Notes under the pieces: generated by a model
The model's database searches: none
What the model saw: only the letters and a program-made list of their open reading frames with translations
Told to the model about the DNA's origin: nothing
Shown here: piece by piece, positions 1-64,000 of the stretch
How the letters are laid out: every line of letters starts with the position of its first letter
Position numbering within the stretch: position 1 is the stretch's first letter
Position numbers and translations under genes: made by a program
Source: an uncultured Latescibacterota bacterium
GTDB lineage: Bacteria > Latescibacterota > UBA2968
DNA length: 64,000 bases
Direction: 5' to 3'
NCBI GenBank assembly: GCA_951812755.1
Contig: OX638329.1
Span: 729,339 to 793,338 of the forward strand

Positions 1-1335
1 CCAAAGTCCAATGTGCGGCTGTGTCTGGATTATGAGATCAAGCGGTGCGACGGGCCGTGCGAGGGGTTGATTGTGGCAGGGGCGTATCAAAAAATTGTGG
101 ATGAGGCGGTGTTGTTTTTGACGGGACGGCATACGCAGGTTATGGTGACGCTTAAAGATCGGATGAAGCGGGCGGCAGAGGCGCTGAAGTACGAGGAGGC
201 GGCGATTTATCGGGATCGCATTCGGGCATTGGAACAGGCCGCGAGCCGGCAAAAGGTGGTGTCCAATGATTTGACGGATTGGGATGCGATTGCGATTGCG
301 CGGGAAGATGACGAGGCTTGCGGGGTGGTGATGGAGGTGCGCGATGGGCGGTTGATCGGGCGGCAGAATTATTTTATCGGGGGGGTGCTCGATGCGTCTG
401 AAGAGGAGGTGGTTTCGGCATTTGTGCAGTTGTTTTACGCAACGGCTACATTTGTGCCGCGAGAGGTGTGCCTGCCGTGTGATATCGAGGATCGAGAGAC
501 GGTGCTCGATTGGCTTACCGTGCGTTCAGAGGGCGGGGTTGAGATGCGCGTGCCCCAGCGGGGGGATAAGTTTCAGTTGATGAAGATGGCGGAGAATAAT
601 GCGCGGTTGTTGTTGATGGAGCGGCGGTTGAAGCGCGAGAATCGCAGGGCGCAAGCGCCGGCAGCGGTGCAGGCACTTCAGCGCGATTTGCATTTGGAGA
701 AGCCGCCGCGGTGGATTGAGGCGGTGGATATTTCAAATATTCAGGGGTCGGATCCGGTGGCGTCGCTGGTGTGTTTTGTGGATGGGCGGGCGCGAAAGCG
801 CGAGTACCGGCATTTTAAAATTACGGGGTTGGAGGGGCCCAATGATTTTGCGATGATGCAACAGGTGGTGACGCGGCGGTTTAAGCGGCTGATGGAGGAG
901 GGTAAGTCGTTTCCCGATTTGCTGCTGGTCGATGGGGGCAAGGGACAGCTTTCGAGCGTGGTTGAGGCGCTGAGAGCGTTGGGGATTGAAGATCAGGCGG
1001 TGATTGGGCTGGCAAAGCGGTTGGAGGAGGTGTTTTTGCCGGGTTTATCCGAGCCGCAGAATATTCCCAAGACGTCGTCGTCGTTGAAGCTGTTGCAGAT
1101 GTTGCGCGATGAGTCGCACCGTTTTGCGATTGAATATCACCGCAAGTTGCGCCAGAAGCGGACGCTGACGTCGGAGTTGGATGAGATTCCCGGAGTGGGT
1201 CCGTCGCGGCGCATCGCACTGTTGAAGCATTTCGGTTCGGTGAAGCGGGTCCGAGAGGCAGAGGTAGAAGAGGTGGCAGAGGTCGATGGGGTGGGGATGC
1301 GGTTGGCGGAGGTGATTTGTGAGGGGTTGAAATAA
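1..1335 (+). CDS. uvrC: Excinuclease ABC subunit C, 3' part
   Basis: UvrC makes the 3' and 5' incisions of nucleotide excision repair after UvrAB damage recognition. The frame is open from base 1, so the gene starts upstream and the GIY-YIG nuclease domain is outside the window. The visible 444 residues begin at the UvrC cysteine motif (LCLDYEIKRC then GPC). A UVR segment that contacts UvrB follows at about residues 55-80 (LKYEEAAIYRDRI). Next comes the RNase H-like 5' nuclease domain (VDISNIQGSDPVASLV, then LLLVDGGKGQ near 307). The C-terminus is a tandem helix-hairpin-helix (IPGVGPSRR, VDGVGMRLAE). The GTG at base 13 is internal and not a start. A hairpin repeat followed by a T run just after the stop probably ends the transcript. 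Confidence 0.97.
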   Translation, partial: PKSNVRLCLDYEIKRCDGPCEGLIVAGAYQKIVDEAVLFLTGRHTQVMVTLKDRMKRAAEALKYEEAAIYRDRIRALEQAASRQKVVSNDLTDWDAIAIAREDDEACGVVMEVRDGRLIGRQNYFIGGVLDASEEEVVSAFVQLFYATATFVPREVCLPCDIEDRETVLDWLTVRSEGGVEMRVPQRGDKFQLMKMAENNARLLLMERRLKRENRRAQAPAAVQALQRDLHLEKPPRWIEAVDISNIQGSDPVASLVCFVDGRARKREYRHFKITGLEGPNDFAMMQQVVTRRFKRLMEEGKSFPDLLLVDGGKGQLSSVVEALRALGIEDQAVIGLAKRLEEVFLPGLSEPQNIPKTSSSLKLLQMLRDESHRFAIEYHRKLRQKRTLTSELDEIPGVGPSRRIALLKHFGSVKRVREAEVEEVAEVDGVGMRLAEVICEGLK

Positions 1336-1337
1336 AT

Positions 1338-1370
1338 GTAGGGGCGGGTCCCCGTGCCCGCCCGTTTTTT
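1338..1370 (+). terminator. Rho-independent terminator built from a GTAGGGGC repeat
   Basis: A palindromic repeat copy (GTAGGGGCGGG, then CCCGCCC) forms a 7-bp all-GC stem (1342-1348 with 1357-1363) followed by six T residues. It lies directly after the uvrC stop, so this repeat copy probably acts as the uvrC terminator. Confidence 0.75.
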
Positions 1371-1502
1371 GATGGTAATACACCATACGGTTGACTTTGG
1401 CGCACTAACTTATCATATTTACTTTGGGATAGGTATGAGTTTTTTGGTTGACAACATCAGGTTATTTTATGAGACTGGTTGTTTGTTATAGGAGGACAGT
1501 TC

Positions 1503-1880
1503 ATGGCAGATACACCATCTTCAGCAGAATCCCAGGAGGTGTTTCAGGCTTTTGATAAATATTTTCAAAAGTTGGAGACACACAATACGAATCAGGTTGA
1601 GACATTGAAAAGATTAGAAGTCCGTATTGATCAGAACGAAAAACGTATAGAACAAAGTGAGAAAGCGATCAATAAACTCGATAATCGACTTGTTAAGCTG
1701 GAAACAATTGTCGAGCGTGTCGATAACACGTTGACAAGTATTCAAGATGAACAAAAAGAATTAAGGCAACATATTGATGGGAAATTTGATACCATTGCGA
1801 CGCGACTCTATTGGACTGCAGGGATTGCGGTTGCTATTTTGACATTTGTGCTAAAGTTTATCGTGCCGCCATCTCCTTAG
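1503..1880 (+). CDS. Small coiled-coil protein with C-terminal membrane anchor
   Basis: The function is not known. The 125-residue product starts at ATG 1503, six bases after a clear GGAGGA ribosome binding site; an upstream in-frame TTG at 1479 has no such site. The middle (about residues 20-95) is a heptad-like helical coiled coil rich in K, E, N and Q. The last 25 residues are one hydrophobic segment (AGIAVAILTFVLKFIV), giving a tail-anchored layout. It is a paralogue of the longer protein at 19732-20424: both have the order RVDNT/RMDNT, QKELR, FDTIATRLYW/FDAIATRMYW, then the membrane segment. The TAG stop lies exactly at the left end of the MITE-like element that follows, so the extreme C-terminus may have been set by that insertion. 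Confidence 0.7.
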   Translation: MADTPSSAESQEVFQAFDKYFQKLETHNTNQVETLKRLEVRIDQNEKRIEQSEKAINKLDNRLVKLETIVERVDNTLTSIQDEQKELRQHIDGKFDTIATRLYWTAGIAVAILTFVLKFIVPPSP

Positions 1881-2093
1881 AAGCTGTTTTAAAATTAATA
1901 CCTGATGTTACGCATGTCCGGCGTTTTGTCATGCTGAGCGTAGCCGAAGCATCTTTTCCACCTGAGTTGGTAAGAGATGAACTGGCCTGAGAGGCGGCCA
2001 GTTGTACCCCGCTCCTTCGACTCCGCTCCGCTCAGAATGACAGTGCAATAGAGCATAGCCAAGAAGGGGCAAAATGAGTTTTAAAACAGTCTC
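1880..2093. mobile_element. MITE-like non-autonomous element, copy A
   Basis: A 214-bp element with terminal inverted repeats (GAAGCTGTTTTAAAA at the left, the complementary TTTTAAAACAG with a few changes at the right) and TTA on both flanks as a possible 3-bp target duplication. It has no coding capacity. A copy in inverse orientation lies at 61654-61863, and a related fragment lies near 63168-63335. The interior carries the complementary pair GTCATGCTGAGCG and CGCTCAGAATGACA. Confidence 0.7.
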
Positions 2094-2138
2094 TTAAGCG
2101 TATTGTTTGGTCGTCATATCTCGATAAATAAAAATGGA

Positions 2139-2179
2139 AAATGGCCTGCCAATGCCACTTTGGAAGGCCATTTCTTTTT
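2139..2179 (+). terminator. Possible hairpin terminator
   Basis: AAATGGCCT at 2139-2147 pairs perfectly with AGGCCATTT at 2165-2173 and is followed by CTTTTTAA. It lies between the MITE-like element and xerD. Either strand could use it, because A-rich sequence also precedes the left arm. Confidence 0.4.
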
Positions 2180-2272
2180 AATTTGCAAAAAACTTGAACT
2201 AATGTGAATTTTGGGTATTTTTTTTCGCGTTAGTAATAGTGTGATGGTTGTTACAATCAGATAGGGCAAACT

Positions 2273-3193
2273 ATGCCGATAGAACAAATGTCCATAGCCC
2301 CAGAACTTCAGCACGCATTGCAGCGGTTTCTCGATTCTGTGACGCTGGAGCGCGGGTTGTCGGATAATACGGCGAGTGCATATCAACGGGATTTGAGCAG
2401 GTATTTGGTGCTGTTGACGGATTTGGGTATCGATGCGCCGGATGAGATTTCTCAGGCGGAGGTGTCCGCGCTGTTGAATTTGCTTTCGGAGATGGGGTTA
2501 GAGGCGTCGAGTGTGGCGCGCAATTTGACGGCGGTGCGGATGTTTCACAGGTTTTTGCTGGGGGAGGGGCTGGCGCACCGGGATCCGACGGAGCATTTGA
2601 AGCCGCCGAGATTGGGGCGGAAGTTGCCGTCGGTGCTGAATATTTACGAGGTTGAGCGGTTGATGTTGGCGCCGGATGTGGAGACGCCGCTGGGATTGCG
2701 CGATCGCGCGCTTATAGAGATGCTTTATGGGGCGGGGTTGCGGGTGTCGGAGTTGATCGGGTTGTCGCTGACGGATTTGCTGTTTGATGTGGAGGTGGTT
2801 CGGGTGTTGGGCAAGGGCGGGCGCGAGCGGGTGGTGCCGATTGGGTCAGAGGGTATTGATTGGGTGACTGAGTATTTGAATGCGGTGCGTCCAGAGCTGG
2901 CAAGGCCACATACCGGGGCTGAGGTGTTTTTGAATTTTCGCGGTGCGATGTTGTCGCGGATGGGCGTGTGGAAGTTGCTGAGGCAATACGTGGTGCTGGC
3001 GGGTTTGGAGAAGAAGGTGAGTCCGCATACGCTGCGGCATTCTTTTGCGACGCATTTGCTGGAGGGGGGCGCAGATTTGCGGGCGGTTCAAGAGATGCTG
3101 GGGCATGCGGATATTTCAACGACGCAGATTTATACGCATGTGGATCGGGAGTATTTGAAGGAGGTGCATCGGACGTTTCATCCAAGAGCATGA
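2273..3193 (+). CDS. xerD: Site-specific tyrosine recombinase XerD
   Basis: XerD works with XerC at dif to resolve chromosome dimers during FtsK-dependent segregation. The 306-residue protein has an N-terminal core-binding SAM-like domain (about residues 10-95) and a C-terminal catalytic domain. Active-site residues are visible: Arg in GAGLRVSEL near 157, Lys in GKGGRERVVP near 180, HTLRHSF near 251, the His of GHADISTTQ near 277 and the Tyr nucleophile in IYTHV near 286. The C-terminal ending HPRA is typical of XerD rather than XerC. ATG 2273 was chosen; ATG 2288 is an alternative. No partner recombinase is in the window. Confidence 0.93.
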   Translation: MPIEQMSIAPELQHALQRFLDSVTLERGLSDNTASAYQRDLSRYLVLLTDLGIDAPDEISQAEVSALLNLLSEMGLEASSVARNLTAVRMFHRFLLGEGLAHRDPTEHLKPPRLGRKLPSVLNIYEVERLMLAPDVETPLGLRDRALIEMLYGAGLRVSELIGLSLTDLLFDVEVVRVLGKGGRERVVPIGSEGIDWVTEYLNAVRPELARPHTGAEVFLNFRGAMLSRMGVWKLLRQYVVLAGLEKKVSPHTLRHSFATHLLEGGADLRAVQEMLGHADISTTQIYTHVDREYLKEVHRTFHPRA

Positions 3194-3211
3194 GAAGTAT
3201 GAAGTATGAAG

Positions 3212-3252
3212 TGTCATTGCGGCAGGGTGTTAGCCGCAATCCAGGGGTTTTG
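3212..3252. repeat. GCGGC-stem hairpin repeat (REP family 2)
   Basis: A single copy of the abundant repeat. Its left arm CATTGCGGC pairs with GCCGCAAT, and the tail is CCAGGGGTTTTGCC. It lies between convergent xerD and the M24 peptidase gene. Confidence 0.8.
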
Positions 3253-3324
3253 CCTTTGATCCTGGTTTTTGCCTTTATCCTGCCCATCCTTCCATCCTGC
3301 CCATCCTGATTCAGACAGTGATTA

Positions 3325-4455
3325 TTATACCTCCAGAAATTTCGGATAGGTCGTTAAATTGTCGAGTCCGTCTTCGGTGACGACCCCGAGGTCTTCGATG
3401 CGTACGGCGCCTCGGCCGGGGTAATAGAGGCCGGGTTCAACGGTGACGATGTGTCCGGCGCAGAGGTTTTCCGGGGTTTTGCCAATGCGCGGGGGTTCGT
3501 GGATTTCAAGGCCCAGGCCGTGGCCGGTGCCGTGGAAGAATCCCTGCATTCGGCCGTCTATGTTGCCGGTTTCAAAGTTGCGGTTTTCAAATAGTTCTGT
3601 GAGTGCCCGGTGGATGGCCTGGCCGTCTGCGTCTGCGCGGATGCTGTCGAGGACGAGGTTTTGTCCCGCGAGTACCGCGTCGTAGATGTTCTGGAGTTCG
3701 GCAGAGGGTTTGCCTTTGACGACGGTGCGGGTGAGGTCGGCGAAGTAGCCGGTGATATTTGATCGCGGAAAGATGTCGATGATGATGGATTTGTGGGCGT
3801 GTAGTGGTCCGCTGCCTTCGTTGTGGGGATCGCAGGCTTGATCGCCACCGGCAACGATGGTGTGACCGGCTGTGCAGTCGCGTTCGAGGAGGAGAAATTT
3901 TATTTCGCGTTTGACGGTTTCCGACGTGAGGGGTTCGCCGTTGTGGTAGAGGAGGTCGCCGCGAATTTCCGAGTTGCGGATGAGGGTTATGGCGGCGTCC
4001 ATTGCGGCTTCGGTGTGTTGTTGGACTTCGCGGATGTGTTCGATTTCATCAGGGGTTTTGATTTCTCGCTCGGGCCAATACGCGCCTTCTGGAAATGCCA
4101 CTGTGTAGCCGCGTTCGCGCAGGTCGTCTGCCGTGGCAATGGAGAAGGCGCGGGGGACGTTCAGGTGGGTGATATTTTTTTCCTGTAGTACTTCGTGCAG
4201 GACATCGATTTGAGAGGGTTCTTCGTCGGTGTCGTTTTTTTTTGCTTTTTCCTGGTATTCGGATAAGGAGAGTACACGATCGACCTGGGCCTGGGCGCGC
4301 GCGCGGTCGCGTTCCAGGTCGGACATGAGGAGGTGTTTTTTTTCGCCGATTTGAAAGAAGATGAAGGGGTCGGGCGCGAGAAAGCGCGTGGCGTAGTACA
4401 TGTCGGCGTCGGTTTCGCTGGCGGCTATCATGAGCCGCGCTTCAGAGGTGCTCAT
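3325..4455 (-). CDS. M24 family Xaa-Pro peptidase
   Basis: A cytoplasmic metallopeptidase of the pita-bread fold, expected to remove N-terminal residues before proline or to cleave Xaa-Pro dipeptides. The 376-residue protein has a creatinase-type N-terminal domain (about 1-140) and the catalytic domain (about 145-376). The five metal ligands can be placed: Asp in IIIDIFP, Asp in FADLTRTVV, His in GTGHGLGLEIHE, Glu in TVEPGLYYPG and Glu in RIEDLGVV. The start ATG follows an AAGGA motif. The gene begins 11 bp after the HtrA stop on the same strand, so the two are probably co-transcribed as a proteolysis pair. Whether it is an aminopeptidase P or a prolidase cannot be decided from sequence alone. 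Confidence 0.88.
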   Translation of the reverse strand: MSTSEARLMIAASETDADMYYATRFLAPDPFIFFQIGEKKHLLMSDLERDRARAQAQVDRVLSLSEYQEKAKKNDTDEEPSQIDVLHEVLQEKNITHLNVPRAFSIATADDLRERGYTVAFPEGAYWPEREIKTPDEIEHIREVQQHTEAAMDAAITLIRNSEIRGDLLYHNGEPLTSETVKREIKFLLLERDCTAGHTIVAGGDQACDPHNEGSGPLHAHKSIIIDIFPRSNITGYFADLTRTVVKGKPSAELQNIYDAVLAGQNLVLDSIRADADGQAIHRALTELFENRNFETGNIDGRMQGFFHGTGHGLGLEIHEPPRIGKTPENLCAGHIVTVEPGLYYPGRGAVRIEDLGVVTEDGLDNLTTYPKFLEV

Positions 4456-4466
4456 TATGTGGGTCC

Positions 4467-5939
<1,473 letters not shown>

Positions 5940-6224
5940 GGCGGGAACTCCTTTTTGAAGTGTGATCCGCAGATGAACGCAGATGAAATGAATGTAGGGG
6001 CGAGGCATGCCTCGCCCGATTGGGTGAGAACATTTCGCCCGTCGTATTTTTCCCACGATTAGACCCACGACCCCGTCCGATGGTTCCGAAAATCGGAGGC
6101 AAACCCCCAGACTGGACCCCGTATAGAATCACTACGGGGTGACAATTGTCATCGCGGCATGGTTTAAGCCGCGATCCAGAGGTTTTGGTTTTTAATTCTT
6201 AATTCTTAATTCCTAATTGCTTCT
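5940..6224. repeat. Intergenic repeat cluster
   Basis: This gap holds no gene. It contains the phrase GATCCGCAGATG plus a GTAGGGGC palindrome with core GAGGCATGCCTC (5994-6019), a CCCCGTATAGAATCACTACGGGG-type palindrome near 6117-6140 and one GCGGC-stem repeat (about 6149-6190), ending in an AT-rich TTAATTC run. Confidence 0.75.
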
Positions 6225-7763
6225 TCACAAATCATATTGATCAATCTTCCGATATAACGTGCGTACGGCCATGCCGAGGAGTTTTGCGGTGCGCTCGCGG
6301 TGTCCTCCGGTTATGCGCAGGGCATTGGCGATGGCTTCGCGTTCGAGGTCTCGCAAGGGGCGTATGTCCTTTTCGGTAGTAGGGGCAGGTTTAAAACCTG
6401 CCTCTACGTCGGTTTCGGTTTCTGTGTATCCTATTTCCGTTTCTTCTATGGGGGCGCCATAGATGGGGACGGGTAGGGATGGCGGGGGCGATGTTTGCAT
6501 GCTTTGCATGATATAGGCTTTGAGTTCTTTGATGTCTTTGGCGACTTCGAGTATTGCCCAGTAGAGGAGGTCGCGATCGGATTCTGCGGGTGTTTTGCCC
6601 GCGAGGACGGGCAGATAAGATGGTTCTGCCACGGGGGTTGTGTCGAGGTATTGCGCGAGGTCCAGGGCGGATATTTGTCGGGTTTTGGCCAGGATCATGA
6701 GGCGTTCGATGAGGTTGATGAGTTCCCGCACATTGCCCGGCCAGTGGTACTGTTGTAGTGCGTTCATCGCATCGGGCGCGAATTCAATGGGGGGCATGCG
6801 GAGTTCGCCGCTTTGTTTTTGGATGATGTTTTGTGCGATGAGGGGGATGTCCTGGGGGTGGGCGCGCAGTGGGGGCATTTCGATTTCGATGACGCGAAGG
6901 CGCTGGTAGAGGTCTTGCCGAAATTTGCCTTCGGCAACGGCTTGTTGCAGGTCGCGATTGGTGGCGGCTATGACGCGGACGTCAACCGCTATTGGGGCGG
7001 TGCTGCCCAGGCGGGTGACTTCTTTGGCGTCGAGGACGCGCAATAAGCGCACCTGTGCGGAGAGGGACATTTCGCCGATTTCGTCGAGGAAGACGGTGCC
7101 GCGGTTGGCGGCTTCAAAGATGCCAGATCGCTGTGTGCGGGCGTCGGTAAATGCGCCTCTTTCGTGGCCGAAGAGTTCGCTTTCGAGGAGGGTTTCGGGG
7201 ATTGCGCCGCAGTTGATGATGAGAAATGGTTCGTCGCCGCGCGCGCTTTGCCGGTGGAGGGCTTCGGCGATGAGGTTTTTTCCAGAGCCGCTTTCGCCCG
7301 TGATGAGTACGCTGACGGGGGTGGGCGCGATTTGGGCTACGCTTTCCCGGATTTGTTGCATGGCGTCTGAGCGTCCCAGGATGGTGGTGTCGGGCGGGGT
7401 GCGTTTTTGACGCAGGGCGTCCTGCAATTCTGCGGGGATGAGCGGATAGGAGAGCAGGGCATCGGGTTCGAGTGAGGGCGCTGTTTGGAGTTGGGTACCT
7501 TCCCGGGTGGTGATTGCGAAGATGGGGAGTGTTTCAGGTTGCTCAGATAGTATGTCGGCGAGGTGTACCGCTGCTTCGGGCAAGGTGGTTTCGTCCAGGA
7601 TGAGCAGGTCAAACTGGTTTTCAGAGATCAGTTTTCTGGCGGGTCGCACGCTGTTGGTGACGAGGGTTTGCCAGCCGAGTTCTTCGAGTTCGACGCGCAG
7701 GTCCCGGCCCAGTGTGGTGGGCTGATCGACGATGATGAGGGCTTCTTTTTGGTCGGTGGGCAT
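6225..7763 (-). CDS. Sigma-54-dependent transcriptional activator with degenerate receiver domain
   Basis: An NtrC-type enhancer-binding protein of 512 residues. The N-terminal domain (about 1-125) looks like a receiver with Asp in LLILDETTLP, but the acidic pocket is IIVDQP instead of two acidic residues and the conserved Lys is replaced (SYPLIP), so it may not be phosphorylated normally. The AAA+ domain (about 130-370) has Walker A GESGSGK near 160 and Walker B FLDEIGEM. The sigma-54 contact loop reads GAFTDA rather than GAFTGA. A Fis-type HTH ends the protein (GGHRERTAKLLGMAVRTLYRKI). The linker between AAA+ and HTH carries an in-frame palindromic repeat (6379-6407). The gene follows the TPR gene by 8 bp on the same strand, so the two are likely co-transcribed. 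Confidence 0.92.
   Translation of the reverse strand: MPTDQKEALIIVDQPTTLGRDLRVELEELGWQTLVTNSVRPARKLISENQFDLLILDETTLPEAAVHLADILSEQPETLPIFAITTREGTQLQTAPSLEPDALLSYPLIPAELQDALRQKRTPPDTTILGRSDAMQQIRESVAQIAPTPVSVLITGESGSGKNLIAEALHRQSARGDEPFLIINCGAIPETLLESELFGHERGAFTDARTQRSGIFEAANRGTVFLDEIGEMSLSAQVRLLRVLDAKEVTRLGSTAPIAVDVRVIAATNRDLQQAVAEGKFRQDLYQRLRVIEIEMPPLRAHPQDIPLIAQNIIQKQSGELRMPPIEFAPDAMNALQQYHWPGNVRELINLIERLMILAKTRQISALDLAQYLDTTPVAEPSYLPVLAGKTPAESDRDLLYWAILEVAKDIKELKAYIMQSMQTSPPPSLPVPIYGAPIEETEIGYTETETDVEAGFKPAPTTEKDIRPLRDLEREAIANALRITGGHRERTAKLLGMAVRTLYRKIDQYDL
6379..6407. repeat. GTAGGGGC palindrome inserted in frame in the activator gene
   Basis: A 29-bp near-perfect palindrome (GTAGGGGCAGGTTT, then AAAACCTGCCTCTAC) encodes VEAGFKPAPT on the minus strand, in the linker before the Fis HTH. 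It has the same outer arms as intergenic copies elsewhere in the window but a different core. Confidence 0.8.
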
Positions 7764-7771
7764 GGTTATTT

Positions 7772-10700
7772 TTATTTCAGTTGCCGAATGCGCTTTTCCG
7801 CGCCGATACCGTACATGCTGGCGGCGCCGTGGCTGCGTTTGATTGCCTGGAGTTCTTGTATGGCTTGTTCAATCTTGCCCTGTGCGGCATAGCAATCTGC
7901 TACTTTCATTTGTGCGGATACGATCCACATAGGCCCCGCTTTCTGGTTGTAGCGCAGGATCAAAAATTCTCGGAGTGCGTTGGTATAGTCGGCCATTTCA
8001 AAATAGTTTTCTGCGATGGAATACTGGATGTTGGCTTTTTCGCTTTCCTCGGTCGCGATTTTGAGCAGGGGCCGAAGTTCTGCGATGGCTTGCTCGTGGG
8101 CGCCTTTGTTGGGCAGGTAGATGGTGCCGATGTCGATGCGGGCTCCCAGGGCAAGGGGGTCCTGGGGAAATTCTCGGATGAGTTGGCGCGCAAAGTTGAT
8201 GGCGAGGTCATAAGCGTTGAGGTTGCTGTAGTTTTTTGCGAGTTTTAGAAGGATGCCGGGTTTTTTGGATTGGGCGACGCCTTTTTCAATGGCGTTGCGG
8301 TATGCGCGTGCGGATAGGTTGTATTCTTCGTTGCGTTCCCAAAATTCGGCGAGTTCGATATTGGCGTCTGCCCAGTGCGGGCTGTCGGGATAATTTTTTA
8401 TGAATGTGGTGAGTGCGTTGATATAGGGGTCGTTGTTGCCGTCTTTGTCGGGTCCCTGGTCGCGATAGGCGCGGATGATGTAATAACGCGCGTCGGACGC
8501 TGCTTCGGTGGCGGGATATTTTTTGGCGATGTCTTCAAAGATTTGTCGCGCTTTTTTGGGGTTTTTGACGGCGAGTTGATATCTGCCTTTTTCGACTTCG
8601 AAGCGGGCGACCCATTCGGTTGCTGTTTTATAGGTTTTTTTGAATTGGCCCGCGGCTTTGTTGGCTTCGCTGATGCGCCGCAGGCGATAGAGGCTCAAGA
8701 CTTCGCGGGCGGCCATGGTTTCGTTGCGCGCGGGTTCTGGTACGCGCTGGTACGCGGCGATGGCCCGGGCGTATTTTTCCGTTTGAAAGAGGAGATCGCC
8801 CACAGATTGATCTGCCTGTGTGCCGAGCGGGCTGTTGGGGTATTTTTTGGAGAATTCGCGGAAGGCGGTGAGGGCTTCCGATGTGCGGTTGAGAGATGTG
8901 AGGTGTTCGGCGCGTGTGTAGGCGATGCTGTCGGCGTCGGGTGCTTGTGGATATTTGCGGAGGTACATGTTATAAGTGGTGATGGCTTTGTAGCGCTGGT
9001 TGTTTTGAGAATAGGATTTGGCGAGGCGGCGCAATAATTCGGGGGTGGTGTTGTGGGCGATCAGGCTTTCGTCTATTTCTATGGCGCGTTGATAGTTGCC
9101 TGTGCGGTGATAGCTTTCTGCCAATAGCGAGCGGGCAGATCGCTGGAGTGCGAGCGTTGGGGATGCGGAGAGGAGTTCGGAGAATGCTTCGGCGGCGCTG
9201 GCGTAAAATTCCCGGTCGAGGAGTATGCGCCCCAGTTGAAATTGCGCGTGTGGTGATAGGTCGCTCTGCGGATAGTTGAAGAGGAAGTTTTTCAGGGTTT
9301 CTTCGGCGCGTATGTGTTGTTGTTGCCTGGCCTGACACAAGCCGATGCGATAGGCGGCTTTTTCTTTGTGTTTGGGATCGCTGGCTTTTTTTTCTACCTG
9401 GAGGTACAGGCTGAGGGCGCTGTCGATGTGGGTGTTGGAGAAGTGGGCGTCGGCGATTCGCAGGAGCAAGTCGGGGCTGTTGGGATGTGTTTTGCGATAT
9501 GCGCGATAGGTGCTCAGGCGCGTTTGTGCGCGGAGGGTGTCGGGTTGTATGTGGGCTGTTTCTGTGTGTATGACGGCGAGTGCGGCGTCTTGTGCACGGT
9601 CGTTGTCGGGGAATATTTTGACGAGTATTTTGAGTGTTGCGATGCCTTTGTTTTGCCATTTGTCTGGGGATCTATTTTCGAGGGTGGCTCTGCGCGCCTG
9701 TTTTAAGTAGCTGTTGCCGAGGAGATAATAGGCTTCTGATGCCCAGGTGGGGGCGTTGATGAATGCTTCGTCGGACCCCTCCCCCGGCCCCTCCCCGAGA
9801 CGGGGAGGGGAGTCCTGGTTCCCCCCTGCTTCGTGGGAGACTTGGTCCCTCCCTTCCTCGTAGGAAGGGGGGTCAGGGGGGTAGGTCTCGTCAGATAGTG
9901 CTGCGAGCGCGGCTTCGGCTGCGCGTGCGGCTTCGGCTGCGAGCGCGAGTGTGTCGCTGGATGTAGGGGCGAAAGATTTTTCGCCCGTACTGTCTGGTTC
10001 TTCGACGAGTATGTGTTCATAAGCCGAGGGGCGTATGTTGTGAGCTGTGAGCGCGGCTTCGAGGTGGGTGATTGCGCGGTTGTAGTGTTTTTGATTGTAG
10101 AGGGTTTTGCCGAGTGTAAATTGGGTGTGTGGGTCGTCGGCGATGCCGGGCAAGTTGGCGAGGAGTTCGAGCCAGTTGTGGTCGCGGTCAGTTGCGGTGC
10201 CAAATTCGGTGAGGAGTTGGATGCGCGTTTCCGCTGTTTCTGCGTGCGAGGCGTCGGCGTGGTTTTTGATGTAGGTGCGGTATTCTCGCAGTGCGAGTGT
10301 GGGTTGTCCGGTTTTTTCAAATACGCGGGCGAGTCCAATTTGACCTTCGGCTGCGTAGTGCGCGATTGTGCTGTTGATCAGGGTGCGATAATTTTCGGCT
10401 GCGAGGTCATACCAGTTCAGGTCTTCACAGAGTTGCGCGATGTGCAGCCGTGCATTGGCTTTTTCGCTGGGGGATTGTATGCGCGTGAGGTATGTTTGAT
10501 ACGCCGATAGTGCTTTTTGGTGCGTTCCAAGCGCGCGCCATAAGTTTCCGATGTCGCCATAAGCCTGGATGCTGATGTCTGTGTCTGGATATTTTTCCTG
10601 CAGGTTTTTGAATGCGTCCAGTGCATTGCGATAATTTTTCAGGTCTGCAAATGTGCGGCCATAGCCCAGCAGGGCGTGGGCGTGGAAGGGGCTTTTGGGG

Positions 10701-11656
10701 TAGGCTCTTAGAAATGAGGCGTAGCGCTGTAGCGCGCTTTCGTTTTTGCCGAGTTTGCGTTTTGCATTTGCACTGCCCAACATGGCTTGTTGGCGACGGG
10801 TGTTGTTCGGGATTGTTGCAAGGGCGTTGTTATAGGTTTTTTCAGCGCGTGTCCAGTCGTTTTTGCCGGCGTGCCACGCGCCCAGGATGAGGTGCGAGTT
10901 CTGGGCGGCAGGTGTTGTGGGATATCTGGCGCGCAGGTTTGCAAAGATGCGTTCTGCTTCGGGGAGGTTGTCGCGCGACAGGGCGATGTTACCCATTTCG
11001 AGGAGGGCGTCGGGTTTGCGCTTTGAGGCACCGGGGTGTTCGGCGAGGGTGCGGAATTGCGCGAGGGCTTCTTCTGTGCGGGTTTGTTCGAGGAGGACGC
11101 GGCCCAGGTTGAAGGTGGCTTCGTTTATGAGGGATGATTTGGGATATTGTGCGGCGAGTTGGCGAAAGGCTGCGCCCGCTTCTGGTAAGGCACCGTCTTT
11201 GTGGTAGTTCACGCCGGCGGATAAGAGGTCCTGGGGCGCGTTTGTCGAGGCGGGATAGGCTGCGTGTACGTCGCGATAGGCCGCGCCGGCTCGGGTGTAT
11301 TCCCCGAGTTGGCCGAGTGCATTGGCGCGTGCGCGCATTGCTACAATTACGTCGATGTGGGTGGGGTAGCGGTCGATGAATTGCTGAAAGGCTTCGAGTG
11401 CGCGGTCGTATTGTTCGGCTCTGGCATGTGATTGCCCAACGCGCAACATGGCATCGGGCAGTCGCTTGCTGGTGGGAAAGTTGATGATGAATTGCTTATA
11501 TTCTCGCGCGGCATCGGCATAGAGGCCGTCGTTAAAGATCCGAGTAGCGAGTTCAAAATGCGAATTTTCATCCTGGGTCCCCTGCGCGCAGAGGGATGAT
11601 ATGCCCAGGAGGATGATGCAAAATGCGGTGGTGATACCGCGGGTTAATGTGTTCAT
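7772..11656 (-). CDS. Large secreted TPR-repeat protein
   Basis: A 1294-residue protein made almost entirely of tetratricopeptide-like repeats after a signal peptide (GITTAFCIILLGISSLCAQ), so probably periplasmic or outer-membrane associated. Repeats are of the YbgF/BamD-like type (for example FPTSKRLPDAMLRVGQSHARA and YPDTDISIQAYGDIGNLW). Such proteins act as scaffolds; no enzymatic motif is seen. The start was set at ATG 11656 (MNTLTRG); ATG 11665 is an alternative. Two repeat-derived segments sit in frame in the middle (9773-9893 and 9963-9990), in a low-complexity Ala/Glu stretch between TPR blocks. The 5' end, including the start codon, is copied in a four-unit tandem repeat. It is likely co-transcribed with the sigma-54 activator. 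Confidence 0.88.
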   Translation of the reverse strand: MNTLTRGITTAFCIILLGISSLCAQGTQDENSHFELATRIFNDGLYADAAREYKQFIINFPTSKRLPDAMLRVGQSHARAEQYDRALEAFQQFIDRYPTHIDVIVAMRARANALGQLGEYTRAGAAYRDVHAAYPASTNAPQDLLSAGVNYHKDGALPEAGAAFRQLAAQYPKSSLINEATFNLGRVLLEQTRTEEALAQFRTLAEHPGASKRKPDALLEMGNIALSRDNLPEAERIFANLRARYPTTPAAQNSHLILGAWHAGKNDWTRAEKTYNNALATIPNNTRRQQAMLGSANAKRKLGKNESALQRYASFLRAYPKSPFHAHALLGYGRTFADLKNYRNALDAFKNLQEKYPDTDISIQAYGDIGNLWRALGTHQKALSAYQTYLTRIQSPSEKANARLHIAQLCEDLNWYDLAAENYRTLINSTIAHYAAEGQIGLARVFEKTGQPTLALREYRTYIKNHADASHAETAETRIQLLTEFGTATDRDHNWLELLANLPGIADDPHTQFTLGKTLYNQKHYNRAITHLEAALTAHNIRPSAYEHILVEEPDSTGEKSFAPTSSDTLALAAEAARAAEAALAALSDETYPPDPPSYEEGRDQVSHEAGGNQDSPPRLGEGPGEGSDEAFINAPTWASEAYYLLGNSYLKQARRATLENRSPDKWQNKGIATLKILVKIFPDNDRAQDAALAVIHTETAHIQPDTLRAQTRLSTYRAYRKTHPNSPDLLLRIADAHFSNTHIDSALSLYLQVEKKASDPKHKEKAAYRIGLCQARQQQHIRAEETLKNFLFNYPQSDLSPHAQFQLGRILLDREFYASAAEAFSELLSASPTLALQRSARSLLAESYHRTGNYQRAIEIDESLIAHNTTPELLRRLAKSYSQNNQRYKAITTYNMYLRKYPQAPDADSIAYTRAEHLTSLNRTSEALTAFREFSKKYPNSPLGTQADQSVGDLLFQTEKYARAIAAYQRVPEPARNETMAAREVLSLYRLRRISEANKAAGQFKKTYKTATEWVARFEVEKGRYQLAVKNPKKARQIFEDIAKKYPATEAASDARYYIIRAYRDQGPDKDGNNDPYINALTTFIKNYPDSPHWADANIELAEFWERNEEYNLSARAYRNAIEKGVAQSKKPGILLKLAKNYSNLNAYDLAINFARQLIREFPQDPLALGARIDIGTIYLPNKGAHEQAIAELRPLLKIATEESEKANIQYSIAENYFEMADYTNALREFLILRYNQKAGPMWIVSAQMKVADCYAAQGKIEQAIQELQAIKRSHGAASMYGIGAEKRIRQLK
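9773..9893. repeat. C-rich repeat segment inside the TPR coding sequence
   Basis: About 120 bp of runs of C and G (CCCCTCCCCCGGCCCCTCC, then GACGGGGAGGGG, then CCTTCCTCGTAGGAAGG) that look like intergenic repeat DNA but remain in frame. It encodes a Pro/Gly/Glu-rich stretch (DPPSYEEGRDQ, PPRLGEGPGEG) unlike the TPR repeats on either side. Confidence 0.65.
9963..9990. repeat. GTAGGGGC palindrome inserted in frame in the TPR gene
   Basis: A copy of the 28-bp palindrome with core GAAAGATTTTTC. It is read on the minus strand as TGEKSFAPT within the low-complexity linker. The same element in intergenic positions is non-coding. Confidence 0.85.
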
Positions 11657-11900
11657 AAGGATCATTTAAAATATGTAGGGGCGAAAGATTTTTCGCCCGT
11701 ACCGTGGGTTAATGTGTTCATAAGGATCATTTGAAATATGTAGGGGCGAAAGATTTTTCGCCCGTACCGCGGGTTAATGTGTTCATAAGGATCATTTGAA
11801 ATATGTAGGGGCGAAAGATTTTTCGCCCGTACCGTGGGTTAATGTGTTCATAAGGATCATTTGAAATATGTAGGGGCGAAAGATTTTTCGCCCGTACCGT
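11641..11900. repeat. Four-copy 65-bp tandem repeat spanning the TPR gene start
   Basis: Units start at 11641, 11706, 11771 and 11836 and differ by only one or two bases. Each unit contains GGGTTAATGTGTTCATAAGG (the reverse complement of the first TPR codons and the start codon) plus one GTAGGGGC palindrome with core GAAAGATTTTTC. The translation start region of the TPR gene is therefore present four times, with only the innermost copy joined to the gene. Confidence 0.95.
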
Positions 11901-11915
11901 GAAGGGTGAACAACC

Positions 11916-11957
11916 GTAGGGGCGAGGCATGGTTTAAGCCGCGATCCAGAAGGGTTT
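11916..11957. repeat. Chimeric repeat
   Basis: The left half is the GTAGGGGCGAGGCATG palindrome arm. It joins directly to GGTTTAAGCCGCGATCCAG, the right half of the GCGGC-stem family. The junction falls at the shared GCATGG. Confidence 0.7.
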
Positions 11958-12002
11958 TTGTTTTTTATTTCTCGAATGTATCACATTTTGCAAAAGGCGT
12001 CA

Positions 12003-12893
12003 ATGGGAGATAGTGTTTTGGATATTGTCGAGTACGCGTATGCGAAGATCAATTTGGGGCTGAAGATTCTCGGGCGGCGCGATGATGGGTTTCACGATAT
12101 TTTGTCGGTTTTTCAGACTGTGGATCTGTGCGATCGCCTCGTTTTCAGGGATGCCGGACAGGGGCAGATTATTTTGTCGTGCGACGATGCGGATTTGCCC
12201 ACAGGTCCAGAGAATTTGGTGTATCGGGCGATTTCGGCGTTTCGGTCTTATACGGGGATGGCGCGGGGCGTTGAGGTTGTGATGGAGAAGCGGATTCCAA
12301 TGGCGGCGGGTTTGGGGGGTGGGAGTTCAGATGCGGCGGCTGTGTTGCGGGTTTTGAATCGCGCGTGGGAAGCGGGGCTTTCAGGTGGAGAACTGCGCGA
12401 GATAGGCGCGACTCTGGGGTCCGATGTGCCGTTTTTTGTGCGGCAAAAGGGTACGGCAGTTGTTTCGGGGCGGGGGGAGTCTGTGCGGTATGTGCCGTGG
12501 TCTGCGGATGTGGTTTATGTGTTGGTTTGTCCGGGGTTTCAGGTGCATACGGGGTGGGCTTTTGCAAATTATAAAAAGACCTTGACAGGGCATGGTGAAT
12601 ATGATAATTTCATCAATTCTGTAAAAGATTTGCCCGTTTCGGGTTTTTTTGGGCGTATTGAGAATGATTTTTTGCCTCTCATTGTGCAATCGCATCCGGA
12701 AACGCGCGATATTTTGTCGCGATTGACAGATGCCGGCGCACTCGTTGCGTCGATGTCTGGCAGTGGTTCCACGCTTTACGGTGTTTTTGAATCTCGAGAT
12801 GTTGCCGAGGCTGTTTGGGCGCGGTTTGAGGCCGAAGGGGCGAAAGATTTTTCGCCCGTACCGCTTCGGGCTTTTTTGTGTTGTCCGGTATGA
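12003..12893 (+). CDS. ispE: 4-diphosphocytidyl-2-C-methyl-D-erythritol kinase
   Basis: A GHMP-family kinase that phosphorylates CDP-methylerythritol in the MEP pathway of isoprenoid synthesis, in the cytoplasm. The 296-residue product starts at ATG 12003, shortly before the conserved N-terminus (AYAKINLGLKILGRR, DGFH). The glycine-rich ATP loop PMAAGLGGGSSDAA lies near residues 99-112. The third GHMP motif is SMSGSGSTLYGVF near 250. Near the C-terminus a GTAGGGGC-type palindrome (12834-12861) is read in frame as EGAKDFSPVP, just before the final LRAFLCCPV. The first downstream gene is rplY, separated by a hairpin repeat. Confidence 0.93.
   Translation: MGDSVLDIVEYAYAKINLGLKILGRRDDGFHDILSVFQTVDLCDRLVFRDAGQGQIILSCDDADLPTGPENLVYRAISAFRSYTGMARGVEVVMEKRIPMAAGLGGGSSDAAAVLRVLNRAWEAGLSGGELREIGATLGSDVPFFVRQKGTAVVSGRGESVRYVPWSADVVYVLVCPGFQVHTGWAFANYKKTLTGHGEYDNFINSVKDLPVSGFFGRIENDFLPLIVQSHPETRDILSRLTDAGALVASMSGSGSTLYGVFESRDVAEAVWARFEAEGAKDFSPVPLRAFLCCPV
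12834..12861. repeat. Palindrome inserted in frame in ispE
   Basis: GAAGGGGCGAAAGATTTTTC continuing to GCCCGTAC matches the intergenic palindromes with one change in the first four bases. It is read as EGAKDFSPV, a different frame from the copies in the TPR gene and pth. Confidence 0.8.
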
Positions 12894-12922
12894 GAATTAA
12901 AAATTAAGAATTGAGGACCTCC

Positions 12923-12963
12923 GTCATCGCGGCAGGGTGTAAGCCGCGATCCAGAAGGTTTTG
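12923..12963. repeat. GCGGC-stem repeat ahead of rplY
   Basis: A full copy (GTCATCGCGGCAGGGTG, then AAGCCGCGATCCAGAAGG) directly upstream of the rplY ribosome binding site; it forms part of the rplY leader. Confidence 0.8.
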
Positions 12964-12973
12964 GAGAATAAAT

Positions 12974-13675
12974 ATGTCCGATCAAGTTTCTCTCAGTGTA
13001 GATGTTCGCACGGAATCGGGAAAAAAATTCGCCAAGCGCTTGCGCTATCGCGGTCAATTGCCCGCGGTTGTTTATGGCGAGAATGCCGAGTCTGTTGCCT
13101 GTTCTGTGGATTATCGCACATTGTCCGATTTGTTGAAGGCGCACGGCCGCAATGCGATTATTTCGCTGAGTGCGGGCGATGCGAGCCAGAGTACTATTAT
13201 TAAGGATATTCAATATCATCCCGTGCGCGGTGAGATGTTGCATGTGGATTTTCACCGCATTGATTTGACGCGCAAAATTGTGGTTGATGTGCCTATTCAC
13301 GCTACGGGGTCGGCCGTTGGGGTGCGGATTGGCGAGGGGATTCTGGAACAGATGATGCACGATCTCGAGGTCGAGTGCCTGCCCACAGAGATCCCCGATC
13401 ATATTGCAATTGATGTGTCGGATCTGGATATCGGGGATTCGCTGCACGTTTCGGATATTGTTCTGGATAGCGATGATTTGTCTATTGTGACGGATGATGA
13501 CCGCACGATGTTTGCGGTGGCTGCGCCCGCGCTTGTTATCGAAGAAGAGGAAGAGGAGGACGAAGAAGGATTGGTCGCTGAGGGCGAAGAAGGCGAAGAA
13601 GGCGAAGAAATGCAGGAGCCAGAGCTTATTGAGCGCGGCAGGCGCAGCCGCGATGACGAAGAAGGCGATGCGTAG
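12974..13675 (+). CDS. rplY: 50S ribosomal protein bL25 (Ctc form)
   Basis: Binds 5S rRNA in the large subunit. The 233-residue protein has the L25 RNA-binding domain (about 1-95, LSVDVRTESGKKFAKRLR, LPAVVYGE) and the extra C-terminal beta domain of the Ctc type (about 96-190, VDVPIHATGSAVGVRIG). A long acidic tail follows (EEEEEEDEEG), ending in an Arg-rich patch. ATG 12974 follows a TTGGAG motif. The stop TAG at 13673 is part of a GTAGGGGC palindrome, and pth overlaps the last codons. Confidence 0.93.
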   Translation: MSDQVSLSVDVRTESGKKFAKRLRYRGQLPAVVYGENAESVACSVDYRTLSDLLKAHGRNAIISLSAGDASQSTIIKDIQYHPVRGEMLHVDFHRIDLTRKIVVDVPIHATGSAVGVRIGEGILEQMMHDLEVECLPTEIPDHIAIDVSDLDIGDSLHVSDIVLDSDDLSIVTDDDRTMFAVAAPALVIEEEEEEDEEGLVAEGEEGEEGEEMQEPELIERGRRSRDDEEGDA

Positions 13676-14240
13676 GGGCGAAAAATCTTTCGCCCCTATA
13701 AAGGCGATTGTGGGGTTGGGCAATCCGGGCGCGCGCTATGCACATACGCGCCACAATGTGGGGTTTTGGGTGGTTGATGCGCTGGGCAAAGATGCACAGT
13801 GGCATGCGTTTGAGTTTTGTACGTGGTGCAGGTTTTCCGATGATCTGGTGCTGGTCAAGCCGCTGACTTATATGAATAAGAGCGGTTTGGGTGTGGCGGA
13901 GGTTGTGCGGTGTTTTGAGGTTGCACGGGCAGATGTGCTCGTGGTGGTTGACGATGTGTATCTCAGTTTGGGGCAGTTGCGCTTTCGGCGCACGGGCAGT
14001 CACGGCGGGCACAATGGTTTGCGGTCTGTTGAGGGCGCGTTGGGGGCTGCGGATTTTCCGAGGTTGCGCGTCGGTATTGGGCAACCCGCCCGGTTGGATG
14101 GGATGATCGATTATGTGTTGGGTGAATTTATGTCCGAAGATCGGGATGTGATTACAGATGCGGTTGGGCAAGCGGTCAAGGGCGCGTTTTGTTGGGCAAC
14201 AGAAGGTATTGAACGGGCGATGAATCAGTATAATATGTAG
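13668..14240 (+). CDS. pth: Peptidyl-tRNA hydrolase
   Basis: Releases tRNA from stalled peptidyl-tRNA. The 190-residue protein contains the full set of conserved motifs: GLGNPGARYAHTRHNVGF with catalytic His (residue 32 here), KPLTYMNKSG, VVVDDVYLSLG and GSHGGHNGLRS. The start was set at ATG 13668 behind GAAGAAGG; ATG 13653 is an alternative. The N-terminus is unusual: the first residues MRRGEKSFAP are encoded by a palindromic repeat that also provides the rplY stop, and the native protein would be expected to begin near IKAIVGLGNPG. The pth stop TAG is again the first part of a GTAGGGGC element. Confidence 0.92.
   Translation: MRRGEKSFAPIKAIVGLGNPGARYAHTRHNVGFWVVDALGKDAQWHAFEFCTWCRFSDDLVLVKPLTYMNKSGLGVAEVVRCFEVARADVLVVVDDVYLSLGQLRFRRTGSHGGHNGLRSVEGALGAADFPRLRVGIGQPARLDGMIDYVLGEFMSEDRDVITDAVGQAVKGAFCWATEGIERAMNQYNM
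13672..13699. repeat. Palindrome at the rplY/pth junction
   Basis: GTAGGGGCGAAAAATCTTTC followed by GCCCCTAT. It contains the rplY stop codon and encodes residues 3-10 of Pth. Confidence 0.85.
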
Positions 14241-14289
14241 GGGCGAAAAATTTTTCGCCCGTACCGTAGGGGCGAGGCATGCCTCGCCC
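14237..14289. repeat. Two adjacent GTAGGGGC palindromes between pth and hppA
   Basis: The first (core GAAAAATTTTTC) begins inside the pth stop codon; the second (core GAGGCATGCCTC) starts at 14266. They fill nearly the whole pth-hppA gap and could form two consecutive hairpins. There is no T run, so they need not terminate transcription. Confidence 0.8.
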
Positions 14290-14306
14290 TGATTTTGGAG
14301 ATTTTT

Positions 14307-16301
14307 ATGATTTTGGCACCTGTGCTGGGCGTGGTTGGGCTTGTTTGCGCTGGTTTGATTTATCTCTATGTTGCCAGGCAATCAGAGGGCACGGAGCTGA
14401 TGCGAGAGATCGCAGCGGATATTCAGGATGGTGCCGTGACCTTTTTGAAGCGCGAATACAGCGTGCTTTCTGTTTTTATTGTCGTGGTGTTCGCGCTGGT
14501 TTACTGGGGTATTAATTTACCCACGGCCATATCTTTTTTGGGCGGCGCACTTTGTTCGCTTGTCGCGGGTTTTATCGGGATGAAGGCGGCGACGAAGGCA
14601 AATGTACGGACGGCTTATGCCGCGAGTCAGAGTGGGCGGGATAAGGCGTTGAATGTCGCGTTTTCCGGTGGGGCAGTGATGGGGTTGGCTGTGGCAAGTC
14701 TGGGGCTTTTTGGCGTGGGCTTGCTTTTTTATTTTTTCGGCAATCCCGATCAGGCGGCTATGATTAATGGTTTTGCAATGGGGGCGAGTTCTATTGCGCT
14801 TTTTGCCCGGGTCGGGGGCGGTATTTATACCAAGACGGCGGATGTGGGTGCGGATCTGGTGGGTAAGGTGGAGGCGGGGATACCGGAAGACGATCCGAGA
14901 AATCCGGCTGTTATTGCAGATCACGTGGGCGATAATGTGGGCGATGTGGCCGGGATGGGTGCGGATATTTTTGAGTCTTATGTGGGGTCTGTTATTGCGA
15001 CGATTGCGATTGCGGCAACGGCTGGTGGCGCGGCGTTGAGCGTGTTGGGAGGCGATTCGGAGATGGTGCGGATCGCGGCGATGCAATATCCGCTTGTCGT
15101 GATTATGATCGGGTTGTTGGCGTCGCTGATCGGCGTGGGGTCGATTCGCATTTTGCAGTCTTTAAATCCGGATGCTGCGCTGCGCTATGCCACGTATATT
15201 TCCGCTCTTTTGATGCTTGTGGGATCTTTTTTTGCCGCGGAATATCTCGGTTTGGCTCGCGGGGTGTTTTGGGCGATTCTCTTTGGTTGTCTCGTTGGTA
15301 TTGCCATTGCGCTGATGACGGAATACTATACGGGCGGGGCACCTGTCAGACGTATTGCGCATTCTTCAGAGACGGGGTCGGCAACGAATATGATCGCGGG
15401 TTTGGCGGTGGGGATGGAGAGTACGACGTTGCCGGTTTTGGGGATTTGTGTTGCCATTGCCGGGTCGTTTCACTTTGCGGGGTTATACGGTATTGGCATT
15501 GCCGCTGTGGGGATGTTATCGACTGTGGGTGTTACGATGGCGGTGGATGCTTACGGTCCGATTGCAGATAATGCGGGCGGTATTTCCGAGATGGCGAAGT
15601 TGGGTCCGGAGACGCGCGCGATTACGGATGAGCTGGATTCGCTGGGCAATACGACGGCGGCGATTGGCAAGGGGTTTGCGATTGGGTCTGCTGCGCTGAC
15701 GGCTCTGGCGCTGTTTTCCGCGTATTCGACGGCTGTGGGGATAGAGTCGATTAATTTGATTAAGCCCATGGTTGTGATTGGTTTGTTTTTGGGCGCTGGC
15801 GTGCCTTATTGCGTGGCGGCATTGACGATGACGAGTGTGGGCAATGCGGCGTTTAAGATGGTTGAAGAGGTGCGTCGGCAGTTCCGCGAGATTCCAGGGC
15901 TGATGGAGGGGACGGGCAAGCCGGATACGCGCCGCTGTGTCGATATCAGTTCTGTGGCTGCACTGCGCGAGATGGTGGCGCCCGGTCTGGTGGCTGTTTT
16001 GACGCCGGTGCTGGTCGGTTTTTTTCTGGGGGCAGAGGCGTTGGGCGGTATGCTGGCGGGGGCGACGGTGTCGGGGGTGTTGCTGGCGCTGATGATGGCG
16101 AATAGCGGGGGTGCGCTGGATAATGCGAAGAAGTTGATTGAGGGGGGCAATATGGGCGGCAAGGGGTCCGAGGCACACAAGGCCGCCGTGGTTGGCGATA
16201 CGGTTGGCGATCCGTTAAAAGATACGTCTGGTCCCGCGTTGAATATTTTAATTAAGTTGATGTCGGTGGTTTCGCTGATTCTGGCGCCTTTGCTGGCGTG
16301 A
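14307..16301 (+). CDS. hppA: Membrane-bound pyrophosphatase, K+-dependent type
   Basis: An integral membrane pump that uses pyrophosphate hydrolysis to move H+ or Na+ across the inner membrane. The 664-residue protein has about 15-16 hydrophobic helices. The signature loops are present: [49 protein letters not shown] and [17 protein letters not shown]. The diagnostic stretch [10 protein letters not shown] has Ala where K+-independent enzymes have Lys, indicating the K+-stimulated subclass (family knowledge). H+ versus Na+ specificity cannot be decided by eye. ATG 14307 lies six bases after TTGGAG; the in-frame TTG at 14295 is less likely. Confidence 0.95.
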
Positions 16302-16440
16302 ATTGGGAATTGGGAATTAAGAATTAAGAATTGGGGTGCGGGGATAATTTTTAATTTTTAATTTTTAATTTTTAATTTTTAATTTTTTCACCCCGTTCAG
16401 AACACGGTATTCTGAACCATATAGTCCAGGGGGATAGTTT

Positions 16441-16788
16441 ATGTCACGAGATTACGAGATGGCTTTGATTGTCGATTCGCAGGAGAATGCGGATGAGACG
16501 GTCAAACGCTATGAGTCGTTGATCGCCGAGCACGGTACTGTGGTCAATGTTGACCGCTGGGGCGTGCGCAAGCTCGCTTATGAGATTCAAAAGCGGCAAC
16601 AGGGCGATTACACTTTTTTTCTTTTTCAGACCGATCCGGGCGCTGTTGCGGGTGTGGATCGGGCGTGTCGTTTGGATGAGGCTGTTTTGCGGCATTTGAT
16701 TCTTCAGACTGAGATTCCTCTCCAGGAGGACGATGAAGCGTTGGCTGAAGATGTTTCCGATGGTACGGAAGAGGAGGATGCGGAATGA
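16441..16788 (+). CDS. rpsF: 30S ribosomal protein bS6
   Basis: Binds 16S rRNA together with S18 in the small-subunit platform. The 115-residue protein has the S6 ferredoxin-like fold pattern ([28 protein letters not shown]) and an acidic C-terminal tail. An AGGGGGA motif precedes the ATG. It is the first gene of the rpsF-rpsR-rplI operon; its stop overlaps the rpsR start by four bases. The 139-bp gap before it holds tandem TTTTTAA runs and no gene. Confidence 0.95.
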
Positions 16789-17036
16789 ATAGAGGACGTG
16801 TGAAGATTTGTCATATTTGTGAGGGTCATTCAAGGGCCTGCCGTTTTGAAGAGAACCGTTTGGATGTTCATTATAAGAATGATCGTTTGTTGCGCCGGTT
16901 TGTTACGGAGCGCGGCAAAATTGTTCCCCGGCGTATGACGGGTACGTGTGCAAAGGGTCAGCGCGCGTTGGTGCGCGCTATTAAGCGCGCCCGATTCCTC
17001 GCGCTTATGCCTTATGTGAATGATTCGGTGAGGTAG
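16785..17036 (+). CDS. rpsR: 30S ribosomal protein bS18
   Basis: An 83-residue small-subunit protein that pairs with S6. The core [21 protein letters not shown] and [19 protein letters not shown] is conserved. The N-terminal part keeps cysteines (CHIC, then C in SRACRF, with a further Cys in TGTC), as in Zn-binding S18 forms. It overlaps rpsF by ATGA and ends five bases before rplI, as expected for translational coupling in this ribosomal operon. Confidence 0.95.
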
Positions 17037-17041
17037 GACGT

Positions 17042-17485
17042 ATGAAAGTTATTCTTACAGCAGATGTGGATACGCTGGGCAATGCTGGCGATGTGGTTGT
17101 GGTTAAGGATGGCTATGCCCGAAATTTTTTGCTGCCGCGCTCGGTGGCGTTGATTGCAAATGAGCGCAATATGGCGGTGTATGAGAAGGTGCGCCAGCAA
17201 CGCGAGGCCGAGGCGTCTCGCGCTGTGCGCGATGCGAAGTCGCTGGCAGAGGCACTGAAAGAGGTTTCGTGCAATGTGGCGGTTAGAGCAGGCGAAGAGG
17301 ATCGCATTTTTGGGTCGGTTACGGCACAACAAATTGCAGGTGCTCTAAATGATCTGGGGTTCGATATCGATCGCCGTGCCATAGAGATCGAAGAGCCGAT
17401 TCGGGCACTGGGGGTATATGATGTGCCGATTCGCGTCCATGCAGATGTAGAGGCGTCTGTGAAGGTGTGGGTGGTGAGAGAGTGA
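17042..17485 (+). CDS. rplI: 50S ribosomal protein bL9
   Basis: The 147-residue L9 binds 23S rRNA near the L1 stalk and helps maintain reading frame. The N-terminal domain (VILTADVDTLGNAGDVVVVK, then GYARNFLLPR), the long connecting helix (about 45-75) and the C-terminal domain (DRIFGSVTAQQIA) are all present. It is the last gene of the operon and is followed by a strong terminator at 17554. Confidence 0.95.
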   Translation: MKVILTADVDTLGNAGDVVVVKDGYARNFLLPRSVALIANERNMAVYEKVRQQREAEASRAVRDAKSLAEALKEVSCNVAVRAGEEDRIFGSVTAQQIAGALNDLGFDIDRRAIEIEEPIRALGVYDVPIRVHADVEASVKVWVVRE

Positions 17486-17553
17486 AGTGTGAAGTGTGAA
17501 TATCGGGCTTGTTTTGTCGATGTTCTGATCTGGGTTTCGCGTACACAATAAAA

Positions 17554-17586
17554 ACGGAAGACATATTTGCGTCTTCCGTTTTTTTA
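17554..17586 (+). terminator. Rho-independent terminator of the rpsF-rpsR-rplI operon
   Basis: ACGGAAGAC (17554-17562) pairs perfectly with GTCTTCCGT (17571-17579) around an 8-base loop and is followed by a run of T. Confidence 0.9.
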
Positions 17587-17615
17587 TTAATGGTTTTTAG
17601 CTGTTGGTTTTGCCT

Positions 17616-17656
17616 GTCATCGCGGCAAGGTTTTAGCCGCGATCCAGAAGGTTTTG
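17616..17656. repeat. GCGGC-stem repeat
   Basis: One copy (GTCATCGCGGCAAGG, then TAGCCGCGATCCAGAAGG) lies between the convergent rplI and formylglycine-generating enzyme genes, next to the phrase ATCCGTGTTTATCTGTG. Confidence 0.8.
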
Positions 17657-17702
17657 CCTTTGACTTTTATCCGTGTTTATCTGTGTTCATCTGTGGTTGC
17701 TC

Positions 17703-18650
17703 TTATGCATCTCGCGCACACCGAAAGCCCAAATTGCCCGTGGAGCTGTCCGGGGTGTTTGCGCTGCGGGCGGCAACGCGGTATCGGTTGCAGTAGGAGT
17801 CGTGACACAGGTAGGAGCCGCCGCGCATGCTTTTCGCCTGTCCGATGTGGGGTCCTGTGGGGTTTACAGCGGTGCTTTTGAGGTGAAAGGTGGGGCTGAA
17901 CCAGTCGCTGCACCATTCCCAGACGTTGCCAGAGATGTTGTAGATGCCATAGTTGTTGGGGGGGAATGAGGTGACGGGTGCGGTGCCGATGTATCCGTCT
18001 GCTTTGCTGTTTTTTTCGGGGAATGTGCCCTGCCAGATGTTGCACATGTGTTTGCCACCGGGTTCGAGGTCGTCTCCCCAGGGGTAGCGCATGCTGTTTA
18101 AGCCGCCGCGTGCGGCAAATTCCCATTCGGCTTCTGTGGGCAGGCGTTTTCCGGTCCAGTTGCAATAGGCGACGGCGTCGTTCCACGAGATGTGGATCGC
18201 GGGGTGGTGCCAGCGGTTGTTTATATTTGTTCCGGGTCCTTCGGGGCGGTGCCAGCAGGCGCCGTCAACAGCAAACCACCAGGGGGTATCCACGACGGTT
18301 TGCGAGATGTGCGAGGCGGTGTTGGGGGGTACAAAGAGGTGGAAGACAAAGGACCAGCCAAAGCGTTCGGCTTCGGTTTTGTACGCGGTTGCGCGGACGA
18401 ATTTGGCAAAGTCGGCGTTGGTGACGGCGCACACATCGAGGTAAAAGGGATCGACTGTGACTTCTCTCCTGGGTCCTTCACCGTCTTCTGCAAAGCCTTC
18501 GTCGCCGTCTGTTCCCATGAGGAAGGTGCCGCCCGATATGCGGATCATGCCTTTGAGTGATGTGTCGCTTCTGCGTCTGTTTTTTTGTTTGCGCGTTTTT
18601 CTTTTTTTCGATGAGACAGGTCTGCTCGCACCGCAGCAGGGGGAGGACAT
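17703..18650 (-). CDS. Formylglycine-generating enzyme (SUMF1/FGE family)
   Basis: Oxidises the cysteine of the sulfatase CxPxR motif to formylglycine. The 315-residue protein has the FGE-sulfatase fold pattern: GGTFLMGTDGDEG near 41, PVTNADF-like AVTNADFAKFV, HPAIHISWNDAVAYC, RLPTEAEWEFAARGG, YPWGDDLEP, ISGNVWEWCSDW and LGFRCARDA. Both active-site cysteines are kept in SYLCHDSYCNRYR, in the same spacing as the human enzyme, so this is likely a true FGE and not just a family homologue. The N-terminus is MSSPCCGASR, which itself resembles the C-x-[PA]-x-R substrate motif. ATG 18650 follows AGGAG. A CTPAR sulfatase is encoded at 58923-60353. Confidence 0.9.
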   Translation of the reverse strand: MSSPCCGASRPVSSKKRKTRKQKNRRRSDTSLKGMIRISGGTFLMGTDGDEGFAEDGEGPRREVTVDPFYLDVCAVTNADFAKFVRATAYKTEAERFGWSFVFHLFVPPNTASHISQTVVDTPWWFAVDGACWHRPEGPGTNINNRWHHPAIHISWNDAVAYCNWTGKRLPTEAEWEFAARGGLNSMRYPWGDDLEPGGKHMCNIWQGTFPEKNSKADGYIGTAPVTSFPPNNYGIYNISGNVWEWCSDWFSPTFHLKSTAVNPTGPHIGQAKSMRGGSYLCHDSYCNRYRVAARSANTPDSSTGNLGFRCARDA

Positions 18651-18919
18651 AGCGATTCTCCTGAGGATATTGGGTTATGTGAATGCTTTATAAAATGATA
18701 CGATGCGACGCGCGGGCTGTCAATTGAGAATTAAAAATTAAGAATTGGGAATTAGGAATTTTTGCTTTTATGCTTCACATCCTGATTCCGCTTGCTTTTT
18801 GGCTGGTTATCCTTCTATATTGTTTTTATCGCTTGACCCTCCGCGCCTGCGAATAAAAGGGGAGGGGTCAGAATTAATTCTTAATTCTTAATTCTTAATT
18901 CCTAAAAAGGGTTTCTTAC
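18651..18919. other. AT-rich intergenic gap
   Basis: The gap separates divergently transcribed genes, so promoters for both are expected here. Repeated AATTAAGAATT-type runs flank a GC stretch. No clear promoter, hairpin or gene was recognised. Confidence 0.4.
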
Positions 18920-19540
18920 ATGACAGAAATGGAAGTGGTCGCCGTGCAGCTTGAGCCAAATAGCAATCATCCGCTGGTCTGGTTAAGGGATGAGGACCGA
19001 CAGGTCTTTTTGCCTATTGCGATTGGCAATTTTGAGGCGGTAGCGATTTTTATGGCACTTCACGATGAGCCGCCGCCGCGTCCGATTGCGTATGATTTGT
19101 TGCGCACTATTTTAGAGGGGTTCGATGTACAGGTTGAACAGGTGCAGGTTACTGCGTTGAAGGACGAGACGTTTTTTGCCGAGATTACGCTTATCCGCGA
19201 TGGAGAGGCGATTTGTATTGATTCGCGTCCGAGCGATGCGCTGGCATTGGCGTTGCGCGTGGATGCGCCGGTTTTTGTGGCGGATCAGGTGATTGAGGAG
19301 GCGGGGCTGTCGGTCAAGCGGGAAGATGCTGAGGTGCTTGGCGAGGGGTCTCGGGATATTTCCGAGATGGTAGAGGCTATCGCAGAGGATGATGCCGCCG
19401 AAGAGGTGCTCGATCAGGTGGCGCAGCAGGTGGTCGCGCTCAAGGCGCGTTTGCAAGAGGCGGTCGCGCTTGAAGAGTACGAAGAGGCAGCCAGGCTGCG
19501 CGACGAGATCGGCAGACTTGAACACAGTATCGAAAAATGA
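18920..19540 (+). CDS. Bifunctional nuclease (DUF151) family protein with UVR motif
   Basis: The 206-residue protein has the BFN/DUF151 domain at about 1-135 (VFLPIAIGNFEAVAI, IDSRPSDALALALR) and a C-terminal UVR segment at about 170-200 (EEYEEAARLRDEI) like the one in UvrB and UvrC. Plant and bacterial relatives have been reported to cleave nucleic acids; whether this one does is not shown by the sequence. The UVR segment suggests contact with a Clp- or Uvr-type partner (inference). An AAAGGG motif precedes the ATG. Confidence 0.85.
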   Translation: MTEMEVVAVQLEPNSNHPLVWLRDEDRQVFLPIAIGNFEAVAIFMALHDEPPPRPIAYDLLRTILEGFDVQVEQVQVTALKDETFFAEITLIRDGEAICIDSRPSDALALALRVDAPVFVADQVIEEAGLSVKREDAEVLGEGSRDISEMVEAIAEDDAAEEVLDQVAQQVVALKARLQEAVALEEYEEAARLRDEIGRLEHSIEK

Positions 19541-19560
19541 TCGCGCGCGTTATAATATAA

Positions 19561-19587
19561 TGAGCCGCGATCCAGGAGGTTTTTAGC
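19561..19587. repeat. Right half of a GCGGC-stem repeat
   Basis: Only TGAGCCGCGATCCAGGAGG remains, with no left arm. It continues into the same TTTAGCTTTATATACAGCAGGA leader found at the two later antitoxin genes. Confidence 0.6.
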
Positions 19588-19612
19588 TTTATATACAGCA
19601 GGATTATTGTTG

Positions 19613-19696
19613 ATGACCAAAACATTTACCTGTACGCAGGCACGCGCCAGACGCGCCAGTCTCTGCAAAGATGTGACCGATGATAGTGATTACGTC
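19613..19696 (+). pseudogene. 5' fragment of a YefM-type antitoxin gene
   Basis: ATGACCAAAACATTTACCTG and the next 60 bases are nearly identical to the starts of the antitoxin genes at 20558 and 22957. Homology stops abruptly after TGATTACGTC, where sequence upstream of the coiled-coil gene begins. The fragment encodes about 28 residues (MTKTFTCTQARARR). It looks like an ancestral antitoxin gene cut by the arrival or rearrangement of the neighbouring gene. Confidence 0.8.
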
Positions 19697-19731
19697 TGTT
19701 GATTGTTCGCATTCACTGAGGAGGTATCCCA

Positions 19732-20424
19732 ATGGCTGAGGTTGACGAAAGCCGTATTGAAACAGCTATTGAAACGATGTCCAAACAATTTGAGGGATAC
19801 CATGAAACTCAGATTGGCATATTCGAGAGATTAGACGCCCATCGCGCGGTTCAGGATGAGGTGTTAAAGCGGTTGGACAAACAGATAACGCAGAATGAGG
19901 AACGCATCCGCCAGAATGAAATCGTGATTGGCAACATTGACAAGCGTCTTGTCAGGCTGGAAACAACGGTTGAACGCATGGACAACACAGTAACGGAGAT
20001 ACAACAAGGACAAAAAGAGTTGAGAGTTTATGTGGATGATAGGTTTGATAAGGTTGATGAGAAGTTTGATAAGGTTGATGAGAAGTTTGATAAGGTTGAT
20101 GAGCGTTTCGATGCGCTGGGGTTGCGTACGGATGAGAAGTTTGATAAGGTTGATGAGCGTTTCGATGCGCTGGGGTTGCGTACGGATGAGAAGTTTGATA
20201 AGGTTGATGAGAAGTTTGATAAGGTTGATGAGCGTTTCGATGCGCTGGGGTTGCGTACGGATGAGAAGTTTGATAAGGTTGATGAGCGTTTCGATGCGCT
20301 GGGGTTGCGTATTGACAATAGATTTGATGCCATTGCGACGCGCATGTATTGGAGTGCGGGCATTGTTACTGCTTGCCTGACAATCGTGTTGGCAATTATG
20401 ACGTATGTTTTGAAAGTTCTTTAA
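19732..20424 (+). CDS. Coiled-coil membrane-anchored protein with internal 7- and 11-residue repeats
   Basis: The 230-residue protein has an unknown function. ATG 19732 follows GAGGAGGT. An N-terminal helical region (about 1-100) is followed by a tandem array at about 101-200 made of two units: KFDKVDE (7 residues) and RFDALGLRTDE (11 residues). The protein ends in a hydrophobic anchor (AGIVTACLTIVLAIMTYV). It is a longer paralogue of the 125-residue protein at 1503-1880; that copy lacks the array. The DNA of the array is almost perfectly repeated, so copy number has probably changed recently. It is inserted between an antitoxin fragment and the YefM-YoeB pair. Confidence 0.75.
   Translation: MAEVDESRIETAIETMSKQFEGYHETQIGIFERLDAHRAVQDEVLKRLDKQITQNEERIRQNEIVIGNIDKRLVRLETTVERMDNTVTEIQQGQKELRVYVDDRFDKVDEKFDKVDEKFDKVDERFDALGLRTDEKFDKVDERFDALGLRTDEKFDKVDEKFDKVDERFDALGLRTDEKFDKVDERFDALGLRIDNRFDAIATRMYWSAGIVTACLTIVLAIMTYVLKVL
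20041..20330. repeat. Coding tandem repeats (21-bp and 33-bp units)
   Basis: Near-identical units GATGAGAAGTTTGATAAGG-TT (21 bp) and a 33-bp unit GATGAGCGTTTCGATGCGC plus GGGGTTGCGTACG alternate inside the coiled-coil gene. They encode seven- and eleven-residue periods. Confidence 0.9.
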
Positions 20425-20488
20425 GAAGCTGGAATTTTACCATGCAAATGCCAACCATTGAAACTCGCGTTGCTCGTCGTTGTTGGTT

Positions 20489-20530
20489 GTCATCGCGGTG
20501 TGCTGTAAGCCGCGATCCAGAAGGTTTTTA
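20489..20530. repeat. GCGGC-stem repeat ahead of yefM
   Basis: A copy (GTCATCGCGGTGTGCTG, then AAGCCGCGATCCAGAAGG) just upstream of the antitoxin gene leader. Confidence 0.75.
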
Positions 20531-20557
20531 GATTTATATACAGCAGGATATTATGAC

Positions 20558-20836
20558 ATGACCAAAACATTTACCTGTACTCAGGCACGCGCCAGACTCG
20601 CCAGTCTTTGCAAAGATGTGACGGATGACAGTGATTACGTCATTATCACTCGTCCGGGACATGACGATGTCGCTTTGATTTCTGCATCTGAGCTTTCCAG
20701 CCTTATAGAAACTGCGCATCTTCTCAGGTCACCCAAAAATGCGGAACGACTGGCAACAGCACTAAACCGAGCCAAAGCCGGTACAGAACCCGCCCAATCC
20801 ATTGACGACTTGCGCCGAGAGGTTGGGCTAAAATAA
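20558..20836 (+). CDS. yefM: Type II antitoxin, Phd/YefM family
   Basis: The 92-residue DNA-binding antitoxin has the Phd/YefM N-terminal fold (MTKTFTCTQARARLASLC, DDVALISASELSSL) and a toxin-wrapping C-terminal tail (SPKNAERLATALNRA). It should bind and neutralise the YoeB toxin encoded two bases downstream and repress its own promoter. ATG 20558 is the conserved start; the upstream frame is repeat DNA. A near-identical orphan copy lies at 22957-23220 and a fragment at 19613. Confidence 0.9.
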   Translation: MTKTFTCTQARARLASLCKDVTDDSDYVIITRPGHDDVALISASELSSLIETAHLLRSPKNAERLATALNRAKAGTEPAQSIDDLRREVGLK

Positions 20837-20838
20837 TA

Positions 20839-21096
20839 ATGCGCGATGCTGTTTTCCATCCAGAATTTCGTGCAGACCTGCACTATTGGGTTCAAACGGA
20901 TCGCAAGATAGCCCTTCGCATTATGACGCTTGTGGAATCTATTCTGCGAGATCCTTTCAGAGGGATTGGCAAACCAGAACCACTCAAATACTTTGATCGC
21001 AATACCTGGTCTCGCCGTTTGACACGCGAACATCGAATTGTCTATTCCGTCAGCAACAAGCGCATCGATTTTCTCCAGGCGCGCTATCATTATTGA
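20839..21096 (+). CDS. yoeB: Type II toxin, YoeB family mRNA interferase
   Basis: The 85-residue RelE-fold toxin matches YoeB across its length: DPFRGIGKPEPLKYF, then SRRLTREHRIVYSV and the C-terminal ARYHY with the catalytic His-Tyr pair. YoeB cleaves mRNA in the ribosomal A site. It starts two bases after the yefM stop, so translation is coupled. The motifs are complete, so the toxin appears functional. Confidence 0.93.
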   Translation: MRDAVFHPEFRADLHYWVQTDRKIALRIMTLVESILRDPFRGIGKPEPLKYFDRNTWSRRLTREHRIVYSVSNKRIDFLQARYHY

Positions 21097-21130
21097 CGTT
21101 GTGCTGTTGCCGTCATCGCGGGTGGGCACG

Positions 21131-21214
21131 ATGGAGCGTCAACAGGCGAAATTGGAAGGCTTGCTGGAGGGATTGCGCGAAGCCATATCAGGCCGGGCAC
21201 CCGCCAGTCGTTAA
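21131..21214 (+). other. 27-codon open fragment of unknown origin
   Basis: A short frame (MERQQAKLEGLLEGLREA, then ISGRAPASR) follows yoeB. It reads like the helical C-terminal end of a larger protein, but no ribosome binding site precedes it. It may be a gene remnant. Confidence 0.3.
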
Positions 21215-21292
21215 ATTGATGTTCGCTCATGGGCGAATTATCCCGTAAATCCTGATTCTGATAGTTTTTGCCTTTGCTTGTCGTTGTTGATT

Positions 21293-21600
21293 GTCATCGC
21301 GGCGTGCTGTTAGCCGCGATCCAGTGGTTTTCGCCTTTTGCCTGTCGTAGTTGGTTGCGTCGTCATCGTGGCGTGATGTTAGCCGCGATCCAGTGGTTTT
21401 CGCCTTTTGCCTGTCGTAGTTGGTTGCGTCGTCATCGTGGCGTGATGTTAGCCGCAATCCAGAGGTTTTCGCCTGTCGTAGTTGGTTGCGCCGTCATCGC
21501 GGCAGGGTGTTAGCCGCGATCCAGCGGTTTTGCCTATTGCTTGCCGATGTTGGTTGCGTCGTCATCGCGGCAGGGTGTAAGCCGCGATCCAGCATTTGTG
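21293..21600. repeat. Five-copy array of GCGGC-stem repeats
   Basis: Copies begin near 21293, 21361, 21432, 21491 and 21559, with near-identical connectors (TTTTGCCTGTCGTAGTTGG). The 21215-21874 gap contains this array and the conserved upstream region of the Rpn gene family, and no gene. Confidence 0.85.
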
Positions 21601-21874
21601 AAATGAGATAAAGATACATATTTTTCACAATTCCCATCCTCCCTGAATCAAAACTTACACTTTTTTCTCCCAGTGCGTTCCATGTGTATGTGCCTCTAAA
21701 GGCGATCCTTACATTCAGGTTAAGGGCGCAATATAGCATATTAAAAGCATGATGAGGCTACTTGAACTTCTATCCATACAATTTATCGCTCAATTTCTGT
21801 GATGTTGGCTCGATATTTGCTCAGAGTCTGATTGTTGCATGTAAAATTCACCTATCAGACTCAGGGCATTCCAC

Positions 21875-22569
21875 ATGGCCGAATATGATTCCGTCTCCAA
21901 AGATCTGATCCAGACCTATCCCAAAGATTTTATCCGACTCACACTTGGACAGGACGATGTAGAAGTCCTCGACATACTCGACACAGAGCAAAACACGGTT
22001 GATACACGACACGCCGATAGCCTCATCCGCGTCCATATCGCAGGTCAGGAGGCATTGATACATCACGAGTTTCAGACGACTGACGATCCATCTATGCCGC
22101 TCCGCTGATGAAACGGCCTGTTGGGATAGATTCGGAGGTGTGGTTGCGTCACTGTGTTGACGCCGCGAATGCGTTGCCGGTTGATGAATCAATAAAAGTT
22201 GACATTTTGGGCAAGTTGATGATATTAGGTGGATTAGAGTATGATCCAACCCTGATCAATCGTATTCTATTACAGGAGGGTCTTATGGATGCCATTATGC
22301 GCGAATCATCGTTTGCACAATACATTAAGCAATTGGGTATTGAGCAAGGCATTGAGGAAGGCAGAGAGGAAGGCATTGAGCAGGGGGGCAGGCAACGCGC
22401 CATTGAAGATATTCTCGACGTGTTGGAAATTCGATTTGACCTGAGTGAAGCGCACCCCTTATCTGCCCGCATTGCGGCCATTGACGATTTACAACGTCTG
22501 AAGCAGTTGCTCCGTGCAGCGATACAGGTGTCCAGCCTTGAGGCTTATGAGCAAGCGTTGGATGCCTGA
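21875..22569 (+). pseudogene. Rpn-type PD-(D/E)XK nuclease gene, internally deleted copy 1
   Basis: This copy matches the intact gene at 25869-26786 on both sides of a deletion of about 223 bp that joins CCGCTCCGC to TGATGAAACGG. The deletion shifts the frame and creates an immediate stop after residue 77 (DDPSMPLR). The second half remains open (MKRPVGIDSEVWLRH onward) but lacks the start. The lost segment is the central part of the nuclease domain. The upstream 270 bp are also shared with copy 2, so the whole unit was duplicated. Confidence 0.85.
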
Positions 22570-22657
22570 CGCGATTTCCCTAATGTACACCATCAAAAAA
22601 ACTGTTCTTTAAAATAGAGCGGTTTTTTGTTTTTTGATCTATGTGATACGGACTGGA

Positions 22658-22930
22658 CCCCGTATAGAATCACTACGGGGTGACGCTCTTTGAGCCGAGC
22701 CGCCGTCATCGTGGCATGGTTTAAGCCGCGATCCAGAGGTTTTGCTTGTCGTAGTTGGTTGCGCCGTCATTGCGGCGTGGTTTAAGCCGCGATCCAGAAG
22801 GTTTTGCCTGTGTTGTAGCCGTCATTGCGGCGTGGTGTAAGCCGCAATCCAGAGGTTTTGCTTTTTGCTTGTCGTAGTTGGTTGCGCCGTCATCGTGGCG
22901 TGCTGTTAGCCGCGATCCAGAAGGTTTCTA
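22658..22930. repeat. Repeat cluster between Rpn copy 1 and the second antitoxin
   Basis: It contains one CCCCGTATAGAATCACTACG-type palindrome (22658-22680) and four GCGGC-stem repeats (about 22703, 22767, 22821 and 22886). There is no gene in 22570-22956. Confidence 0.85.
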
Positions 22931-22956
22931 TCTTTACATACAGCAGGATATTCTTC

Positions 22957-23220
22957 ATGACCAAAACATTTACCTGTACTCAGGCACGCGCCAGACTCGC
23001 CAGTCTCTGCAAAGATGTGACGGATGACAGTGATTACGTCATTATCACCCGTCGAGGACAGGAAGATGTCGCTCTGATTTCTGCGTCCGAGCTTTCCAGC
23101 CTTATAGAAACTGCGCATCTTCTCAAGTCACCCAAAAACGCGGAACGACTGGCAACAGCACTAAACCGAGCCAAAGCCGGCACAGAACCCTCTCAATCTA
23201 TAGAAACGCAAACGCATTAA
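22957..23220 (+). CDS. Orphan YefM-family antitoxin
   Basis: The 87-residue protein is nearly identical to the antitoxin at 20558-20836 through SPKNAERLATALNRAKAGTE, then diverges at the end (PSQSIETQTH). No YoeB gene follows; the next gene encodes an unrelated UPF0175 protein. It may act as an anti-addiction copy that neutralises the YoeB encoded 2 kb upstream. The leader upstream of the ATG, including the repeat, is shared with the first copy. Confidence 0.85.
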   Translation: MTKTFTCTQARARLASLCKDVTDDSDYVIITRRGQEDVALISASELSSLIETAHLLKSPKNAERLATALNRAKAGTEPSQSIETQTH

Positions 23221-23241
23221 AAAAATAAAAGGATCTTATGG

Positions 23242-23505
23242 ATGGCAAAGACAACGGTCGAAATTCCGGATCAAAAAATGGCGGAGTTGGAAGCCTATAA
23301 AGACCGGTTGGGAGAGCTTCTGTTGCTCGGGTTGTCTCAGGTCAAAATTCAGGAAGCCCTGTTGCTCTACCAGCGCGGGCTTATATCAATTGGCAGAGCA
23401 GCAGAACTCGCCGATCTAACAGAGCAGGAAATGATACATCAGGCTCGGATCGTTGGAATCCAGCCCCGTTGGAGCAAAACCCAGGTCCAGGAAGAAATGG
23501 CGTGA
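23242..23505 (+). CDS. UPF0175 family antitoxin-like protein
   Basis: An 87-residue protein with the UPF0175 pattern: a helical N-terminus, then ALLLYQRGLISIGRAAELADL, which looks like a helix-turn-helix. UPF0175 proteins are commonly encoded next to PIN-domain (DUF3368) toxins and are regarded as their antitoxins (family knowledge). The next frame overlaps its stop and looks like the remains of such a toxin. Start ATG 23242 lies within GGATGGCAAAG, after an AAAAGGATC motif. Confidence 0.8.
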   Translation: MAKTTVEIPDQKMAELEAYKDRLGELLLLGLSQVKIQEALLLYQRGLISIGRAAELADLTEQEMIHQARIVGIQPRWSKTQVQEEMA

Positions 23506-23645
23506 AGGTCTTTTGTAATTCTCGCGAAAATTTGATTTCTCTTGCTGAAGTCTATACCTTGATGGAGACCATCATCGCCCATGACGCTATCTGGATATCA
23601 GCTGATCTGTGTCGAGAAGTGCTTAAAAGAATCGAAACAGATTAG
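23502..23645 (+). pseudogene. Collapsed DUF3368-type PIN toxin gene
   Basis: A 47-codon frame from GTG 23502 overlaps the UPF0175 stop by four bases. Its start (VKVFCNSRENLISLAEV) resembles the PIN N-terminus with the first acidic site already altered. Its end (IIAHDAIWISADLCREVLKR) resembles the C-terminus of DUF3368 proteins. The approximately 100 residues between are missing, so the toxin should be inactive. Confidence 0.5.
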
Positions 23646-23658
23646 CACCTTATATATT

Positions 23659-23830
23659 GTAGGGACGGTCCCCGTGCCCCGTATAGAATCATTACGGGGT
23701 GACGTTCTCTCTTTGAGCCGCGCCCCCGTCATCGCGGCATGGTGTAAGCCGCGATCCAGTGGTTTTTGCTTGTCGTAGTTGGTTGTGCCGTCATCGCGGC
23801 GTGCTGTAAGCCGCGATCCAGCGGTTTTTA
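23659..23830. repeat. Chimeric and GCGGC-stem repeats
   Basis: GTAGGGACGGTCCCCGTGCC runs straight into CCCGTATAGAATCATTACGG, a fusion of two palindrome types. Two GCGGC-stem copies follow at about 23728 and 23790. Confidence 0.8.
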
Positions 23831-23912
23831 GCTTTCTTCAAGTGCCTCCAGGTCGGTCAGGTCTTTTTGCCGACCAGTGAGGCGTTTGTTTTTTATTAGT
23901 TGGTTGCTTCAG

Positions 23913-25544
23913 ATGGCAAAAAGAAGGAAAACAAGAAGGACGCGCCGAGAAAGAGGGCAGAGGTCGTCAGCCTCTGTGGCAGATGCCTTATTGCATTTGC
24001 AGACGCCCGATGAACGGCCATGGCGATTTTTATTGCCGGTGCTCGCGCTGGCATTTGTGGTGCGTGCGGCGATTGCGCTGGGTGGCGATTTTGTTTTGCA
24101 TCCGGACGAGGTGATGCAGTATTTGGAGCCGGCGCATCGTCTTGTTTTTGGTAATGGTGTTACTTATTGGGAGTTTTTTTACGGTGCGCGGGCATGGCTG
24201 GTGCCCGGTGTGGTTGCCGGTGTGTTGAAGGTGTTCGACTTTGTCGGACTTGGCGAGCCGTTCTGGTATGTGGGCGGTGTCAAGTTGATGTTTTGTGCGA
24301 TTTCCCTGCTGATTCCGGTGGGGATGTATTTTTTTGCGCGGCGGCATTTTGGAGAGATATCGGCGCGGGTCGCATTGGTGGCTGGTGCGTTCTGGTATGA
24401 GTTGGTCGGGTTTGCCCACAAGCCGATGACGGAGTTTGTGGCTGCTGCACTGCTGATGGTGTTGCTCGCGTTGTGTGTGCGACCGTCGGTGGATAGGGTG
24501 GGGACGGTCTGGTTGATGGCACTTGTGGCGGTGCTCATAGCGGCGGTGCGGGTGCAATACGCGCCGTTCGCGCTGTTGCTTTTGGGTGTGTTCTTTTTGA
24601 GGACGGAGAAGAAGGTTCATCTGGCGCTTGCTGCGGTCGCGTTTCTGCTGGCGGTGGGGGTGTTCGATGCCATAACGTGGGATGGGGGTCTGTTTTATTC
24701 CTATATTACGAATATTCGTTTCAATTTTTTGGTTGATGAAGGACGTGCGGGTGAGACGCCCGGGTACCAGTTTTTGTGGTGGCTTTTGCTCGCGAGTGTC
24801 GGGTTGGGTGCGCTTTGTGTGGTTATGGCACTGCGCGATCTGCGGCGTTACGGGTTTTTGCTTGCGATGGTCGGTCTGGTGTTGCTCATTCATTCCGTGC
24901 AGGCGCACAAGGAGTACCGGTTCGTTTTTGCGGTTGTTCCGCTGTGGCTTTTGGTTGGTGCAGATGTGGTGGCGCGAGTCCGGGGGAACGCGCGCGTTTG
25001 GGGGCTGGCTGGCGTTTTGTTCGCGGCGGTTTCGATAGGTGGGATTCTGAACACGCTACCCGCTCAGGATCAGGTGTATCGCGCTTTTTCCAAAGAGACT
25101 GGGAAGGTGGGGTTTATCCGCGGTCAGGATCCGATTTTTGCCGCGTATCGCTATCTTGCCCACGCGCCCGGTGTTCAGGGCGTGTGGCAGGTTGACCGAC
25201 CGTATTACAATTTGCCTGGTTATTATTATTTGCACCGGGAGATACCGTTTTACGATGCGTATTCAGGGCGTGTGATTAACAAAGATATGGAGACGATTTC
25301 GGCTTCGGTCAGCCATATTGTGTCGGGAGATATCAATCTCACTATTCCCGGTTATACGGTAAAAAAGAAATTCGGCGATGTCCAGATTTGGCGCCGCGAC
25401 GAGAATGAAGTGCCTGTCCGTCAATGGGAGGTGTACAATCCGATCGTCGTCGGTGGTTTGGAACAGATTATGAAGCGCATCAATCCCCATGCGCCAGAAC
25501 CTCCGGACAATATGGGCATCCGCTTCACGACAGAAAGCAGGTAA
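23913..25544 (+). CDS. GT22-type (Alg9/PIG-B-like) membrane mannosyltransferase
   Basis: A polytopic GT-C glycosyltransferase of 543 residues that would use a polyprenyl-phosphate sugar donor at the membrane. The first luminal/periplasmic loop has the GT-C acidic motif HPDEVMQYLEPAH near residue 62. About nine hydrophobic helices follow, and the family motif HKEYRFVF is near 332. The C-terminal soluble part (about 400-543) is of unknown role. ATG 23913 was chosen ahead of a basic KRRKTRRTRRERGQR stretch; a GTG at 23877 is possible. It stands alone in the repeat-rich island, with no other glycan genes beside it, and may have arrived by transfer. Confidence 0.85.
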   Translation: MAKRRKTRRTRRERGQRSSASVADALLHLQTPDERPWRFLLPVLALAFVVRAAIALGGDFVLHPDEVMQYLEPAHRLVFGNGVTYWEFFYGARAWLVPGVVAGVLKVFDFVGLGEPFWYVGGVKLMFCAISLLIPVGMYFFARRHFGEISARVALVAGAFWYELVGFAHKPMTEFVAAALLMVLLALCVRPSVDRVGTVWLMALVAVLIAAVRVQYAPFALLLLGVFFLRTEKKVHLALAAVAFLLAVGVFDAITWDGGLFYSYITNIRFNFLVDEGRAGETPGYQFLWWLLLASVGLGALCVVMALRDLRRYGFLLAMVGLVLLIHSVQAHKEYRFVFAVVPLWLLVGADVVARVRGNARVWGLAGVLFAAVSIGGILNTLPAQDQVYRAFSKETGKVGFIRGQDPIFAAYRYLAHAPGVQGVWQVDRPYYNLPGYYYLHREIPFYDAYSGRVINKDMETISASVSHIVSGDINLTIPGYTVKKKFGDVQIWRRDENEVPVRQWEVYNPIVVGGLEQIMKRINPHAPEPPDNMGIRFTTESR

Positions 25545-25547
25545 ATT

Positions 25548-25868
25548 GTAGGGGACGGTCCCCGTGCCGTCCGTCATCGCGGTATGCCGTTGAGCCGCGA
25601 TCCAGCATTGAGATAAAGATACATATTTTTCACAATTCCCATCCTCCCTGAATCAAAACTTACACTTTTACCTCCCAATGCGTTCCATGTATATGTGCCT
25701 CCACAGGCGATCCTTACATTCAGGTTACAGTATATTAAAAGCATGATGAGGCTACTTGAGCTTCTATCCGTACAATTCATCACTCAATTTCTGTGATGTT
25801 GGCTTGATATTTGCTCAGGGTCTGACTGTTGCGTGTAAAATTCACCTATCAGACTCAGGGCATTCCAC
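25548..25868. repeat. Repeats and shared upstream region of the Rpn gene
   Basis: One GTAGGGGACGGTCCCCGTGC palindrome and one GCGGC-stem repeat, then about 250 bp that match 21601-21874 closely. The shared block ends in AACTCAATTTCTGTGATG-like and CACCTATCAGACTCAGGGCA sequences before the ATG. No gene lies in the gap. Confidence 0.8.
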
Positions 25869-26786
25869 ATGGCCGAATATGATTCCGTCTCCAAAGATCT
25901 GATCCAGACCTATCCCAAAGACTTCATCCGCCTCACACTTGAACGAGACGATGTAGAAGTCCTGGACATACTCGGTACGGAGCAAAACACGGTTGATACA
26001 CGACACACCGATAGCCTCATCCGCGTCCATATCGCAGGCAAGGAGGCATTGGTGCATCATGAGTTTCAGACGACTGACGATCCATCTATGCCGCTCCGCA
26101 TGGCGGGGTATATTATACGTGCGATAGAGCAGCATGGCCTGCCGATTTATTCCAGCGTGATCTATTTACGGCGCAGTGCAGGTCGGCGCGATCCGGGGTA
26201 CTTTATTCATGAAATATCCGGCCGTCGCGTTTTGATAGAATACACAGTGGTTCGGTTGAGTGAGATCGAGGGACAGGACATTATTGATGGCGGGCCTTCG
26301 GGTTTGTTTCCATTCGTTCCGTTGATGAAACGGCCTGTTGGGATAGATTCGGAGGTGTGGTTGCGTCACTGTGTTGACGCGACGAATGCGTTGCGGGTGG
26401 ATGAACCAATAAAAGTTGACATTTTGGGCAAGTTGATGATATTAGGTGGATTAGAGTATGATCCAATACTAATCAATCGTATTCTATTACAGGAGGGTCT
26501 TATGGATGCCATTATGCGCGAATCATCGTTTGCACAATACATTAAGCAATTGGGTATTGAGCAAGGTATTGAGCAAGGCAGAGAGCAAGGCATTGAGCAG
26601 GGGGGCAGGCAACGCGCCATTGAAGATATTCTCGACGTGTTGGAGATTCGATTTGACCTGAGCGAAGCGCACCCGCTATCTGCTCGCATTGCGGCCATTG
26701 ACGATTTGCAACGTCTGAAGCAGTTGCTCCGTGCGGCGGTCCAGGTGTCCAGCCTTGAGGCATTTGAGCAAGTGATGGATGCGTGA
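25869..26786 (+). CDS. Rpn family recombination-promoting nuclease (PD-(D/E)XK), intact copy 2
   Basis: A 305-residue member of the Rpn/transposase_31-like family, predicted to be a DNA endonuclease that promotes recombination. The N-terminal nuclease domain shows DSLIRVHIAGKEALVHHEFQT, with the acidic and E-x-Q catalytic positions of this family, at about residues 46-68. RMAGYIIRAIEQHGLPIYSSVIYL follows in the core. A Gln/Glu/Gly-rich repeat (IEQGIEQGREQGIEQGG) at about 231-247 precedes the C-terminal helices. Two further copies nearby are damaged, so this is the only complete one. It sits in a repeat-rich area and may help generate the surrounding duplications (inference). Confidence 0.85.
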   Translation: MAEYDSVSKDLIQTYPKDFIRLTLERDDVEVLDILGTEQNTVDTRHTDSLIRVHIAGKEALVHHEFQTTDDPSMPLRMAGYIIRAIEQHGLPIYSSVIYLRRSAGRRDPGYFIHEISGRRVLIEYTVVRLSEIEGQDIIDGGPSGLFPFVPLMKRPVGIDSEVWLRHCVDATNALRVDEPIKVDILGKLMILGGLEYDPILINRILLQEGLMDAIMRESSFAQYIKQLGIEQGIEQGREQGIEQGGRQRAIEDILDVLEIRFDLSEAHPLSARIAAIDDLQRLKQLLRAAVQVSSLEAFEQVMDA

Positions 26787-27380
26787 CGCGATTTCCCTAA
26801 TGTACACCATCAAAAAACTGTTCTTTAACATAGAGCGGTTTTTTGTTTTTTGATCTATGTGATACGGACTGGACCCCGTATAGAATCACTACGGGGTGAC
26901 GTTTTCTCTTTGAGCCGCGCCGTCGTCATTGCGGCGTGGTGTAAGCCGCCACGCGCACGCCGAGGGCATGGCGTAGCCACACCCTGACGAAGTAATCCAG
27001 TGGTTTTGCCTATTGCTCGTCGTAATTAGTTGCGTCGTCATTGCGGCGTGGTGTAAGCCGCGATCCAGTGGTTTTGCCTTTTGCCTGTCGTAGTTGGTTG
27101 CGCCGTCATCGTGGCATGGTGTAAGCCGCGATCCAGTGGTTTTGCCTTTTGCCTGTCGTAGTTGGTTGCGCCGTCATCGCGGCGTGCTGTTAGCCGTCAC
27201 GCGCACGCCGAAGGCATGGCGTAGCCACACCATGACGAAGTAATCCAGAAGGTTTTTAGCCGTCACGCGCAGCACAACGCCAGTAATCCAGTATTTGTGA
27301 ACTGAGGGAAAGGCCGCTCGCTGAAGTTATTGCGCGCGGCTTTTTGCTGCGGTGATCCCAGTGACGATACGATGAGGTAA
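26787..27380. repeat. Repeat array between Rpn copies 2 and 3
   Basis: It contains the shared 3' block (AGAGCGGTTTTTTGTTTTTT), a CCCCGTATAG-type palindrome near 26876 and several GCGGC-stem copies. Two of these have an inserted CACGCGCACGCCGAGGGCAT-type segment (about 26948-26998 and 27199-27247). A GCCGCTCGC/GCGCGCGGC hairpin with TTTTT (27312-27343) marks a leftover terminator. No gene is visible. Confidence 0.8.
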
Positions 27381-28285
27381 CGGAGCAAAACACGGTTGAT
27401 ACACGACACACCGATAGCCTCATCCGCGTCCATATCGCAGGCAAGGAGGCATTGGTGCATCATGAGTTTCAGACGACTGACGATCCATCTATGTCGCTCC
27501 GCATGGCGGGGTATATTATACGTGCGATAGAGCAGCATGGCCTGCCGATTTATTCCAGCGTGATCTACTTGCGGCGCAGTGCAGGTCGGCGCGATCCGGG
27601 GTACTTTATTCATGAAATATCCGGCCGTCGCGTTTTGATAGAATACACAGTGATTCGGCTGAGTGAGATAGAGGGACAGGACATTATTGATGGCGGACCT
27701 TCGGGTTTGTTTCCATTCGTTCCGTTGATGAAACGGCCTGTTGGGATAGATTCGGAGGTGTGGTTGCGTCACTGTGTTGACGCGACGAATGCGTTGCGGG
27801 TGGATGAACCAATAAAAGTTGACATTTTGGGCAAGTTGATGATATTAGGTGGATTAGAGTATGATCCAATACTAATCAATCGTATTCTATTACAGGAGGG
27901 TCTTATGGATGCCATTATGCGCGAATCATCGTTTGCACAATACATTAAGCAATTGGGTATTGAGCAAGGTATTGAGCAAGGCATTGAGGAAGGCAGAGAG
28001 CAAGGCATTGAGGAAGGCAGAGAGCAAGGCATTGAGGAAGGCAGAGAGCAAGGCATTGAGGAAGGCAGAGAGGAAGGCAGAGAGCAAGGCATTGAGCAGG
28101 GGGGCAGGCAACGCGCCATTGAAGATATTCTCGACGTGTTGGAGATTCGATTTGACCTGAGCGAAGCGCACCCGCTATCTGCTCGCATTGCGGCCATTGA
28201 CGATTTGCAACGTCTGAAGCAGTTGCTCCGTGCGGCGGTCCAGGTGTCCAGCCTTGAGGCATTTGAGCAAGTGATGGATGCGTGA
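27381..28285 (+). pseudogene. Rpn-type nuclease gene, 5'-truncated copy 3
   Basis: Identity to copy 2 begins abruptly at CGGAGCAAAACACGG, so the first 36 codons and the start are missing. Translation could begin only at internal GTG 27452, giving 277 residues that lack the first acidic catalytic region. The C-terminal low-complexity segment has grown: four extra copies of GIEEGREQ are present. Downstream sequence, including the palindromes, matches copy 2 for over 150 bp. Confidence 0.8.
27985..28095. repeat. 24-bp coding tandem repeat
   Basis: Near-perfect repeats of GGCATTGAGGAAGGCAGAGA plus GCAA encode GIEEGREQ units inside Rpn copy 3. The same place in copies 1 and 2 has only one or two units, so this is a copy-number-variable tract. 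Confidence 0.9.
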
Positions 28286-29075
28286 CGCGATTTCCCTAAT
28301 GTACACCATCAAAAAACTGTTCTTTAACATAGAGCGGTTTTTTGTTTTTTGATCTATGTGATACGGACTGGACCCCGTATAGAATCACTACGGGGTGACG
28401 TTTTCTCTTTGAGCCGCGCCGTCGTCATTGCGGCGTGGTGTAAGCCGCAATCCAGAGGTGTTGTTTTAGTTGTTGTCTTTTGCCTTTATGTTGTCATCGC
28501 GGCGTGGTGTAAGCCGCGATCCAGTGATTTTGCCTTTTGCCTTTTCATCTGCGTCATCTGCGTTCATGCTCGGATTACTCGCCTTCATTCTGCGGATGCT
28601 TTATGCCTTTGATTTCCGATTTTGCCTGTGCTTTTATCACTGGATAGAATCATTCCAGTGCAGGCTCTGCCCATCCTTTAATCCTGTAAATCCTGATTCT
28701 GATTGCCTTTGCTCGTCGTTGTAGGTCGTCATCGTGGCGTGTAGTAAGCCGCGATCCAGTGCCTTTTGCCTTTCGCCTTATGCCTTTATGCCGTCATCGC
28801 GGCGTGTAGTAAGCCGCGATCCAGTGGTTTTGCCTTTCGCCTTTTGCCTTTATGCCGTCATCGTGGCGTGTAGTAAGCCGCGATCCAGTGCCTTTTGCCT
28901 TTCGCCTTATGCCTTTCATCTGTGTTCATCTGCGTCATCTGCGGATGTCTTTTGCTTTTGCCTTTCGCCTGTGTCTTTTATCCTGTCCATCCTATAATCC
29001 TGTAAATCCTGATTCTGATTATGGTTGTATTTGCGTTTCTTTTTTATTATCATATCATTATCGTAGAAAAAAGGC
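28286..29075. repeat. Long intergenic repeat field
   Basis: It contains a CCCCGTATAG-type palindrome (about 28376) and at least six GCGGC-stem repeats (about 28424, 28493, 28728, 28790, 28855 and partial forms) joined by TTTTGCCTTTCGCC connectors, plus the phrases CATCTGCGTCATCTGCG and ATCCTGTAAATCCTGATTCT. No gene is visible in nearly 800 bp. Confidence 0.8.
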
Positions 29076-29104
29076 TTGACACTGTGATTTTGATTGCATA
29101 TAAT
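29076..29104 (+). promoter_or_regulatory. Consensus sigma-70 promoter
   Basis: TTGACA at 29076-29081 and TATAAT at 29099-29104 are separated by exactly 17 bp. Both hexamers match consensus perfectly. It faces the small ORF at 29137 and the three large secreted-protein genes. Confidence 0.85.
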
Positions 29105-29136
29105 TAGCCCGTCATATCTAATGTGGAGTAGTTCCT

Positions 29137-29262
29137 ATGAATCAAACATCAAACAAAACAGAAGGGGTGTTGATTTCTCCTAACGCATTACTCCTTAAGG
29201 CTATTGTAAGGATGTTGCATTGGTGTGTGTTAGGCTGTTTTTGGAAGGAGGTACTTGAATAA
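29137..29262 (+). CDS. Possible 41-residue small protein
   Basis: ATG 29137 lies eight bases after GTGGAG and 33 bp after the -10 of a consensus promoter. The peptide starts MNQTSNKTEGVLISPNALLL and ends in HWCVLGCFWKEVLE, with a short hydrophobic Cys/Trp-rich stretch. It matches no family I know. It could be a real small protein, a leader peptide for the secreted-protein genes, or a chance frame in the leader RNA. Confidence 0.4.
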   Translation: MNQTSNKTEGVLISPNALLLKAIVRMLHWCVLGCFWKEVLE

Positions 29263-29554
29263 AATGGGTAATTTATAGTCGTTCGTAACCTGTTGTTTCT
29301 ACGAGGAATAAAAGAAAATGAAAACAAGTCTGTTGAAGGGAGGGATATAAATTTGGAATTTGGTAGTTCTTCTTCGCTGTGTCGCAAAGGTCGCGGCTCT
29401 CACCCTGTTCTGGGGTCCGGTCTTAAACAACACGAGGGACAGCGCGAGAAAGTAGGAACTGGTCTCAGACCAGTTCAGCAGTTTCGCATGAGAATAAATT
29501 CGTTCGCAAACAAATACTTACTCGATCCTAACATTTTTTTAGGAGGTCGATAGG
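29263..29554 (+). promoter_or_regulatory. Long 5' leader with perfect hairpin
   Basis: About 290 bp separate the small ORF from the first large secreted-protein gene. The leader contains a second strong AAGGAGGT site ahead of a four-codon frame, a ten-codon frame from ATG 29318 (MKTSLLKGGI), and a perfect 10-bp inverted repeat at 29456-29476 (GAACTGGTCT-C-AGACCAGTTC) preceded by GTAG. It could carry post-transcriptional control; no known riboswitch was recognised. Confidence 0.4.
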
Positions 29555-32500
29555 ATGAATCTTCACAAAACAATTGGCTTTTTGGCGTCTCTATTGCTCA
29601 TGGTGGGCATTGGAGTGCCAGATAGTTTTGCACAAAACACGATCACACTTACGCTTAGTCCAAGCACGGTGCAAGATAATGTTTCAGCCACGACCGTAAC
29701 AGCGACTGCAGCGTTAACCAGAAATGCAGCGGTTACAGCTGACACGGACTATACTGTGACCGTGCAACTGCCATCCAGTGCTGCATACGTAGGCAGGCCC
29801 TCCGTTGCCATCACGGTGACGATCAGTAATGGCGGGAGCAGTGGTTCCGAATCCGGTGAGTTTGTTGTAACGCCCATACAAGATAAAGACGCAGATGATA
29901 CCGTGGTTATGGCGAGGGCTACCGCAACGGGTTATACTGCTGACACGGCTGAGCTTACCATAACCGATAATCCAGTGGTCCTTGCAGCGGAAGCAGATGC
30001 TGTTTCAGGATACCGCGTTATCATCACGGCACCAGCCGTGGGCAAGTGGGCGAATGTCGGGAATAATAAGGTCAAGGTTCAGGTGCTTCGCAGAGAGGGC
30101 CCATCCTTCCAGTGGGGTTCCTTTGATGCGATTCGGATTGGGTTGTACGATGAGTCTGGGGATGGTGAGGATGTAGATACTGACACTAATAGTAAACGCC
30201 CTGCCACTGCCGAACCAATCTATTCTATGACCATTTCAAATGGCACAACTGGTGAACTCGCTAATTTGTCTTTGGATAGTGTAAAGAGGGATACTCTGAC
30301 TGCGGAGAGTGGCAGCAACGGCACTACAGCATACTATACACGGAGATCCCGGTCTGGCAACTATGACAAGCTTGAGTTCTGGATGGCTATACCAGCGGGA
30401 ACCATTGACACGGATGCGGATTTATTAAAGACGTATGCTGTTGCGAGATTTACTGAAGGTGGTGATACGGTTGGTGAACTCGAAAGCCGGGACACCGAAA
30501 CAGCGATTCACCCCGTCTTTCCGAACGAAAAAGTCGGTGACGGGAAGCTTATCAAGATTGACCGCACGCGACCTGCTGCCATTACTGTTACCAATATGAC
30601 TGTTACGGTTATAGATGGTAATGATACTGATAATGGATCATTAGGCATTGGCGACGAGCTTGAGATAAGCGCGGATGTCTCTGGTGTTTTCCAGGAGACC
30701 AGCGTACAGTTTCAAATCATTGTGCCGGAAGCGATGACTGTAGATACAACTCCTGCTGATCTAACCGATGATGAAACGGTTGTCATCGCAGCAGATGGTG
30801 CTCTGACTGGATATACCAAGACATTCACTGGTCAGGAGATATTTAGCAACAGTAATAAACTGACCGACAAGTTTAAAGTGACTGCGAATCAGTTTAAGCG
30901 CAAATATACCATCAAGCAGGATCCGTTGAATGATCCGCCAAAGTACGAGAAGAACGATCTGGTTGAGCAGAATCAGTTGAGCGTGCGCGCTCATGCCATA
31001 GTGAAGGACAAGGCGGGTAACGCTCAGGACCAGTATGTGGGTTCTGAGACTGCTCTCAATGATGAAGCCGGCGATAATGATACCGAAAACGAGACTGATG
31101 GCTTATCCGGGCGGTTCACGTTGGATTCCAAGCCCCCGAAAGTCACGATCGTGTATCCCAAGCCGAGTGCTCCCGATAGCAATCGCTTCACGGCACTGGA
31201 TGAGCAGACCTATGCATTCCTCGGAGACGATGAGGTCACAGTGGATCTCAATCCGCTGAAATTCAAAGTCGATGAAGGCGTGGAAAGTGCGTATGTCGTC
31301 ATTGATGGCGGCGGCGCTGCGCTCAAGGATACGACCGATCTTCTGGGTGCAGGTGCTCCAATTCAGGGCGAAAACACTGTTAATCTGGCTCTTGCAGCGA
31401 ATAAGCATCGGACGTATGAAAGAACCGACAATGGGAAGAATGACACCAAACGGGCAAGCGCAGAGGGTGGATACAATAAGGGCACCAAGACGGCTAAGGT
31501 CACTGTTGCCGCAACGGACTTGTCCGGTAACACAGGGAAAGCCTCTCCCTCTGGTGGAGACCCGATTTTCGACAACAAGAAAGCCGCGCTTACCAAATTG
31601 TTCCCCAACAATGCCGATCTGGAACCTTATGACAACAAGATCGGTGGTCCAGAAGGTACGCAGCATCCGGTCTTCCGCCTGAACGAAAAGGTGGATTCGA
31701 TTCTGGTTCGCTACCTGGGTACTGATATTCTCGATGTAGCGGGTACTGCTGCTCAAGAGGCAACGGTGAACAATAATATCAGGGTCAAGTTCCTCGGCGA
31801 TCAGGGGCTTCAGCAGAACGAGGTCTATGATCTGCAAGTCTATGTTCGCGACCTCGCTGGTTATGTGACGCTCAGTGTCGAGCAAACAAATCTGACGTTT
31901 GACAATGATCTCGAGAATCCGGCGGCTGGTGCGTTTAAACTGGCGACCCTTGTTCGCAAATTTAATACTGCGGCCCAATTTGCTATGGATAAGGGACATG
32001 TAAAGATGGACTCTGTGGTTGCGAATCAGGGTATGCGGTTGGATATTACCGCGCTTGACGCAGCGCTGTCAGAGTCGGCTGGTGAAGATCGCGTGGCTGT
32101 TACCTATGCCAACGCCGGTGTGAAGGTCGTCGTGGAGAATTCCGATGGCAATCCGGAGCCTACCGCAAAATTCTGGGGCGGTGCATCGGGTAATGGTACT
32201 GCCACGTTGAATGACCTCGGTTGGTCAGGCGGTAAGCGCAGTATTTTCTTCCGGGTAACGAAGGCGGGTTCTTACACGGTTGTCGTGCAAGATATGAACG
32301 CCGACGGTACTCTGAACTTTAAGAAGACGACAGATATTGTCGTTGACGCCGCTGACTTCCAGCAGTTTGAGATAACTGCCTGGGAAGAAGGCGTAGATGG
32401 ATCTGTGACCAATGTTTGGGGAGATTTCGATCTTCGGGTGACGCCGACTGACAAATATGGCAACGCTTCTTTGAAGACGTTCCATAATTTCGCTGGCACT

Positions 32501-34096
32501 GGAAAAGTCAATCCTGTGGCTGCCCAGGACTCTCTGGACATTCTGGATACCCGGGTAGGCAAGACGGCTCCGACACCAGAGAACGCGGCGAACTCTACCA
32601 AGAAGTATGCCCAGGTTGACGTTAGTTTCAATGCCTCTTTGATCGAAGACTTGCCGTTTGCCTGGTCTGTTAGGGAGGCTGGTGAGACGTTCTCTGTGAG
32701 GACTCAGGAGAACAGGACCAGAGGTACTGCGAGGGTTCGCGCTGTTATAGATAATAGTTTTCTCCTTTTAACCGATTCTCGCAGCCGAAATAAGTCCGGT
32801 GATGCGTCATTCACCATTCAGCAGCCTCTGGATATTTCCATTACGCTCTGGGTTCCCGGTGTGGAAGGGGATCAGGCGGGTAATGATGTTGCGGTTTCTG
32901 CTGATGGCGTAACGGTAACTGCTCGCGCAGAAGGTCTTAACGAAGGCGATATGGTTATCTTTACGGTTGACGGCGACGGTCAGGATGCAGTGGAAGCAGA
33001 TGCCGATGGTTATGCTGGATTGGATATTACCAGGAGCGCGGCAGGCACTGTGACGGTGTCAGCGGCGAGTGGTCAGTATTCTTCTGACGATCTTACCATC
33101 ACGTTTGTCGAAGCACCTGCTGAGCCGGTGCGCATGGCGTATGTCGATGCTGAAGGCGATCCCGTGTATCTCATCTCTGATCTTGATATGGTAGTTGGCG
33201 TGGATGACTTCCTTGCCCTTGTCGCTGCATTTGGTACCAGCCCGGGTGATGAGAATTACAATATCCAGGCCGATATCGACGATAATGGCACGATTGATGT
33301 GGAAGACTTCCTCTTGTTTATCCAATCCTTTGGCAAGACAGCTGTTGGTCCGGCGACGAAGCCTCTCGTTTTGCTTCCCGGCATAAACGAGAATGCCGAG
33401 TTCGCGCTGAGTCTGGGTAGTGATCGCGTGATCGCTGGCGAGATGGTGGCTGTCGATGTGTCAATCGCCAATGTCGAATCTCTGATCGGTTATGGGTTCA
33501 CGCTCAATTACGATGCCGACAAGTTCGAGTTCATCAGTGTTGCCTCTGCCGATGAAGATTTGCTCAAGTCAACAGGTGGCGAGACGCTGTTCCATCACGT
33601 CGCAGGCGACGGTCAGGTTGAAGTTGCCACGGGTCTGTATAATGGTACAGCGGTTTCCGGCGGTGGCGACATTGTCCGGTTTGTCTTCCGCGTGTTGTAC
33701 GAGTTTGAAGATAACGCCAGGTTTGAAATTGCCAACGGTCTGGTCTTTGACCCGAGTCAGCTTCAGAATCCGGCGGTGGTCGCGGGTGTGTTAGAACTCC
33801 AGAGCACGCCCAGAGAGTTCGCTTTGCACCAGAACTTCCCCAATCCATTTAACCCGGATACGACCATTAAGTACGATTTGGCCGAGTCCGCTGACGTGAC
33901 GCTCCAGATTTACAATGTGTTGGGTCAGGTGGTTCGGACGCTGGTCGCCTCCGAGGCGCAGAATGCGGGTCGTTATCAGATTCGCTGGAACGGAATGGAT
34001 GAGCGAGGAGTGCCGGTTTCGAGTGGAATTTACTTCTACCAGATTGCGGCAGATGGGAAGTTCAGTGATGTGCGGAAGCTGATGCTGCTCAAGTAA
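29555..34096 (+). CDS. Large secreted protein with dockerin-like, cohesin-like and T9SS-type sorting domains
   Basis: A 1513-residue exported protein. ATG 29555 follows AGGAGG. A signal peptide (GFLASLLLMVGIGVPDSFAQ) is followed by about 1150 residues of beta-rich, Thr/Asp-rich Ig-like domains with no catalytic motif seen. At about 1195-1262 is a dockerin-like pair of Ca-binding segments (LDMVVGVDDFLALVAAFG, ADIDDNGTIDVEDFLLFIQSFG). At about 1278-1415 is a cohesin-like domain (VAVDVSIANVESLIGYGFTL). The last 90 residues form a FlgD-like/type A sorting domain (NFPNPFNPDTTIKYDL, SGIYFYQI, KLMLLK). It is likely exported by a type IX-like route and cell-surface attached or released (inference). 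Both downstream secreted genes share its C-terminal modules. Confidence 0.85.
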   Translation: MNLHKTIGFLASLLLMVGIGVPDSFAQNTITLTLSPSTVQDNVSATTVTATAALTRNAAVTADTDYTVTVQLPSSAAYVGRPSVAITVTISNGGSSGSESGEFVVTPIQDKDADDTVVMARATATGYTADTAELTITDNPVVLAAEADAVSGYRVIITAPAVGKWANVGNNKVKVQVLRREGPSFQWGSFDAIRIGLYDESGDGEDVDTDTNSKRPATAEPIYSMTISNGTTGELANLSLDSVKRDTLTAESGSNGTTAYYTRRSRSGNYDKLEFWMAIPAGTIDTDADLLKTYAVARFTEGGDTVGELESRDTETAIHPVFPNEKVGDGKLIKIDRTRPAAITVTNMTVTVIDGNDTDNGSLGIGDELEISADVSGVFQETSVQFQIIVPEAMTVDTTPADLTDDETVVIAADGALTGYTKTFTGQEIFSNSNKLTDKFKVTANQFKRKYTIKQDPLNDPPKYEKNDLVEQNQLSVRAHAIVKDKAGNAQDQYVGSETALNDEAGDNDTENETDGLSGRFTLDSKPPKVTIVYPKPSAPDSNRFTALDEQTYAFLGDDEVTVDLNPLKFKVDEGVESAYVVIDGGGAALKDTTDLLGAGAPIQGENTVNLALAANKHRTYERTDNGKNDTKRASAEGGYNKGTKTAKVTVAATDLSGNTGKASPSGGDPIFDNKKAALTKLFPNNADLEPYDNKIGGPEGTQHPVFRLNEKVDSILVRYLGTDILDVAGTAAQEATVNNNIRVKFLGDQGLQQNEVYDLQVYVRDLAGYVTLSVEQTNLTFDNDLENPAAGAFKLATLVRKFNTAAQFAMDKGHVKMDSVVANQGMRLDITALDAALSESAGEDRVAVTYANAGVKVVVENSDGNPEPTAKFWGGASGNGTATLNDLGWSGGKRSIFFRVTKAGSYTVVVQDMNADGTLNFKKTTDIVVDAADFQQFEITAWEEGVDGSVTNVWGDFDLRVTPTDKYGNASLKTFHNFAGTGKVNPVAAQDSLDILDTRVGKTAPTPENAANSTKKYAQVDVSFNASLIEDLPFAWSVREAGETFSVRTQENRTRGTARVRAVIDNSFLLLTDSRSRNKSGDASFTIQQPLDISITLWVPGVEGDQAGNDVAVSADGVTVTARAEGLNEGDMVIFTVDGDGQDAVEADADGYAGLDITRSAAGTVTVSAASGQYSSDDLTITFVEAPAEPVRMAYVDAEGDPVYLISDLDMVVGVDDFLALVAAFGTSPGDENYNIQADIDDNGTIDVEDFLLFIQSFGKTAVGPATKPLVLLPGINENAEFALSLGSDRVIAGEMVAVDVSIANVESLIGYGFTLNYDADKFEFISVASADEDLLKSTGGETLFHHVAGDGQVEVATGLYNGTAVSGGGDIVRFVFRVLYEFEDNARFEIANGLVFDPSQLQNPAVVAGVLELQSTPREFALHQNFPNPFNPDTTIKYDLAESADVTLQIYNVLGQVVRTLVASEAQNAGRYQIRWNGMDERGVPVSSGIYFYQIAADGKFSDVRKLMLLK

Positions 34097-34108
34097 TTCG
34101 CCGATGGA

Positions 34109-34140
34109 TCGGGAAGTTTCCCAGATGAGGCTTCCCGATT
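34109..34140 (+). terminator. Intergenic hairpin between secreted genes 1 and 2
   Basis: ATCGGGAAG (34109-34117) pairs perfectly with CTTCCCGAT (34132-34140). No T run follows, so it may attenuate or stabilise the mRNA rather than fully terminate it. Confidence 0.45.
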
Positions 34141-34164
34141 CCATTTTCAATAGAGGAGTTTGTA

Positions 34165-37100
34165 ATGTTTTTGAAAAAAAGTCTTTTGTTTATGACTGCG
34201 TTGGCATTGCTGATGTTTGCAGGGCAGGCTTCTGCACAGTTGTCGCTCTCTCTTGGTGAGGGTGGCTCTGCCACGGTTGAGGGAGAGGGCACGGAGATTA
34301 CGGTTGATGTGTCCCAGATGGGTGTTGCCCAATCCGTGAATGCCATACAGGTTGTGTTTGATATTAATACGGATGTTGTGACGCTTACGGGCGGTACTGC
34401 TGGCAGCTTTATAGCCTTTCCTGTTGTTGGTGGTAATACGGCTTCCTTCGGTTCTATTACGGGGGCGATGCCAGTGCCCGCAAGTGCGTCTTTTACTTTT
34501 ACCACAGCTTCAGATGTAACGGGTGTGGAATTTTCTATTGGTATTAGCAGCGTTTCACTTGATGGTAATGCGCTTCCGGTTCCAGCTCCCGCTGCACTTG
34601 TGTTTAATGCGAGTGATACCGAGCCGCCAGTTGATCCGCCAGTTGATCCGCCAGTTGATCCGCCAGTTGATCCGCCAGTTGATCCGCCTGTGCCGAGTGA
34701 CATGGTTGTTTCTCTGACGAGTGGTGGCGAGACTATCGTTCGCGACATAGGTGCAGGTGCTGAAATTACCGTTGATGTCGTTGTTGGTGGGATGGAAGAG
34801 TCATTTGGTGCTGAGATCGAATTTGCTTCCGATGCGGCGATGATCACGGCTGTGAATGAGGGTGAGGGTTTGCACAAGGTCGAAATGGACGGTCTGAAGC
34901 TCACCATTTTGGGGGCACCAGCAGGCGGCAATTACGGGTCTGTGGTGTTTACCACGGGTGCCGATTATGATGGCTCTGAGTTTTCCATTAGTGTTACCAC
35001 GTTTAATGTGTTGACAAGAGAAGGAAGAAAAGCCGTAAGTGGCGGGTCTTTGACCGTTAATAAGCCGCTTCCTACGCTGATGGGACCAGAAGGCGATGTG
35101 ATGATTATGCCTGGTGGCTCGGCATCGGCGATGGTGACAGCGGCGGGATTTGATGGTGACGTGATGCTTGATGGTGCCGCAGAAGACGGTACTGTGACGG
35201 CGACTGAGCCTGGTGAAGTGACGGTGACAGCCACCGATGGCATAGATCCAGCTACGGCGTCTGTGACGATTACGTTTGTTTTGGGTCCGCTTACAGCGGA
35301 GGGACCTGCTGAGGCTGTGATGGTAGCTCCGGGTGGCAGTGCATCGGCGACTTTGACCGCGAGTGGTCAAGCCGAAGGCGCAGAGGTCGCATTTAGGTTA
35401 GAAGAAGGTTCCGACGAAGGTGCGACGTTAGACGGTGCGACGGTATCGGCGAGTGGTCCGGCCACAGCGATGGTGACTGCCTGGGTTGGTGAAGTTGGAT
35501 CCGAGCCTATTTCTATTGAATTTGTGTGGGGTCCGCTTACACTATCAGCAGATGCGACTGAGGTCGCGATTGGTGCTGATGGTGGGATGGCGACTGTGAC
35601 CGCGAGCGGTCAGGCCGAAGGCGCAGATGTTGTGTTTGCCGGTGAAGGTGTGACCGAGAATGAAGACGGTACGTCTGCGACGGTATCCGCGAGTGTTGCA
35701 GGTACATCGACTGTGACGGCATCCGTTGGCGATGTTATGTCCGATGCCGTTGAAATTTCGTTTGTGACATCTCTGGCAACAGATATGACAGAGGTGACGA
35801 TTCCTCGCGATGGTCCGGCGATGGCGACGATAACGGCTTACGGTTTTCCCGCAGATGCCGATATTAATTTTATTGTCACTGCCGGTACAGATGTCGTGTC
35901 TTCAGATGATGGTTCAACCCTGACGTTGACAAAGAGTGCGCCTGGTGAAGTGACGGTAGTCGCTACCGATGGTACAAATACAACTGCTTCGCTTTCGATT
36001 GCTTTTGTGCCAACGCCTCCTGAATTGGTTTCAGATGCCGCTGATAATATGGCTACAATTCCAGTAGGTGGCAGTGCTATGGTGGTTATTACGGCGTTGG
36101 ATTTTGGTGAAGGGATTTCCTATCAGACACAAGTAACGGAAGGTGTCGCTACGGTTGATACGCAGCGAGACGGTGCCAACCTGATGTTGACGGTAAGTGG
36201 GACGGGTAGTGCTACTGTAGCTGTGACAGCCGATGATGGCACGAATACGGCTACTATAGCGATTGGGTTTACGGCAGGAGAGCTTACACTTACGGCGGCT
36301 AAGAGTGAAGTTATGGTTCCCGTTGGTGGCACTGGTTCTACGACGGTGACAGCGAGTGGTCAGGCCGATGGCGCAGAGGTCGCGTTTGCCGTAGATGGCG
36401 AAGGTGTGACGTCTGAGTCTGACGGTGCGACCGTGACGTTGTCGGCGAGTGGTGCAGCCACAGCGAGTGTGACGGCAAGCGTTGGTGATGTTTCAGCCAC
36501 CACGACTGTTGAGTTTGTGGATGGTGCGCTTACGCTGGCACTGGCAGAAGGTTCTGCAGCTGAGAATACAGTGCTTCCCGGTGGTAGTGCGTCTGCGACT
36601 GTGGCGTTGATGAATCTTGCCGAGGGCGACGAGGCTTCCTTTGAGGTAGTTGGCGAAGGCGTTGAGCACTCTATAGAGGGTGTGACCGTGACGTTGACGG
36701 CGAGTGGTGCAGGCTCGGCGACTGTGTCGGCAATGGTTAATGGTCTTACGACTGGTTCTGTTACTGTTGAATTTGTGCTGGGCGAGCTTACGCTGGCACT
36801 GGCAGAAGGTTCTGAAGCTGAGAATACAGTGCTTCCCGGTGGTAGTGCTTCTGCGACTGTGATGGCGAGTGGTCAAGCCGAGGGTGCAGAGGTCGTGTTC
36901 GCCCTGGAGGAAGGTTCCGAAGGTGCGACGTTAGACGGTGCAACGGTATCAGCAACTGGCGCAGGCACAGCGATGGTGACGGCGTGGGTTGGTGATGTTG
37001 GATCCAATGTCGTTACGATTGCGTTTGAACAAGGTGCGCTTACGCTTGCACTGGCAGAAGGTTCTGAAGCTGAGAATACAGTGCTTCCCGGTGGTAGTGC

Positions 37101-40100
37101 TTCTGCGACTGTGATGGCGAGTGGTCAAGCCGAGGGTGCAGAGGTCGTGTTCGCCCTGGAGGAAGGTTCCGAAGGTGCGACGTTAGACGGTGCAACGGTG
37201 ACCGCGACTGGCGCAGGCACAGCGATGGTGACGGCGTGGGTTGGTGATGTTGGATCCAATGCTGTTACGATTGAGTTTGCGCAAGGTGCGCTTATGCTGG
37301 CTGGAGATACTAAGGCATATATTCCTTATGGTGGCAGTGCGTCTGCGATGTTGACCGCAAGTGGTCAGGCCGATGGCGCAGAGGTCGCGTTTGACGTGCA
37401 AGGTGAAGGCGTGATGTCTGAGTCTGATGGTGCGACCGTGACGGTGTCCGCAAGTGCGGCTACCACAGCGATGGTGACGGCATCAGTTGGTGATGTTATG
37501 TCCGAAACTGTTGAAGTTGCCTTTATGGATGCGCCGCCTGAACTGCGCACAGATACGCCCACAGTGACGTTTGATGATTTTGGTGCCACGGCTTCAGCGT
37601 CTGTAACAGCTGTCGGTTTTCCCGAAGGTGCCACTATCATGTTTAGGATTACAGGTGGTGCCGGATTTGCAACGGCAGATGGTGCTGCAACCTGGACGGT
37701 ATCGACGGATAAGGCCGGTGTTGTGACGTTGGAGGCCACCGATGGTACGAGTACGACTGCTGAACTGGAGATTACGTTTTTGAATCCAGCTCCTTATCTG
37801 ACGGCGGATAACAGTGATGTTATTATTCCGGAAGGTGGAGATGTGACGGTAACAGTTACAGCGACTGGTCTGGGTGATGATATTGATTGGACAGTCAGCG
37901 AAGTAACCGGCACAGCTACGGTTAATAGTAGTACGGATGGTGCAACGGCGACGCTGAACGCGATGGATTCTGATGATTTATCCCAGACATCCACAATGAC
38001 GTTGACCGCCACCGATGGTACGCTTACGACCGCTCCGCTTACTATTACCTTCAGGAAGATGCCCGAGGTTGCAACAGATATGCCTGAGGTCGAAGTTCCT
38101 CAGACTACGGTTGGCAATAATTCGTCAATGGTCGTGGCAAATGGCTTTCCTCCCGATGCTGAGATTACGTTCAATGTCGAGGTGACGAGTGGAGAAAGTT
38201 ATGTTTCGCATTCGTCAGATGGCAATGTGCTGACGGTGACGGCTACTGGTACGGCTACTGTGAGTGTGACTGCTACTGGTGGAGGCGTTACGACGTCTGC
38301 GGTTGAGGTTACGTTTACGCAGGCATTACCCGCTGCTCCTGCGAGTGTGGTTGTGCAGGATCAGGAAGGGGATAACGGCCATTATGTGATGGTGAGTTTT
38401 GCCAATTCGGCAAATCACGCTGATGTGAGTCAGTATCGCGTTTATCGCGAGATGATGGTGAATACCACGATGGATGCCGGCGGCAAGGTGGTGGTAAGCG
38501 ATGAGCCGGTGGCAAAGTGGGTTCCCTGGGCTGTTGTCGATGCGATGGACAATGATGAAGAAGAAGGTATGACGCGCGCGGTTGTTCCGGTGACGGATGC
38601 AACGGCGACTCGCTGGGGCGTTGCTGCCGAGAAGGGTATGTCTTCGGTAGAGATTACGCCTTCTGCTGGCAAGCGCGTGTTCTCCAAGGAGAGCGTGCAG
38701 GCGATCGTTCAGCTTTTGGGTGTTGATCCCAATCTGGTTGTGACCGAGGATGCGCTCAGCAAGATGTTTATGCCTTCTGCTGATTATATTAATTCGATTA
38801 TTGGCGGCAGGAAGAATGTGGTGTTTGCCGCTCTGGATCCCGATTTGAGTGTTCTCATTGGTGGCGACCTGTCTGTTCCGCAGAATATCCGCACGGATGG
38901 ATATGGTCCTATTGTTTCGTCTCCAATTACGGCGACGGACGGTATGGTGGGTGCAGTAGATGATACAGCCCCTGCTGCTGCGACCGAGCTTGCTGCTGAT
39001 GTGGAGACCGGGATGGTTACCTGGACGGCGTCCGCCGATGATGGTGGCATGGATGCTGTGATGTATCGCGGTCACGCGATTATGATTCCGCATGTGACGG
39101 GCTATATCATCCGGGGTGGTGCCAGCGAAGATGCGATGATCGATATCGGCGATGCTCCCGCTGGTTCGACCAGTTTCCAGGTTCCGCAGGCTTTGATTGA
39201 GTCTCTGATTAATCAGGGTTTGCCCGCGGTGCTGGTAACCGTGACGGCGATGGACGGAACCAATATGACGTCGAGTGTGCCTCTGGTGGTTGAGCTTATC
39301 CCGACGCGCAAGGCGTTTGCGGATGCAGACGGTGGTCCTGTTTATATCGTCAGGCTCCCCAGGCACGGGGATACTATGACGCCGCTGACGGTTGACTTTG
39401 AAGACTTTGTGGCCTTTACGATGGCGTTTAATACCGATGAGACGCACGAGAACTGGAGAGTCTTTGTTCAGGCTGACCTGAATGACGATAAGATGGTCAA
39501 TTTCGATGACTTTATTCTGTTCTTTAGCTCTTATGGTAAGGAAGCGCAAGGTCCGGCTGGCAAGTCTCTCATTCCGCCTCCTGGCGTGAATGAGACTGCC
39601 GAGTTGTCGTTGCGTTTGGGCAGTGATCGCGTGGTGGCTGGCGAGACGATGTTTGTGGATGTGTCTCTGGCCAATGTGCAGGCTCTGATGGGTTATGGGT
39701 TTGTGCTTCACTACGATGCCGAGAAGTTCGAGTTTGTAGAAGCGATGCCGGCTGCTGAGGATTTGCTTATGTCTTCAGGTGGTGAGACCCCGCTGTTGAG
39801 GGGTTGGGCACCTGAGGCCGGGCAGGTTCACGTTATGAATGCGATCGTGAATGGTTCGGAGGTTTCCGGCGGTGGCGATATTGTTCGGTTGGTGTTCCGC
39901 GTGTTGCGCGATTTTGAAGATAATGCGCGGTTTGAGATTGCCGAGGGTCTGGTTTTCGATCCGAGTCAACTCGCCAATCCATTGGCTGGCGGTGTGCTGG
40001 ATATTCAGACGACGCCTACAGAGTTTGCACTGCTCCAGAATTTCCCCAATCCGTTTAACCCCGACACAACGATCGGGTATGAATTGGCCGAGTCCGCCGA

Positions 40101-40299
40101 TGTGACGCTCCAGATTTACAATGTGGTGGGTCAGGTCGTTCGGACGCTTATGGCTGCTGAATCGCAGTCGGTCGGCCGTTATCAGGTCCGTTGGGACGGT
40201 ATGGATGATCGCGGAGTGCCGGTTTCGAGTGGGATTTATTTCTACCAGATTTCGGCAGGGAAGTTCCAGGATGTGCGGAAGCTGATGCTGCTCAAGTAA
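34165..40299 (+). CDS. Giant secreted Ig-repeat protein with cohesin-like and dockerin-like domains
   Basis: A 2044-residue exported protein. ATG 34165 follows GAGGAG; a signal peptide (LLFMTALALLMFAGQASA) is visible. Order: cohesin-like domain (about 26-150), PVDPP linker (about 153-178), second cohesin-like domain (about 180-300), then 13 or so Ig-like repeats of about 80-90 residues (GGSASATLTASGQAEGAEV type) to about 1385. FN3-like segments follow (about 1390-1700), then a dockerin-like module (about 1715-1795: VDFEDFVAFTMAFN, ADLNDDKMVNFDDFILFFSSYG), a cohesin-like domain (about 1809-1950) and the type A sorting domain (NFPNPFNPDTTIGYEL to KLMLLK). No catalytic motif is seen. A surface scaffold or adhesin is the likely role (inference). 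Confidence 0.85.
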   Translation: MFLKKSLLFMTALALLMFAGQASAQLSLSLGEGGSATVEGEGTEITVDVSQMGVAQSVNAIQVVFDINTDVVTLTGGTAGSFIAFPVVGGNTASFGSITGAMPVPASASFTFTTASDVTGVEFSIGISSVSLDGNALPVPAPAALVFNASDTEPPVDPPVDPPVDPPVDPPVDPPVPSDMVVSLTSGGETIVRDIGAGAEITVDVVVGGMEESFGAEIEFASDAAMITAVNEGEGLHKVEMDGLKLTILGAPAGGNYGSVVFTTGADYDGSEFSISVTTFNVLTREGRKAVSGGSLTVNKPLPTLMGPEGDVMIMPGGSASAMVTAAGFDGDVMLDGAAEDGTVTATEPGEVTVTATDGIDPATASVTITFVLGPLTAEGPAEAVMVAPGGSASATLTASGQAEGAEVAFRLEEGSDEGATLDGATVSASGPATAMVTAWVGEVGSEPISIEFVWGPLTLSADATEVAIGADGGMATVTASGQAEGADVVFAGEGVTENEDGTSATVSASVAGTSTVTASVGDVMSDAVEISFVTSLATDMTEVTIPRDGPAMATITAYGFPADADINFIVTAGTDVVSSDDGSTLTLTKSAPGEVTVVATDGTNTTASLSIAFVPTPPELVSDAADNMATIPVGGSAMVVITALDFGEGISYQTQVTEGVATVDTQRDGANLMLTVSGTGSATVAVTADDGTNTATIAIGFTAGELTLTAAKSEVMVPVGGTGSTTVTASGQADGAEVAFAVDGEGVTSESDGATVTLSASGAATASVTASVGDVSATTTVEFVDGALTLALAEGSAAENTVLPGGSASATVALMNLAEGDEASFEVVGEGVEHSIEGVTVTLTASGAGSATVSAMVNGLTTGSVTVEFVLGELTLALAEGSEAENTVLPGGSASATVMASGQAEGAEVVFALEEGSEGATLDGATVSATGAGTAMVTAWVGDVGSNVVTIAFEQGALTLALAEGSEAENTVLPGGSASATVMASGQAEGAEVVFALEEGSEGATLDGATVTATGAGTAMVTAWVGDVGSNAVTIEFAQGALMLAGDTKAYIPYGGSASAMLTASGQADGAEVAFDVQGEGVMSESDGATVTVSASAATTAMVTASVGDVMSETVEVAFMDAPPELRTDTPTVTFDDFGATASASVTAVGFPEGATIMFRITGGAGFATADGAATWTVSTDKAGVVTLEATDGTSTTAELEITFLNPAPYLTADNSDVIIPEGGDVTVTVTATGLGDDIDWTVSEVTGTATVNSSTDGATATLNAMDSDDLSQTSTMTLTATDGTLTTAPLTITFRKMPEVATDMPEVEVPQTTVGNNSSMVVANGFPPDAEITFNVEVTSGESYVSHSSDGNVLTVTATGTATVSVTATGGGVTTSAVEVTFTQALPAAPASVVVQDQEGDNGHYVMVSFANSANHADVSQYRVYREMMVNTTMDAGGKVVVSDEPVAKWVPWAVVDAMDNDEEEGMTRAVVPVTDATATRWGVAAEKGMSSVEITPSAGKRVFSKESVQAIVQLLGVDPNLVVTEDALSKMFMPSADYINSIIGGRKNVVFAALDPDLSVLIGGDLSVPQNIRTDGYGPIVSSPITATDGMVGAVDDTAPAAATELAADVETGMVTWTASADDGGMDAVMYRGHAIMIPHVTGYIIRGGASEDAMIDIGDAPAGSTSFQVPQALIESLINQGLPAVLVTVTAMDGTNMTSSVPLVVELIPTRKAFADADGGPVYIVRLPRHGDTMTPLTVDFEDFVAFTMAFNTDETHENWRVFVQADLNDDKMVNFDDFILFFSSYGKEAQGPAGKSLIPPPGVNETAELSLRLGSDRVVAGETMFVDVSLANVQALMGYGFVLHYDAEKFEFVEAMPAAEDLLMSSGGETPLLRGWAPEAGQVHVMNAIVNGSEVSGGGDIVRLVFRVLRDFEDNARFEIAEGLVFDPSQLANPLAGGVLDIQTTPTEFALLQNFPNPFNPDTTIGYELAESADVTLQIYNVVGQVVRTLMAAESQSVGRYQVRWDGMDDRGVPVSSGIYFYQISAGKFQDVRKLMLLK
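34629..34690. repeat. 12-bp tandem repeat encoding PVDP linker
   Basis: Five copies of CCAGTTGATCCG encode the repeated PVDP linker between the two N-terminal cohesin-like domains. Confidence 0.9.
36787..37290. repeat. Two nearly identical 252-bp Ig-domain units
   Basis: Units starting at 36787 and 37039 are almost the same over 252 bp (84 codons, LTLALAEGSEAENTVLPGGS onward). Other Ig units in the gene are much more diverged, so this pair is a recent duplication. Confidence 0.85.
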
Positions 40300-40306
40300 T
40301 TCGTTT

Positions 40307-40337
<31 letters not shown>

Positions 40338-40389
40338 TATTTCCCCTCAGAACTTACAAGGAGTAGTTTTCAGCGAAGGAGTTTTGCAA

Positions 40390-42474
40390 ATGTTGATTAA
40401 AAAAGGATTGTTATTTTTTACTGCCCTTGCGTTTCTGGCGTTTGCGGGTCAGGCTTCTGCTGGTCCCAATGCAAATGCGACGGTGACGATTGATCTGGTT
40501 GCCGATGGCGGGGCAGGCAATCAGATGGATGAAGGTGTTCATTCGGGTAATGTCTCCGGAGAGGGCGCGAAAATTGTGGTTGAGGTTTTCGCCAAGGGCG
40601 TGACCACGGCGCTGATTGGCGTGAAGATTGAGTTTGATTTTAAAGCTGAAGAATTAAAGCTCGATAAGGTCGAGAATAGTGCGTTTCTGTTTGCTATTCC
40701 CGAAGCCACGGGCGTAAATTTTGCAGCTACTGCGCCTGTCACCCTGCCCGAGTCTGGTTTTATCGGACGCGCCGAGTTTTCTACCGTTGCGGATCTTACG
40801 GATAAGGAATTTTACCTGGGCATTAAGAGCGTGACGCTTGCTGAAAGTGCAGCGTCGAGCGATGTTATCGCGCCGGAAATGATGGCGATGATGAGTACGA
40901 TCAATTTTAATGTCAAGCCCAGGCTGGAGGCAGATGAAACTGTGATCCCGGTGCCGCCAGGTAGTACGGGTACGGCGACGGTGACGGCGGTGAATTTTGC
41001 TGCGGATGCGATGATTACGTTTGAAGTGCAGGGCGAAATGCTCGATAACGTTATGAGCGCGCCAGAGGGTGCCAAATTGACGCTGACGGCGAGTGGTCCG
41101 GCAAAGGTGACGGTGACGGCGAGTGATGGTATGGCTACGACCGATCCGATTACGATTGAGTTTGTCGAGATGAGGATTCCCGCGCTGGATATCGCAGGCA
41201 TGGACATGATGAATATGATGGATGATGGCATGCTCGCGGGCAGTGCTGGTGCCAATGAAGAGATTGCTATTGAGGTGTTTGCAGGTGATGTAGATGGCGG
41301 TCTCGGTGGTGCGAGTATTGTGTTTGTGATTAAGCCGGATGAATCGGCGATGGTTGAGCCATCTGCGGCGGCAATGATCACGGGTTTTGAGCCTGCTGAG
41401 GGTCTGACGCTGCTGGGTATTTCCGGTAATCAGGTCGATATTGGTGCCGAAGAAGCGGTGATGCTGTCCAATGGTGGTTTTTTGGGTACGCTGAAGCTGA
41501 TGACGGGTGCCGAGGCTGTGCCGTTTTCGGTTGGGGTTGAGTCGTTTAGAGGCGTTCTCGCTTCCGGCGAAGAGACGATGCTGATGATTCCCGCACCGGT
41601 GATGTACAATTTCGGTCCGCGGCTGGAGGTGTCTGCGCATATTGCGACGATTCCGCGCGGTGGTGAAGCGACGATTAAAATTACTGCGCTGGGTTTTGCC
41701 GAGAGTTCGAAGATTACCTTTTCGCATACTGTAGAAGGCGCGGCGATGGTCGATGGTCACCCGGAAATGGATATGCTCAATGTCTATACGTTGACCGCGA
41801 CTGGTTTGGGTTCCGCTGTTGTGAAGGTGACGGCTTCCGATGGCATGGCTTCTGAGGAAGTGACTGTTCAGTTTGACGAGCAGGTGCCGATTGAGTTGTC
41901 GTCTTTTGTCGGATCCGTGATCGAAAATCGCGTGGTGCTGAACTGGGCGACGGCTTCGCAGACCAATAATGCGGGTTTCCGCGTGCTTCGCAGCACGGAT
42001 GGTGAGACCTACGAGGTGGTCAGCGCGCTCATAGCAGGTGCTGGTACGACCGATCAGTTGATGGATTATGTGTTTGAGGATACGAGCCTTCCCGCTGTTG
42101 AGAAGGTTTATTATCTGCTCGAGCAAATTGATCTGGATGGGACGATTAATCGTTCGAATCCGATTGAGGTGCTGCTGGGCGCGCGTTTCACTCTGCCCAC
42201 AGAATTTGCTTCGACGGTTTATCCCAATCCGTTTAACCCGAGAACGACGATTTCCTACGAATTGCCCGCTGACACAGATGTGTCTATCGTGATTTACGAT
42301 GCGATTGGGCAGGAGATTCGCCAACTCGTGAGCCGGCATTATACAGCAGGTCGTTATAGTGTCCAGTGGGATGCTAAGGATCATCTGGGCCGCAGTGTTG
42401 GTAGTGGCGTTTATATCGCCGAGATTGTGGCGGGTTCAAATACCGCGATCCAGAAGATGTTGCTGTTGAAGTAG
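40390..42474 (+). CDS. Secreted protein with two cohesin-like domains and T9SS-type sorting domain
   Basis: A 694-residue exported protein. ATG 40390 follows GAAGGAG; the upstream open frame is repeat-derived. A signal peptide (LLFFTALAFLAFAGQASA) nearly matches that of the preceding protein. Cohesin-like domains (about 28-180 and 260-410) each carry the IGVKIEFDF/GGASIVFVI type strand and alternate with Ig-like units (about 180-255 and 415-500). The C-terminal part has the sequence PIELSSFVGSVIENRVVLNW common before type A sorting domains, then YPNPFNPRTTISYELP to KMLLLK. There is no dockerin-like module here, so it could offer cohesins to the dockerins of its two neighbours (inference). The stop TAG is part of a palindromic repeat. 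Confidence 0.85.
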   Translation: MLIKKGLLFFTALAFLAFAGQASAGPNANATVTIDLVADGGAGNQMDEGVHSGNVSGEGAKIVVEVFAKGVTTALIGVKIEFDFKAEELKLDKVENSAFLFAIPEATGVNFAATAPVTLPESGFIGRAEFSTVADLTDKEFYLGIKSVTLAESAASSDVIAPEMMAMMSTINFNVKPRLEADETVIPVPPGSTGTATVTAVNFAADAMITFEVQGEMLDNVMSAPEGAKLTLTASGPAKVTVTASDGMATTDPITIEFVEMRIPALDIAGMDMMNMMDDGMLAGSAGANEEIAIEVFAGDVDGGLGGASIVFVIKPDESAMVEPSAAAMITGFEPAEGLTLLGISGNQVDIGAEEAVMLSNGGFLGTLKLMTGAEAVPFSVGVESFRGVLASGEETMLMIPAPVMYNFGPRLEVSAHIATIPRGGEATIKITALGFAESSKITFSHTVEGAAMVDGHPEMDMLNVYTLTATGLGSAVVKVTASDGMASEEVTVQFDEQVPIELSSFVGSVIENRVVLNWATASQTNNAGFRVLRSTDGETYEVVSALIAGAGTTDQLMDYVFEDTSLPAVEKVYYLLEQIDLDGTINRSNPIEVLLGARFTLPTEFASTVYPNPFNPRTTISYELPADTDVSIVIYDAIGQEIRQLVSRHYTAGRYSVQWDAKDHLGRSVGSGVYIAEIVAGSNTAIQKMLLLK

Positions 42475-42497
42475 GGGCGAAAAATTTTTCGCCCTAC
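42471..42497. repeat. GTAGGGGC palindrome providing the stop codon of secreted gene 3
   Basis: The palindrome with core GAAAAATTTTTC begins at the last codon; its TAG is the stop of the 40390-42474 gene. Confidence 0.85.
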
Positions 42498-42531
42498 CGG
42501 TGCCGATTCCTGGGACGGTACCGATTTAAAA

Positions 42532-42567
42532 AGGCCATTGGACATATTGTCCAGTGGCCTTTTTTTA
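42532..42567 (+). terminator. Rho-independent terminator of the secreted-protein cluster
   Basis: AAGGCCATTGGACA pairs with TGTCCAGTGGCCTT with a single mismatch around a three-base loop and is followed by seven T residues. Confidence 0.9.
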
Positions 42568-42612
42568 TTATTGCGGTATTGTATATGTGAAACTATATTC
42601 GAGCACGTTGGT

Positions 42613-42781
42613 TGAAGTGTGAAGTGTGAAGTGTGAAGTGTGAAGTGTGAAGGGTGAAGTGTGAAGTGTGAAGGGTGAAGTGTGAAGTGTGAAGTGTGAA
42701 GGGTGAAGGGTGAAGGGTGAAGGGTGAAGGGTGAAGTGTGAAGTGTGAAGGGTGAAGGGTGAAGTGTGAAGGGTGAAGGTG
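42613..42781. repeat. Heptanucleotide tandem repeat
   Basis: About 24 consecutive units of GTGAAGT or GTGAAGG. The two variants alternate irregularly. The tract is non-coding and probably length-variable. Confidence 0.95.
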
Positions 42782-42791
42782 TCGTGACAGT

Positions 42792-43045
42792 AGGGGCGAG
42801 GCATGCCTCGCCCGTCATTGCGGCATGTTTTAAGCCGCAATCCAGAAGGTTTTGCCTTTGCAGTTGTTTTTGTCGTCATCGCGGCAATGTGTAAGCCGCG
42901 ATCCAGAGGTTTTGCTGTTGGTTTTGTTTTTGAATTTGCCTGTCATTGCGGCATGCTGTTAGCCGCAATCCAGAAGTTTTTGCCTTTGCAGTTGTTTTTG
43001 TCGTCATTGCGGCATGTTTTAAGCCGCAATCCAGAAGGTTTTGCC
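42792..43045. repeat. GTAGGGGC palindrome plus four GCGGC-stem repeats
   Basis: The palindrome (core GAGGCATGCCTC) is followed by GCGGC-stem copies at about 42819, 42880, 42942 and 43000. Stem bases change together: ATTGCGGC copies have GCCGCAAT and ATCGCGGC copies have GCCGCGAT. There is no gene in 42475-43104 apart from the terminator and tandem repeat. Confidence 0.9.
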
Positions 43046-43104
43046 TTTTATCTGTGTTTATCTGTGTTAATCTGTGGTTGCTTTTGATTCAAAAGGAGAC
43101 ATAA

Positions 43105-44115
43105 ATGGAGAAGGTGCGAATGGGCTTGATCGGGTGCGGTGGCAATATGGGCGGCCATATCGGGCGTTTGATGAAGATGCAGGATGTGGAGGTTGTGGCG
43201 CTGGCAGATCCGAGTGAGGCGAGTTTTGCGCGGTTGTTTGAGCGCGTGCCCCAGGCAGAGGCGTTGCCGAGGTTTGCAGATCACAGGGAGATGCTGAATA
43301 ATGTGGAGATGGATGCGACAGAGATTTCTACGCCGCATACGTTGCATTTTGAACAGATTATGGATAGTCTGGATAAGGGTCTGCATGTGCTGACGGAGAA
43401 GCCGATGGTGTGTACGGTTGACCACGCGCTTCAGGTGATGGATAAGGCAGAGGAGGTGGATCGGGTTTTGATGGTGTCCTATCAACGGCATCTGGCGCCG
43501 ACGTTTCGGTTTATTCGGAATCAGATTCAGGCAGGGGAGATCGGAGAGGTTCAGTTTATTCAGGCGATGCAAGATCAGCATTGGTATGAGAATCAACAGG
43601 GGAAGTGGCGACAGGTTCACGCGCTGTCGGGCGGGGGGCAGTTGAATGATTCGGGAAGTCATTTGCTGGATATTGTGCTGTGGATGGTGGATCAGGCACC
43701 CGCGCGCGTGTCGGCGTTTATGGATTATCTGGATACAGAGGTGGATATCAATTCGGCGCTGTCGATTGTGTTTGAGAATGGCGCGTTGGCGAATTTTTCT
43801 ATTGTTGGTACAGGTCCGGGTCCCGGGATGTGGGAGGATATTACGATTTGGGGCACAAAGGGGGCGATTTATTCTCGCAATGGGAAGGTGACGTGCAAAT
43901 ACGGTGGCAGCGCACCCGTAGAGGTGGATGCCAATAGTTTGCCTTCGCGGTTTGTGAGTCCAGATCAAAATTTTGTGGATGCGATTTTGGGACGCGATGA
44001 GGTTCAGGTGCCGCCGGTGTGCGGTTTGCGCGTGATTCAGTTGACGGAAGCCGCCTGGGAGTCGGCAGAGAAAAACGGGCGACCAGTGCGGGTGAAGCGC
44101 GTGCGAAGGCGGTAG
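43105..44115 (+). CDS. Gfo/Idh/MocA family oxidoreductase
   Basis: An NAD(P)-dependent dehydrogenase of 336 residues, probably acting on a sugar or inositol-type substrate. The N-terminal Rossmann fold has GLIGCGGNMGGHIG at residues 6-19 and ALADPSEASF. The family motif TEKPMV is near 97-102. The C-terminal alpha/beta domain includes SGGGQLNDSGSHLLDIVLW with the usual Asp-x-x-x-His. ATG 43105 follows AAAAGGAGAC. The substrate cannot be assigned. The stop TAG at 44113 is again the start of a GTAGGGGC palindrome. Confidence 0.9.
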   Translation: MEKVRMGLIGCGGNMGGHIGRLMKMQDVEVVALADPSEASFARLFERVPQAEALPRFADHREMLNNVEMDATEISTPHTLHFEQIMDSLDKGLHVLTEKPMVCTVDHALQVMDKAEEVDRVLMVSYQRHLAPTFRFIRNQIQAGEIGEVQFIQAMQDQHWYENQQGKWRQVHALSGGGQLNDSGSHLLDIVLWMVDQAPARVSAFMDYLDTEVDINSALSIVFENGALANFSIVGTGPGPGMWEDITIWGTKGAIYSRNGKVTCKYGGSAPVEVDANSLPSRFVSPDQNFVDAILGRDEVQVPPVCGLRVIQLTEAAWESAEKNGRPVRVKRVRRR

Positions 44116-44204
44116 GGGCGAAAAATTTTCGCCCGTACGTACCGCCCGTCATCGCGGCAATGTAGGGGACGGTCCCCGTGCCGTCCCGTTGCGATCCAGG
44201 AGGT
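44112..44204. repeat. Palindromes and repeat end forming the leader of the next gene
   Basis: A GTAGGGGC palindrome (core GAAAAATTTTC) is followed by the left arm of a GCGGC-stem repeat interrupted by a GTAGGGGACGGTCCCCGTGC palindrome (nested insertion). The remaining right end GCGATCCAGGAGG supplies the ribosome binding site of the gene at 44209. Confidence 0.8.
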
Positions 44205-44208
44205 TCTT

Positions 44209-45141
44209 ATGCGTGTAAAATTAACGATTATTTTCGGTTTGCTCATCGGTGTTGCCGCCGATTGTTGGGCACAGCCCACAGCGTTGGAGCTGAAGTTCCC
44301 AGAAGGGCGCAAGGCGCGATATAAGCACAAGTTCCGGGTGGAGTATTTTAGCAATCAGGGCGAGCAGATTGTGATGCAGAGCGGGCATATTCGCGTGATT
44401 ATAGATAATGAGTGGCGCAGTCATGAAGAGGTGATTGTGCCACAGGCGTTGCCGGGAAGGACTATACCCGAGGGGGTGATGGGGGTTCGCGCTGAGATTA
44501 AAAAGGGTGCGAGTGCAGCGATTTTTTTGGGGGAGAAGCAGACGTATGAGCAGTTTCCGTTTACGTTTGATATGTTTAATGATAAGGTTTTTACCTGGCA
44601 GGTGACGCCCGAGGGTATGGTGCAGAAGTTTGAGCCCGATTTTCCAGCGTTTCGCGTGGATCGGCAGGATTTGATTACGGATATGTACCAGGGGGCGATA
44701 CCGGCGTTTGCGCCCGTTTTGCCAGATGAGCCGGTTAATAAGGGCGATACCTGGACGGGTGAGCGCGTTTTTTGGCGTCCGTTTGCGAGTATGGATATGC
44801 TGGGGCGCGATTCGCAGATTAAAATTAAGAGTACTTATGAGGTGAAGAATATTAAGAATGAGAAGGGGCGCGTGGAGGTGTCCATTGATGAGGATAGTGA
44901 GGTGGAATACGCGGGGTGGATTGAGGTGAGTGTGGCTTCTTTGTATTATAATGGGAAGGGTACAGGCGGGGGCTCGTGGGTGATCGATGCGACGCGCGGG
45001 CTGGTGCTGGAATATAAGATGCATTTTGATATCAATAAGCCTGTGGTTATTAAAGCGGGGAAGAGGGATCCGATTCCCAATATTGTGGCTGAGGTTAAAG
45101 TTGATATGGAACGCAAGCTGGAAAAGCTGGAGAAGGAGTAG
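44209..45141 (+). CDS. Secreted protein of unknown function
   Basis: A 310-residue protein with signal peptide (LTIIFGLLIGVAADCWAQ), so periplasmic or outer-membrane associated. It is mostly beta strand, with motifs LELKFPEGRKARYKHKFRVE and GDTWTGERVFWRPF and an internal WVIDATRGLVLEYKMHFDI segment, resembling DUF6263-type proteins (uncertain). No catalytic residues can be named. The AGGAGG ahead of the ATG comes from the end of a repeat. The 45150 promoter follows, so it seems to be the last gene of its unit. Confidence 0.7.
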   Translation: MRVKLTIIFGLLIGVAADCWAQPTALELKFPEGRKARYKHKFRVEYFSNQGEQIVMQSGHIRVIIDNEWRSHEEVIVPQALPGRTIPEGVMGVRAEIKKGASAAIFLGEKQTYEQFPFTFDMFNDKVFTWQVTPEGMVQKFEPDFPAFRVDRQDLITDMYQGAIPAFAPVLPDEPVNKGDTWTGERVFWRPFASMDMLGRDSQIKIKSTYEVKNIKNEKGRVEVSIDEDSEVEYAGWIEVSVASLYYNGKGTGGGSWVIDATRGLVLEYKMHFDINKPVVIKAGKRDPIPNIVAEVKVDMERKLEKLEKE

Positions 45142-45150
45142 GTTCACGGC

Positions 45151-45179
45151 TTGACACGGGTTTTGAGATATGGTATTCT
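45151..45179 (+). promoter_or_regulatory. Sigma-70-like promoter
   Basis: TTGACA (45151-45156), a 17-bp spacer and TATTCT (45174-45179). It lies after the secreted-protein stop and upstream of the TPR and ARC genes, with a repeat array in between. Confidence 0.55.
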
Positions 45180-45225
45180 TGACGTGAGAAATGAGATCCG
45201 CAGATGACGCAGATGGACGCAGATG

Positions 45226-45440
45226 GTTGTAGGGGCGAGGCATGCCTCGCCCGTCATCGCGGCAATGTGTAAGCCGCGATCCAGAAGGTTTTGCTTTTGA
45301 TTTTGCTGTTGTTTGTGAATTTGTTTGTCATCGCGGCAATGTGTAAGCCGCGATCCAGAAGGTTTTGCTTTTGATTTTGCTGTTGTTTGTGAATTTGTTT
45401 GTCATCGCGGCAATGTGTAAGCCGCGATCCAGAAGGTTTT
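45226..45440. repeat. Palindrome plus three GCGGC-stem repeats with 76-bp period
   Basis: One GTAGGGGC palindrome (core GAGGCATGCCTC) is followed by three near-identical units GTCATCGCGGCAATGTG to AAGCCGCGATCCAGAAGG with identical TTTTGCTTTTGATTTTGC connectors. Confidence 0.9.
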
Positions 45441-45620
45441 TTCGAGGTTTCAGATCTATCAGGGTATGAAGATCGGTCCAGATGGATAGGGGCGACCACT
45501 GCAGGTCGGGTGTTAGTTGTGGTCTATTCTGACGAAGATGTACCTCTGCTTCGTTTGATCACCGCATTTGATGCTATAGGGAGTTTGCGCGATGAATACT
45601 ACAGAAGACGTGGAATTTGA
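45441..45620 (+). pseudogene. C-terminal fragment resembling a BrnT-like (DUF497) toxin
   Basis: The frame reads GYEDRSRWIGATTAGRVLVV, then VYSDEDVPLLRLITAFDA and DEYYRRRGI, close to the second half of BrnT-type toxins (GRSRRGRLLVV, IRIISARRA). The first half is missing and replaced by a GCGGC-stem repeat, so it is not expected to be functional. The fragment overlaps the start of the TPR gene by 29 bases, where an antitoxin gene would normally begin. Confidence 0.45.
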
Positions 45621-46185
45621 TCATGAAACTTATATGAATGAAATTTCATTAGATTCAGTCAAAATTTATCATGGAAAAGATGCGCGTGAAAAACGGCGAA
45701 AGGTCACTATGCGTGCCATGACCTATTTTAATCGCGGTTCTGCTTATAGTATCGCAGATGCCTATGATTGTGCTATTGCAGAGTACTGCAAGGCGATAGA
45801 CTTGCAACCCAATTACATTGCGGCCTATAAGAGTCGCGCCATTGCGTACGTCAGAAAAGGTGCGTATGACTGTGCTATTGTGGACTTTGACAAAGTGATC
45901 TCGCTGAGGCCAGATGATGCCCTGACTTATTTCAGTCGCGGCATGGCTTATTTAAACAAAGACAAGATTGACCGTGCTATTGAGGATCTGACCAGAGCCA
46001 TAGAACTTGATCCAGAACTTGCCGTGGTCTATTTTGTTCGGGCCAATGCTTACAAAAAAAAAGGCATATATAACCGTTCTATCGCAGACTACAACAGAGC
46101 GATAGAACTGAACCCAGACTATGCCGATGCCTATAATAGTCGCAGCCATGTTGAAGCCATAGGTGAACATCCCGACAGGAGGTGA
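45592..46185 (+). CDS. TPR-repeat protein upstream of ARC
   Basis: A 197-residue cytoplasmic protein. ATG 45592 follows AGGGAG. The N-terminal 45 residues are charged, without repeats; then four to five TPR units (YFNRGSAYSIADAYDCAIAEY, YKSRAIAYVRKGAYDCAIVD, YFSRGMAYLNKDKIDRAIED, YFVRANAYKKKGIYNRSIAD). Such proteins serve as protein-protein adapters. It ends directly before the ARC gene, and its last codons hold an AGGAGG site. It may be co-transcribed with the proteasome genes; a role in that system is only an inference from position. Confidence 0.75.
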   Translation: MNTTEDVEFDHETYMNEISLDSVKIYHGKDAREKRRKVTMRAMTYFNRGSAYSIADAYDCAIAEYCKAIDLQPNYIAAYKSRAIAYVRKGAYDCAIVDFDKVISLRPDDALTYFSRGMAYLNKDKIDRAIEDLTRAIELDPELAVVYFVRANAYKKKGIYNRSIADYNRAIELNPDYADAYNSRSHVEAIGEHPDRR

Positions 46186-46248
46186 GCCATCAATACCAAC
46201 GATTCTGATCGTCAGAGAAAGTCACCTGAAGATTTTCTTCAGGATTAT

Positions 46249-47895
46249 GTGGATATGCAGCATACGTTTCAGTCGCTGTCCATTATCGATCAAATTTTGA
46301 TGACGATGGATGAGACAGACCGACGGCGACCCCTGTTGTACCAGTTGCGCCGGCAGCTTCAGGAAGATGAGATTACTTTTGAGGAGGCGAGGCGCACGAT
46401 TGTGGAGTTGGAAGGGGCGCTGGAGAAGGTGACGGCTCCGGCCAATCGCGTGGGTACGTTGTTGGCGCCGCCAGAGAATGGTGTGGTGTATATTACGGTG
46501 GGGGGGGCGGAGTATTATGCCAATGTGGATGCGCGGTTGGATGATCGCAGTTTGAAGGTGGGTACGCGGGTGCTTGTCAATGAGGCATTTGCCGTGGTGG
46601 GCGAGATGGGCGAGTCTCCGTCGGGTACTGTGGGTAAAATTGTCGATGTGCTGGACGATGGGCGTTTGCAGGTGGGGCAAGAACACGGCTCGCAGACGCA
46701 TATTCTCCTGCGGGGGGCAGATCTGGTGCGCGAGTCTTTGAAGGCGGGCGAGGAGGTGCGTATCGATCCCCTTTTTCGCGTGGCGCTGGAGAAGATGCCG
46801 CATTCCGAGGTTAAGGATTTTTATCTGGAGGAAGTTCCCGATTTGCCGTGGGAAATGATCGGTGGGCAAAAAGATGCGATTCAGGCGATCAAAGATACGA
46901 TTGAGATGCCGGTGTTGCATCCGGAGTTGTTTCAGCGGTTTCACTACAGTACGCCCAAGGGGTTTTTGTTATATGGTCCGCCGGGATGTGGCAAGACGCT
47001 GATTGGGAAGGCGACGGCGTATAATCTGGAGAAGCAGGTGCAGGAAGACGGACTGAATCTCAAGGCGTGTTTTATGCATATTAAGGGTCCCGAGATTTTG
47101 AATATGTGGTTGGGAGAGTCGGAGCGCAAGGTGCGCGAGATTTTTTCTCAGGCGCGCGAGAAGCGACGCGAGGGGTTTTTGCCGGTGGTGTTTATCGACG
47201 AGGCAGAGTCGGTTTTGGGTACGCGGCGGGCGATTCGGTCGCACAATATTTCAAATACGGTTGTGCCGATGTTCTGTTCCGAGATGGACGGGATCGAGTC
47301 ACTGCAAGATGTGGTGATTATTTTGACGTCCAATCGTCCAGATTTGATCGATCCGGCGATTTTGCGTCCGGGGCGTATCGATCGCAAAATTAAGGTTCTT
47401 CGTCCGGATGAGGATGCGGCGCGCGAGATTTTGGGTATTTATTTGACGGCTGATTTGCCGCTGTCAGAGGCTGAGTTAAATGCGCAGGATGGCAATGCGC
47501 GAGCAGCGGTTGACGATCTGGTGGCGCGTGCGATTGCCGAGATATATGCGAGGCGCGACGATACGCGCTTTTTGGAGGTGACGCTTAGGAGCGGTCGAAA
47601 GGATGTGTTGACCCGCGGAGATCTGTGCAGTGGGGCAATTCTCGAGTCTATTGTGCAGCGCGCGAAGGAGATTGCGATTAAGCGGTGTATTGCTTCTGGC
47701 GCAGAAGATGGGATTGGTTTTGACGATTTGCTCGCGGGGATCGAGATGGAGTATAGCGAAAATGAGATTTTCCCGCCGACGGATAATACAGAGGATTGGT
47801 TGAAGTTGCTGGATTACGATCCGGAAAATGTGGTGCGCGCAGCACCGATTCGCCCCAGGCGAGAGCGCCGCACCTCCGGGCATGGCGTTGTGTGA
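46249..47895 (+). CDS. arc: Proteasome-associated AAA+ ATPase ARC/Mpa
   Basis: The ring-shaped unfoldase that recognises pupylated proteins through an N-terminal coiled coil and feeds them into the 20S core. The 548 residues include coiled coil (about 20-65), OB domains (about 70-190) and the AAA+ module with Walker A GPPGCGKT near 243, Walker B FIDEAES near 317 and the SNRPDLIDPAILRPGRID region. The C-terminus (RRERRTSGHGVV) lacks the GQYL-type ending that docks actinobacterial Mpa on the core. The start is uncertain: GTG 46249 or ATG 46255 have no good ribosome binding site, while a strong AGGAGG at 46178-46183 precedes an in-frame ATC at 46189 that would add 20 residues (INTNDSDRQRKSPEDFLQDY). 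Confidence 0.93.
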   Translation: MDMQHTFQSLSIIDQILMTMDETDRRRPLLYQLRRQLQEDEITFEEARRTIVELEGALEKVTAPANRVGTLLAPPENGVVYITVGGAEYYANVDARLDDRSLKVGTRVLVNEAFAVVGEMGESPSGTVGKIVDVLDDGRLQVGQEHGSQTHILLRGADLVRESLKAGEEVRIDPLFRVALEKMPHSEVKDFYLEEVPDLPWEMIGGQKDAIQAIKDTIEMPVLHPELFQRFHYSTPKGFLLYGPPGCGKTLIGKATAYNLEKQVQEDGLNLKACFMHIKGPEILNMWLGESERKVREIFSQAREKRREGFLPVVFIDEAESVLGTRRAIRSHNISNTVVPMFCSEMDGIESLQDVVIILTSNRPDLIDPAILRPGRIDRKIKVLRPDEDAAREILGIYLTADLPLSEAELNAQDGNARAAVDDLVARAIAEIYARRDDTRFLEVTLRSGRKDVLTRGDLCSGAILESIVQRAKEIAIKRCIASGAEDGIGFDDLLAGIEMEYSENEIFPPTDNTEDWLKLLDYDPENVVRAAPIRPRRERRTSGHGVV

Positions 47896-47933
47896 TCCGC
47901 AGATGGCCGCAGATGGCCGCAGATGGAACACAA

Positions 47934-48224
47934 TTGTAGGGGCGGGTTCCCGTATAGAATCATTACGGGACAGACCCCGTGCCCGCCCGTCATTGCGGCA
48001 TGGTTAAAGCCGCAATCCAGAAGGTTTTGTCATTTGGCCGCAGATGGTCGTGGATGGAACAATTGTAGGGACTGGCGTTGGCCGTCATTGCGGCATGGTT
48101 AAAGCCGCAATCCAGAAGGTTTTGTCATTTGGCCGCAGATGGTCGTGGATGGAACAATTGTAGGGACTGGCGTTGGCCGTCATTGCGGCATGGTTAAAGC
48201 CGCAATCCAGAAGGTTTTTTGTCA
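47934..48224. repeat. Nested palindrome and three direct repeats upstream of dop
   Basis: A GTAGGGGCGGGTTCCCGTA element has a CCCGTATAGAATCATTACGG palindrome embedded in it. Three copies of a GCGGC-stem repeat (ATTGCGGC/GCCGCAAT form) follow with the shared connector TTTGGCCGCAGATGGTCG in a period of about 98 bp. No gene lies in the 350-bp gap between arc and dop. Confidence 0.9.
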
Positions 48225-48245
48225 TTACTGGCGTTGTGAGATAAT

Positions 48246-49769
48246 ATGACGCGCTTATTCGGGTTGGAAACGGAATACGGGATCACGATTGACGGGGTGG
48301 ATAGGGTCGATGTGGTGGAGGAGTCGATGCAGTTGATCCGCTGCTATCAGCAAGGGACTTTTGTTCCGTTGTGGGACTATCGATTGGAAAATCCCCGTCG
48401 GGATGAGCGGGGGTTTGAAGTTAAAAATCTGTTGAATGATGCCGATGAAAAGGTGCATTTGCAACAGGATCGCAAGCGGAAAATTCCGTTTGTGGAATTG
48501 AAGAGCGATTTGATTATTTACAATGGGTCCCGGTTTTATAACGATCATACGCATCCGGAGTATTCCACGGGTGAGTGCGTGAGTTTGTTCGAGCTTGTGG
48601 CACAGGATAAGGCGGGGGAGCGCATTGTCGATATTTGCGCGCAGCGGCGAACGGAGGTGCTGGATCAGGGCACTGTGCGGATGTATAAGAACAATACGGA
48701 TTTTGAAGGGCATAGCTATGGGTGTCACGAGAATTATTTGATGGATCGTTCGGTGCCTTTCGAGCGTATATTGGAGGGGTTGTTGCTGTTTTTTCCCACG
48801 CGGCAGATTTTTTGCGGGGCTGGCAAGGTGGGTGTTGAGCGGGAGGATCGGGCGCCGATTTATCAGTTGTCGCAACGCGCGGAGTTTTTTGAGGTGATCG
48901 CGAGTGTGGATACGATGCACAAGCGTCCGGTTGTGAATACGCGCGATGAACCCCACGCAGATGCAGCGCGTTATCGCCGGTTGCATGTGATTGTGGGCGA
49001 TGCCAATATGTCGGAGTATATGACGGCGCTTAAGGTGGGGACAACGGCGCTGGTGATCGATTTGATTGAGGCGGATTGTTTGCCCGATTATCGGTTGAAG
49101 GATCCGATTGCGGCGATGAAGAATATCGCTCGCGATCAGTCGCATGCGTGGTTGGTGGAGGTGGAGGGTCCGGGCAGTCGCCTCGTTCCCGCGGTTGAAA
49201 TTCAGGATGCGTTTTTGGGTTTGGCGCGGCGCGAGTTTGCCGGGCGCGATCAGGAGACGGATTGGGTGTTGTCGGCGTGGGAAGATGTGCTGGGGAAATT
49301 GAGCCGCGATCCGATGGATCTGGTGGGTGTGTGCGATTGGGTGACGAAGAAGTGGCTGATCGATAGTTTTTGCGAGGCGGAGAATCTGGCGTGGGATAAT
49401 CCCGATGATTTGTTCTGGATGCAGAGCCAGGATCTGGAATATAGCAATGTGGATCGGAATGAGGGTTTGTATTATTTGATGGAGTCACAGGGGCAGATGG
49501 TGCGTCTGGTGGGCGATGATGAGGTGGCTGCGGCGATGTCGGAACCGCCTTCGGGTACGCGGGCGTATTTTCGAGGGCGCTGTTTGGAGAAGTTTGGCGA
49601 TTATGTGTCGTCGATTAATTGGGATCGCATTGTGTTTAAGCGCAATGGCCGGCAGCATGCGGTGGATATGAAATTATTGGTGGATAAAGAGCGGGTAGCG
49701 CGTTATAATGAGGTACTTGATCAATCCGATACACTGGAGAGTTTTCTGGCTGCGCTGGAGAAAGTGTGA
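48246..49769 (+). CDS. dop: Pup deamidase/depupylase Dop
   Basis: A glutamine-synthetase-fold enzyme that removes Pup from substrates and, in other bacteria, deamidates Pup-Gln to Pup-Glu. The 507 residues begin LFGLETEYGITIDG with the nucleotide-binding acidic strand. A long loop before FYNDHTHPEYSTGEC (catalytic Asp) and SYGCHENYLM, plus NTRDEPHADAARYRRLHVI, support Dop rather than PafA. The position normally YVDHAHPEYS reads YNDHTHPEYS. Because Pup here already ends in Glu, only the depupylase activity would be needed (inference). It starts just after a repeat and has no strong ribosome binding site. Confidence 0.93.
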   Translation: MTRLFGLETEYGITIDGVDRVDVVEESMQLIRCYQQGTFVPLWDYRLENPRRDERGFEVKNLLNDADEKVHLQQDRKRKIPFVELKSDLIIYNGSRFYNDHTHPEYSTGECVSLFELVAQDKAGERIVDICAQRRTEVLDQGTVRMYKNNTDFEGHSYGCHENYLMDRSVPFERILEGLLLFFPTRQIFCGAGKVGVEREDRAPIYQLSQRAEFFEVIASVDTMHKRPVVNTRDEPHADAARYRRLHVIVGDANMSEYMTALKVGTTALVIDLIEADCLPDYRLKDPIAAMKNIARDQSHAWLVEVEGPGSRLVPAVEIQDAFLGLARREFAGRDQETDWVLSAWEDVLGKLSRDPMDLVGVCDWVTKKWLIDSFCEAENLAWDNPDDLFWMQSQDLEYSNVDRNEGLYYLMESQGQMVRLVGDDEVAAAMSEPPSGTRAYFRGRCLEKFGDYVSSINWDRIVFKRNGRQHAVDMKLLVDKERVARYNEVLDQSDTLESFLAALEKV

Positions 49770-49821
49770 TCCGCAGATGGGCGCAGATGGGCGCAGATAA
49801 AAAAGAGAGGCTGTGAAGGGT

Positions 49822-50027
49822 GTAGGGGCGAGGCATGCCTCGCCCGTCATCGCGGCAATGTGTAAGCCGCGATCCAGAAGGTTTTGCAGTTGTTTTTGCT
49901 GTTGATTGTGCTTTTGCCCGTCATCGCGGCAATGTGTAAGCCGCGATCCAGAGGTTTAGCTTTTGTTTATGAATTTGCCCGTCATCGTGGCAATGTGTAA
50001 GCCGCGATCCAGAGGTTTTGCTGTTGG
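49822..50027. repeat. Palindrome plus three GCGGC-stem repeats before the Pup gene
   Basis: One GTAGGGGC palindrome (core GAGGCATGCCTC) and stem repeats at about 49845, 49918 and 49979, then ATCCTGCACATCCTATAATC. No gene lies in 49770-50109. Confidence 0.9.
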
Positions 50028-50109
50028 TTTTGATTTTGTTTTTCATCCTGCACATCCTATAATCTTGTAAATCCTGATTCTGATGGTTTTTTCATTAAGG
50101 AGGCCGTAT

Positions 50110-50301
50110 ATGGATAAGGTCTTACAGTTTGAGCGACGGACGAAGCCGGTCGACCCGGGAGGACCCGGTCCGGGCGATGATGGCGATGGTGGTCCTGCAC
50201 GCCCGAAGGTGGAGCGGCCAGATACACGCGATTTGATGCGGCGCATGCGGCGCGTTGATCCCAACCAGGCGCGGCGTTATCGCCAGCGTACAGGCGAGTA
50301 G
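50110..50301 (+). CDS. Prokaryotic ubiquitin-like protein Pup, UBact form
   Basis: The 63-residue degradation tag. ATG 50110 follows AAGGAGG. The N-terminal half is low-complexity (KPVDPGGPGPGDDGDGGPA). The C-terminal half (RPDTRDLMRRMRRVDPNQA, then RRYRQRTGE) is the segment that becomes helical on ARC. It ends RTGE, not GGQ: the terminal Glu is ready for isopeptide linkage without deamidation, as in the UBact proteins of Gram-negative candidate phyla. prcB starts three bases after its stop. It is intrinsically disordered by composition. Confidence 0.93.
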   Translation: MDKVLQFERRTKPVDPGGPGPGDDGDGGPARPKVERPDTRDLMRRMRRVDPNQARRYRQRTGE

Positions 50302-50304
50302 ATT

Positions 50305-51108
50305 ATGCAATCGGGTGGGGATTTTGTCGATTTGCTGCGGCAAACGGGCTACCGGTTTCCGGGTGAGAATTTGGGCGATGTACAGTCCGAGCGCGATTTG
50401 CCTTTTGAGCCGACGGATGCGACGACGATTCTGGCATTTCAATATGCCGATGGCGTGCTCGTTGCAGGTGATCGCCGCGCCACTGCGGGCAATATGGTGC
50501 TTTATGACCGCGCGGATAAGGTGGTTGATCTGGATGCGTTTTCGGTGATGGCGATTTCGGGGTCACCTTCTATTGCGTTTGAGATCGCGCGCATTCTGGA
50601 GCATGCGTTTCAGTATTATCGCCGTCGGTTGCTTCAGGAGATGAGTTTGCAGGCGAAGTTGCGCCGGTTGTCGCTGTTGATTAAGGATAATTTGCCGTTG
50701 GCGATGCAGGGTATTGGTGCTGTGATTCCCATTTTTGCGACGTATGATCGGGTGGATGCGCGGGGCAAAATTTATTTTTACGATGCGCTGGGGGCGCAGT
50801 TTGAGAGTGCCGATTTTACGACGACGGGGTCTGGGTCGCCGGCGATTCGCGGGGCGATGTATTATTTGAATCGCTGGGGCGGTCGGCGGTTTGTGGAGAT
50901 GGATCGCGATGCGGCAATCGGGCACGCGCTTCAGCTTCTGGATACGGCGTCGGAATACGATTCGGCGACGGGGCGATACGAGCGTTCGGCTGATATTTTT
51001 CCGTCGGTGAAGACGATTACGGCGTCGGGTCTGGCGGAGATTGAGACCGAGGCGTTGCGGGAGCTTTATGTTCAATATGTGGATGGGGAGGAGGCGGGAC
51101 GCGCATGA
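50305..51108 (+). CDS. prcB: 20S proteasome beta subunit
   Basis: The catalytic subunit of the core particle, 267 residues. A 39-residue propeptide precedes the cleavage point in TDA/TTILAF, giving Thr40 as N-terminal nucleophile. Relative to that Thr, Asp17 (VLVAGDRRA) and Lys33 (RADKVV) are in the correct places, and GSGSPAIRG matches the conserved Ser region. ATG 50305 lies three bases after the Pup stop, and the gene overlaps prcA by ATGA, so Pup, PrcB and PrcA are translationally linked. Confidence 0.96.
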   Translation: MQSGGDFVDLLRQTGYRFPGENLGDVQSERDLPFEPTDATTILAFQYADGVLVAGDRRATAGNMVLYDRADKVVDLDAFSVMAISGSPSIAFEIARILEHAFQYYRRRLLQEMSLQAKLRRLSLLIKDNLPLAMQGIGAVIPIFATYDRVDARGKIYFYDALGAQFESADFTTTGSGSPAIRGAMYYLNRWGGRRFVEMDRDAAIGHALQLLDTASEYDSATGRYERSADIFPSVKTITASGLAEIETEALRELYVQYVDGEEAGRA

Positions 51109-51908
51109 TGTTGTCAGATGAGCCGTATCGCTGGGCAGAGGCTGTTGCGAATCGGCGCGATTATATCGAAGATCAGATTCGGGCGGGGAGTCCGGTTGTG
51201 GGTGTGGGATACGAGGATGGGATTTTGTTGCTGACGCTGTCACAGAACCAGCAAAAGGTGTTTGAGGTGTACGATCGCATCACGCTCGCGGGAATTGGGC
51301 ATTCAACGGATATCGAGAAGCTCAGGCAGGCTGCGATTGATATGGCGCATTCGATTGGGTTTAATTATTCCGAGGACGATGTGACGCTGCGTCAAATTGT
51401 GTATTTTGGTCTCGGTCCTGCGATAAAGGCGGGGTTCGACGATGTGGTGCATTCTCCGTTTTTGGCGCGGGTGCTTCTCGCGGAGCTGGACGGGCAGGAG
51501 GGGGCGCAGGTTTTTTATTCTGTGGATTACGATGGTGCGTTTCACCGTCACGAGGGATGGGCTGTTGTGGGCGGCGTTGCAGAGGCGGATGTGATGATGG
51601 GGCGCGAGTTGTCGGGTCTGGATACGGGCGCGTTGTCTTTGTCGGATGCCGCGGGTGCTGCGCTGCGCGCCTGGGCAATGGGACGATGGGTTGGGAAGAT
51701 GGATGAGGTGCCCACCGATGCAGAGCAGCTCGAGCATAAGGCAGGGGAAGTCGATGTGGCTGATGTGCTTGAGACGGAGTTGAAGGACATGGAGGTGGAG
51801 GCGGTGGTGCTCGGGCGGTCGCAGTTGGGAAAAAACAAGTACCGCAATGTCGATGCAGAAGAGATTGCGCCCGCTTTGGCAAAGTTTAAAGAAACGGATA
51901 AGACGTGA
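51105..51908 (+). CDS. prcA: 20S proteasome alpha subunit
   Basis: The outer-ring structural subunit, 267 residues. It has the alpha-type N-terminus (PYRWAEAVANRRDYIEDQIR) that gates the pore and the NTN-fold strands (PVVGVGYEDGILLLTLS, YDRITLAGIGHSTDIEKLRQ), without a catalytic Thr. A C-terminal extension rich in Glu, Asp and Lys ends KFKETDKT. It overlaps prcB by four bases. PafA follows after a 110-bp gap holding one repeat. Confidence 0.95.
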   Translation: MMLSDEPYRWAEAVANRRDYIEDQIRAGSPVVGVGYEDGILLLTLSQNQQKVFEVYDRITLAGIGHSTDIEKLRQAAIDMAHSIGFNYSEDDVTLRQIVYFGLGPAIKAGFDDVVHSPFLARVLLAELDGQEGAQVFYSVDYDGAFHRHEGWAVVGGVAEADVMMGRELSGLDTGALSLSDAAGAALRAWAMGRWVGKMDEVPTDAEQLEHKAGEVDVADVLETELKDMEVEAVVLGRSQLGKNKYRNVDAEEIAPALAKFKETDKT

Positions 51909-51926
51909 GACGGAGGGAAAACCAGC

Positions 51927-51962
51927 CGTCATTGCGGCAGGGTTTAAGCCGCAATCCAGGGA
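51927..51962. repeat. GCGGC-stem repeat between prcA and pafA
   Basis: One copy in the ATTGCGGC/GCCGCAAT form, with TTTAA between arms. It is the only repeat inside the Pup-prcB-prcA-pafA run. Confidence 0.8.
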
Positions 51963-52019
51963 GGGGGTTGGGGGTCGTCTTACCTTTTAGGTCTTACTTC
52001 TCACCGATTGAGAGGCCCC

Positions 52020-53477
52020 ATGAGAGATCGCATTTTTGGCATAGAAACCGAATATGGGTGTTTGGCTCCCGAGCACGAGGGTTTTGTGAGTCCCGATACG
52101 ATTTCGGTGAAGGTGAAGGATCACATTTTTCACGTTGACCGAATGGGGATTGTGGATATTCACTATCGCGGACGGGATGAACCCCCGGGCAATGGGGGTT
52201 TTTTGTTTAATGCGGGGCGGGTTTATATCGATATGGGGCATCTGGAATACGCCACGCCGGAGTGTATGGGGTTGTGGGATATTGTGGCGTTTGATCGGGC
52301 GGGTGATCTCATTTTGTATCGGGCATTGCACGCGCTGGGGTTGGCGAAAGAAGCTTCGTTTTTGAAGAATAATATCGATCATTATACGGGTGCGACATTT
52401 GGCTGTCATGAAAATTATCTGGTCAGACGCAATGTGCCGTTTTCAACGGTTGTCATTCCCGCGCTGTTGCCGTTTTTGGTGACGCGCCAGATTTTTTGCG
52501 GTGCAGGTCGCGTGGGCAGTTATGACGACAGTTTTTATTATTATGGGCAAAATGTGCGAGATGCCGCCGATCCAGAGGATTCTGTCTCTTTCCAGATTTC
52601 TCAGCGTGCCGATCATATTGTGACAGAGATTTATCAGTGGATTCAGTTTTCGCGCGCGATTATCAATACGCGAGATGAGCCGCTGGCCGATCACAGCAAA
52701 TACCGCCGTTTGCACCTTCTGGTGGGCGATTCAAATATGTCGGAGTATGCGACGGCTCTGAAGGTTGGCACGACTGCGATGGTGCTAAATCTTCTGGAGC
52801 GCAAAATTTTTCCCCAGGATATGGGGGTGGGCGATCCGGTGTGGGCACTGAAGGAGATTTCGCGGGATCCAACACATAAGTGGATTTTGGATCGGCAGAA
52901 TGGGCGGTCTATTTCGGCTATTGATATACAGCGCAATTATTTGGATTTGGCGCAGCGCCACTTGAGAGGTCTGGATGAGGAGTCAGATTGGGTGCTGGAT
53001 GAGTGGGAGCGCACGCTTGATGATCTGGCGTCCGATCCGATGCAGTTGACAGATCGCGTAGATTGGGTGGCTAAGAAGTGGTTGTTGGATGCGTTTCGCG
53101 AGTCGGAGAATTTGAGTTGGAACGATCCGTGGTTGCAGAGTTTGGATCTGGAGTATCACAATATCGATCCCAATCGCGGGTTGTATTTTGACCTGGAGCA
53201 GCAGGGTAAGATGCAGCGGGTGCTGACGGATGAGCGCATTGAACAGGCTTGTGTGATGCCTCCGGCTGATACGCGGGCAAAGGCGCGTGCGGCGATGGTG
53301 AAGACGCTGTCGAAAAATCGGGTGCGGTATATTGTGGATTGGGATTCGGTGTATTTGGAAAATGAATTCCATTTGAGTTTCCGCGATCCGTTTGATACGT
53401 ACGACGATGAGGCGAAGGCGTTTGCCGAGGAGGTCGAGATCGCGTCGAAGATGATGGGGTTGAGAAGGGGGAAGTGA
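52020..53477 (+). CDS. pafA: Pup ligase PafA
   Basis: Attaches the C-terminal Glu of Pup to substrate lysines using ATP. The 485-residue glutamine-synthetase-fold protein starts MRDRIFGIETEYG at ATG 52020 behind GAGAGG. The catalytic Asp region reads VYIDMGHLEYATPEC, with changes around the usual GSHPEYA. TFGCHENYLVRRN and NTRDEPLADHSKYRRLHLL are conserved. The small C-terminal domain that binds Pup (LSFRDPFDTYDDEAKAFAE) matches PafA and is absent from Dop, which separates the two paralogues. A clear terminator follows at 53562. Confidence 0.93.
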   Translation: MRDRIFGIETEYGCLAPEHEGFVSPDTISVKVKDHIFHVDRMGIVDIHYRGRDEPPGNGGFLFNAGRVYIDMGHLEYATPECMGLWDIVAFDRAGDLILYRALHALGLAKEASFLKNNIDHYTGATFGCHENYLVRRNVPFSTVVIPALLPFLVTRQIFCGAGRVGSYDDSFYYYGQNVRDAADPEDSVSFQISQRADHIVTEIYQWIQFSRAIINTRDEPLADHSKYRRLHLLVGDSNMSEYATALKVGTTAMVLNLLERKIFPQDMGVGDPVWALKEISRDPTHKWILDRQNGRSISAIDIQRNYLDLAQRHLRGLDEESDWVLDEWERTLDDLASDPMQLTDRVDWVAKKWLLDAFRESENLSWNDPWLQSLDLEYHNIDPNRGLYFDLEQQGKMQRVLTDERIEQACVMPPADTRAKARAAMVKTLSKNRVRYIVDWDSVYLENEFHLSFRDPFDTYDDEAKAFAEEVEIASKMMGLRRGK

Positions 53478-53485
53478 GAAGGATT

Positions 53486-53513
53486 GTAGGGGCGAAAGAT
53501 TTTTCGCCCCTAC
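53486..53513. repeat. GTAGGGGC palindrome after pafA
   Basis: A full copy with both outer arms (GTAGGGGCGAAAGA, then TTTTTCGCCCCTAC). It lies between the pafA stop and its terminator. Confidence 0.9.
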
Positions 53514-53561
53514 TTGCCAACATCGGAACGGCAATAAATGCAAATTAGGAATTAAAACCTC

Positions 53562-53592
53562 AAAAGCCGTCCACACAGTGGTCGGCTTTTTT
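53562..53592 (+). terminator. Rho-independent terminator after pafA
   Basis: AAAAGCCG and CCAC on the left pair with GTGG and CGGCTTTT on the right, with one T-T mismatch and a three-base loop, followed by TT. It closes the proteasome locus. Confidence 0.88.
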
Positions 53593-53674
53593 ATGTACGC
53601 GACAAGCACCCTTATCCCGCTTTTTGGTTTTGGTTTTGATTTTAATTCTTAATTTTTAATTCTTAATTTTTAAT

Positions 53675-54217
53675 TCATCTCCTGCTTCTCCCGCCGCGGC
53701 GTCCAGAGTAGTGGCGAGAGCTCATGGGCAGGTACGCGCGGGCGTTTTTTTGACTGGCGCGGTCGAGTTTGGTATAGTCGAGGATTTTGTAGCGTTTGCG
53801 CGTTATGGCGTCGGTGAATACGATTTCGGGAAATGCGTTGAGGTTGAGGTTCTGATCGCCGCGGAGTGTGAAGCTCATAGGTCCCGCGTTGGTGTCGATG
53901 TCCCAGTTTGTGCCGCCTTCTTTGTTGCTTTCGATGTTGAGTATGGTCTGGATTTGGGGGATGTCGTAGCGGTTTTTGAGGTGTTCTTCAACGAGTGCCC
54001 GCGATTGTGTGTTTAACCCGTCAAGTGTGGATAAGAGGCCGAGTTCGGTTCCGTCCCGGTCGCGGAGGCTAATCCATTGTTCGGGCGTGGAAAAGGGGAA
54101 ACATCGCACGATGTGATCGATGGCCAGTTCTTCTCCGTCGGCAAAAAGGAGCAGACCATCGCCGTTTTGACGTATGTCAATGGTTTCGGGGATGAGTTGT
54201 TGTATCATGAGGTCCAT
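53675..54217 (-). CDS. DUF1854 family protein
   Basis: The 180-residue protein starts at ATG 54217 (MDLMIQQLIPETIDIRQ), directly after the stop of the ABC transporter (TGACATG), so translation is coupled. It contains HIVRCFPFSTPEQWISLRDR and VEEHLKNRYDIPQIQTIL, typical of DUF1854. In several bacteria, DUF1854 proteins accompany ABC transporters in cyanophycin-linked loci (family knowledge); no cyanophycin gene is present here. The Arg-rich C-terminus (GRRGGRSRR) is unusual. It is probably a partner or regulator of the exporter. Confidence 0.8.
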   Translation of the reverse strand: MDLMIQQLIPETIDIRQNGDGLLLFADGEELAIDHIVRCFPFSTPEQWISLRDRDGTELGLLSTLDGLNTQSRALVEEHLKNRYDIPQIQTILNIESNKEGGTNWDIDTNAGPMSFTLRGDQNLNLNAFPEIVFTDAITRKRYKILDYTKLDRASQKNARAYLPMSSRHYSGRRGGRSRR

Positions 54218-54218
54218 G

Positions 54219-56003
54219 TCACGCCTCTTCCAACGCGAATTGCATGTCGCACAGGCGGGCGTAGAGGCCGTCGCTGGCGAGTAGCTGGGTGTGTGTGCCG
54301 GATTCGACGATTTTGCCGCGGTCGATGACGTAGAGGCAGTCGGCGCGACGCACGGTGGATAAGCGATGGGCGATCGCAAAGGTGGTGCGGCCTTCCATGA
54401 GGCGTTCAAGGGCGTTTTGGATGAGCATTTCGGTTTCGGTATCGACGGAAGATGTGGCTTCGTCCAGGATGAGGATGCGCGGGTCGTTGAGGATGGCGCG
54501 GGCTATGGAGATGCGCTGTTTTTCACCGCCGGATAAGCGTACGCCCCGTTCCCCAATGTGGGTGTCATAAGCGTCGGAAAATCCGCAGACGAAGTCGTGT
54601 GCATTGGCCATCATGGCGGCGTTGATGATGTCGGCTTCGGTGGCGTTGAGTTTGCCATAAGCGATGTTTTCGCGGATGGTTCCGTTGAAGAGGAATGGTT
54701 CTTGTAAGACCATGCCTATTTGACTGCGCAGGGATGCGCGTTGCATGTCTTTGAGGTCATAACCGTCAACGCACACGGTGCCGGAATCGGGGTCGTAGAA
54801 GCGGCAGATGAGGTTGATGATGGTGGTTTTGCCCGCGCCGCTGGGACCGACAAGGCCGATGAGTTGGCCGGGCTGCACGTTGAGGGAGACGCCCTGGAGG
54901 ACGGGGGGTCCGTGTTCGTAGGCAAAGGTGACGTTTTGAAATTCAACGCTGCCGTTCAGGCGGTCAAAGGGAAGCGCATTGGGGGTGTCTTTTATTTCGG
55001 GTTGGGTGTCCAGGATTTCAAAGATGCGACGCGCTGAGGCGGCTGCGCGTACGATGGTGTCGTTGATGCGGGTGAGGCTTTCTACGGGGCCGTAGAAGCG
55101 CCAGAGAAAGCTTTGAAAGGCGAAGAGGGTGCCGATGGTGAGATCGCCCGAGATGACTTGTCGCCCGCCAAAGAGGAGGATGAGGAGGGGTCCCATTGAG
55201 ATGACCAATCGGGCAACGGGGAAGAAGGCGACGCGGGTTTTGATGATGGTGATGCTGATGGTGAGGAAGGCTTTGCATTTTTGGGTGAAGCGAGATAGTT
55301 CGTGGCCTTCGCGGGCAAAGCATTTGATGACGCGGATGCCCGAGAGGTTGTCTTGCAAAAGGGCGCTGATGTCGGCTATGCGTTCGCGTGCCATTGTGTA
55401 ATAGGGGCGCACTTTGTGGTTGTATAAGATGATGAGTGTGCTGTATAGGGGCATGGGTAACAGGGTGATGAGGGCGAGTTCGAAGCTGAGGCCAAAGAGG
55501 ATGCTGCCAAAGATGACGATGGTTGCGATATTGACGAGTACGCGTTCCAGGGTGTCTGTGACGGTGTATTGGAGGGATTCGACGTCGGCGGTTACGCGCG
55601 ACATCAATTCGCCGGTGCTGCGGTCGTTGTAAAAGCGCAGTCCCAGGTGCTGGAGGTGGTCATAGACCTGGACGCGGAGGCTGAAGAGGATGTCCTGGCC
55701 CGTTCGGTTGAGTAAGTAGCGGTTGATGAAGCTGAAGATGGTGTGGAGTATATAGACGCCGAGGAGGAGCAGGGCGTAGAATTGGAGGCGGTCGAAGTCG
55801 GCTGCGATTTTTGTGTCGGGGAAGTCGCCGCCAATATAATTCCCTTCTGTGAAGTAGGGGGTTAATATGTTGTCGATGACCTCGCGCATGAGCAGGGGTT
55901 GCGCGGCATCCAGGCCAATAATGACGAGGGTGGCGCTGATGCCGATGCTCACGCGGCCCAGGTAAGGGCGAACATAGGTGATGAGGCGGAGGAAGACGTT
56001 CAT
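54219..56003 (-). CDS. ABC exporter, fused permease and ATPase
   Basis: A 594-residue half-transporter of the MsbA type that works as a homodimer in the inner membrane. Six membrane helices occupy about residues 15-310. The ATPase domain (about 340-590) has Walker A GLVGPSGAGKTTI, signature LSGGEKQRISIARAIL and Walker B ILILDEATSSVD. The substrate cannot be deduced. It is co-transcribed with the DUF1854 gene. No ribosome binding site is obvious ahead of ATG 56003, where an AT-rich TTAATTC run lies. Confidence 0.92.
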   Translation of the reverse strand: MNVFLRLITYVRPYLGRVSIGISATLVIIGLDAAQPLLMREVIDNILTPYFTEGNYIGGDFPDTKIAADFDRLQFYALLLLGVYILHTIFSFINRYLLNRTGQDILFSLRVQVYDHLQHLGLRFYNDRSTGELMSRVTADVESLQYTVTDTLERVLVNIATIVIFGSILFGLSFELALITLLPMPLYSTLIILYNHKVRPYYTMARERIADISALLQDNLSGIRVIKCFAREGHELSRFTQKCKAFLTISITIIKTRVAFFPVARLVISMGPLLILLFGGRQVISGDLTIGTLFAFQSFLWRFYGPVESLTRINDTIVRAAASARRIFEILDTQPEIKDTPNALPFDRLNGSVEFQNVTFAYEHGPPVLQGVSLNVQPGQLIGLVGPSGAGKTTIINLICRFYDPDSGTVCVDGYDLKDMQRASLRSQIGMVLQEPFLFNGTIRENIAYGKLNATEADIINAAMMANAHDFVCGFSDAYDTHIGERGVRLSGGEKQRISIARAILNDPRILILDEATSSVDTETEMLIQNALERLMEGRTTFAIAHRLSTVRRADCLYVIDRGKIVESGTHTQLLASDGLYARLCDMQFALEEA

Positions 56004-56099
56004 GGGAATTGAGAATTAGGAATTAAGAATTAAAAATTGTTGAAGTGTGATCCGCAGATGACGCAGATAAAAGCAGATGAAAAGAGGGCTGTGAAGGGT

Positions 56100-56240
56100 G
56101 TAGGGGCGAGGCATGCCTCGCCCGTCATCGCGGCAATGTGTAAGCCGTGATCCAGAGGTTTTGTAGTTGTTTTTGAATGTTTTAGCAGTTGATTTATGTT
56201 GTCATCGCGGCAATGTGTAAGCCGCGATCCAGAGGTTTTG
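56100..56240. repeat. Palindrome plus two GCGGC-stem repeats
   Basis: One GTAGGGGC palindrome (core GAGGCATGCCTC) and two stem repeats (about 56123 and 56200) fill the gap between the cysteine hydrolase and ABC genes. The first stem is mismatched by one base (GCCGTGATC). Confidence 0.85.
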
Positions 56241-56244
56241 TTTG

Positions 56245-56868
56245 TTACGTGTTGATAATTTGTTCCGTCGATACAATTTCCACGCCCTGTTGTCGCCATT
56301 CGGCTACCATGTGGTCGCCGCGTTCGGGGTCAATGGCTTGTGTGGCGTCCAGGACGAGCTGGATGGGTGCTGTGTTGCGTTTTAAGAAGCCGTTAATGGC
56401 ATAGGCGTTGCAGACGTCGAGGGCTACGCCGTAGAGGACGATGCGGTCTGGTTTGATGGCGTTGAGTACGGGTTCGACGTTGGGGTTGGTGAAGACGTCA
56501 AAGCGCTGTTTGCGAAAGATGATTTCACCGCTGTGTTTTTGTACCTCTCTGATGAGGTCGGCCGGGGCGTTCGGGTCGATCCAGAGGGGGTTTTGCGGTT
56601 GGGTTTCGGGTACTTTTTCCTGTCCGGTTGTGCCGGCGATGCAGTGGGGGGGAAAGGTTTCCCGAAAGTCCGGGTTGTCGGAGATTTCAGGGTCTGCTAT
56701 CTGGTGGTTGTCAACCGAGCCGTAGATAGGGATGTCCTGTTGTCTGGCATAGTCTGTGAGTTTTTTGAGGTTTGGCAAGCGTTTTTCCGATGCGGTGACG
56801 TAGAGTTTGCCGTCGGGCATGATGAAGTCGTATTGGGTATCGACATCCCAGAAGATGATGCTGGGCAT
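56245..56868 (-). CDS. Cysteine hydrolase, isochorismatase/nicotinamidase family
   Basis: The 207-residue protein has the family triad: Asp near residue 10-14 (IIFWDVDTQYDF), Lys in IIFRKQRFDVF near 119 and Cys in VLYGVALDVCNAYAI near 152. The metal-binding region SVDNHQIADPE resembles nicotinamidases, so nicotinamide deamidation is possible; other amidohydrolase activities cannot be excluded. ATG 56868 follows AAGGAG. It stands alone on the minus strand, flanked by repeats. Confidence 0.85.
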   Translation of the reverse strand: MPSIIFWDVDTQYDFIMPDGKLYVTASEKRLPNLKKLTDYARQQDIPIYGSVDNHQIADPEISDNPDFRETFPPHCIAGTTGQEKVPETQPQNPLWIDPNAPADLIREVQKHSGEIIFRKQRFDVFTNPNVEPVLNAIKPDRIVLYGVALDVCNAYAINGFLKRNTAPIQLVLDATQAIDPERGDHMVAEWRQQGVEIVSTEQIINT

Positions 56869-56957
56869 GAGAGACTCCTTAGCGAATCAACGAATCAACG
56901 GAACGGGGTACAACTGGCCGCCTCTCAGGCCAGTTCATCAACGATCAATCCCAACCA

Positions 56958-56998
56958 TCGTCATTGCGGCATGTTTTTAGCCGCAATCCAGAGGTTTT
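56958..56998. repeat. GCGGC-stem repeat
   Basis: One copy (GTCATTGCGGCATG, then TAGCCGCAATCCAGAGG) with fully matched ATTGCGGC/GCCGCAAT arms. Confidence 0.85.
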
Positions 56999-57019
56999 GG
57001 GTGGTGGGGCAGGGTTCGT

Positions 57020-58246
57020 CTATTCGTCTATTCGTGTTTTGTACAGCAAGTACTTTTCCCTTACCATATAAAACTTTTCCAGTCCCACCTCCCATCGCTC
57101 CCATATTTCCCGCGCGCTTTCGCCTTTCAAGAGGGCTTCGCGCACGGTGCTGGTTCCCATGGCACTGTCAAATCGGCCATACCGGTCTTTTGGGATTTTG
57201 AATTCGGGATATGTTGCCACAAGATGGGCGAGTATGGCTACTTCTGCGCGCGTTGGGCGAAAGGCGATGGGGTCTGTTATGTGCAGGAATATAGCTTCTA
57301 TTTTTTGGTTGCGAAAGAGCCATGTGTCGGGTACAAGTGTTATGGGTTGAAATTGTACGCCGGGCAGTTGCATGGCGTTCAGGTCACGGGCTGTTTTTTT
57401 TGCGTTGATCCACGGCGCGCCGACGATTTGAAAGGGCATGTCGGTGTCTATGCCGATGTGTACTGTTCCCAATGTGCCAATGGTTCCGGTTGAGGCAAAG
57501 GTTATGGCAGCCTGGGGCGATGGGATATTGGGCGATGGGGGAATCCAATCGCGTCCGATGTCCGCCCAGCGCGTGTTGCGCCGGTAGTCTTGCATGGGTA
57601 CGACTGTGAGGGAACACGCGAGCAGGTGTTCTCTGTTGAGATACCGCGCGAGTTCGCCTACTGTGAGTCCATACGCGCGGGGTACTGGATGTAGGCCCGC
57701 GATTAAGGATAGCCATTTTTCTTCGGTTATGGGACCATCTATTGTTCGCCCGCCGAGGGGATTGGGGCGGTCGAGGACGATGACGCGTTTGTCGTGTTCG
57801 CCCGCGGCTTTCAGGATTTTGGCAAGGCTCCAGATGTAGGTATAGGCTCTGCTTCCCACATCCTGTATGTCGTAGATTATGACATCGATTTTGTCCAGTG
57901 CGGCTTTCAGGGAGCGGCCGCTTCCATAGAGTGAATATACGGGCAGGCTGTCGATGTGCGTGTCGCGCACATATTCGCCGGCTTTTGCTTTTGCTTTGAT
58001 TCCGTGTTCAAGTGCAAATAGTGCGACGAGATTTATATCGGGGTGTTGCTGCAAGGCAGCGATTGTTGTTGTGCCTGTTTTTGTGCGTCCGGTGGGGTTG
58101 GTGATCAATCCGACCCGTGCGTCCGCTACCAGATGGGTGTGGTGTTCCAAAAATACATCTACGCCCATTTGTACTTGTGTTGCTGAGACAGATGTTGCGA
58201 AGTATAAAAGAAAGAGAATGGAGGTACACCATTTACCCGTTCTCAC
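57020..58246 (-). CDS. DUF1343 / NamZ-like exo-beta-N-acetylmuramidase
   Basis: DUF1343 proteins such as NamZ release N-acetylmuramic acid from peptidoglycan fragments. The start at GTG 58246, behind GGAG, gives a signal peptide (TSILFLLYFATSVSA) and a 408-residue protein; the ATG at 58279 would lie inside the terminator of the upstream gene. Conserved motifs are present: GLITNPTGRTK, ALFALEHGIK, IIYDIQDVGSRAYTYIW, VLDRPNPLGG and VHIGIDTDMPFQIVGAPW. It is exported, and a role in cell-wall recycling is likely from the family. Confidence 0.85.
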   Translation of the reverse strand: MRTGKWCTSILFLLYFATSVSATQVQMGVDVFLEHHTHLVADARVGLITNPTGRTKTGTTTIAALQQHPDINLVALFALEHGIKAKAKAGEYVRDTHIDSLPVYSLYGSGRSLKAALDKIDVIIYDIQDVGSRAYTYIWSLAKILKAAGEHDKRVIVLDRPNPLGGRTIDGPITEEKWLSLIAGLHPVPRAYGLTVGELARYLNREHLLACSLTVVPMQDYRRNTRWADIGRDWIPPSPNIPSPQAAITFASTGTIGTLGTVHIGIDTDMPFQIVGAPWINAKKTARDLNAMQLPGVQFQPITLVPDTWLFRNQKIEAIFLHITDPIAFRPTRAEVAILAHLVATYPEFKIPKDRYGRFDSAMGTSTVREALLKGESAREIWERWEVGLEKFYMVREKYLLYKTRIDE

Positions 58247-58257
58247 GCTTCGTTCTC

Positions 58258-58293
58258 CAAAAAAAACGGGCAGTTGCACACAGGCGACTGCCC
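58258..58293 (-). terminator. Terminator of the small HTH gene (minus strand)
   Basis: GGGCAGT (58268-58274) pairs with ACTGCCC (58287-58293). Read on the minus strand, the stem is followed by GTTTTTTTTGG. Confidence 0.8.
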
Positions 58294-58324
58294 ATCTTGT
58301 TACATAAATCCGTTTTTGCTTTTT

Positions 58325-58537
58325 CTATACGGTTTCAACGGTTTGTGCCAGTTTTTTCCATTTGCCAAAGGCTTTCCAATTGATGGTTTCGCGTTCGCCA
58401 TTGCAATTTAAGATGCCTGCATGTAAATATTCTCTGATTCGTCCTTTAACCTGTTGGGGAGAAATGTTCAGTTGTGTAGCCGCAACTTCTTCGCCAATCC
58501 CAGCCGCCAGCAGTTTCAACAATGCCGTGTCGTCCAT
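58325..58537 (-). CDS. Small helix-turn-helix-like protein
   Basis: A 70-residue protein starting MDDTALLKLLAAGIGEEVAA, behind AAGGAAT. The order TALLKLLAAGIGEEVAATQL, then NISPQQVKGRIREYL looks like a helix-turn-helix of the sigma-4 or winged type. I do not recognise a named family. It has its own terminator. A DNA-binding regulator is possible. Confidence 0.55.
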   Translation of the reverse strand: MDDTALLKLLAAGIGEEVAATQLNISPQQVKGRIREYLHAGILNCNGERETINWKAFGKWKKLAQTVETV

Positions 58538-58555
58538 GACGGGATTCCTTAACAA

Positions 58556-58922
58556 CAGATGTGAGACATACTATACCGCTCTCTGATAGAAATAGAGAGT
58601 CGGAACGAATTGTAGAAGAAAAAAGCGAGATAATCGGAAGGTGAAGAGGGTACAGTTAGCAGAGATAGGGGAAGCTCTGCGAGAGAATGACCAATACCCG
58701 CAATTCCGCGTTCTCACTCAATATGCAATATAGCCATTCTCTACCTATATGCAAGGTAAATCGTAAAGGTGAGACCTGAGACGTGAAAAGGGCCATCAAC
58801 AAAGCCGTCATCGCGGCATGGTGTAAGCCGCGATCCAGAGGTTTTGATTTTGCCTTTCGCTTTTTGCCTTTCATCCTGCATATCCTCTCATCCTGCATAT
58901 CCTGATTCTGACAATGTTTTTC
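58556..58922. other. Intergenic gap with one repeat
   Basis: No gene is visible. The gap contains short imperfect repeats around GAGAATGACCAATACCCGC and GCCATTCTCTACC, one GCGGC-stem repeat (58806-58846) and the phrase ATCCTGCATATCCTGATTCT. Confidence 0.6.
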
Positions 58923-60353
58923 TCATACCCCAGGCAATGGCGCGTGGTCGTTTGTTTCGTGTTGCCACAGGCGAATGCGGGCTGCGATTTCCCGCGCCCG
59001 GTCGCGATGAGCGGGGTCGTCAAACAGGTTGGTTTCTTCATAGGGGTCGTTGTTCAGGTCGAATAGTTCGCACTGGTCACCGGCACATAAGTTGAGTTTC
59101 CATCGGTCTCCGGTTACGGCACAGCGCCAGGGTAAGGTGGCCATGAGGTTGATTTTGGGATTGCCCAGGTTGCGGTCGCCAATGCCGTTCCATTCCATGA
59201 ATGCGGTGTGGTCGCGCAGGTCGGCACCGCCGGTCAAGACGTCGGCACACGGGCGGCCCGGGAGGGCGTCTGGGAGTGGCTGATTGGCGAGTTCTAATAG
59301 GGTGGCGATCAGGTCCGCGTGTCCAAAGACGCCGTCGATGCGCTTTTGCGTCTGGGTGAGATAGGGGGCGCTTAAGATCATGGGTACGCGTGCAGATTCT
59401 TCGTAGAATGCGCGTTTTTCCAGCATGGCGTGGTCACCTGCCATTTCACCGTGGTCGCTGGTGACGGCAAAGATGGTGTTTTCCATTTGTCCGGTTTCTT
59501 CCAGTGCCTGTACCATGCGGCCTATGGCGTCGTCGATGATTTTTACGTTGCCGTAGTATTGCGCGCGCAGTTTTCGCCAGGATTTTTCTTGGCGCAGGTC
59601 TTCGCCTTCAGCCCTGTTGCTGAGGTAGTGTTCTGCGCGTGCGCGGTTAAACAGGGCGTGTCCTTCTGGTTTTTTCATGAAGGTGGGACCAACTGGTAGG
59701 GTATCGGGGTCGTACATGCCGTCGTAGGGGCCGGTCATTGGGGGGTGCGGCTCAAATGTGCTGAATACGAGGAGCCACGGGCGGTCTGTGTTTTCCCGGA
59801 TGAATCGCTCGGAGTGGTTGGCGATGAAGGTGGCCATCTGGTATTCTGCGGGGAGTTGGGATCGCTGGCGCGGTGAGAAGATGATTTCTCCGGTGGCGCT
59901 GTTGTTTTTGGGTTCAATGCCCTGTTCTTTCATCCAGTAGTAATAGCTGCTGAAGGGCAGGCCGGGGCGGGAGTATTTGTTGCGGTGGTCGTCTTCTGTG
60001 CTGATCCATTCGTCAAATCCGTGTTGTCGCACGGAGTCGTCGCCGAGGTGCCATTTTCCAAACATGGCTTTTCGATAGGTGTCGGGTAGCATTTCTGCGA
60101 TGGATGGGATTTCGTCGCGCAAGTGGTCGCGGTTGACCATGCATTCGTGGTTGTGCGGGTACAGGCCGGTCATGAGGGATCCGCGCGCAGGGGTGCATAC
60201 GGGCTGTGTGACGTAGGTGTTTTCAAAGACGAAGCTGCGCTCTGCAAGGGCGTCTTGATGCGGCGATTGTATCCAGTCGTTGCCATAACATTTCAAGGTG
60301 TCTGTGCGCTGTTGGTCGCTGATGAAGAGGAGGATGTTCGGTTGTTTTGGCAT
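58923..60353 (-). CDS. Formylglycine-dependent sulfatase
   Basis: A type I sulfatase of 476 residues. The catalytic motif is CTPAR at Cys53 (TQPVCTPARGSLMTGLY); the cysteine must be converted to formylglycine by an FGE such as the one at 17703-18650. Metal ligands are suggested by ISDQQR at the N-terminus and by AVTSDHGEMAGDH near 310. No signal peptide is seen (MPKQPNILLFISDQQ), so it is probably cytoplasmic. ATG 60353 uses a GGAG that overlaps the stop of the DUF4143 ATPase gene. The substrate is not known. Confidence 0.92.
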   Translation of the reverse strand: MPKQPNILLFISDQQRTDTLKCYGNDWIQSPHQDALAERSFVFENTYVTQPVCTPARGSLMTGLYPHNHECMVNRDHLRDEIPSIAEMLPDTYRKAMFGKWHLGDDSVRQHGFDEWISTEDDHRNKYSRPGLPFSSYYYWMKEQGIEPKNNSATGEIIFSPRQRSQLPAEYQMATFIANHSERFIRENTDRPWLLVFSTFEPHPPMTGPYDGMYDPDTLPVGPTFMKKPEGHALFNRARAEHYLSNRAEGEDLRQEKSWRKLRAQYYGNVKIIDDAIGRMVQALEETGQMENTIFAVTSDHGEMAGDHAMLEKRAFYEESARVPMILSAPYLTQTQKRIDGVFGHADLIATLLELANQPLPDALPGRPCADVLTGGADLRDHTAFMEWNGIGDRNLGNPKINLMATLPWRCAVTGDRWKLNLCAGDQCELFDLNNDPYEETNLFDDPAHRDRAREIAARIRLWQHETNDHAPLPGV

Positions 60354-60356
60354 GGG

Positions 60357-61511
60357 TTACTCCTTTTTGTGGGTGAGGTAATTCGACCAGTTACAAATAC
60401 GAATATTGCCGTAATCGGGTAGTGTATCTCCCTGATAGACCAGTGTCGCTGTGTCGGCTTGGGAAGCAAGTGTGTTGAGTGTTTTTATCAGACGAGGTCG
60501 GAAAGTCGCGGTTTTTTTGATTTCAACAAAATGACGGGTTTGTCCCATGTCAATAACGAGATCGATCTCTAAGCCATGACTGGTTCGGTAAAAATAAAAT
60601 TCACAACGTCGATTGGTGTGTTTGTGGTGTTTGAGGACTTGAGATAGGATATAATTTTCAAAGAGCGCGCCAGCCATCGGTCCGCGGTCATACATTTCTT
60701 CAGTCCGAATGCCCGTAAGAGCCGATACGAGTCCAGTGTCGTAAAAATATATCTTTGGGCGCTTGATAACCCGCTTGCCGAAGTTCCGAAAATAAGGGGG
60801 CAAGAGAAAGATGACATAAGACATTTCTAAAATGGAAATCCACCGTTTGATCGTGGGCATTGTCACGCCCAGATCACTGGCAAGGCGAGACATGTTGAGT
60901 ACCTGTGCGGTATGTGCCGCGAGCAACTGAATCAAGTTCCGAAAATCGCGCAGATTGCCAATTTGTGCCACGTCTCGCACATCGCGTGCAAGGTAGGTCT
61001 CAATATAGGAGGCATACCAGTCGTCGGCATTGCGATAATGGCGTGTGACCAATTCGGGATAACAGCCGCGCCATATCGCCGTTGCACAAAGTGCTTTGGG
61101 CAATTCCCGATGATCAAAGGGAAGAAGTGACAGTAGGCCAATGCGCCCTGCCAAACTATCCGCTACATTTTGCATGAGCAAAAATTGGCTGGATCCGGTG
61201 AGCACAAATTTGCCATAGGTATCGCGGTCTCGATCAACGGCGAGCTTGATGTGGTTGAAAAGTGCAGGGGCTTTTTGAACCTCGTCAAAAATAACGCGGT
61301 GGCGATACATTTGCATAAATTTTTCGGGGTCGTCTTCAAATAACGCCAATTGTCTTATGTCGTCAAATGTGACATAAGTGTAAGCATCGCGCAGTACCTG
61401 CTGGAGGAGCGTAGATTTTCCAGACTGCCGGGGTCCTGTAATGCCGACCACGGGAAATGCGTTGAGATAGTCGGACAGGACGGGTTCAATTTGTCGAGAA
61501 CGATAATTCAT
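60357..61511 (-). CDS. AAA ATPase with DUF4143 domain
   Basis: A 384-residue ATPase of the archaeal-type AAA_14/DUF4143 family. Walker A is GITGPRQSGKSTLLQQV near residue 25; Walker B is HRVIFDEVQKAP near 70. The C-terminal DUF4143 part includes the nuclease-like EFYFYRTSHGLEIDLVIDMG and HFVEIKKTATF (D-ExK pattern). The role of the family is not established. The start at ATG 61511 matches relatives; ATG 61565 is an alternative. It is followed three bases later by the sulfatase gene. This linkage is probably accidental in function. Confidence 0.85.
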   Translation of the reverse strand: MNYRSRQIEPVLSDYLNAFPVVGITGPRQSGKSTLLQQVLRDAYTYVTFDDIRQLALFEDDPEKFMQMYRHRVIFDEVQKAPALFNHIKLAVDRDRDTYGKFVLTGSSQFLLMQNVADSLAGRIGLLSLLPFDHRELPKALCATAIWRGCYPELVTRHYRNADDWYASYIETYLARDVRDVAQIGNLRDFRNLIQLLAAHTAQVLNMSRLASDLGVTMPTIKRWISILEMSYVIFLLPPYFRNFGKRVIKRPKIYFYDTGLVSALTGIRTEEMYDRGPMAGALFENYILSQVLKHHKHTNRRCEFYFYRTSHGLEIDLVIDMGQTRHFVEIKKTATFRPRLIKTLNTLASQADTATLVYQGDTLPDYGNIRICNWSNYLTHKKE

Positions 61512-61653
61512 GGGCGAGGTTTTTTGTGTAAATTCAAAATGACAAATTAAATTTACACAAAACATGATCCTGTATCAAGGGTCATTTTTTGTTGCCGTGA
61601 CGAGAATGAAGCACCACTCCGTCAAGTGGTTTGGGATATGGAGAATCTCCTTA

Positions 61654-61863
61654 GAAGCTGTTTTAAAACTCATTCTGCCCCTCCCCGTCTATGCTCTATT
61701 GCCCTGTCATTCTGAGCGGAGCGTAGCGGAGTCGAAGGAGCGGGGTACAACTGCGTAGCAGTTCATCTCTTACCAACTCAGGTGGAAAAGATGCTTCGGC
61801 TACGCTCAGCATGACAAAACGCCTGACATGCGTAACATCAGGTATTAATTTTAAAACAGCTTC
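61654..61863. mobile_element. MITE-like non-autonomous element, copy B
   Basis: A 210-bp element in opposite orientation to copy A at 1880-2093. Both ends carry GAAGCTGTTTTAAAA and its complement, flanked by TTA on each side. It lies between the DUF4143 and Panacea genes. The interior differs from copy A by point changes and a small gap. Confidence 0.75.
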
Positions 61864-61964
61864 TTAAAATTTGACGCAGGAGTATCGGTTCTCTATATTT
61901 AGTGCAGGATAAGGTATCTAACCTTAAACCTTCCCCTTATATTCCCCTGTGTAAGGAGGTCAAG

Positions 61965-62546
61965 ATGGTCGAGGATAAGGTTTTCGTTTCCGACAGTGAT
62001 GTTCCCGCTTTCAATGAGTTAAAAACCGTACAAATCGCTGCGTTGTTGGCAAAACGCAATGGTGGTGCGATTGATTTATACAAGCTTGTTAAGCTAATAT
62101 ATTTGATTGATCGACACGGTTTGGAAACTTCTGGCGATCTTGTGACTTTTGATAGGCCGTATAATATGAACCATGGCCCAATCATGACTAATACCTACAA
62201 TCTTGCCCGCGGAAAAGAAAAAGGGCAATACTGGTCAAATTACTTTTTGTATTCTCCGCAACCTGATTTTATCGTGAAATTAAAAAAAGATGACGTTGGT
62301 TACGGAGAACTATCGGATAGAGAAATTAGGTGGGTAAACGAAGTGTTTGACCGATTTGGCCGGATGACTTTTAGTCAGCTAAAACGTCACACACATTCCT
62401 TACCGGAATATGAAGAGGTTGAGGGAACTTCCGAGAGAATATCCTGGACAGAACTGTTTAACGCTACAGGGTGGGAAGGTGAGGACTTAAGGTTAATCAA
62501 AGAAGAGATGCGTGTTATTCGGTTCTACGATAAGCTGGTTGGTTAA
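61965..62546 (+). CDS. Panacea-domain (SocA/DUF4065-like) protein, probable antitoxin
   Basis: The 193-residue protein starts at ATG 61965 behind AAGGAGGT. It has the Panacea pattern: LKTVQIAALLAKRNGGAIDL, then YKLVKLIYLIDRHGLE, a TFDRPYNMNHGPIM motif and a helical C-terminus. Panacea proteins neutralise many different toxins encoded beside them (family knowledge). The next frame, starting two bases after its stop, encodes a small protein and could be the toxin, but it has a frameshift. There is no other gene nearby that would pair with it. Confidence 0.8.
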   Translation: MVEDKVFVSDSDVPAFNELKTVQIAALLAKRNGGAIDLYKLVKLIYLIDRHGLETSGDLVTFDRPYNMNHGPIMTNTYNLARGKEKGQYWSNYFLYSPQPDFIVKLKKDDVGYGELSDREIRWVNEVFDRFGRMTFSQLKRHTHSLPEYEEVEGTSERISWTELFNATGWEGEDLRLIKEEMRVIRFYDKLVG

Positions 62547-62548
62547 GT

Positions 62549-62915
62549 ATGATGGTGGCAGGTACGTGTTACTTATTTGAAGATGTTGGTGGTCGCCATT
62601 TACATATAATTCTTAACAAATCCAGCAGGAAGTCAGTCCCAGGTAATAATGGTAAATATTACATCTTGGCGAAAGGGGGCGGATGAGACGTGTATCATTT
62701 GGGCTGAAGATCACCCGTTTATTAGAGGTCAGTCCGTTGTTTTCTATCAAAAAGCCAGTATGGTTAAAGAGTCTAATATTGCACTAATAAAAAGAAACAG
62801 CAGGGCTCTCGAACCTCTATCTGATAGATTGCTGACTAAAATTTGTGAGGGTATATGTAAGTCCGACCAAACGCCGACGCAGGTCAAAGAGTTTTACCGA
62901 AAATACCACACTTGA
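62549..62915 (+). pseudogene. Frameshifted small protein, possible partner of the Panacea protein
   Basis: Frame 1 starts at ATG 62549 (MMVAGTCYLFEDVGGRHLHI, then IL) and frame 2 continues TNPAGSQSQVIMVNITSW, then RKGADETCIIWAEDHPFIRG. Skipping one base near 62615 (ATTCTTAACAAATCC) joins them into one protein of about 122 residues. The joined product looks like a small beta-barrel of the SH3/PemK-like kind, but I cannot name its family. Either the gene is broken by a one-base insertion or it uses +1 frameshifting. It ends at 62915, ahead of a strong terminator. Confidence 0.55.
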
Positions 62916-62940
62916 CCTACTCAAAGCCCGAACTTTGACA

Positions 62941-62976
62941 AAAGTCTGGATACACGATATGGTATCCAGACTTTTT
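62941..62976 (+). terminator. Rho-independent terminator of the Panacea unit
   Basis: AAAGTCTGGATAC (62941-62953) pairs perfectly with GTATCCAGACTTT (62962-62974), followed by TTT. Confidence 0.9.
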
Positions 62977-63621
62977 GCTGTTGGTTTTGTCTGTCATCGC
63001 GGTGTTTGTAAATGTAGGATCCCACGTATAAAAGCCCCTGCTTAAAATATGCAGGGGCAGTCTCTATGTCGCCCATTGAGGTGATGATATTTGTTTTTTG
63101 TCTTATACAATGCAAATTTATTTACGTCATGTGTGACTTCAAGATCAAAGGTCATAAGAGCACTGTCATTCTGAGCCTTTCGGCTTCGCTCAAGATAAAC
63201 TCCGCGCAGCGGAGTCGAAGGAGCGGGGTACAACTGGCCGGTGAACGAGCCTGAAAAGCGGCTCGTTGTACACCATCCTCAGGCCAGTTCATCTGCTACC
63301 TCAAAAGTGTGTATGGGTAACAGATGCTTCGTCAGCCTAGTGCATCTCGGCAAAAGAAACTGGTCATATCAATTTGACTTGCGGTTGTCATTGCGGCATG
63401 GTTTAAGCCGCCACGCGCAAGCACAACGCCAGTAATCCAGAAGGTTTTGCTGTTCACTTCTATATGGGGCATGACTTACGCCACGATGCACTAGCGGGTG
63501 TTGGGCGCAGAAGATTCATTGCGCCCGCCTCAGCATGACATAGCGTAGTAGCACATTTACTTTTAAAGTCACACATCGCGTTTTATTTATATTCTTTGAA
63601 CCATTTTTCGAGGAGCGCATT
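62977..63621. repeat. Intergenic repeat field before the TRAP gene
   Basis: It contains a truncated GCGGC-stem arm, a GCCCCTGC/GCAGGGGC hairpin (63024-63060), a MITE-related fragment (63168-63335, including GAGTCGAAGGAGCGGGGTAC) and a GCGGC-stem repeat with an inserted CACGCGCAAGCACAACGCC segment (63386-63446). No gene is visible. Confidence 0.75.
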
Positions 63622-64000
63622 TTGCAGGTGTTAAGAGCATATATCCGATTTGTCGATGGTTTAAATGAGCGGGTTGGGCGTGTTGTCTCGTGGCTTACTG
63701 CTGTGCTGGTGGCGGTGGTGTGTTACGATGTTTTTACCCGGTATTTGCTGAAGAATAGCCTGGTCGCTGTTCAGGAGTTGGAATGGCATTTGTTCGGGCT
63801 TATTTTTTTGCTCGGCGCTGCTTATTCGCTCAAGCACGATCAACACGTGCGCGTGGATGTGTTCTATAGCCGGTTTTCGCCTCGCAAACAGGCGTGGGTG
63901 AATTTGATTGGTAGCGTTCTGTTTCTGATTCCTTTTTGTGTTATTGTGATTGTGAGTTCACAATTTTTTGTGGTTAGTGCATTCCATATTGGCGAGACGT
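63622..64000 (+). CDS. TRAP transporter small permease (DctQ-type), 5' part
   Basis: The frame runs to the end of the window and is incomplete. It starts at TTG 63622, six bases after GAGGAG (GTG 63628 is an alternative). The visible 126 residues include a membrane helix (WLTAVLVAVVCYDVFTRYLL), the DctQ motif QELEWHLFGLIFLLGAAYSL, then KHDQHVRVDVFY and another helix (LIGSVLFLIPFCVIVIV). DctQ subunits work with a large DctM permease and a periplasmic solute-binding protein in Na+-driven uptake of organic acids; those genes would lie beyond the window. Confidence 0.88.
   Translation, partial: MQVLRAYIRFVDGLNERVGRVVSWLTAVLVAVVCYDVFTRYLLKNSLVAVQELEWHLFGLIFLLGAAYSLKHDQHVRVDVFYSRFSPRKQAWVNLIGSVLFLIPFCVIVIVSSQFFVVSAFHIGET

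Follow-up and report, generated by a model that had tools for sequence, protein, structure and literature searches.

The window, i.e., the whole stretch of 64,000 nucleotides analysed here, carries an intact Pup-proteasome operon of the UBact type, which probably works as proposed below, with an AUC start codon for arc and a docking tail of the Arc ATPase that lacks tyrosine. The six genes arc, dop, pup, prcB, prcA and pafA, identified from open reading frames and family models, are all present on the + strand in that order, and both Pfam and NCBIfam recognise all six products. The sequence-only reading had called the locus complete, UBact-type and oriented in a single direction with a terminator after pafA. 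The gene content, the family models and the aligned catalytic residues confirm the first two points, and the genes at 46189-53477 and the well-folding terminator at 53562-53590 confirm the others; the span 46178-53592 then extends from the arc Shine-Dalgarno to just beyond the terminator. The latter (+ strand) is an intrinsic terminator with a 12-bp stem, one internal mismatch and a T-run, whose fold (-17.8 kcal/mol, z = -4.0) was equalled by none of 200 shuffles. A simple terminator scan found 12 candidates against 10.1 expected from shuffles, and this terminator was absent from its list. A promoter scan, left out of all conclusions, found 12 candidates against 7.9 expected (sd 2.4), and no Rfam element was detected in 45400-54200 at gathering thresholds.

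Arc, Dop, PafA, PrcA and PrcB match the right NCBIfam models, all with scores below the cut-offs; this is expected, because the cut-offs were set for actinobacterial proteins and the members found here are divergent. The arc gene (46189-47895, +, 568 aa if the start is ATC) encodes a proteasomal AAA+ ATPase homologous to Mpa/ARC, with an AAA domain and both OB domains (pup_AAA 473 bits), whose best PDB relatives are Mpa 5kwa and 7px9. It has the AAA module, the double OB ring and, in a medium-confidence model, the N-terminal helical coil of actinobacterial-type Mpa/ARC. The dop gene (48246-49769, +, 507 aa) encodes the depupylase, which is a deamidase where Pup ends in Gln, and pafA (52020-53477, +, 485 aa) the Pup ligase; these are the only two Pup_ligase genes of the host genome and both lie inside the operon. 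Dop matches Pup_ligase with 508 bits and the Dop model with 451 bits, as compared to 343 bits for the PafA model. For PafA, the two models are close (379 bits with the PafA model, 367 with the Dop model), and in the PDB comparison the protein scores higher against Dop structures than against the PafA structure. At the level of sequence, the feature that tells Dop from PafA where overall similarity fails is the Dop-loop, an insertion before the catalytic Asp that is present in Dop and absent from PafA. Alignment to solved structures shows that the catalytic residues E8/E10/D100 of Dop and E9/E11/D71 of PafA are conserved, D71 being aligned with the Asp that is Asn in 4bjr. The same alignment finds T40, D56 and K72 of PrcB conserved (T1, D17 and K33 of the mature chain). 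The beta subunit gene prcB (50305-51108, +) codes for 267 aa including a 39-aa propeptide followed by the catalytic Thr40, and overlaps by 4 nt with the alpha subunit gene prcA (51105-51908, +, 267 aa), whose pocket lysine, Lys51, is conserved and kept in 71/71 PrcA tested. Overall, both 20S subunits and an ARC-type ATPase share the cluster with the tag, the Pup ligase and Dop. The mycobacterial Pup-proteasome has the same six components (Mpa, Dop, Pup, PrcB, PrcA and PafA) and the same catalytic residues, and the PrcB propeptide with its N-terminal Thr and the alpha-pocket Lys are also common to both.

In the pathway that we propose, PafA would act on Pup directly, phosphorylating the Glu with which it already ends and then joining it to target lysines; Dop would take Pup off again, its deamidase role being dispensable in this species. 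The N-terminal helices of Arc would capture Pup, and Arc would unfold the tagged protein and feed it into the PrcA/PrcB 20S core.

The start of arc is unusual. On the 5′ side, TGA 46183-46185 bounds the reading frame of arc two codons before ATC 46189, and no ATG, GTG, TTG or CTG occurs in frame between this stop and GTG 46249. ATC 46189 (46189-46191, +) is the only near-cognate codon available and lies three bases 3′ of the Shine-Dalgarno AGGAGGTGA (46177-46185, +), of which the TGA, the stop codon of an upstream TPR open reading frame, is itself a part. Comparison with related loci points to this codon as the non-canonical start: at this position, 19 of 20 loci, from eight genera in three families, have ATC or ATT and one (L089) has ATG, and a strong Shine-Dalgarno precedes the codon in most of them, although the surrounding sequence is not conserved. 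The 13 codons R to D before the first conserved ATG, compared in ten representatives, differ 78/27/350 times by codon position, as compared to 191/172/160 in the stretch upstream of the ATC; for these 13 codons, the synonymous pairs number 297 and the nonsynonymous ones 81, and each of the 7 invariant residues is encoded by more than one codon, with the provision that the 20 loci are related and the substitution counts not independent. These data show that the 5′ segment of arc, upstream of every canonical start, evolves as coding sequence.

A conventional start at GTG 46249 or ATG 46255, with the conserved upstream sequence being something else, is therefore hard to reconcile with this pattern, and we consider it improbable. 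These are indeed the first canonical in-frame codons of arc, and a weak AGGA lies four bases before GTG 46249. However, the stretch upstream of this GTG evolves as protein, the GTG itself is replaced by GTC or CAG in loci L074, L076, L071 and L063, and the strong Shine-Dalgarno precedes the ATC even in loci with an in-frame stop two codons ahead of it. Moreover, a start at either codon would cut mid-way a helix predicted by AlphaFold2 at Arc residues 13-39, which spans both alternative starts (mean pLDDT 69.6, helix blocks 47-83). GTG 46249 is thus probably not the real start, and arc most likely starts, as judged from these comparisons, at ATC 46189. The stop two codons before the ATC is found in six loci of the window's genus, where no canonical start is compatible with the conserved Arc N terminus, and two further loci have no ATG, GTG or TTG upstream as far as the stop. 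Roughly half of the loci in the wider set carry a GTG in frame within the Shine-Dalgarno, three codons before the ATC/ATT; it is an unlikely start, because its own Shine-Dalgarno would overlap it. In L085 a GTG lies one codon before the ATT, while in L087 the GTG was lost and the ATC kept. The AUY start is hence nearly forced in the window's genus, but not so where a GTG stands at -3 or -1. The unusual start codon is well supported, and the Arc N termini annotated in these genomes are likely wrong. Next to arc, a TPR protein gene is found at 45592-46185; this neighbour is common to L098 and absent beside arc in other relatives.

Arc would accordingly be translated from AUC, or AUU in some relatives, behind a strong Shine-Dalgarno. 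The infC gene is known to start with ATT or ATC; initiation factor IF3 represses such a start in E. coli infC, as it represses the GTC start of Streptomyces sigR (PMC5472188). In the host genome infC starts GGAGGTGGTCACA-ATC-AAT, with the same ATC AAT as arc. The pattern GGAGGTGN3-6ATYAA has six matches in this genome, but a gene begins at the ATY codon in just two of them, arc and infC; of the other four, one lies inside a longer frame (80 codons open upstream) and three open 8, 10 and 31 codons. Like infC and sigR, arc combines a near-cognate codon with a strong Shine-Dalgarno and conservation; it differs from them in that its product is a proteasomal ATPase and that its regulation by IF3 is predicted only. 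From its AUC/AUU start, IF3 would be expected to keep Arc synthesis low, by analogy with these genes. A search for literature on AUC as a noncanonical start under IF3 returned nothing. The arc gene offers a test case for whether non-canonical starts regulate genes beyond infC and a few others.

The C-terminus of Arc (...RRERRTSGHGVV, 47860-47892, +) appears to depart from the actinobacterial rule. In mycobacteria, Mpa can bind the core and open it only with a C-terminal GQYL, of which Tyr is the penultimate residue (PMC12288473; PMC8755798). This feature of actinobacterial-type Mpa/ARC is missing from the Arc found here, which ends without a GQYL/HbYX motif. A set of 67 Arcs from Latescibacterota, Nitrospirota and Armatimonadota has no aromatic residue at the penultimate position (0/67), which is occupied by V (37), I (29) or A (1), and the last residue is I (45), V (18) or E (4). 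Some tails read GQII or GQVI and look like GQYL with the Tyr replaced. A Nitrospirota subgroup (L214, L216, L218 and L221) has Arc tails ending in IE instead of V/I-I/V. The most economical reading of these tails is that the tyrosine-free V/I-I/V end would dock in the lysine pockets of the alpha ring in place of GQYL.

The absence of GQYL could also mean that Pup conjugation is mainly non-proteolytic, or that the 20S core is opened by an activator other than Arc, and 13 of 20 Armatimonadota UBact loci have no arc within about 5 kb. Nevertheless, every intact locus of Latescibacterota and Nitrospirota encodes Arc, Pup, PrcB and PrcA in a single operon, and the tail keeps its hydrophobic end behind a variable linker, with the alpha-pocket Lys also kept; we regard both variants of this alternative as unlikely. 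Docking by a tyrosine-free tail is the reading we retain, and the Arc tail offers a concrete test of the rule that proteasomal ATPases need a penultimate tyrosine. The wider proposition, namely that Arc translation is under IF3 control through AUC/AUU across the window's order and that UBact ATPases open the 20S gate with a tyrosine-free tail, is put forward only tentatively, as a reading somewhat less likely than not; if true, targeted protein degradation would be tied to the state of translation initiation. As for the arc-less Armatimonadota loci (L223, L225, L227, L228, L230, L232, L234-L239 and L242), dop, pup and prcB are present in all 13, and several are also devoid of detectable prcA or pafA nearby.

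The tag gene pup (50110-50301, +) encodes 63 aa and belongs to the UBact family, with 68 bits against a cut-off of 27.8 for PF20513 (E=4e-19) and 78.7 bits against 35 for NF033388 (E=3e-22); a phmmer comparison with the PDB matched no Pup. Its C-terminus is ...YRQRTGE. The claim that a tag ending in RTGE needs no deamidation by Dop is borne out for this species, in which the Glu is encoded, in place of the Gln of mycobacterial Pup. The same ending had been read as a sign of the UBact type: the encoded Glu stands, its diagnostic value does not. At least 9 switches between E and Q are needed to explain the endings on a PafA tree of 68 genomes, and RTGE was rejected as a UBact marker. In the sister family f4 of the same class, most genomes have RTGQ and two RTGE, and both endings are also found in Nitrospirota and Armatimonadota. 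The E/Q end of Pup is thereby unfit as a lineage marker; that the tag can end in G[EQ] was already noted in 2008 (PMC2588565). The catalytic residues of Dop are retained in Glu-ending lineages, which fits depupylation as the task for which Dop would have been kept there.

The tag differs from that of M. tuberculosis also in its charge, which for the final 28 residues ranges from +3 to +7 among the UBact of all three phyla and is -8 in M. tuberculosis Pup. The sequence of the latter was checked against PDB entries. Prolines occur in the UBact region corresponding to the long helix of M. tuberculosis Pup. Given this basic C-terminal half, the tag-holding surfaces of PafA, Dop and Arc would be expected to have changed to match; PMC12053664 gives no Pup-groove residues usable for a charge-complementarity test.

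Further UBact or UBact-like genes were seen in two genomes. In L063 (G018), a second UBact-like gene ending in RQRDGGVN, not GE/GQ, lies between pup and prcB (7469-7588); it may act as a decoy, be made as a precursor that must first be trimmed, or be a copy in decay. In the same locus, a DNA methyltransferase-like gene, named from its translation (5202-6509), followed by another open reading frame, separates dop from pup. An orphan UBact gene with an RTGE end, L090 4792-5025 (G026, contig 146), lies away from the operon beside a sigma-factor-like gene, on a contig which may be foreign to its bin.

The host, whose genome is a single contig of 6.53 Mb, had been taken for a non-actinobacterial organism with type IX secretion (T9SS) sorting domains. 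This view holds: the host belongs to the Latescibacterota, and the T9SS view is sound because its genome encodes the translocon protein SprA (>600 bits) and three secreted proteins of the window (29555-42474) carry TIGR04183 sorting domains above the cut-off, although Pfam FlgD_ig outscores TIGR04183 over the same region.

In a survey of genomes that are mostly MAGs, PafA/Dop were found in 47/47 genomes of the host's class and UBact in 45/47, while 17 genomes from the rest of the phylum yielded neither; UBact was also present in 104/296 Nitrospirota and 167/291 Armatimonadota genomes. The order arc-dop-pup-prcB-prcA-pafA is common to 20/20 Nitrospirota loci examined and to those Latescibacterota loci that no contig end interrupts, and pafA is the final gene of every intact locus. 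In a Dop/PafA tree built by a quick method, with 2 Dop and 1 PafA as the actinobacterial sampling, Latescibacterota Dop (support 100) and PafA (98) each form a single clade, Nitrospirota adjoins Latescibacterota PafA (96), and the actinobacterial sequences sit on long separate branches, so Dop and PafA are not nested inside Actinomycetota. Although a published analysis has pupylation arise in Actinobacteria and then spread outward (PMC7947786), a recent acquisition of the six genes from Actinomycetota is highly improbable in view of their presence, in the same order, throughout the genomes surveyed from the class and of the separate clades, with Nitrospirota adjacent and the actinobacterial sequences far off, and the tree lends such a gain no support; an ancient transfer is possible. 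In some non-actinobacterial phyla, Pup-proteasomes are stable machinery of whole clades, not sporadic acquisitions.

The machinery itself is plain UBact, a kind that is known and not rare. The sequence-only reading described such loci as known from several candidate phyla but rarely studied; they are common across whole clades, as in the 47/47 genomes of the class. In 2017, Lehmann and colleagues reportedly described UBact from Nitrospirae and Armatimonadetes as well as from candidate phyla, Latescibacteria among them. With known UBact systems the locus shares a tag over both curated cut-offs, the RTG/RSG-E/Q end and, with Nitrospirota, the gene order, and the core machinery shows no difference. 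The ATC/ATT start of arc was observed only in the window's order and the sister family f3, with none seen in the readable Arcs of f4, Nitrospirota and Armatimonadota. This start, the tyrosine-free Arc tail and the basic half of the tag were absent from the literature searched, which was mostly non-subscription and excludes the original UBact report, and their novelty is provisional.

Finally, the gaps between arc and dop and between dop and pup are filled by an interspersed repeat, AAGCCGCRATCCAGA (47987-48218, 49842-50015 and about 51925-51960). The host genome (G000) has 81 copies, dense around 0.70-0.85 Mb, and their orientation depends on the region of the genome. Dividing it into two arcs at 0.25 and 4.7 Mb accounts for 55 of 59 clusters, while the best of 200 shuffles reached 47, which suggests replichore polarity.
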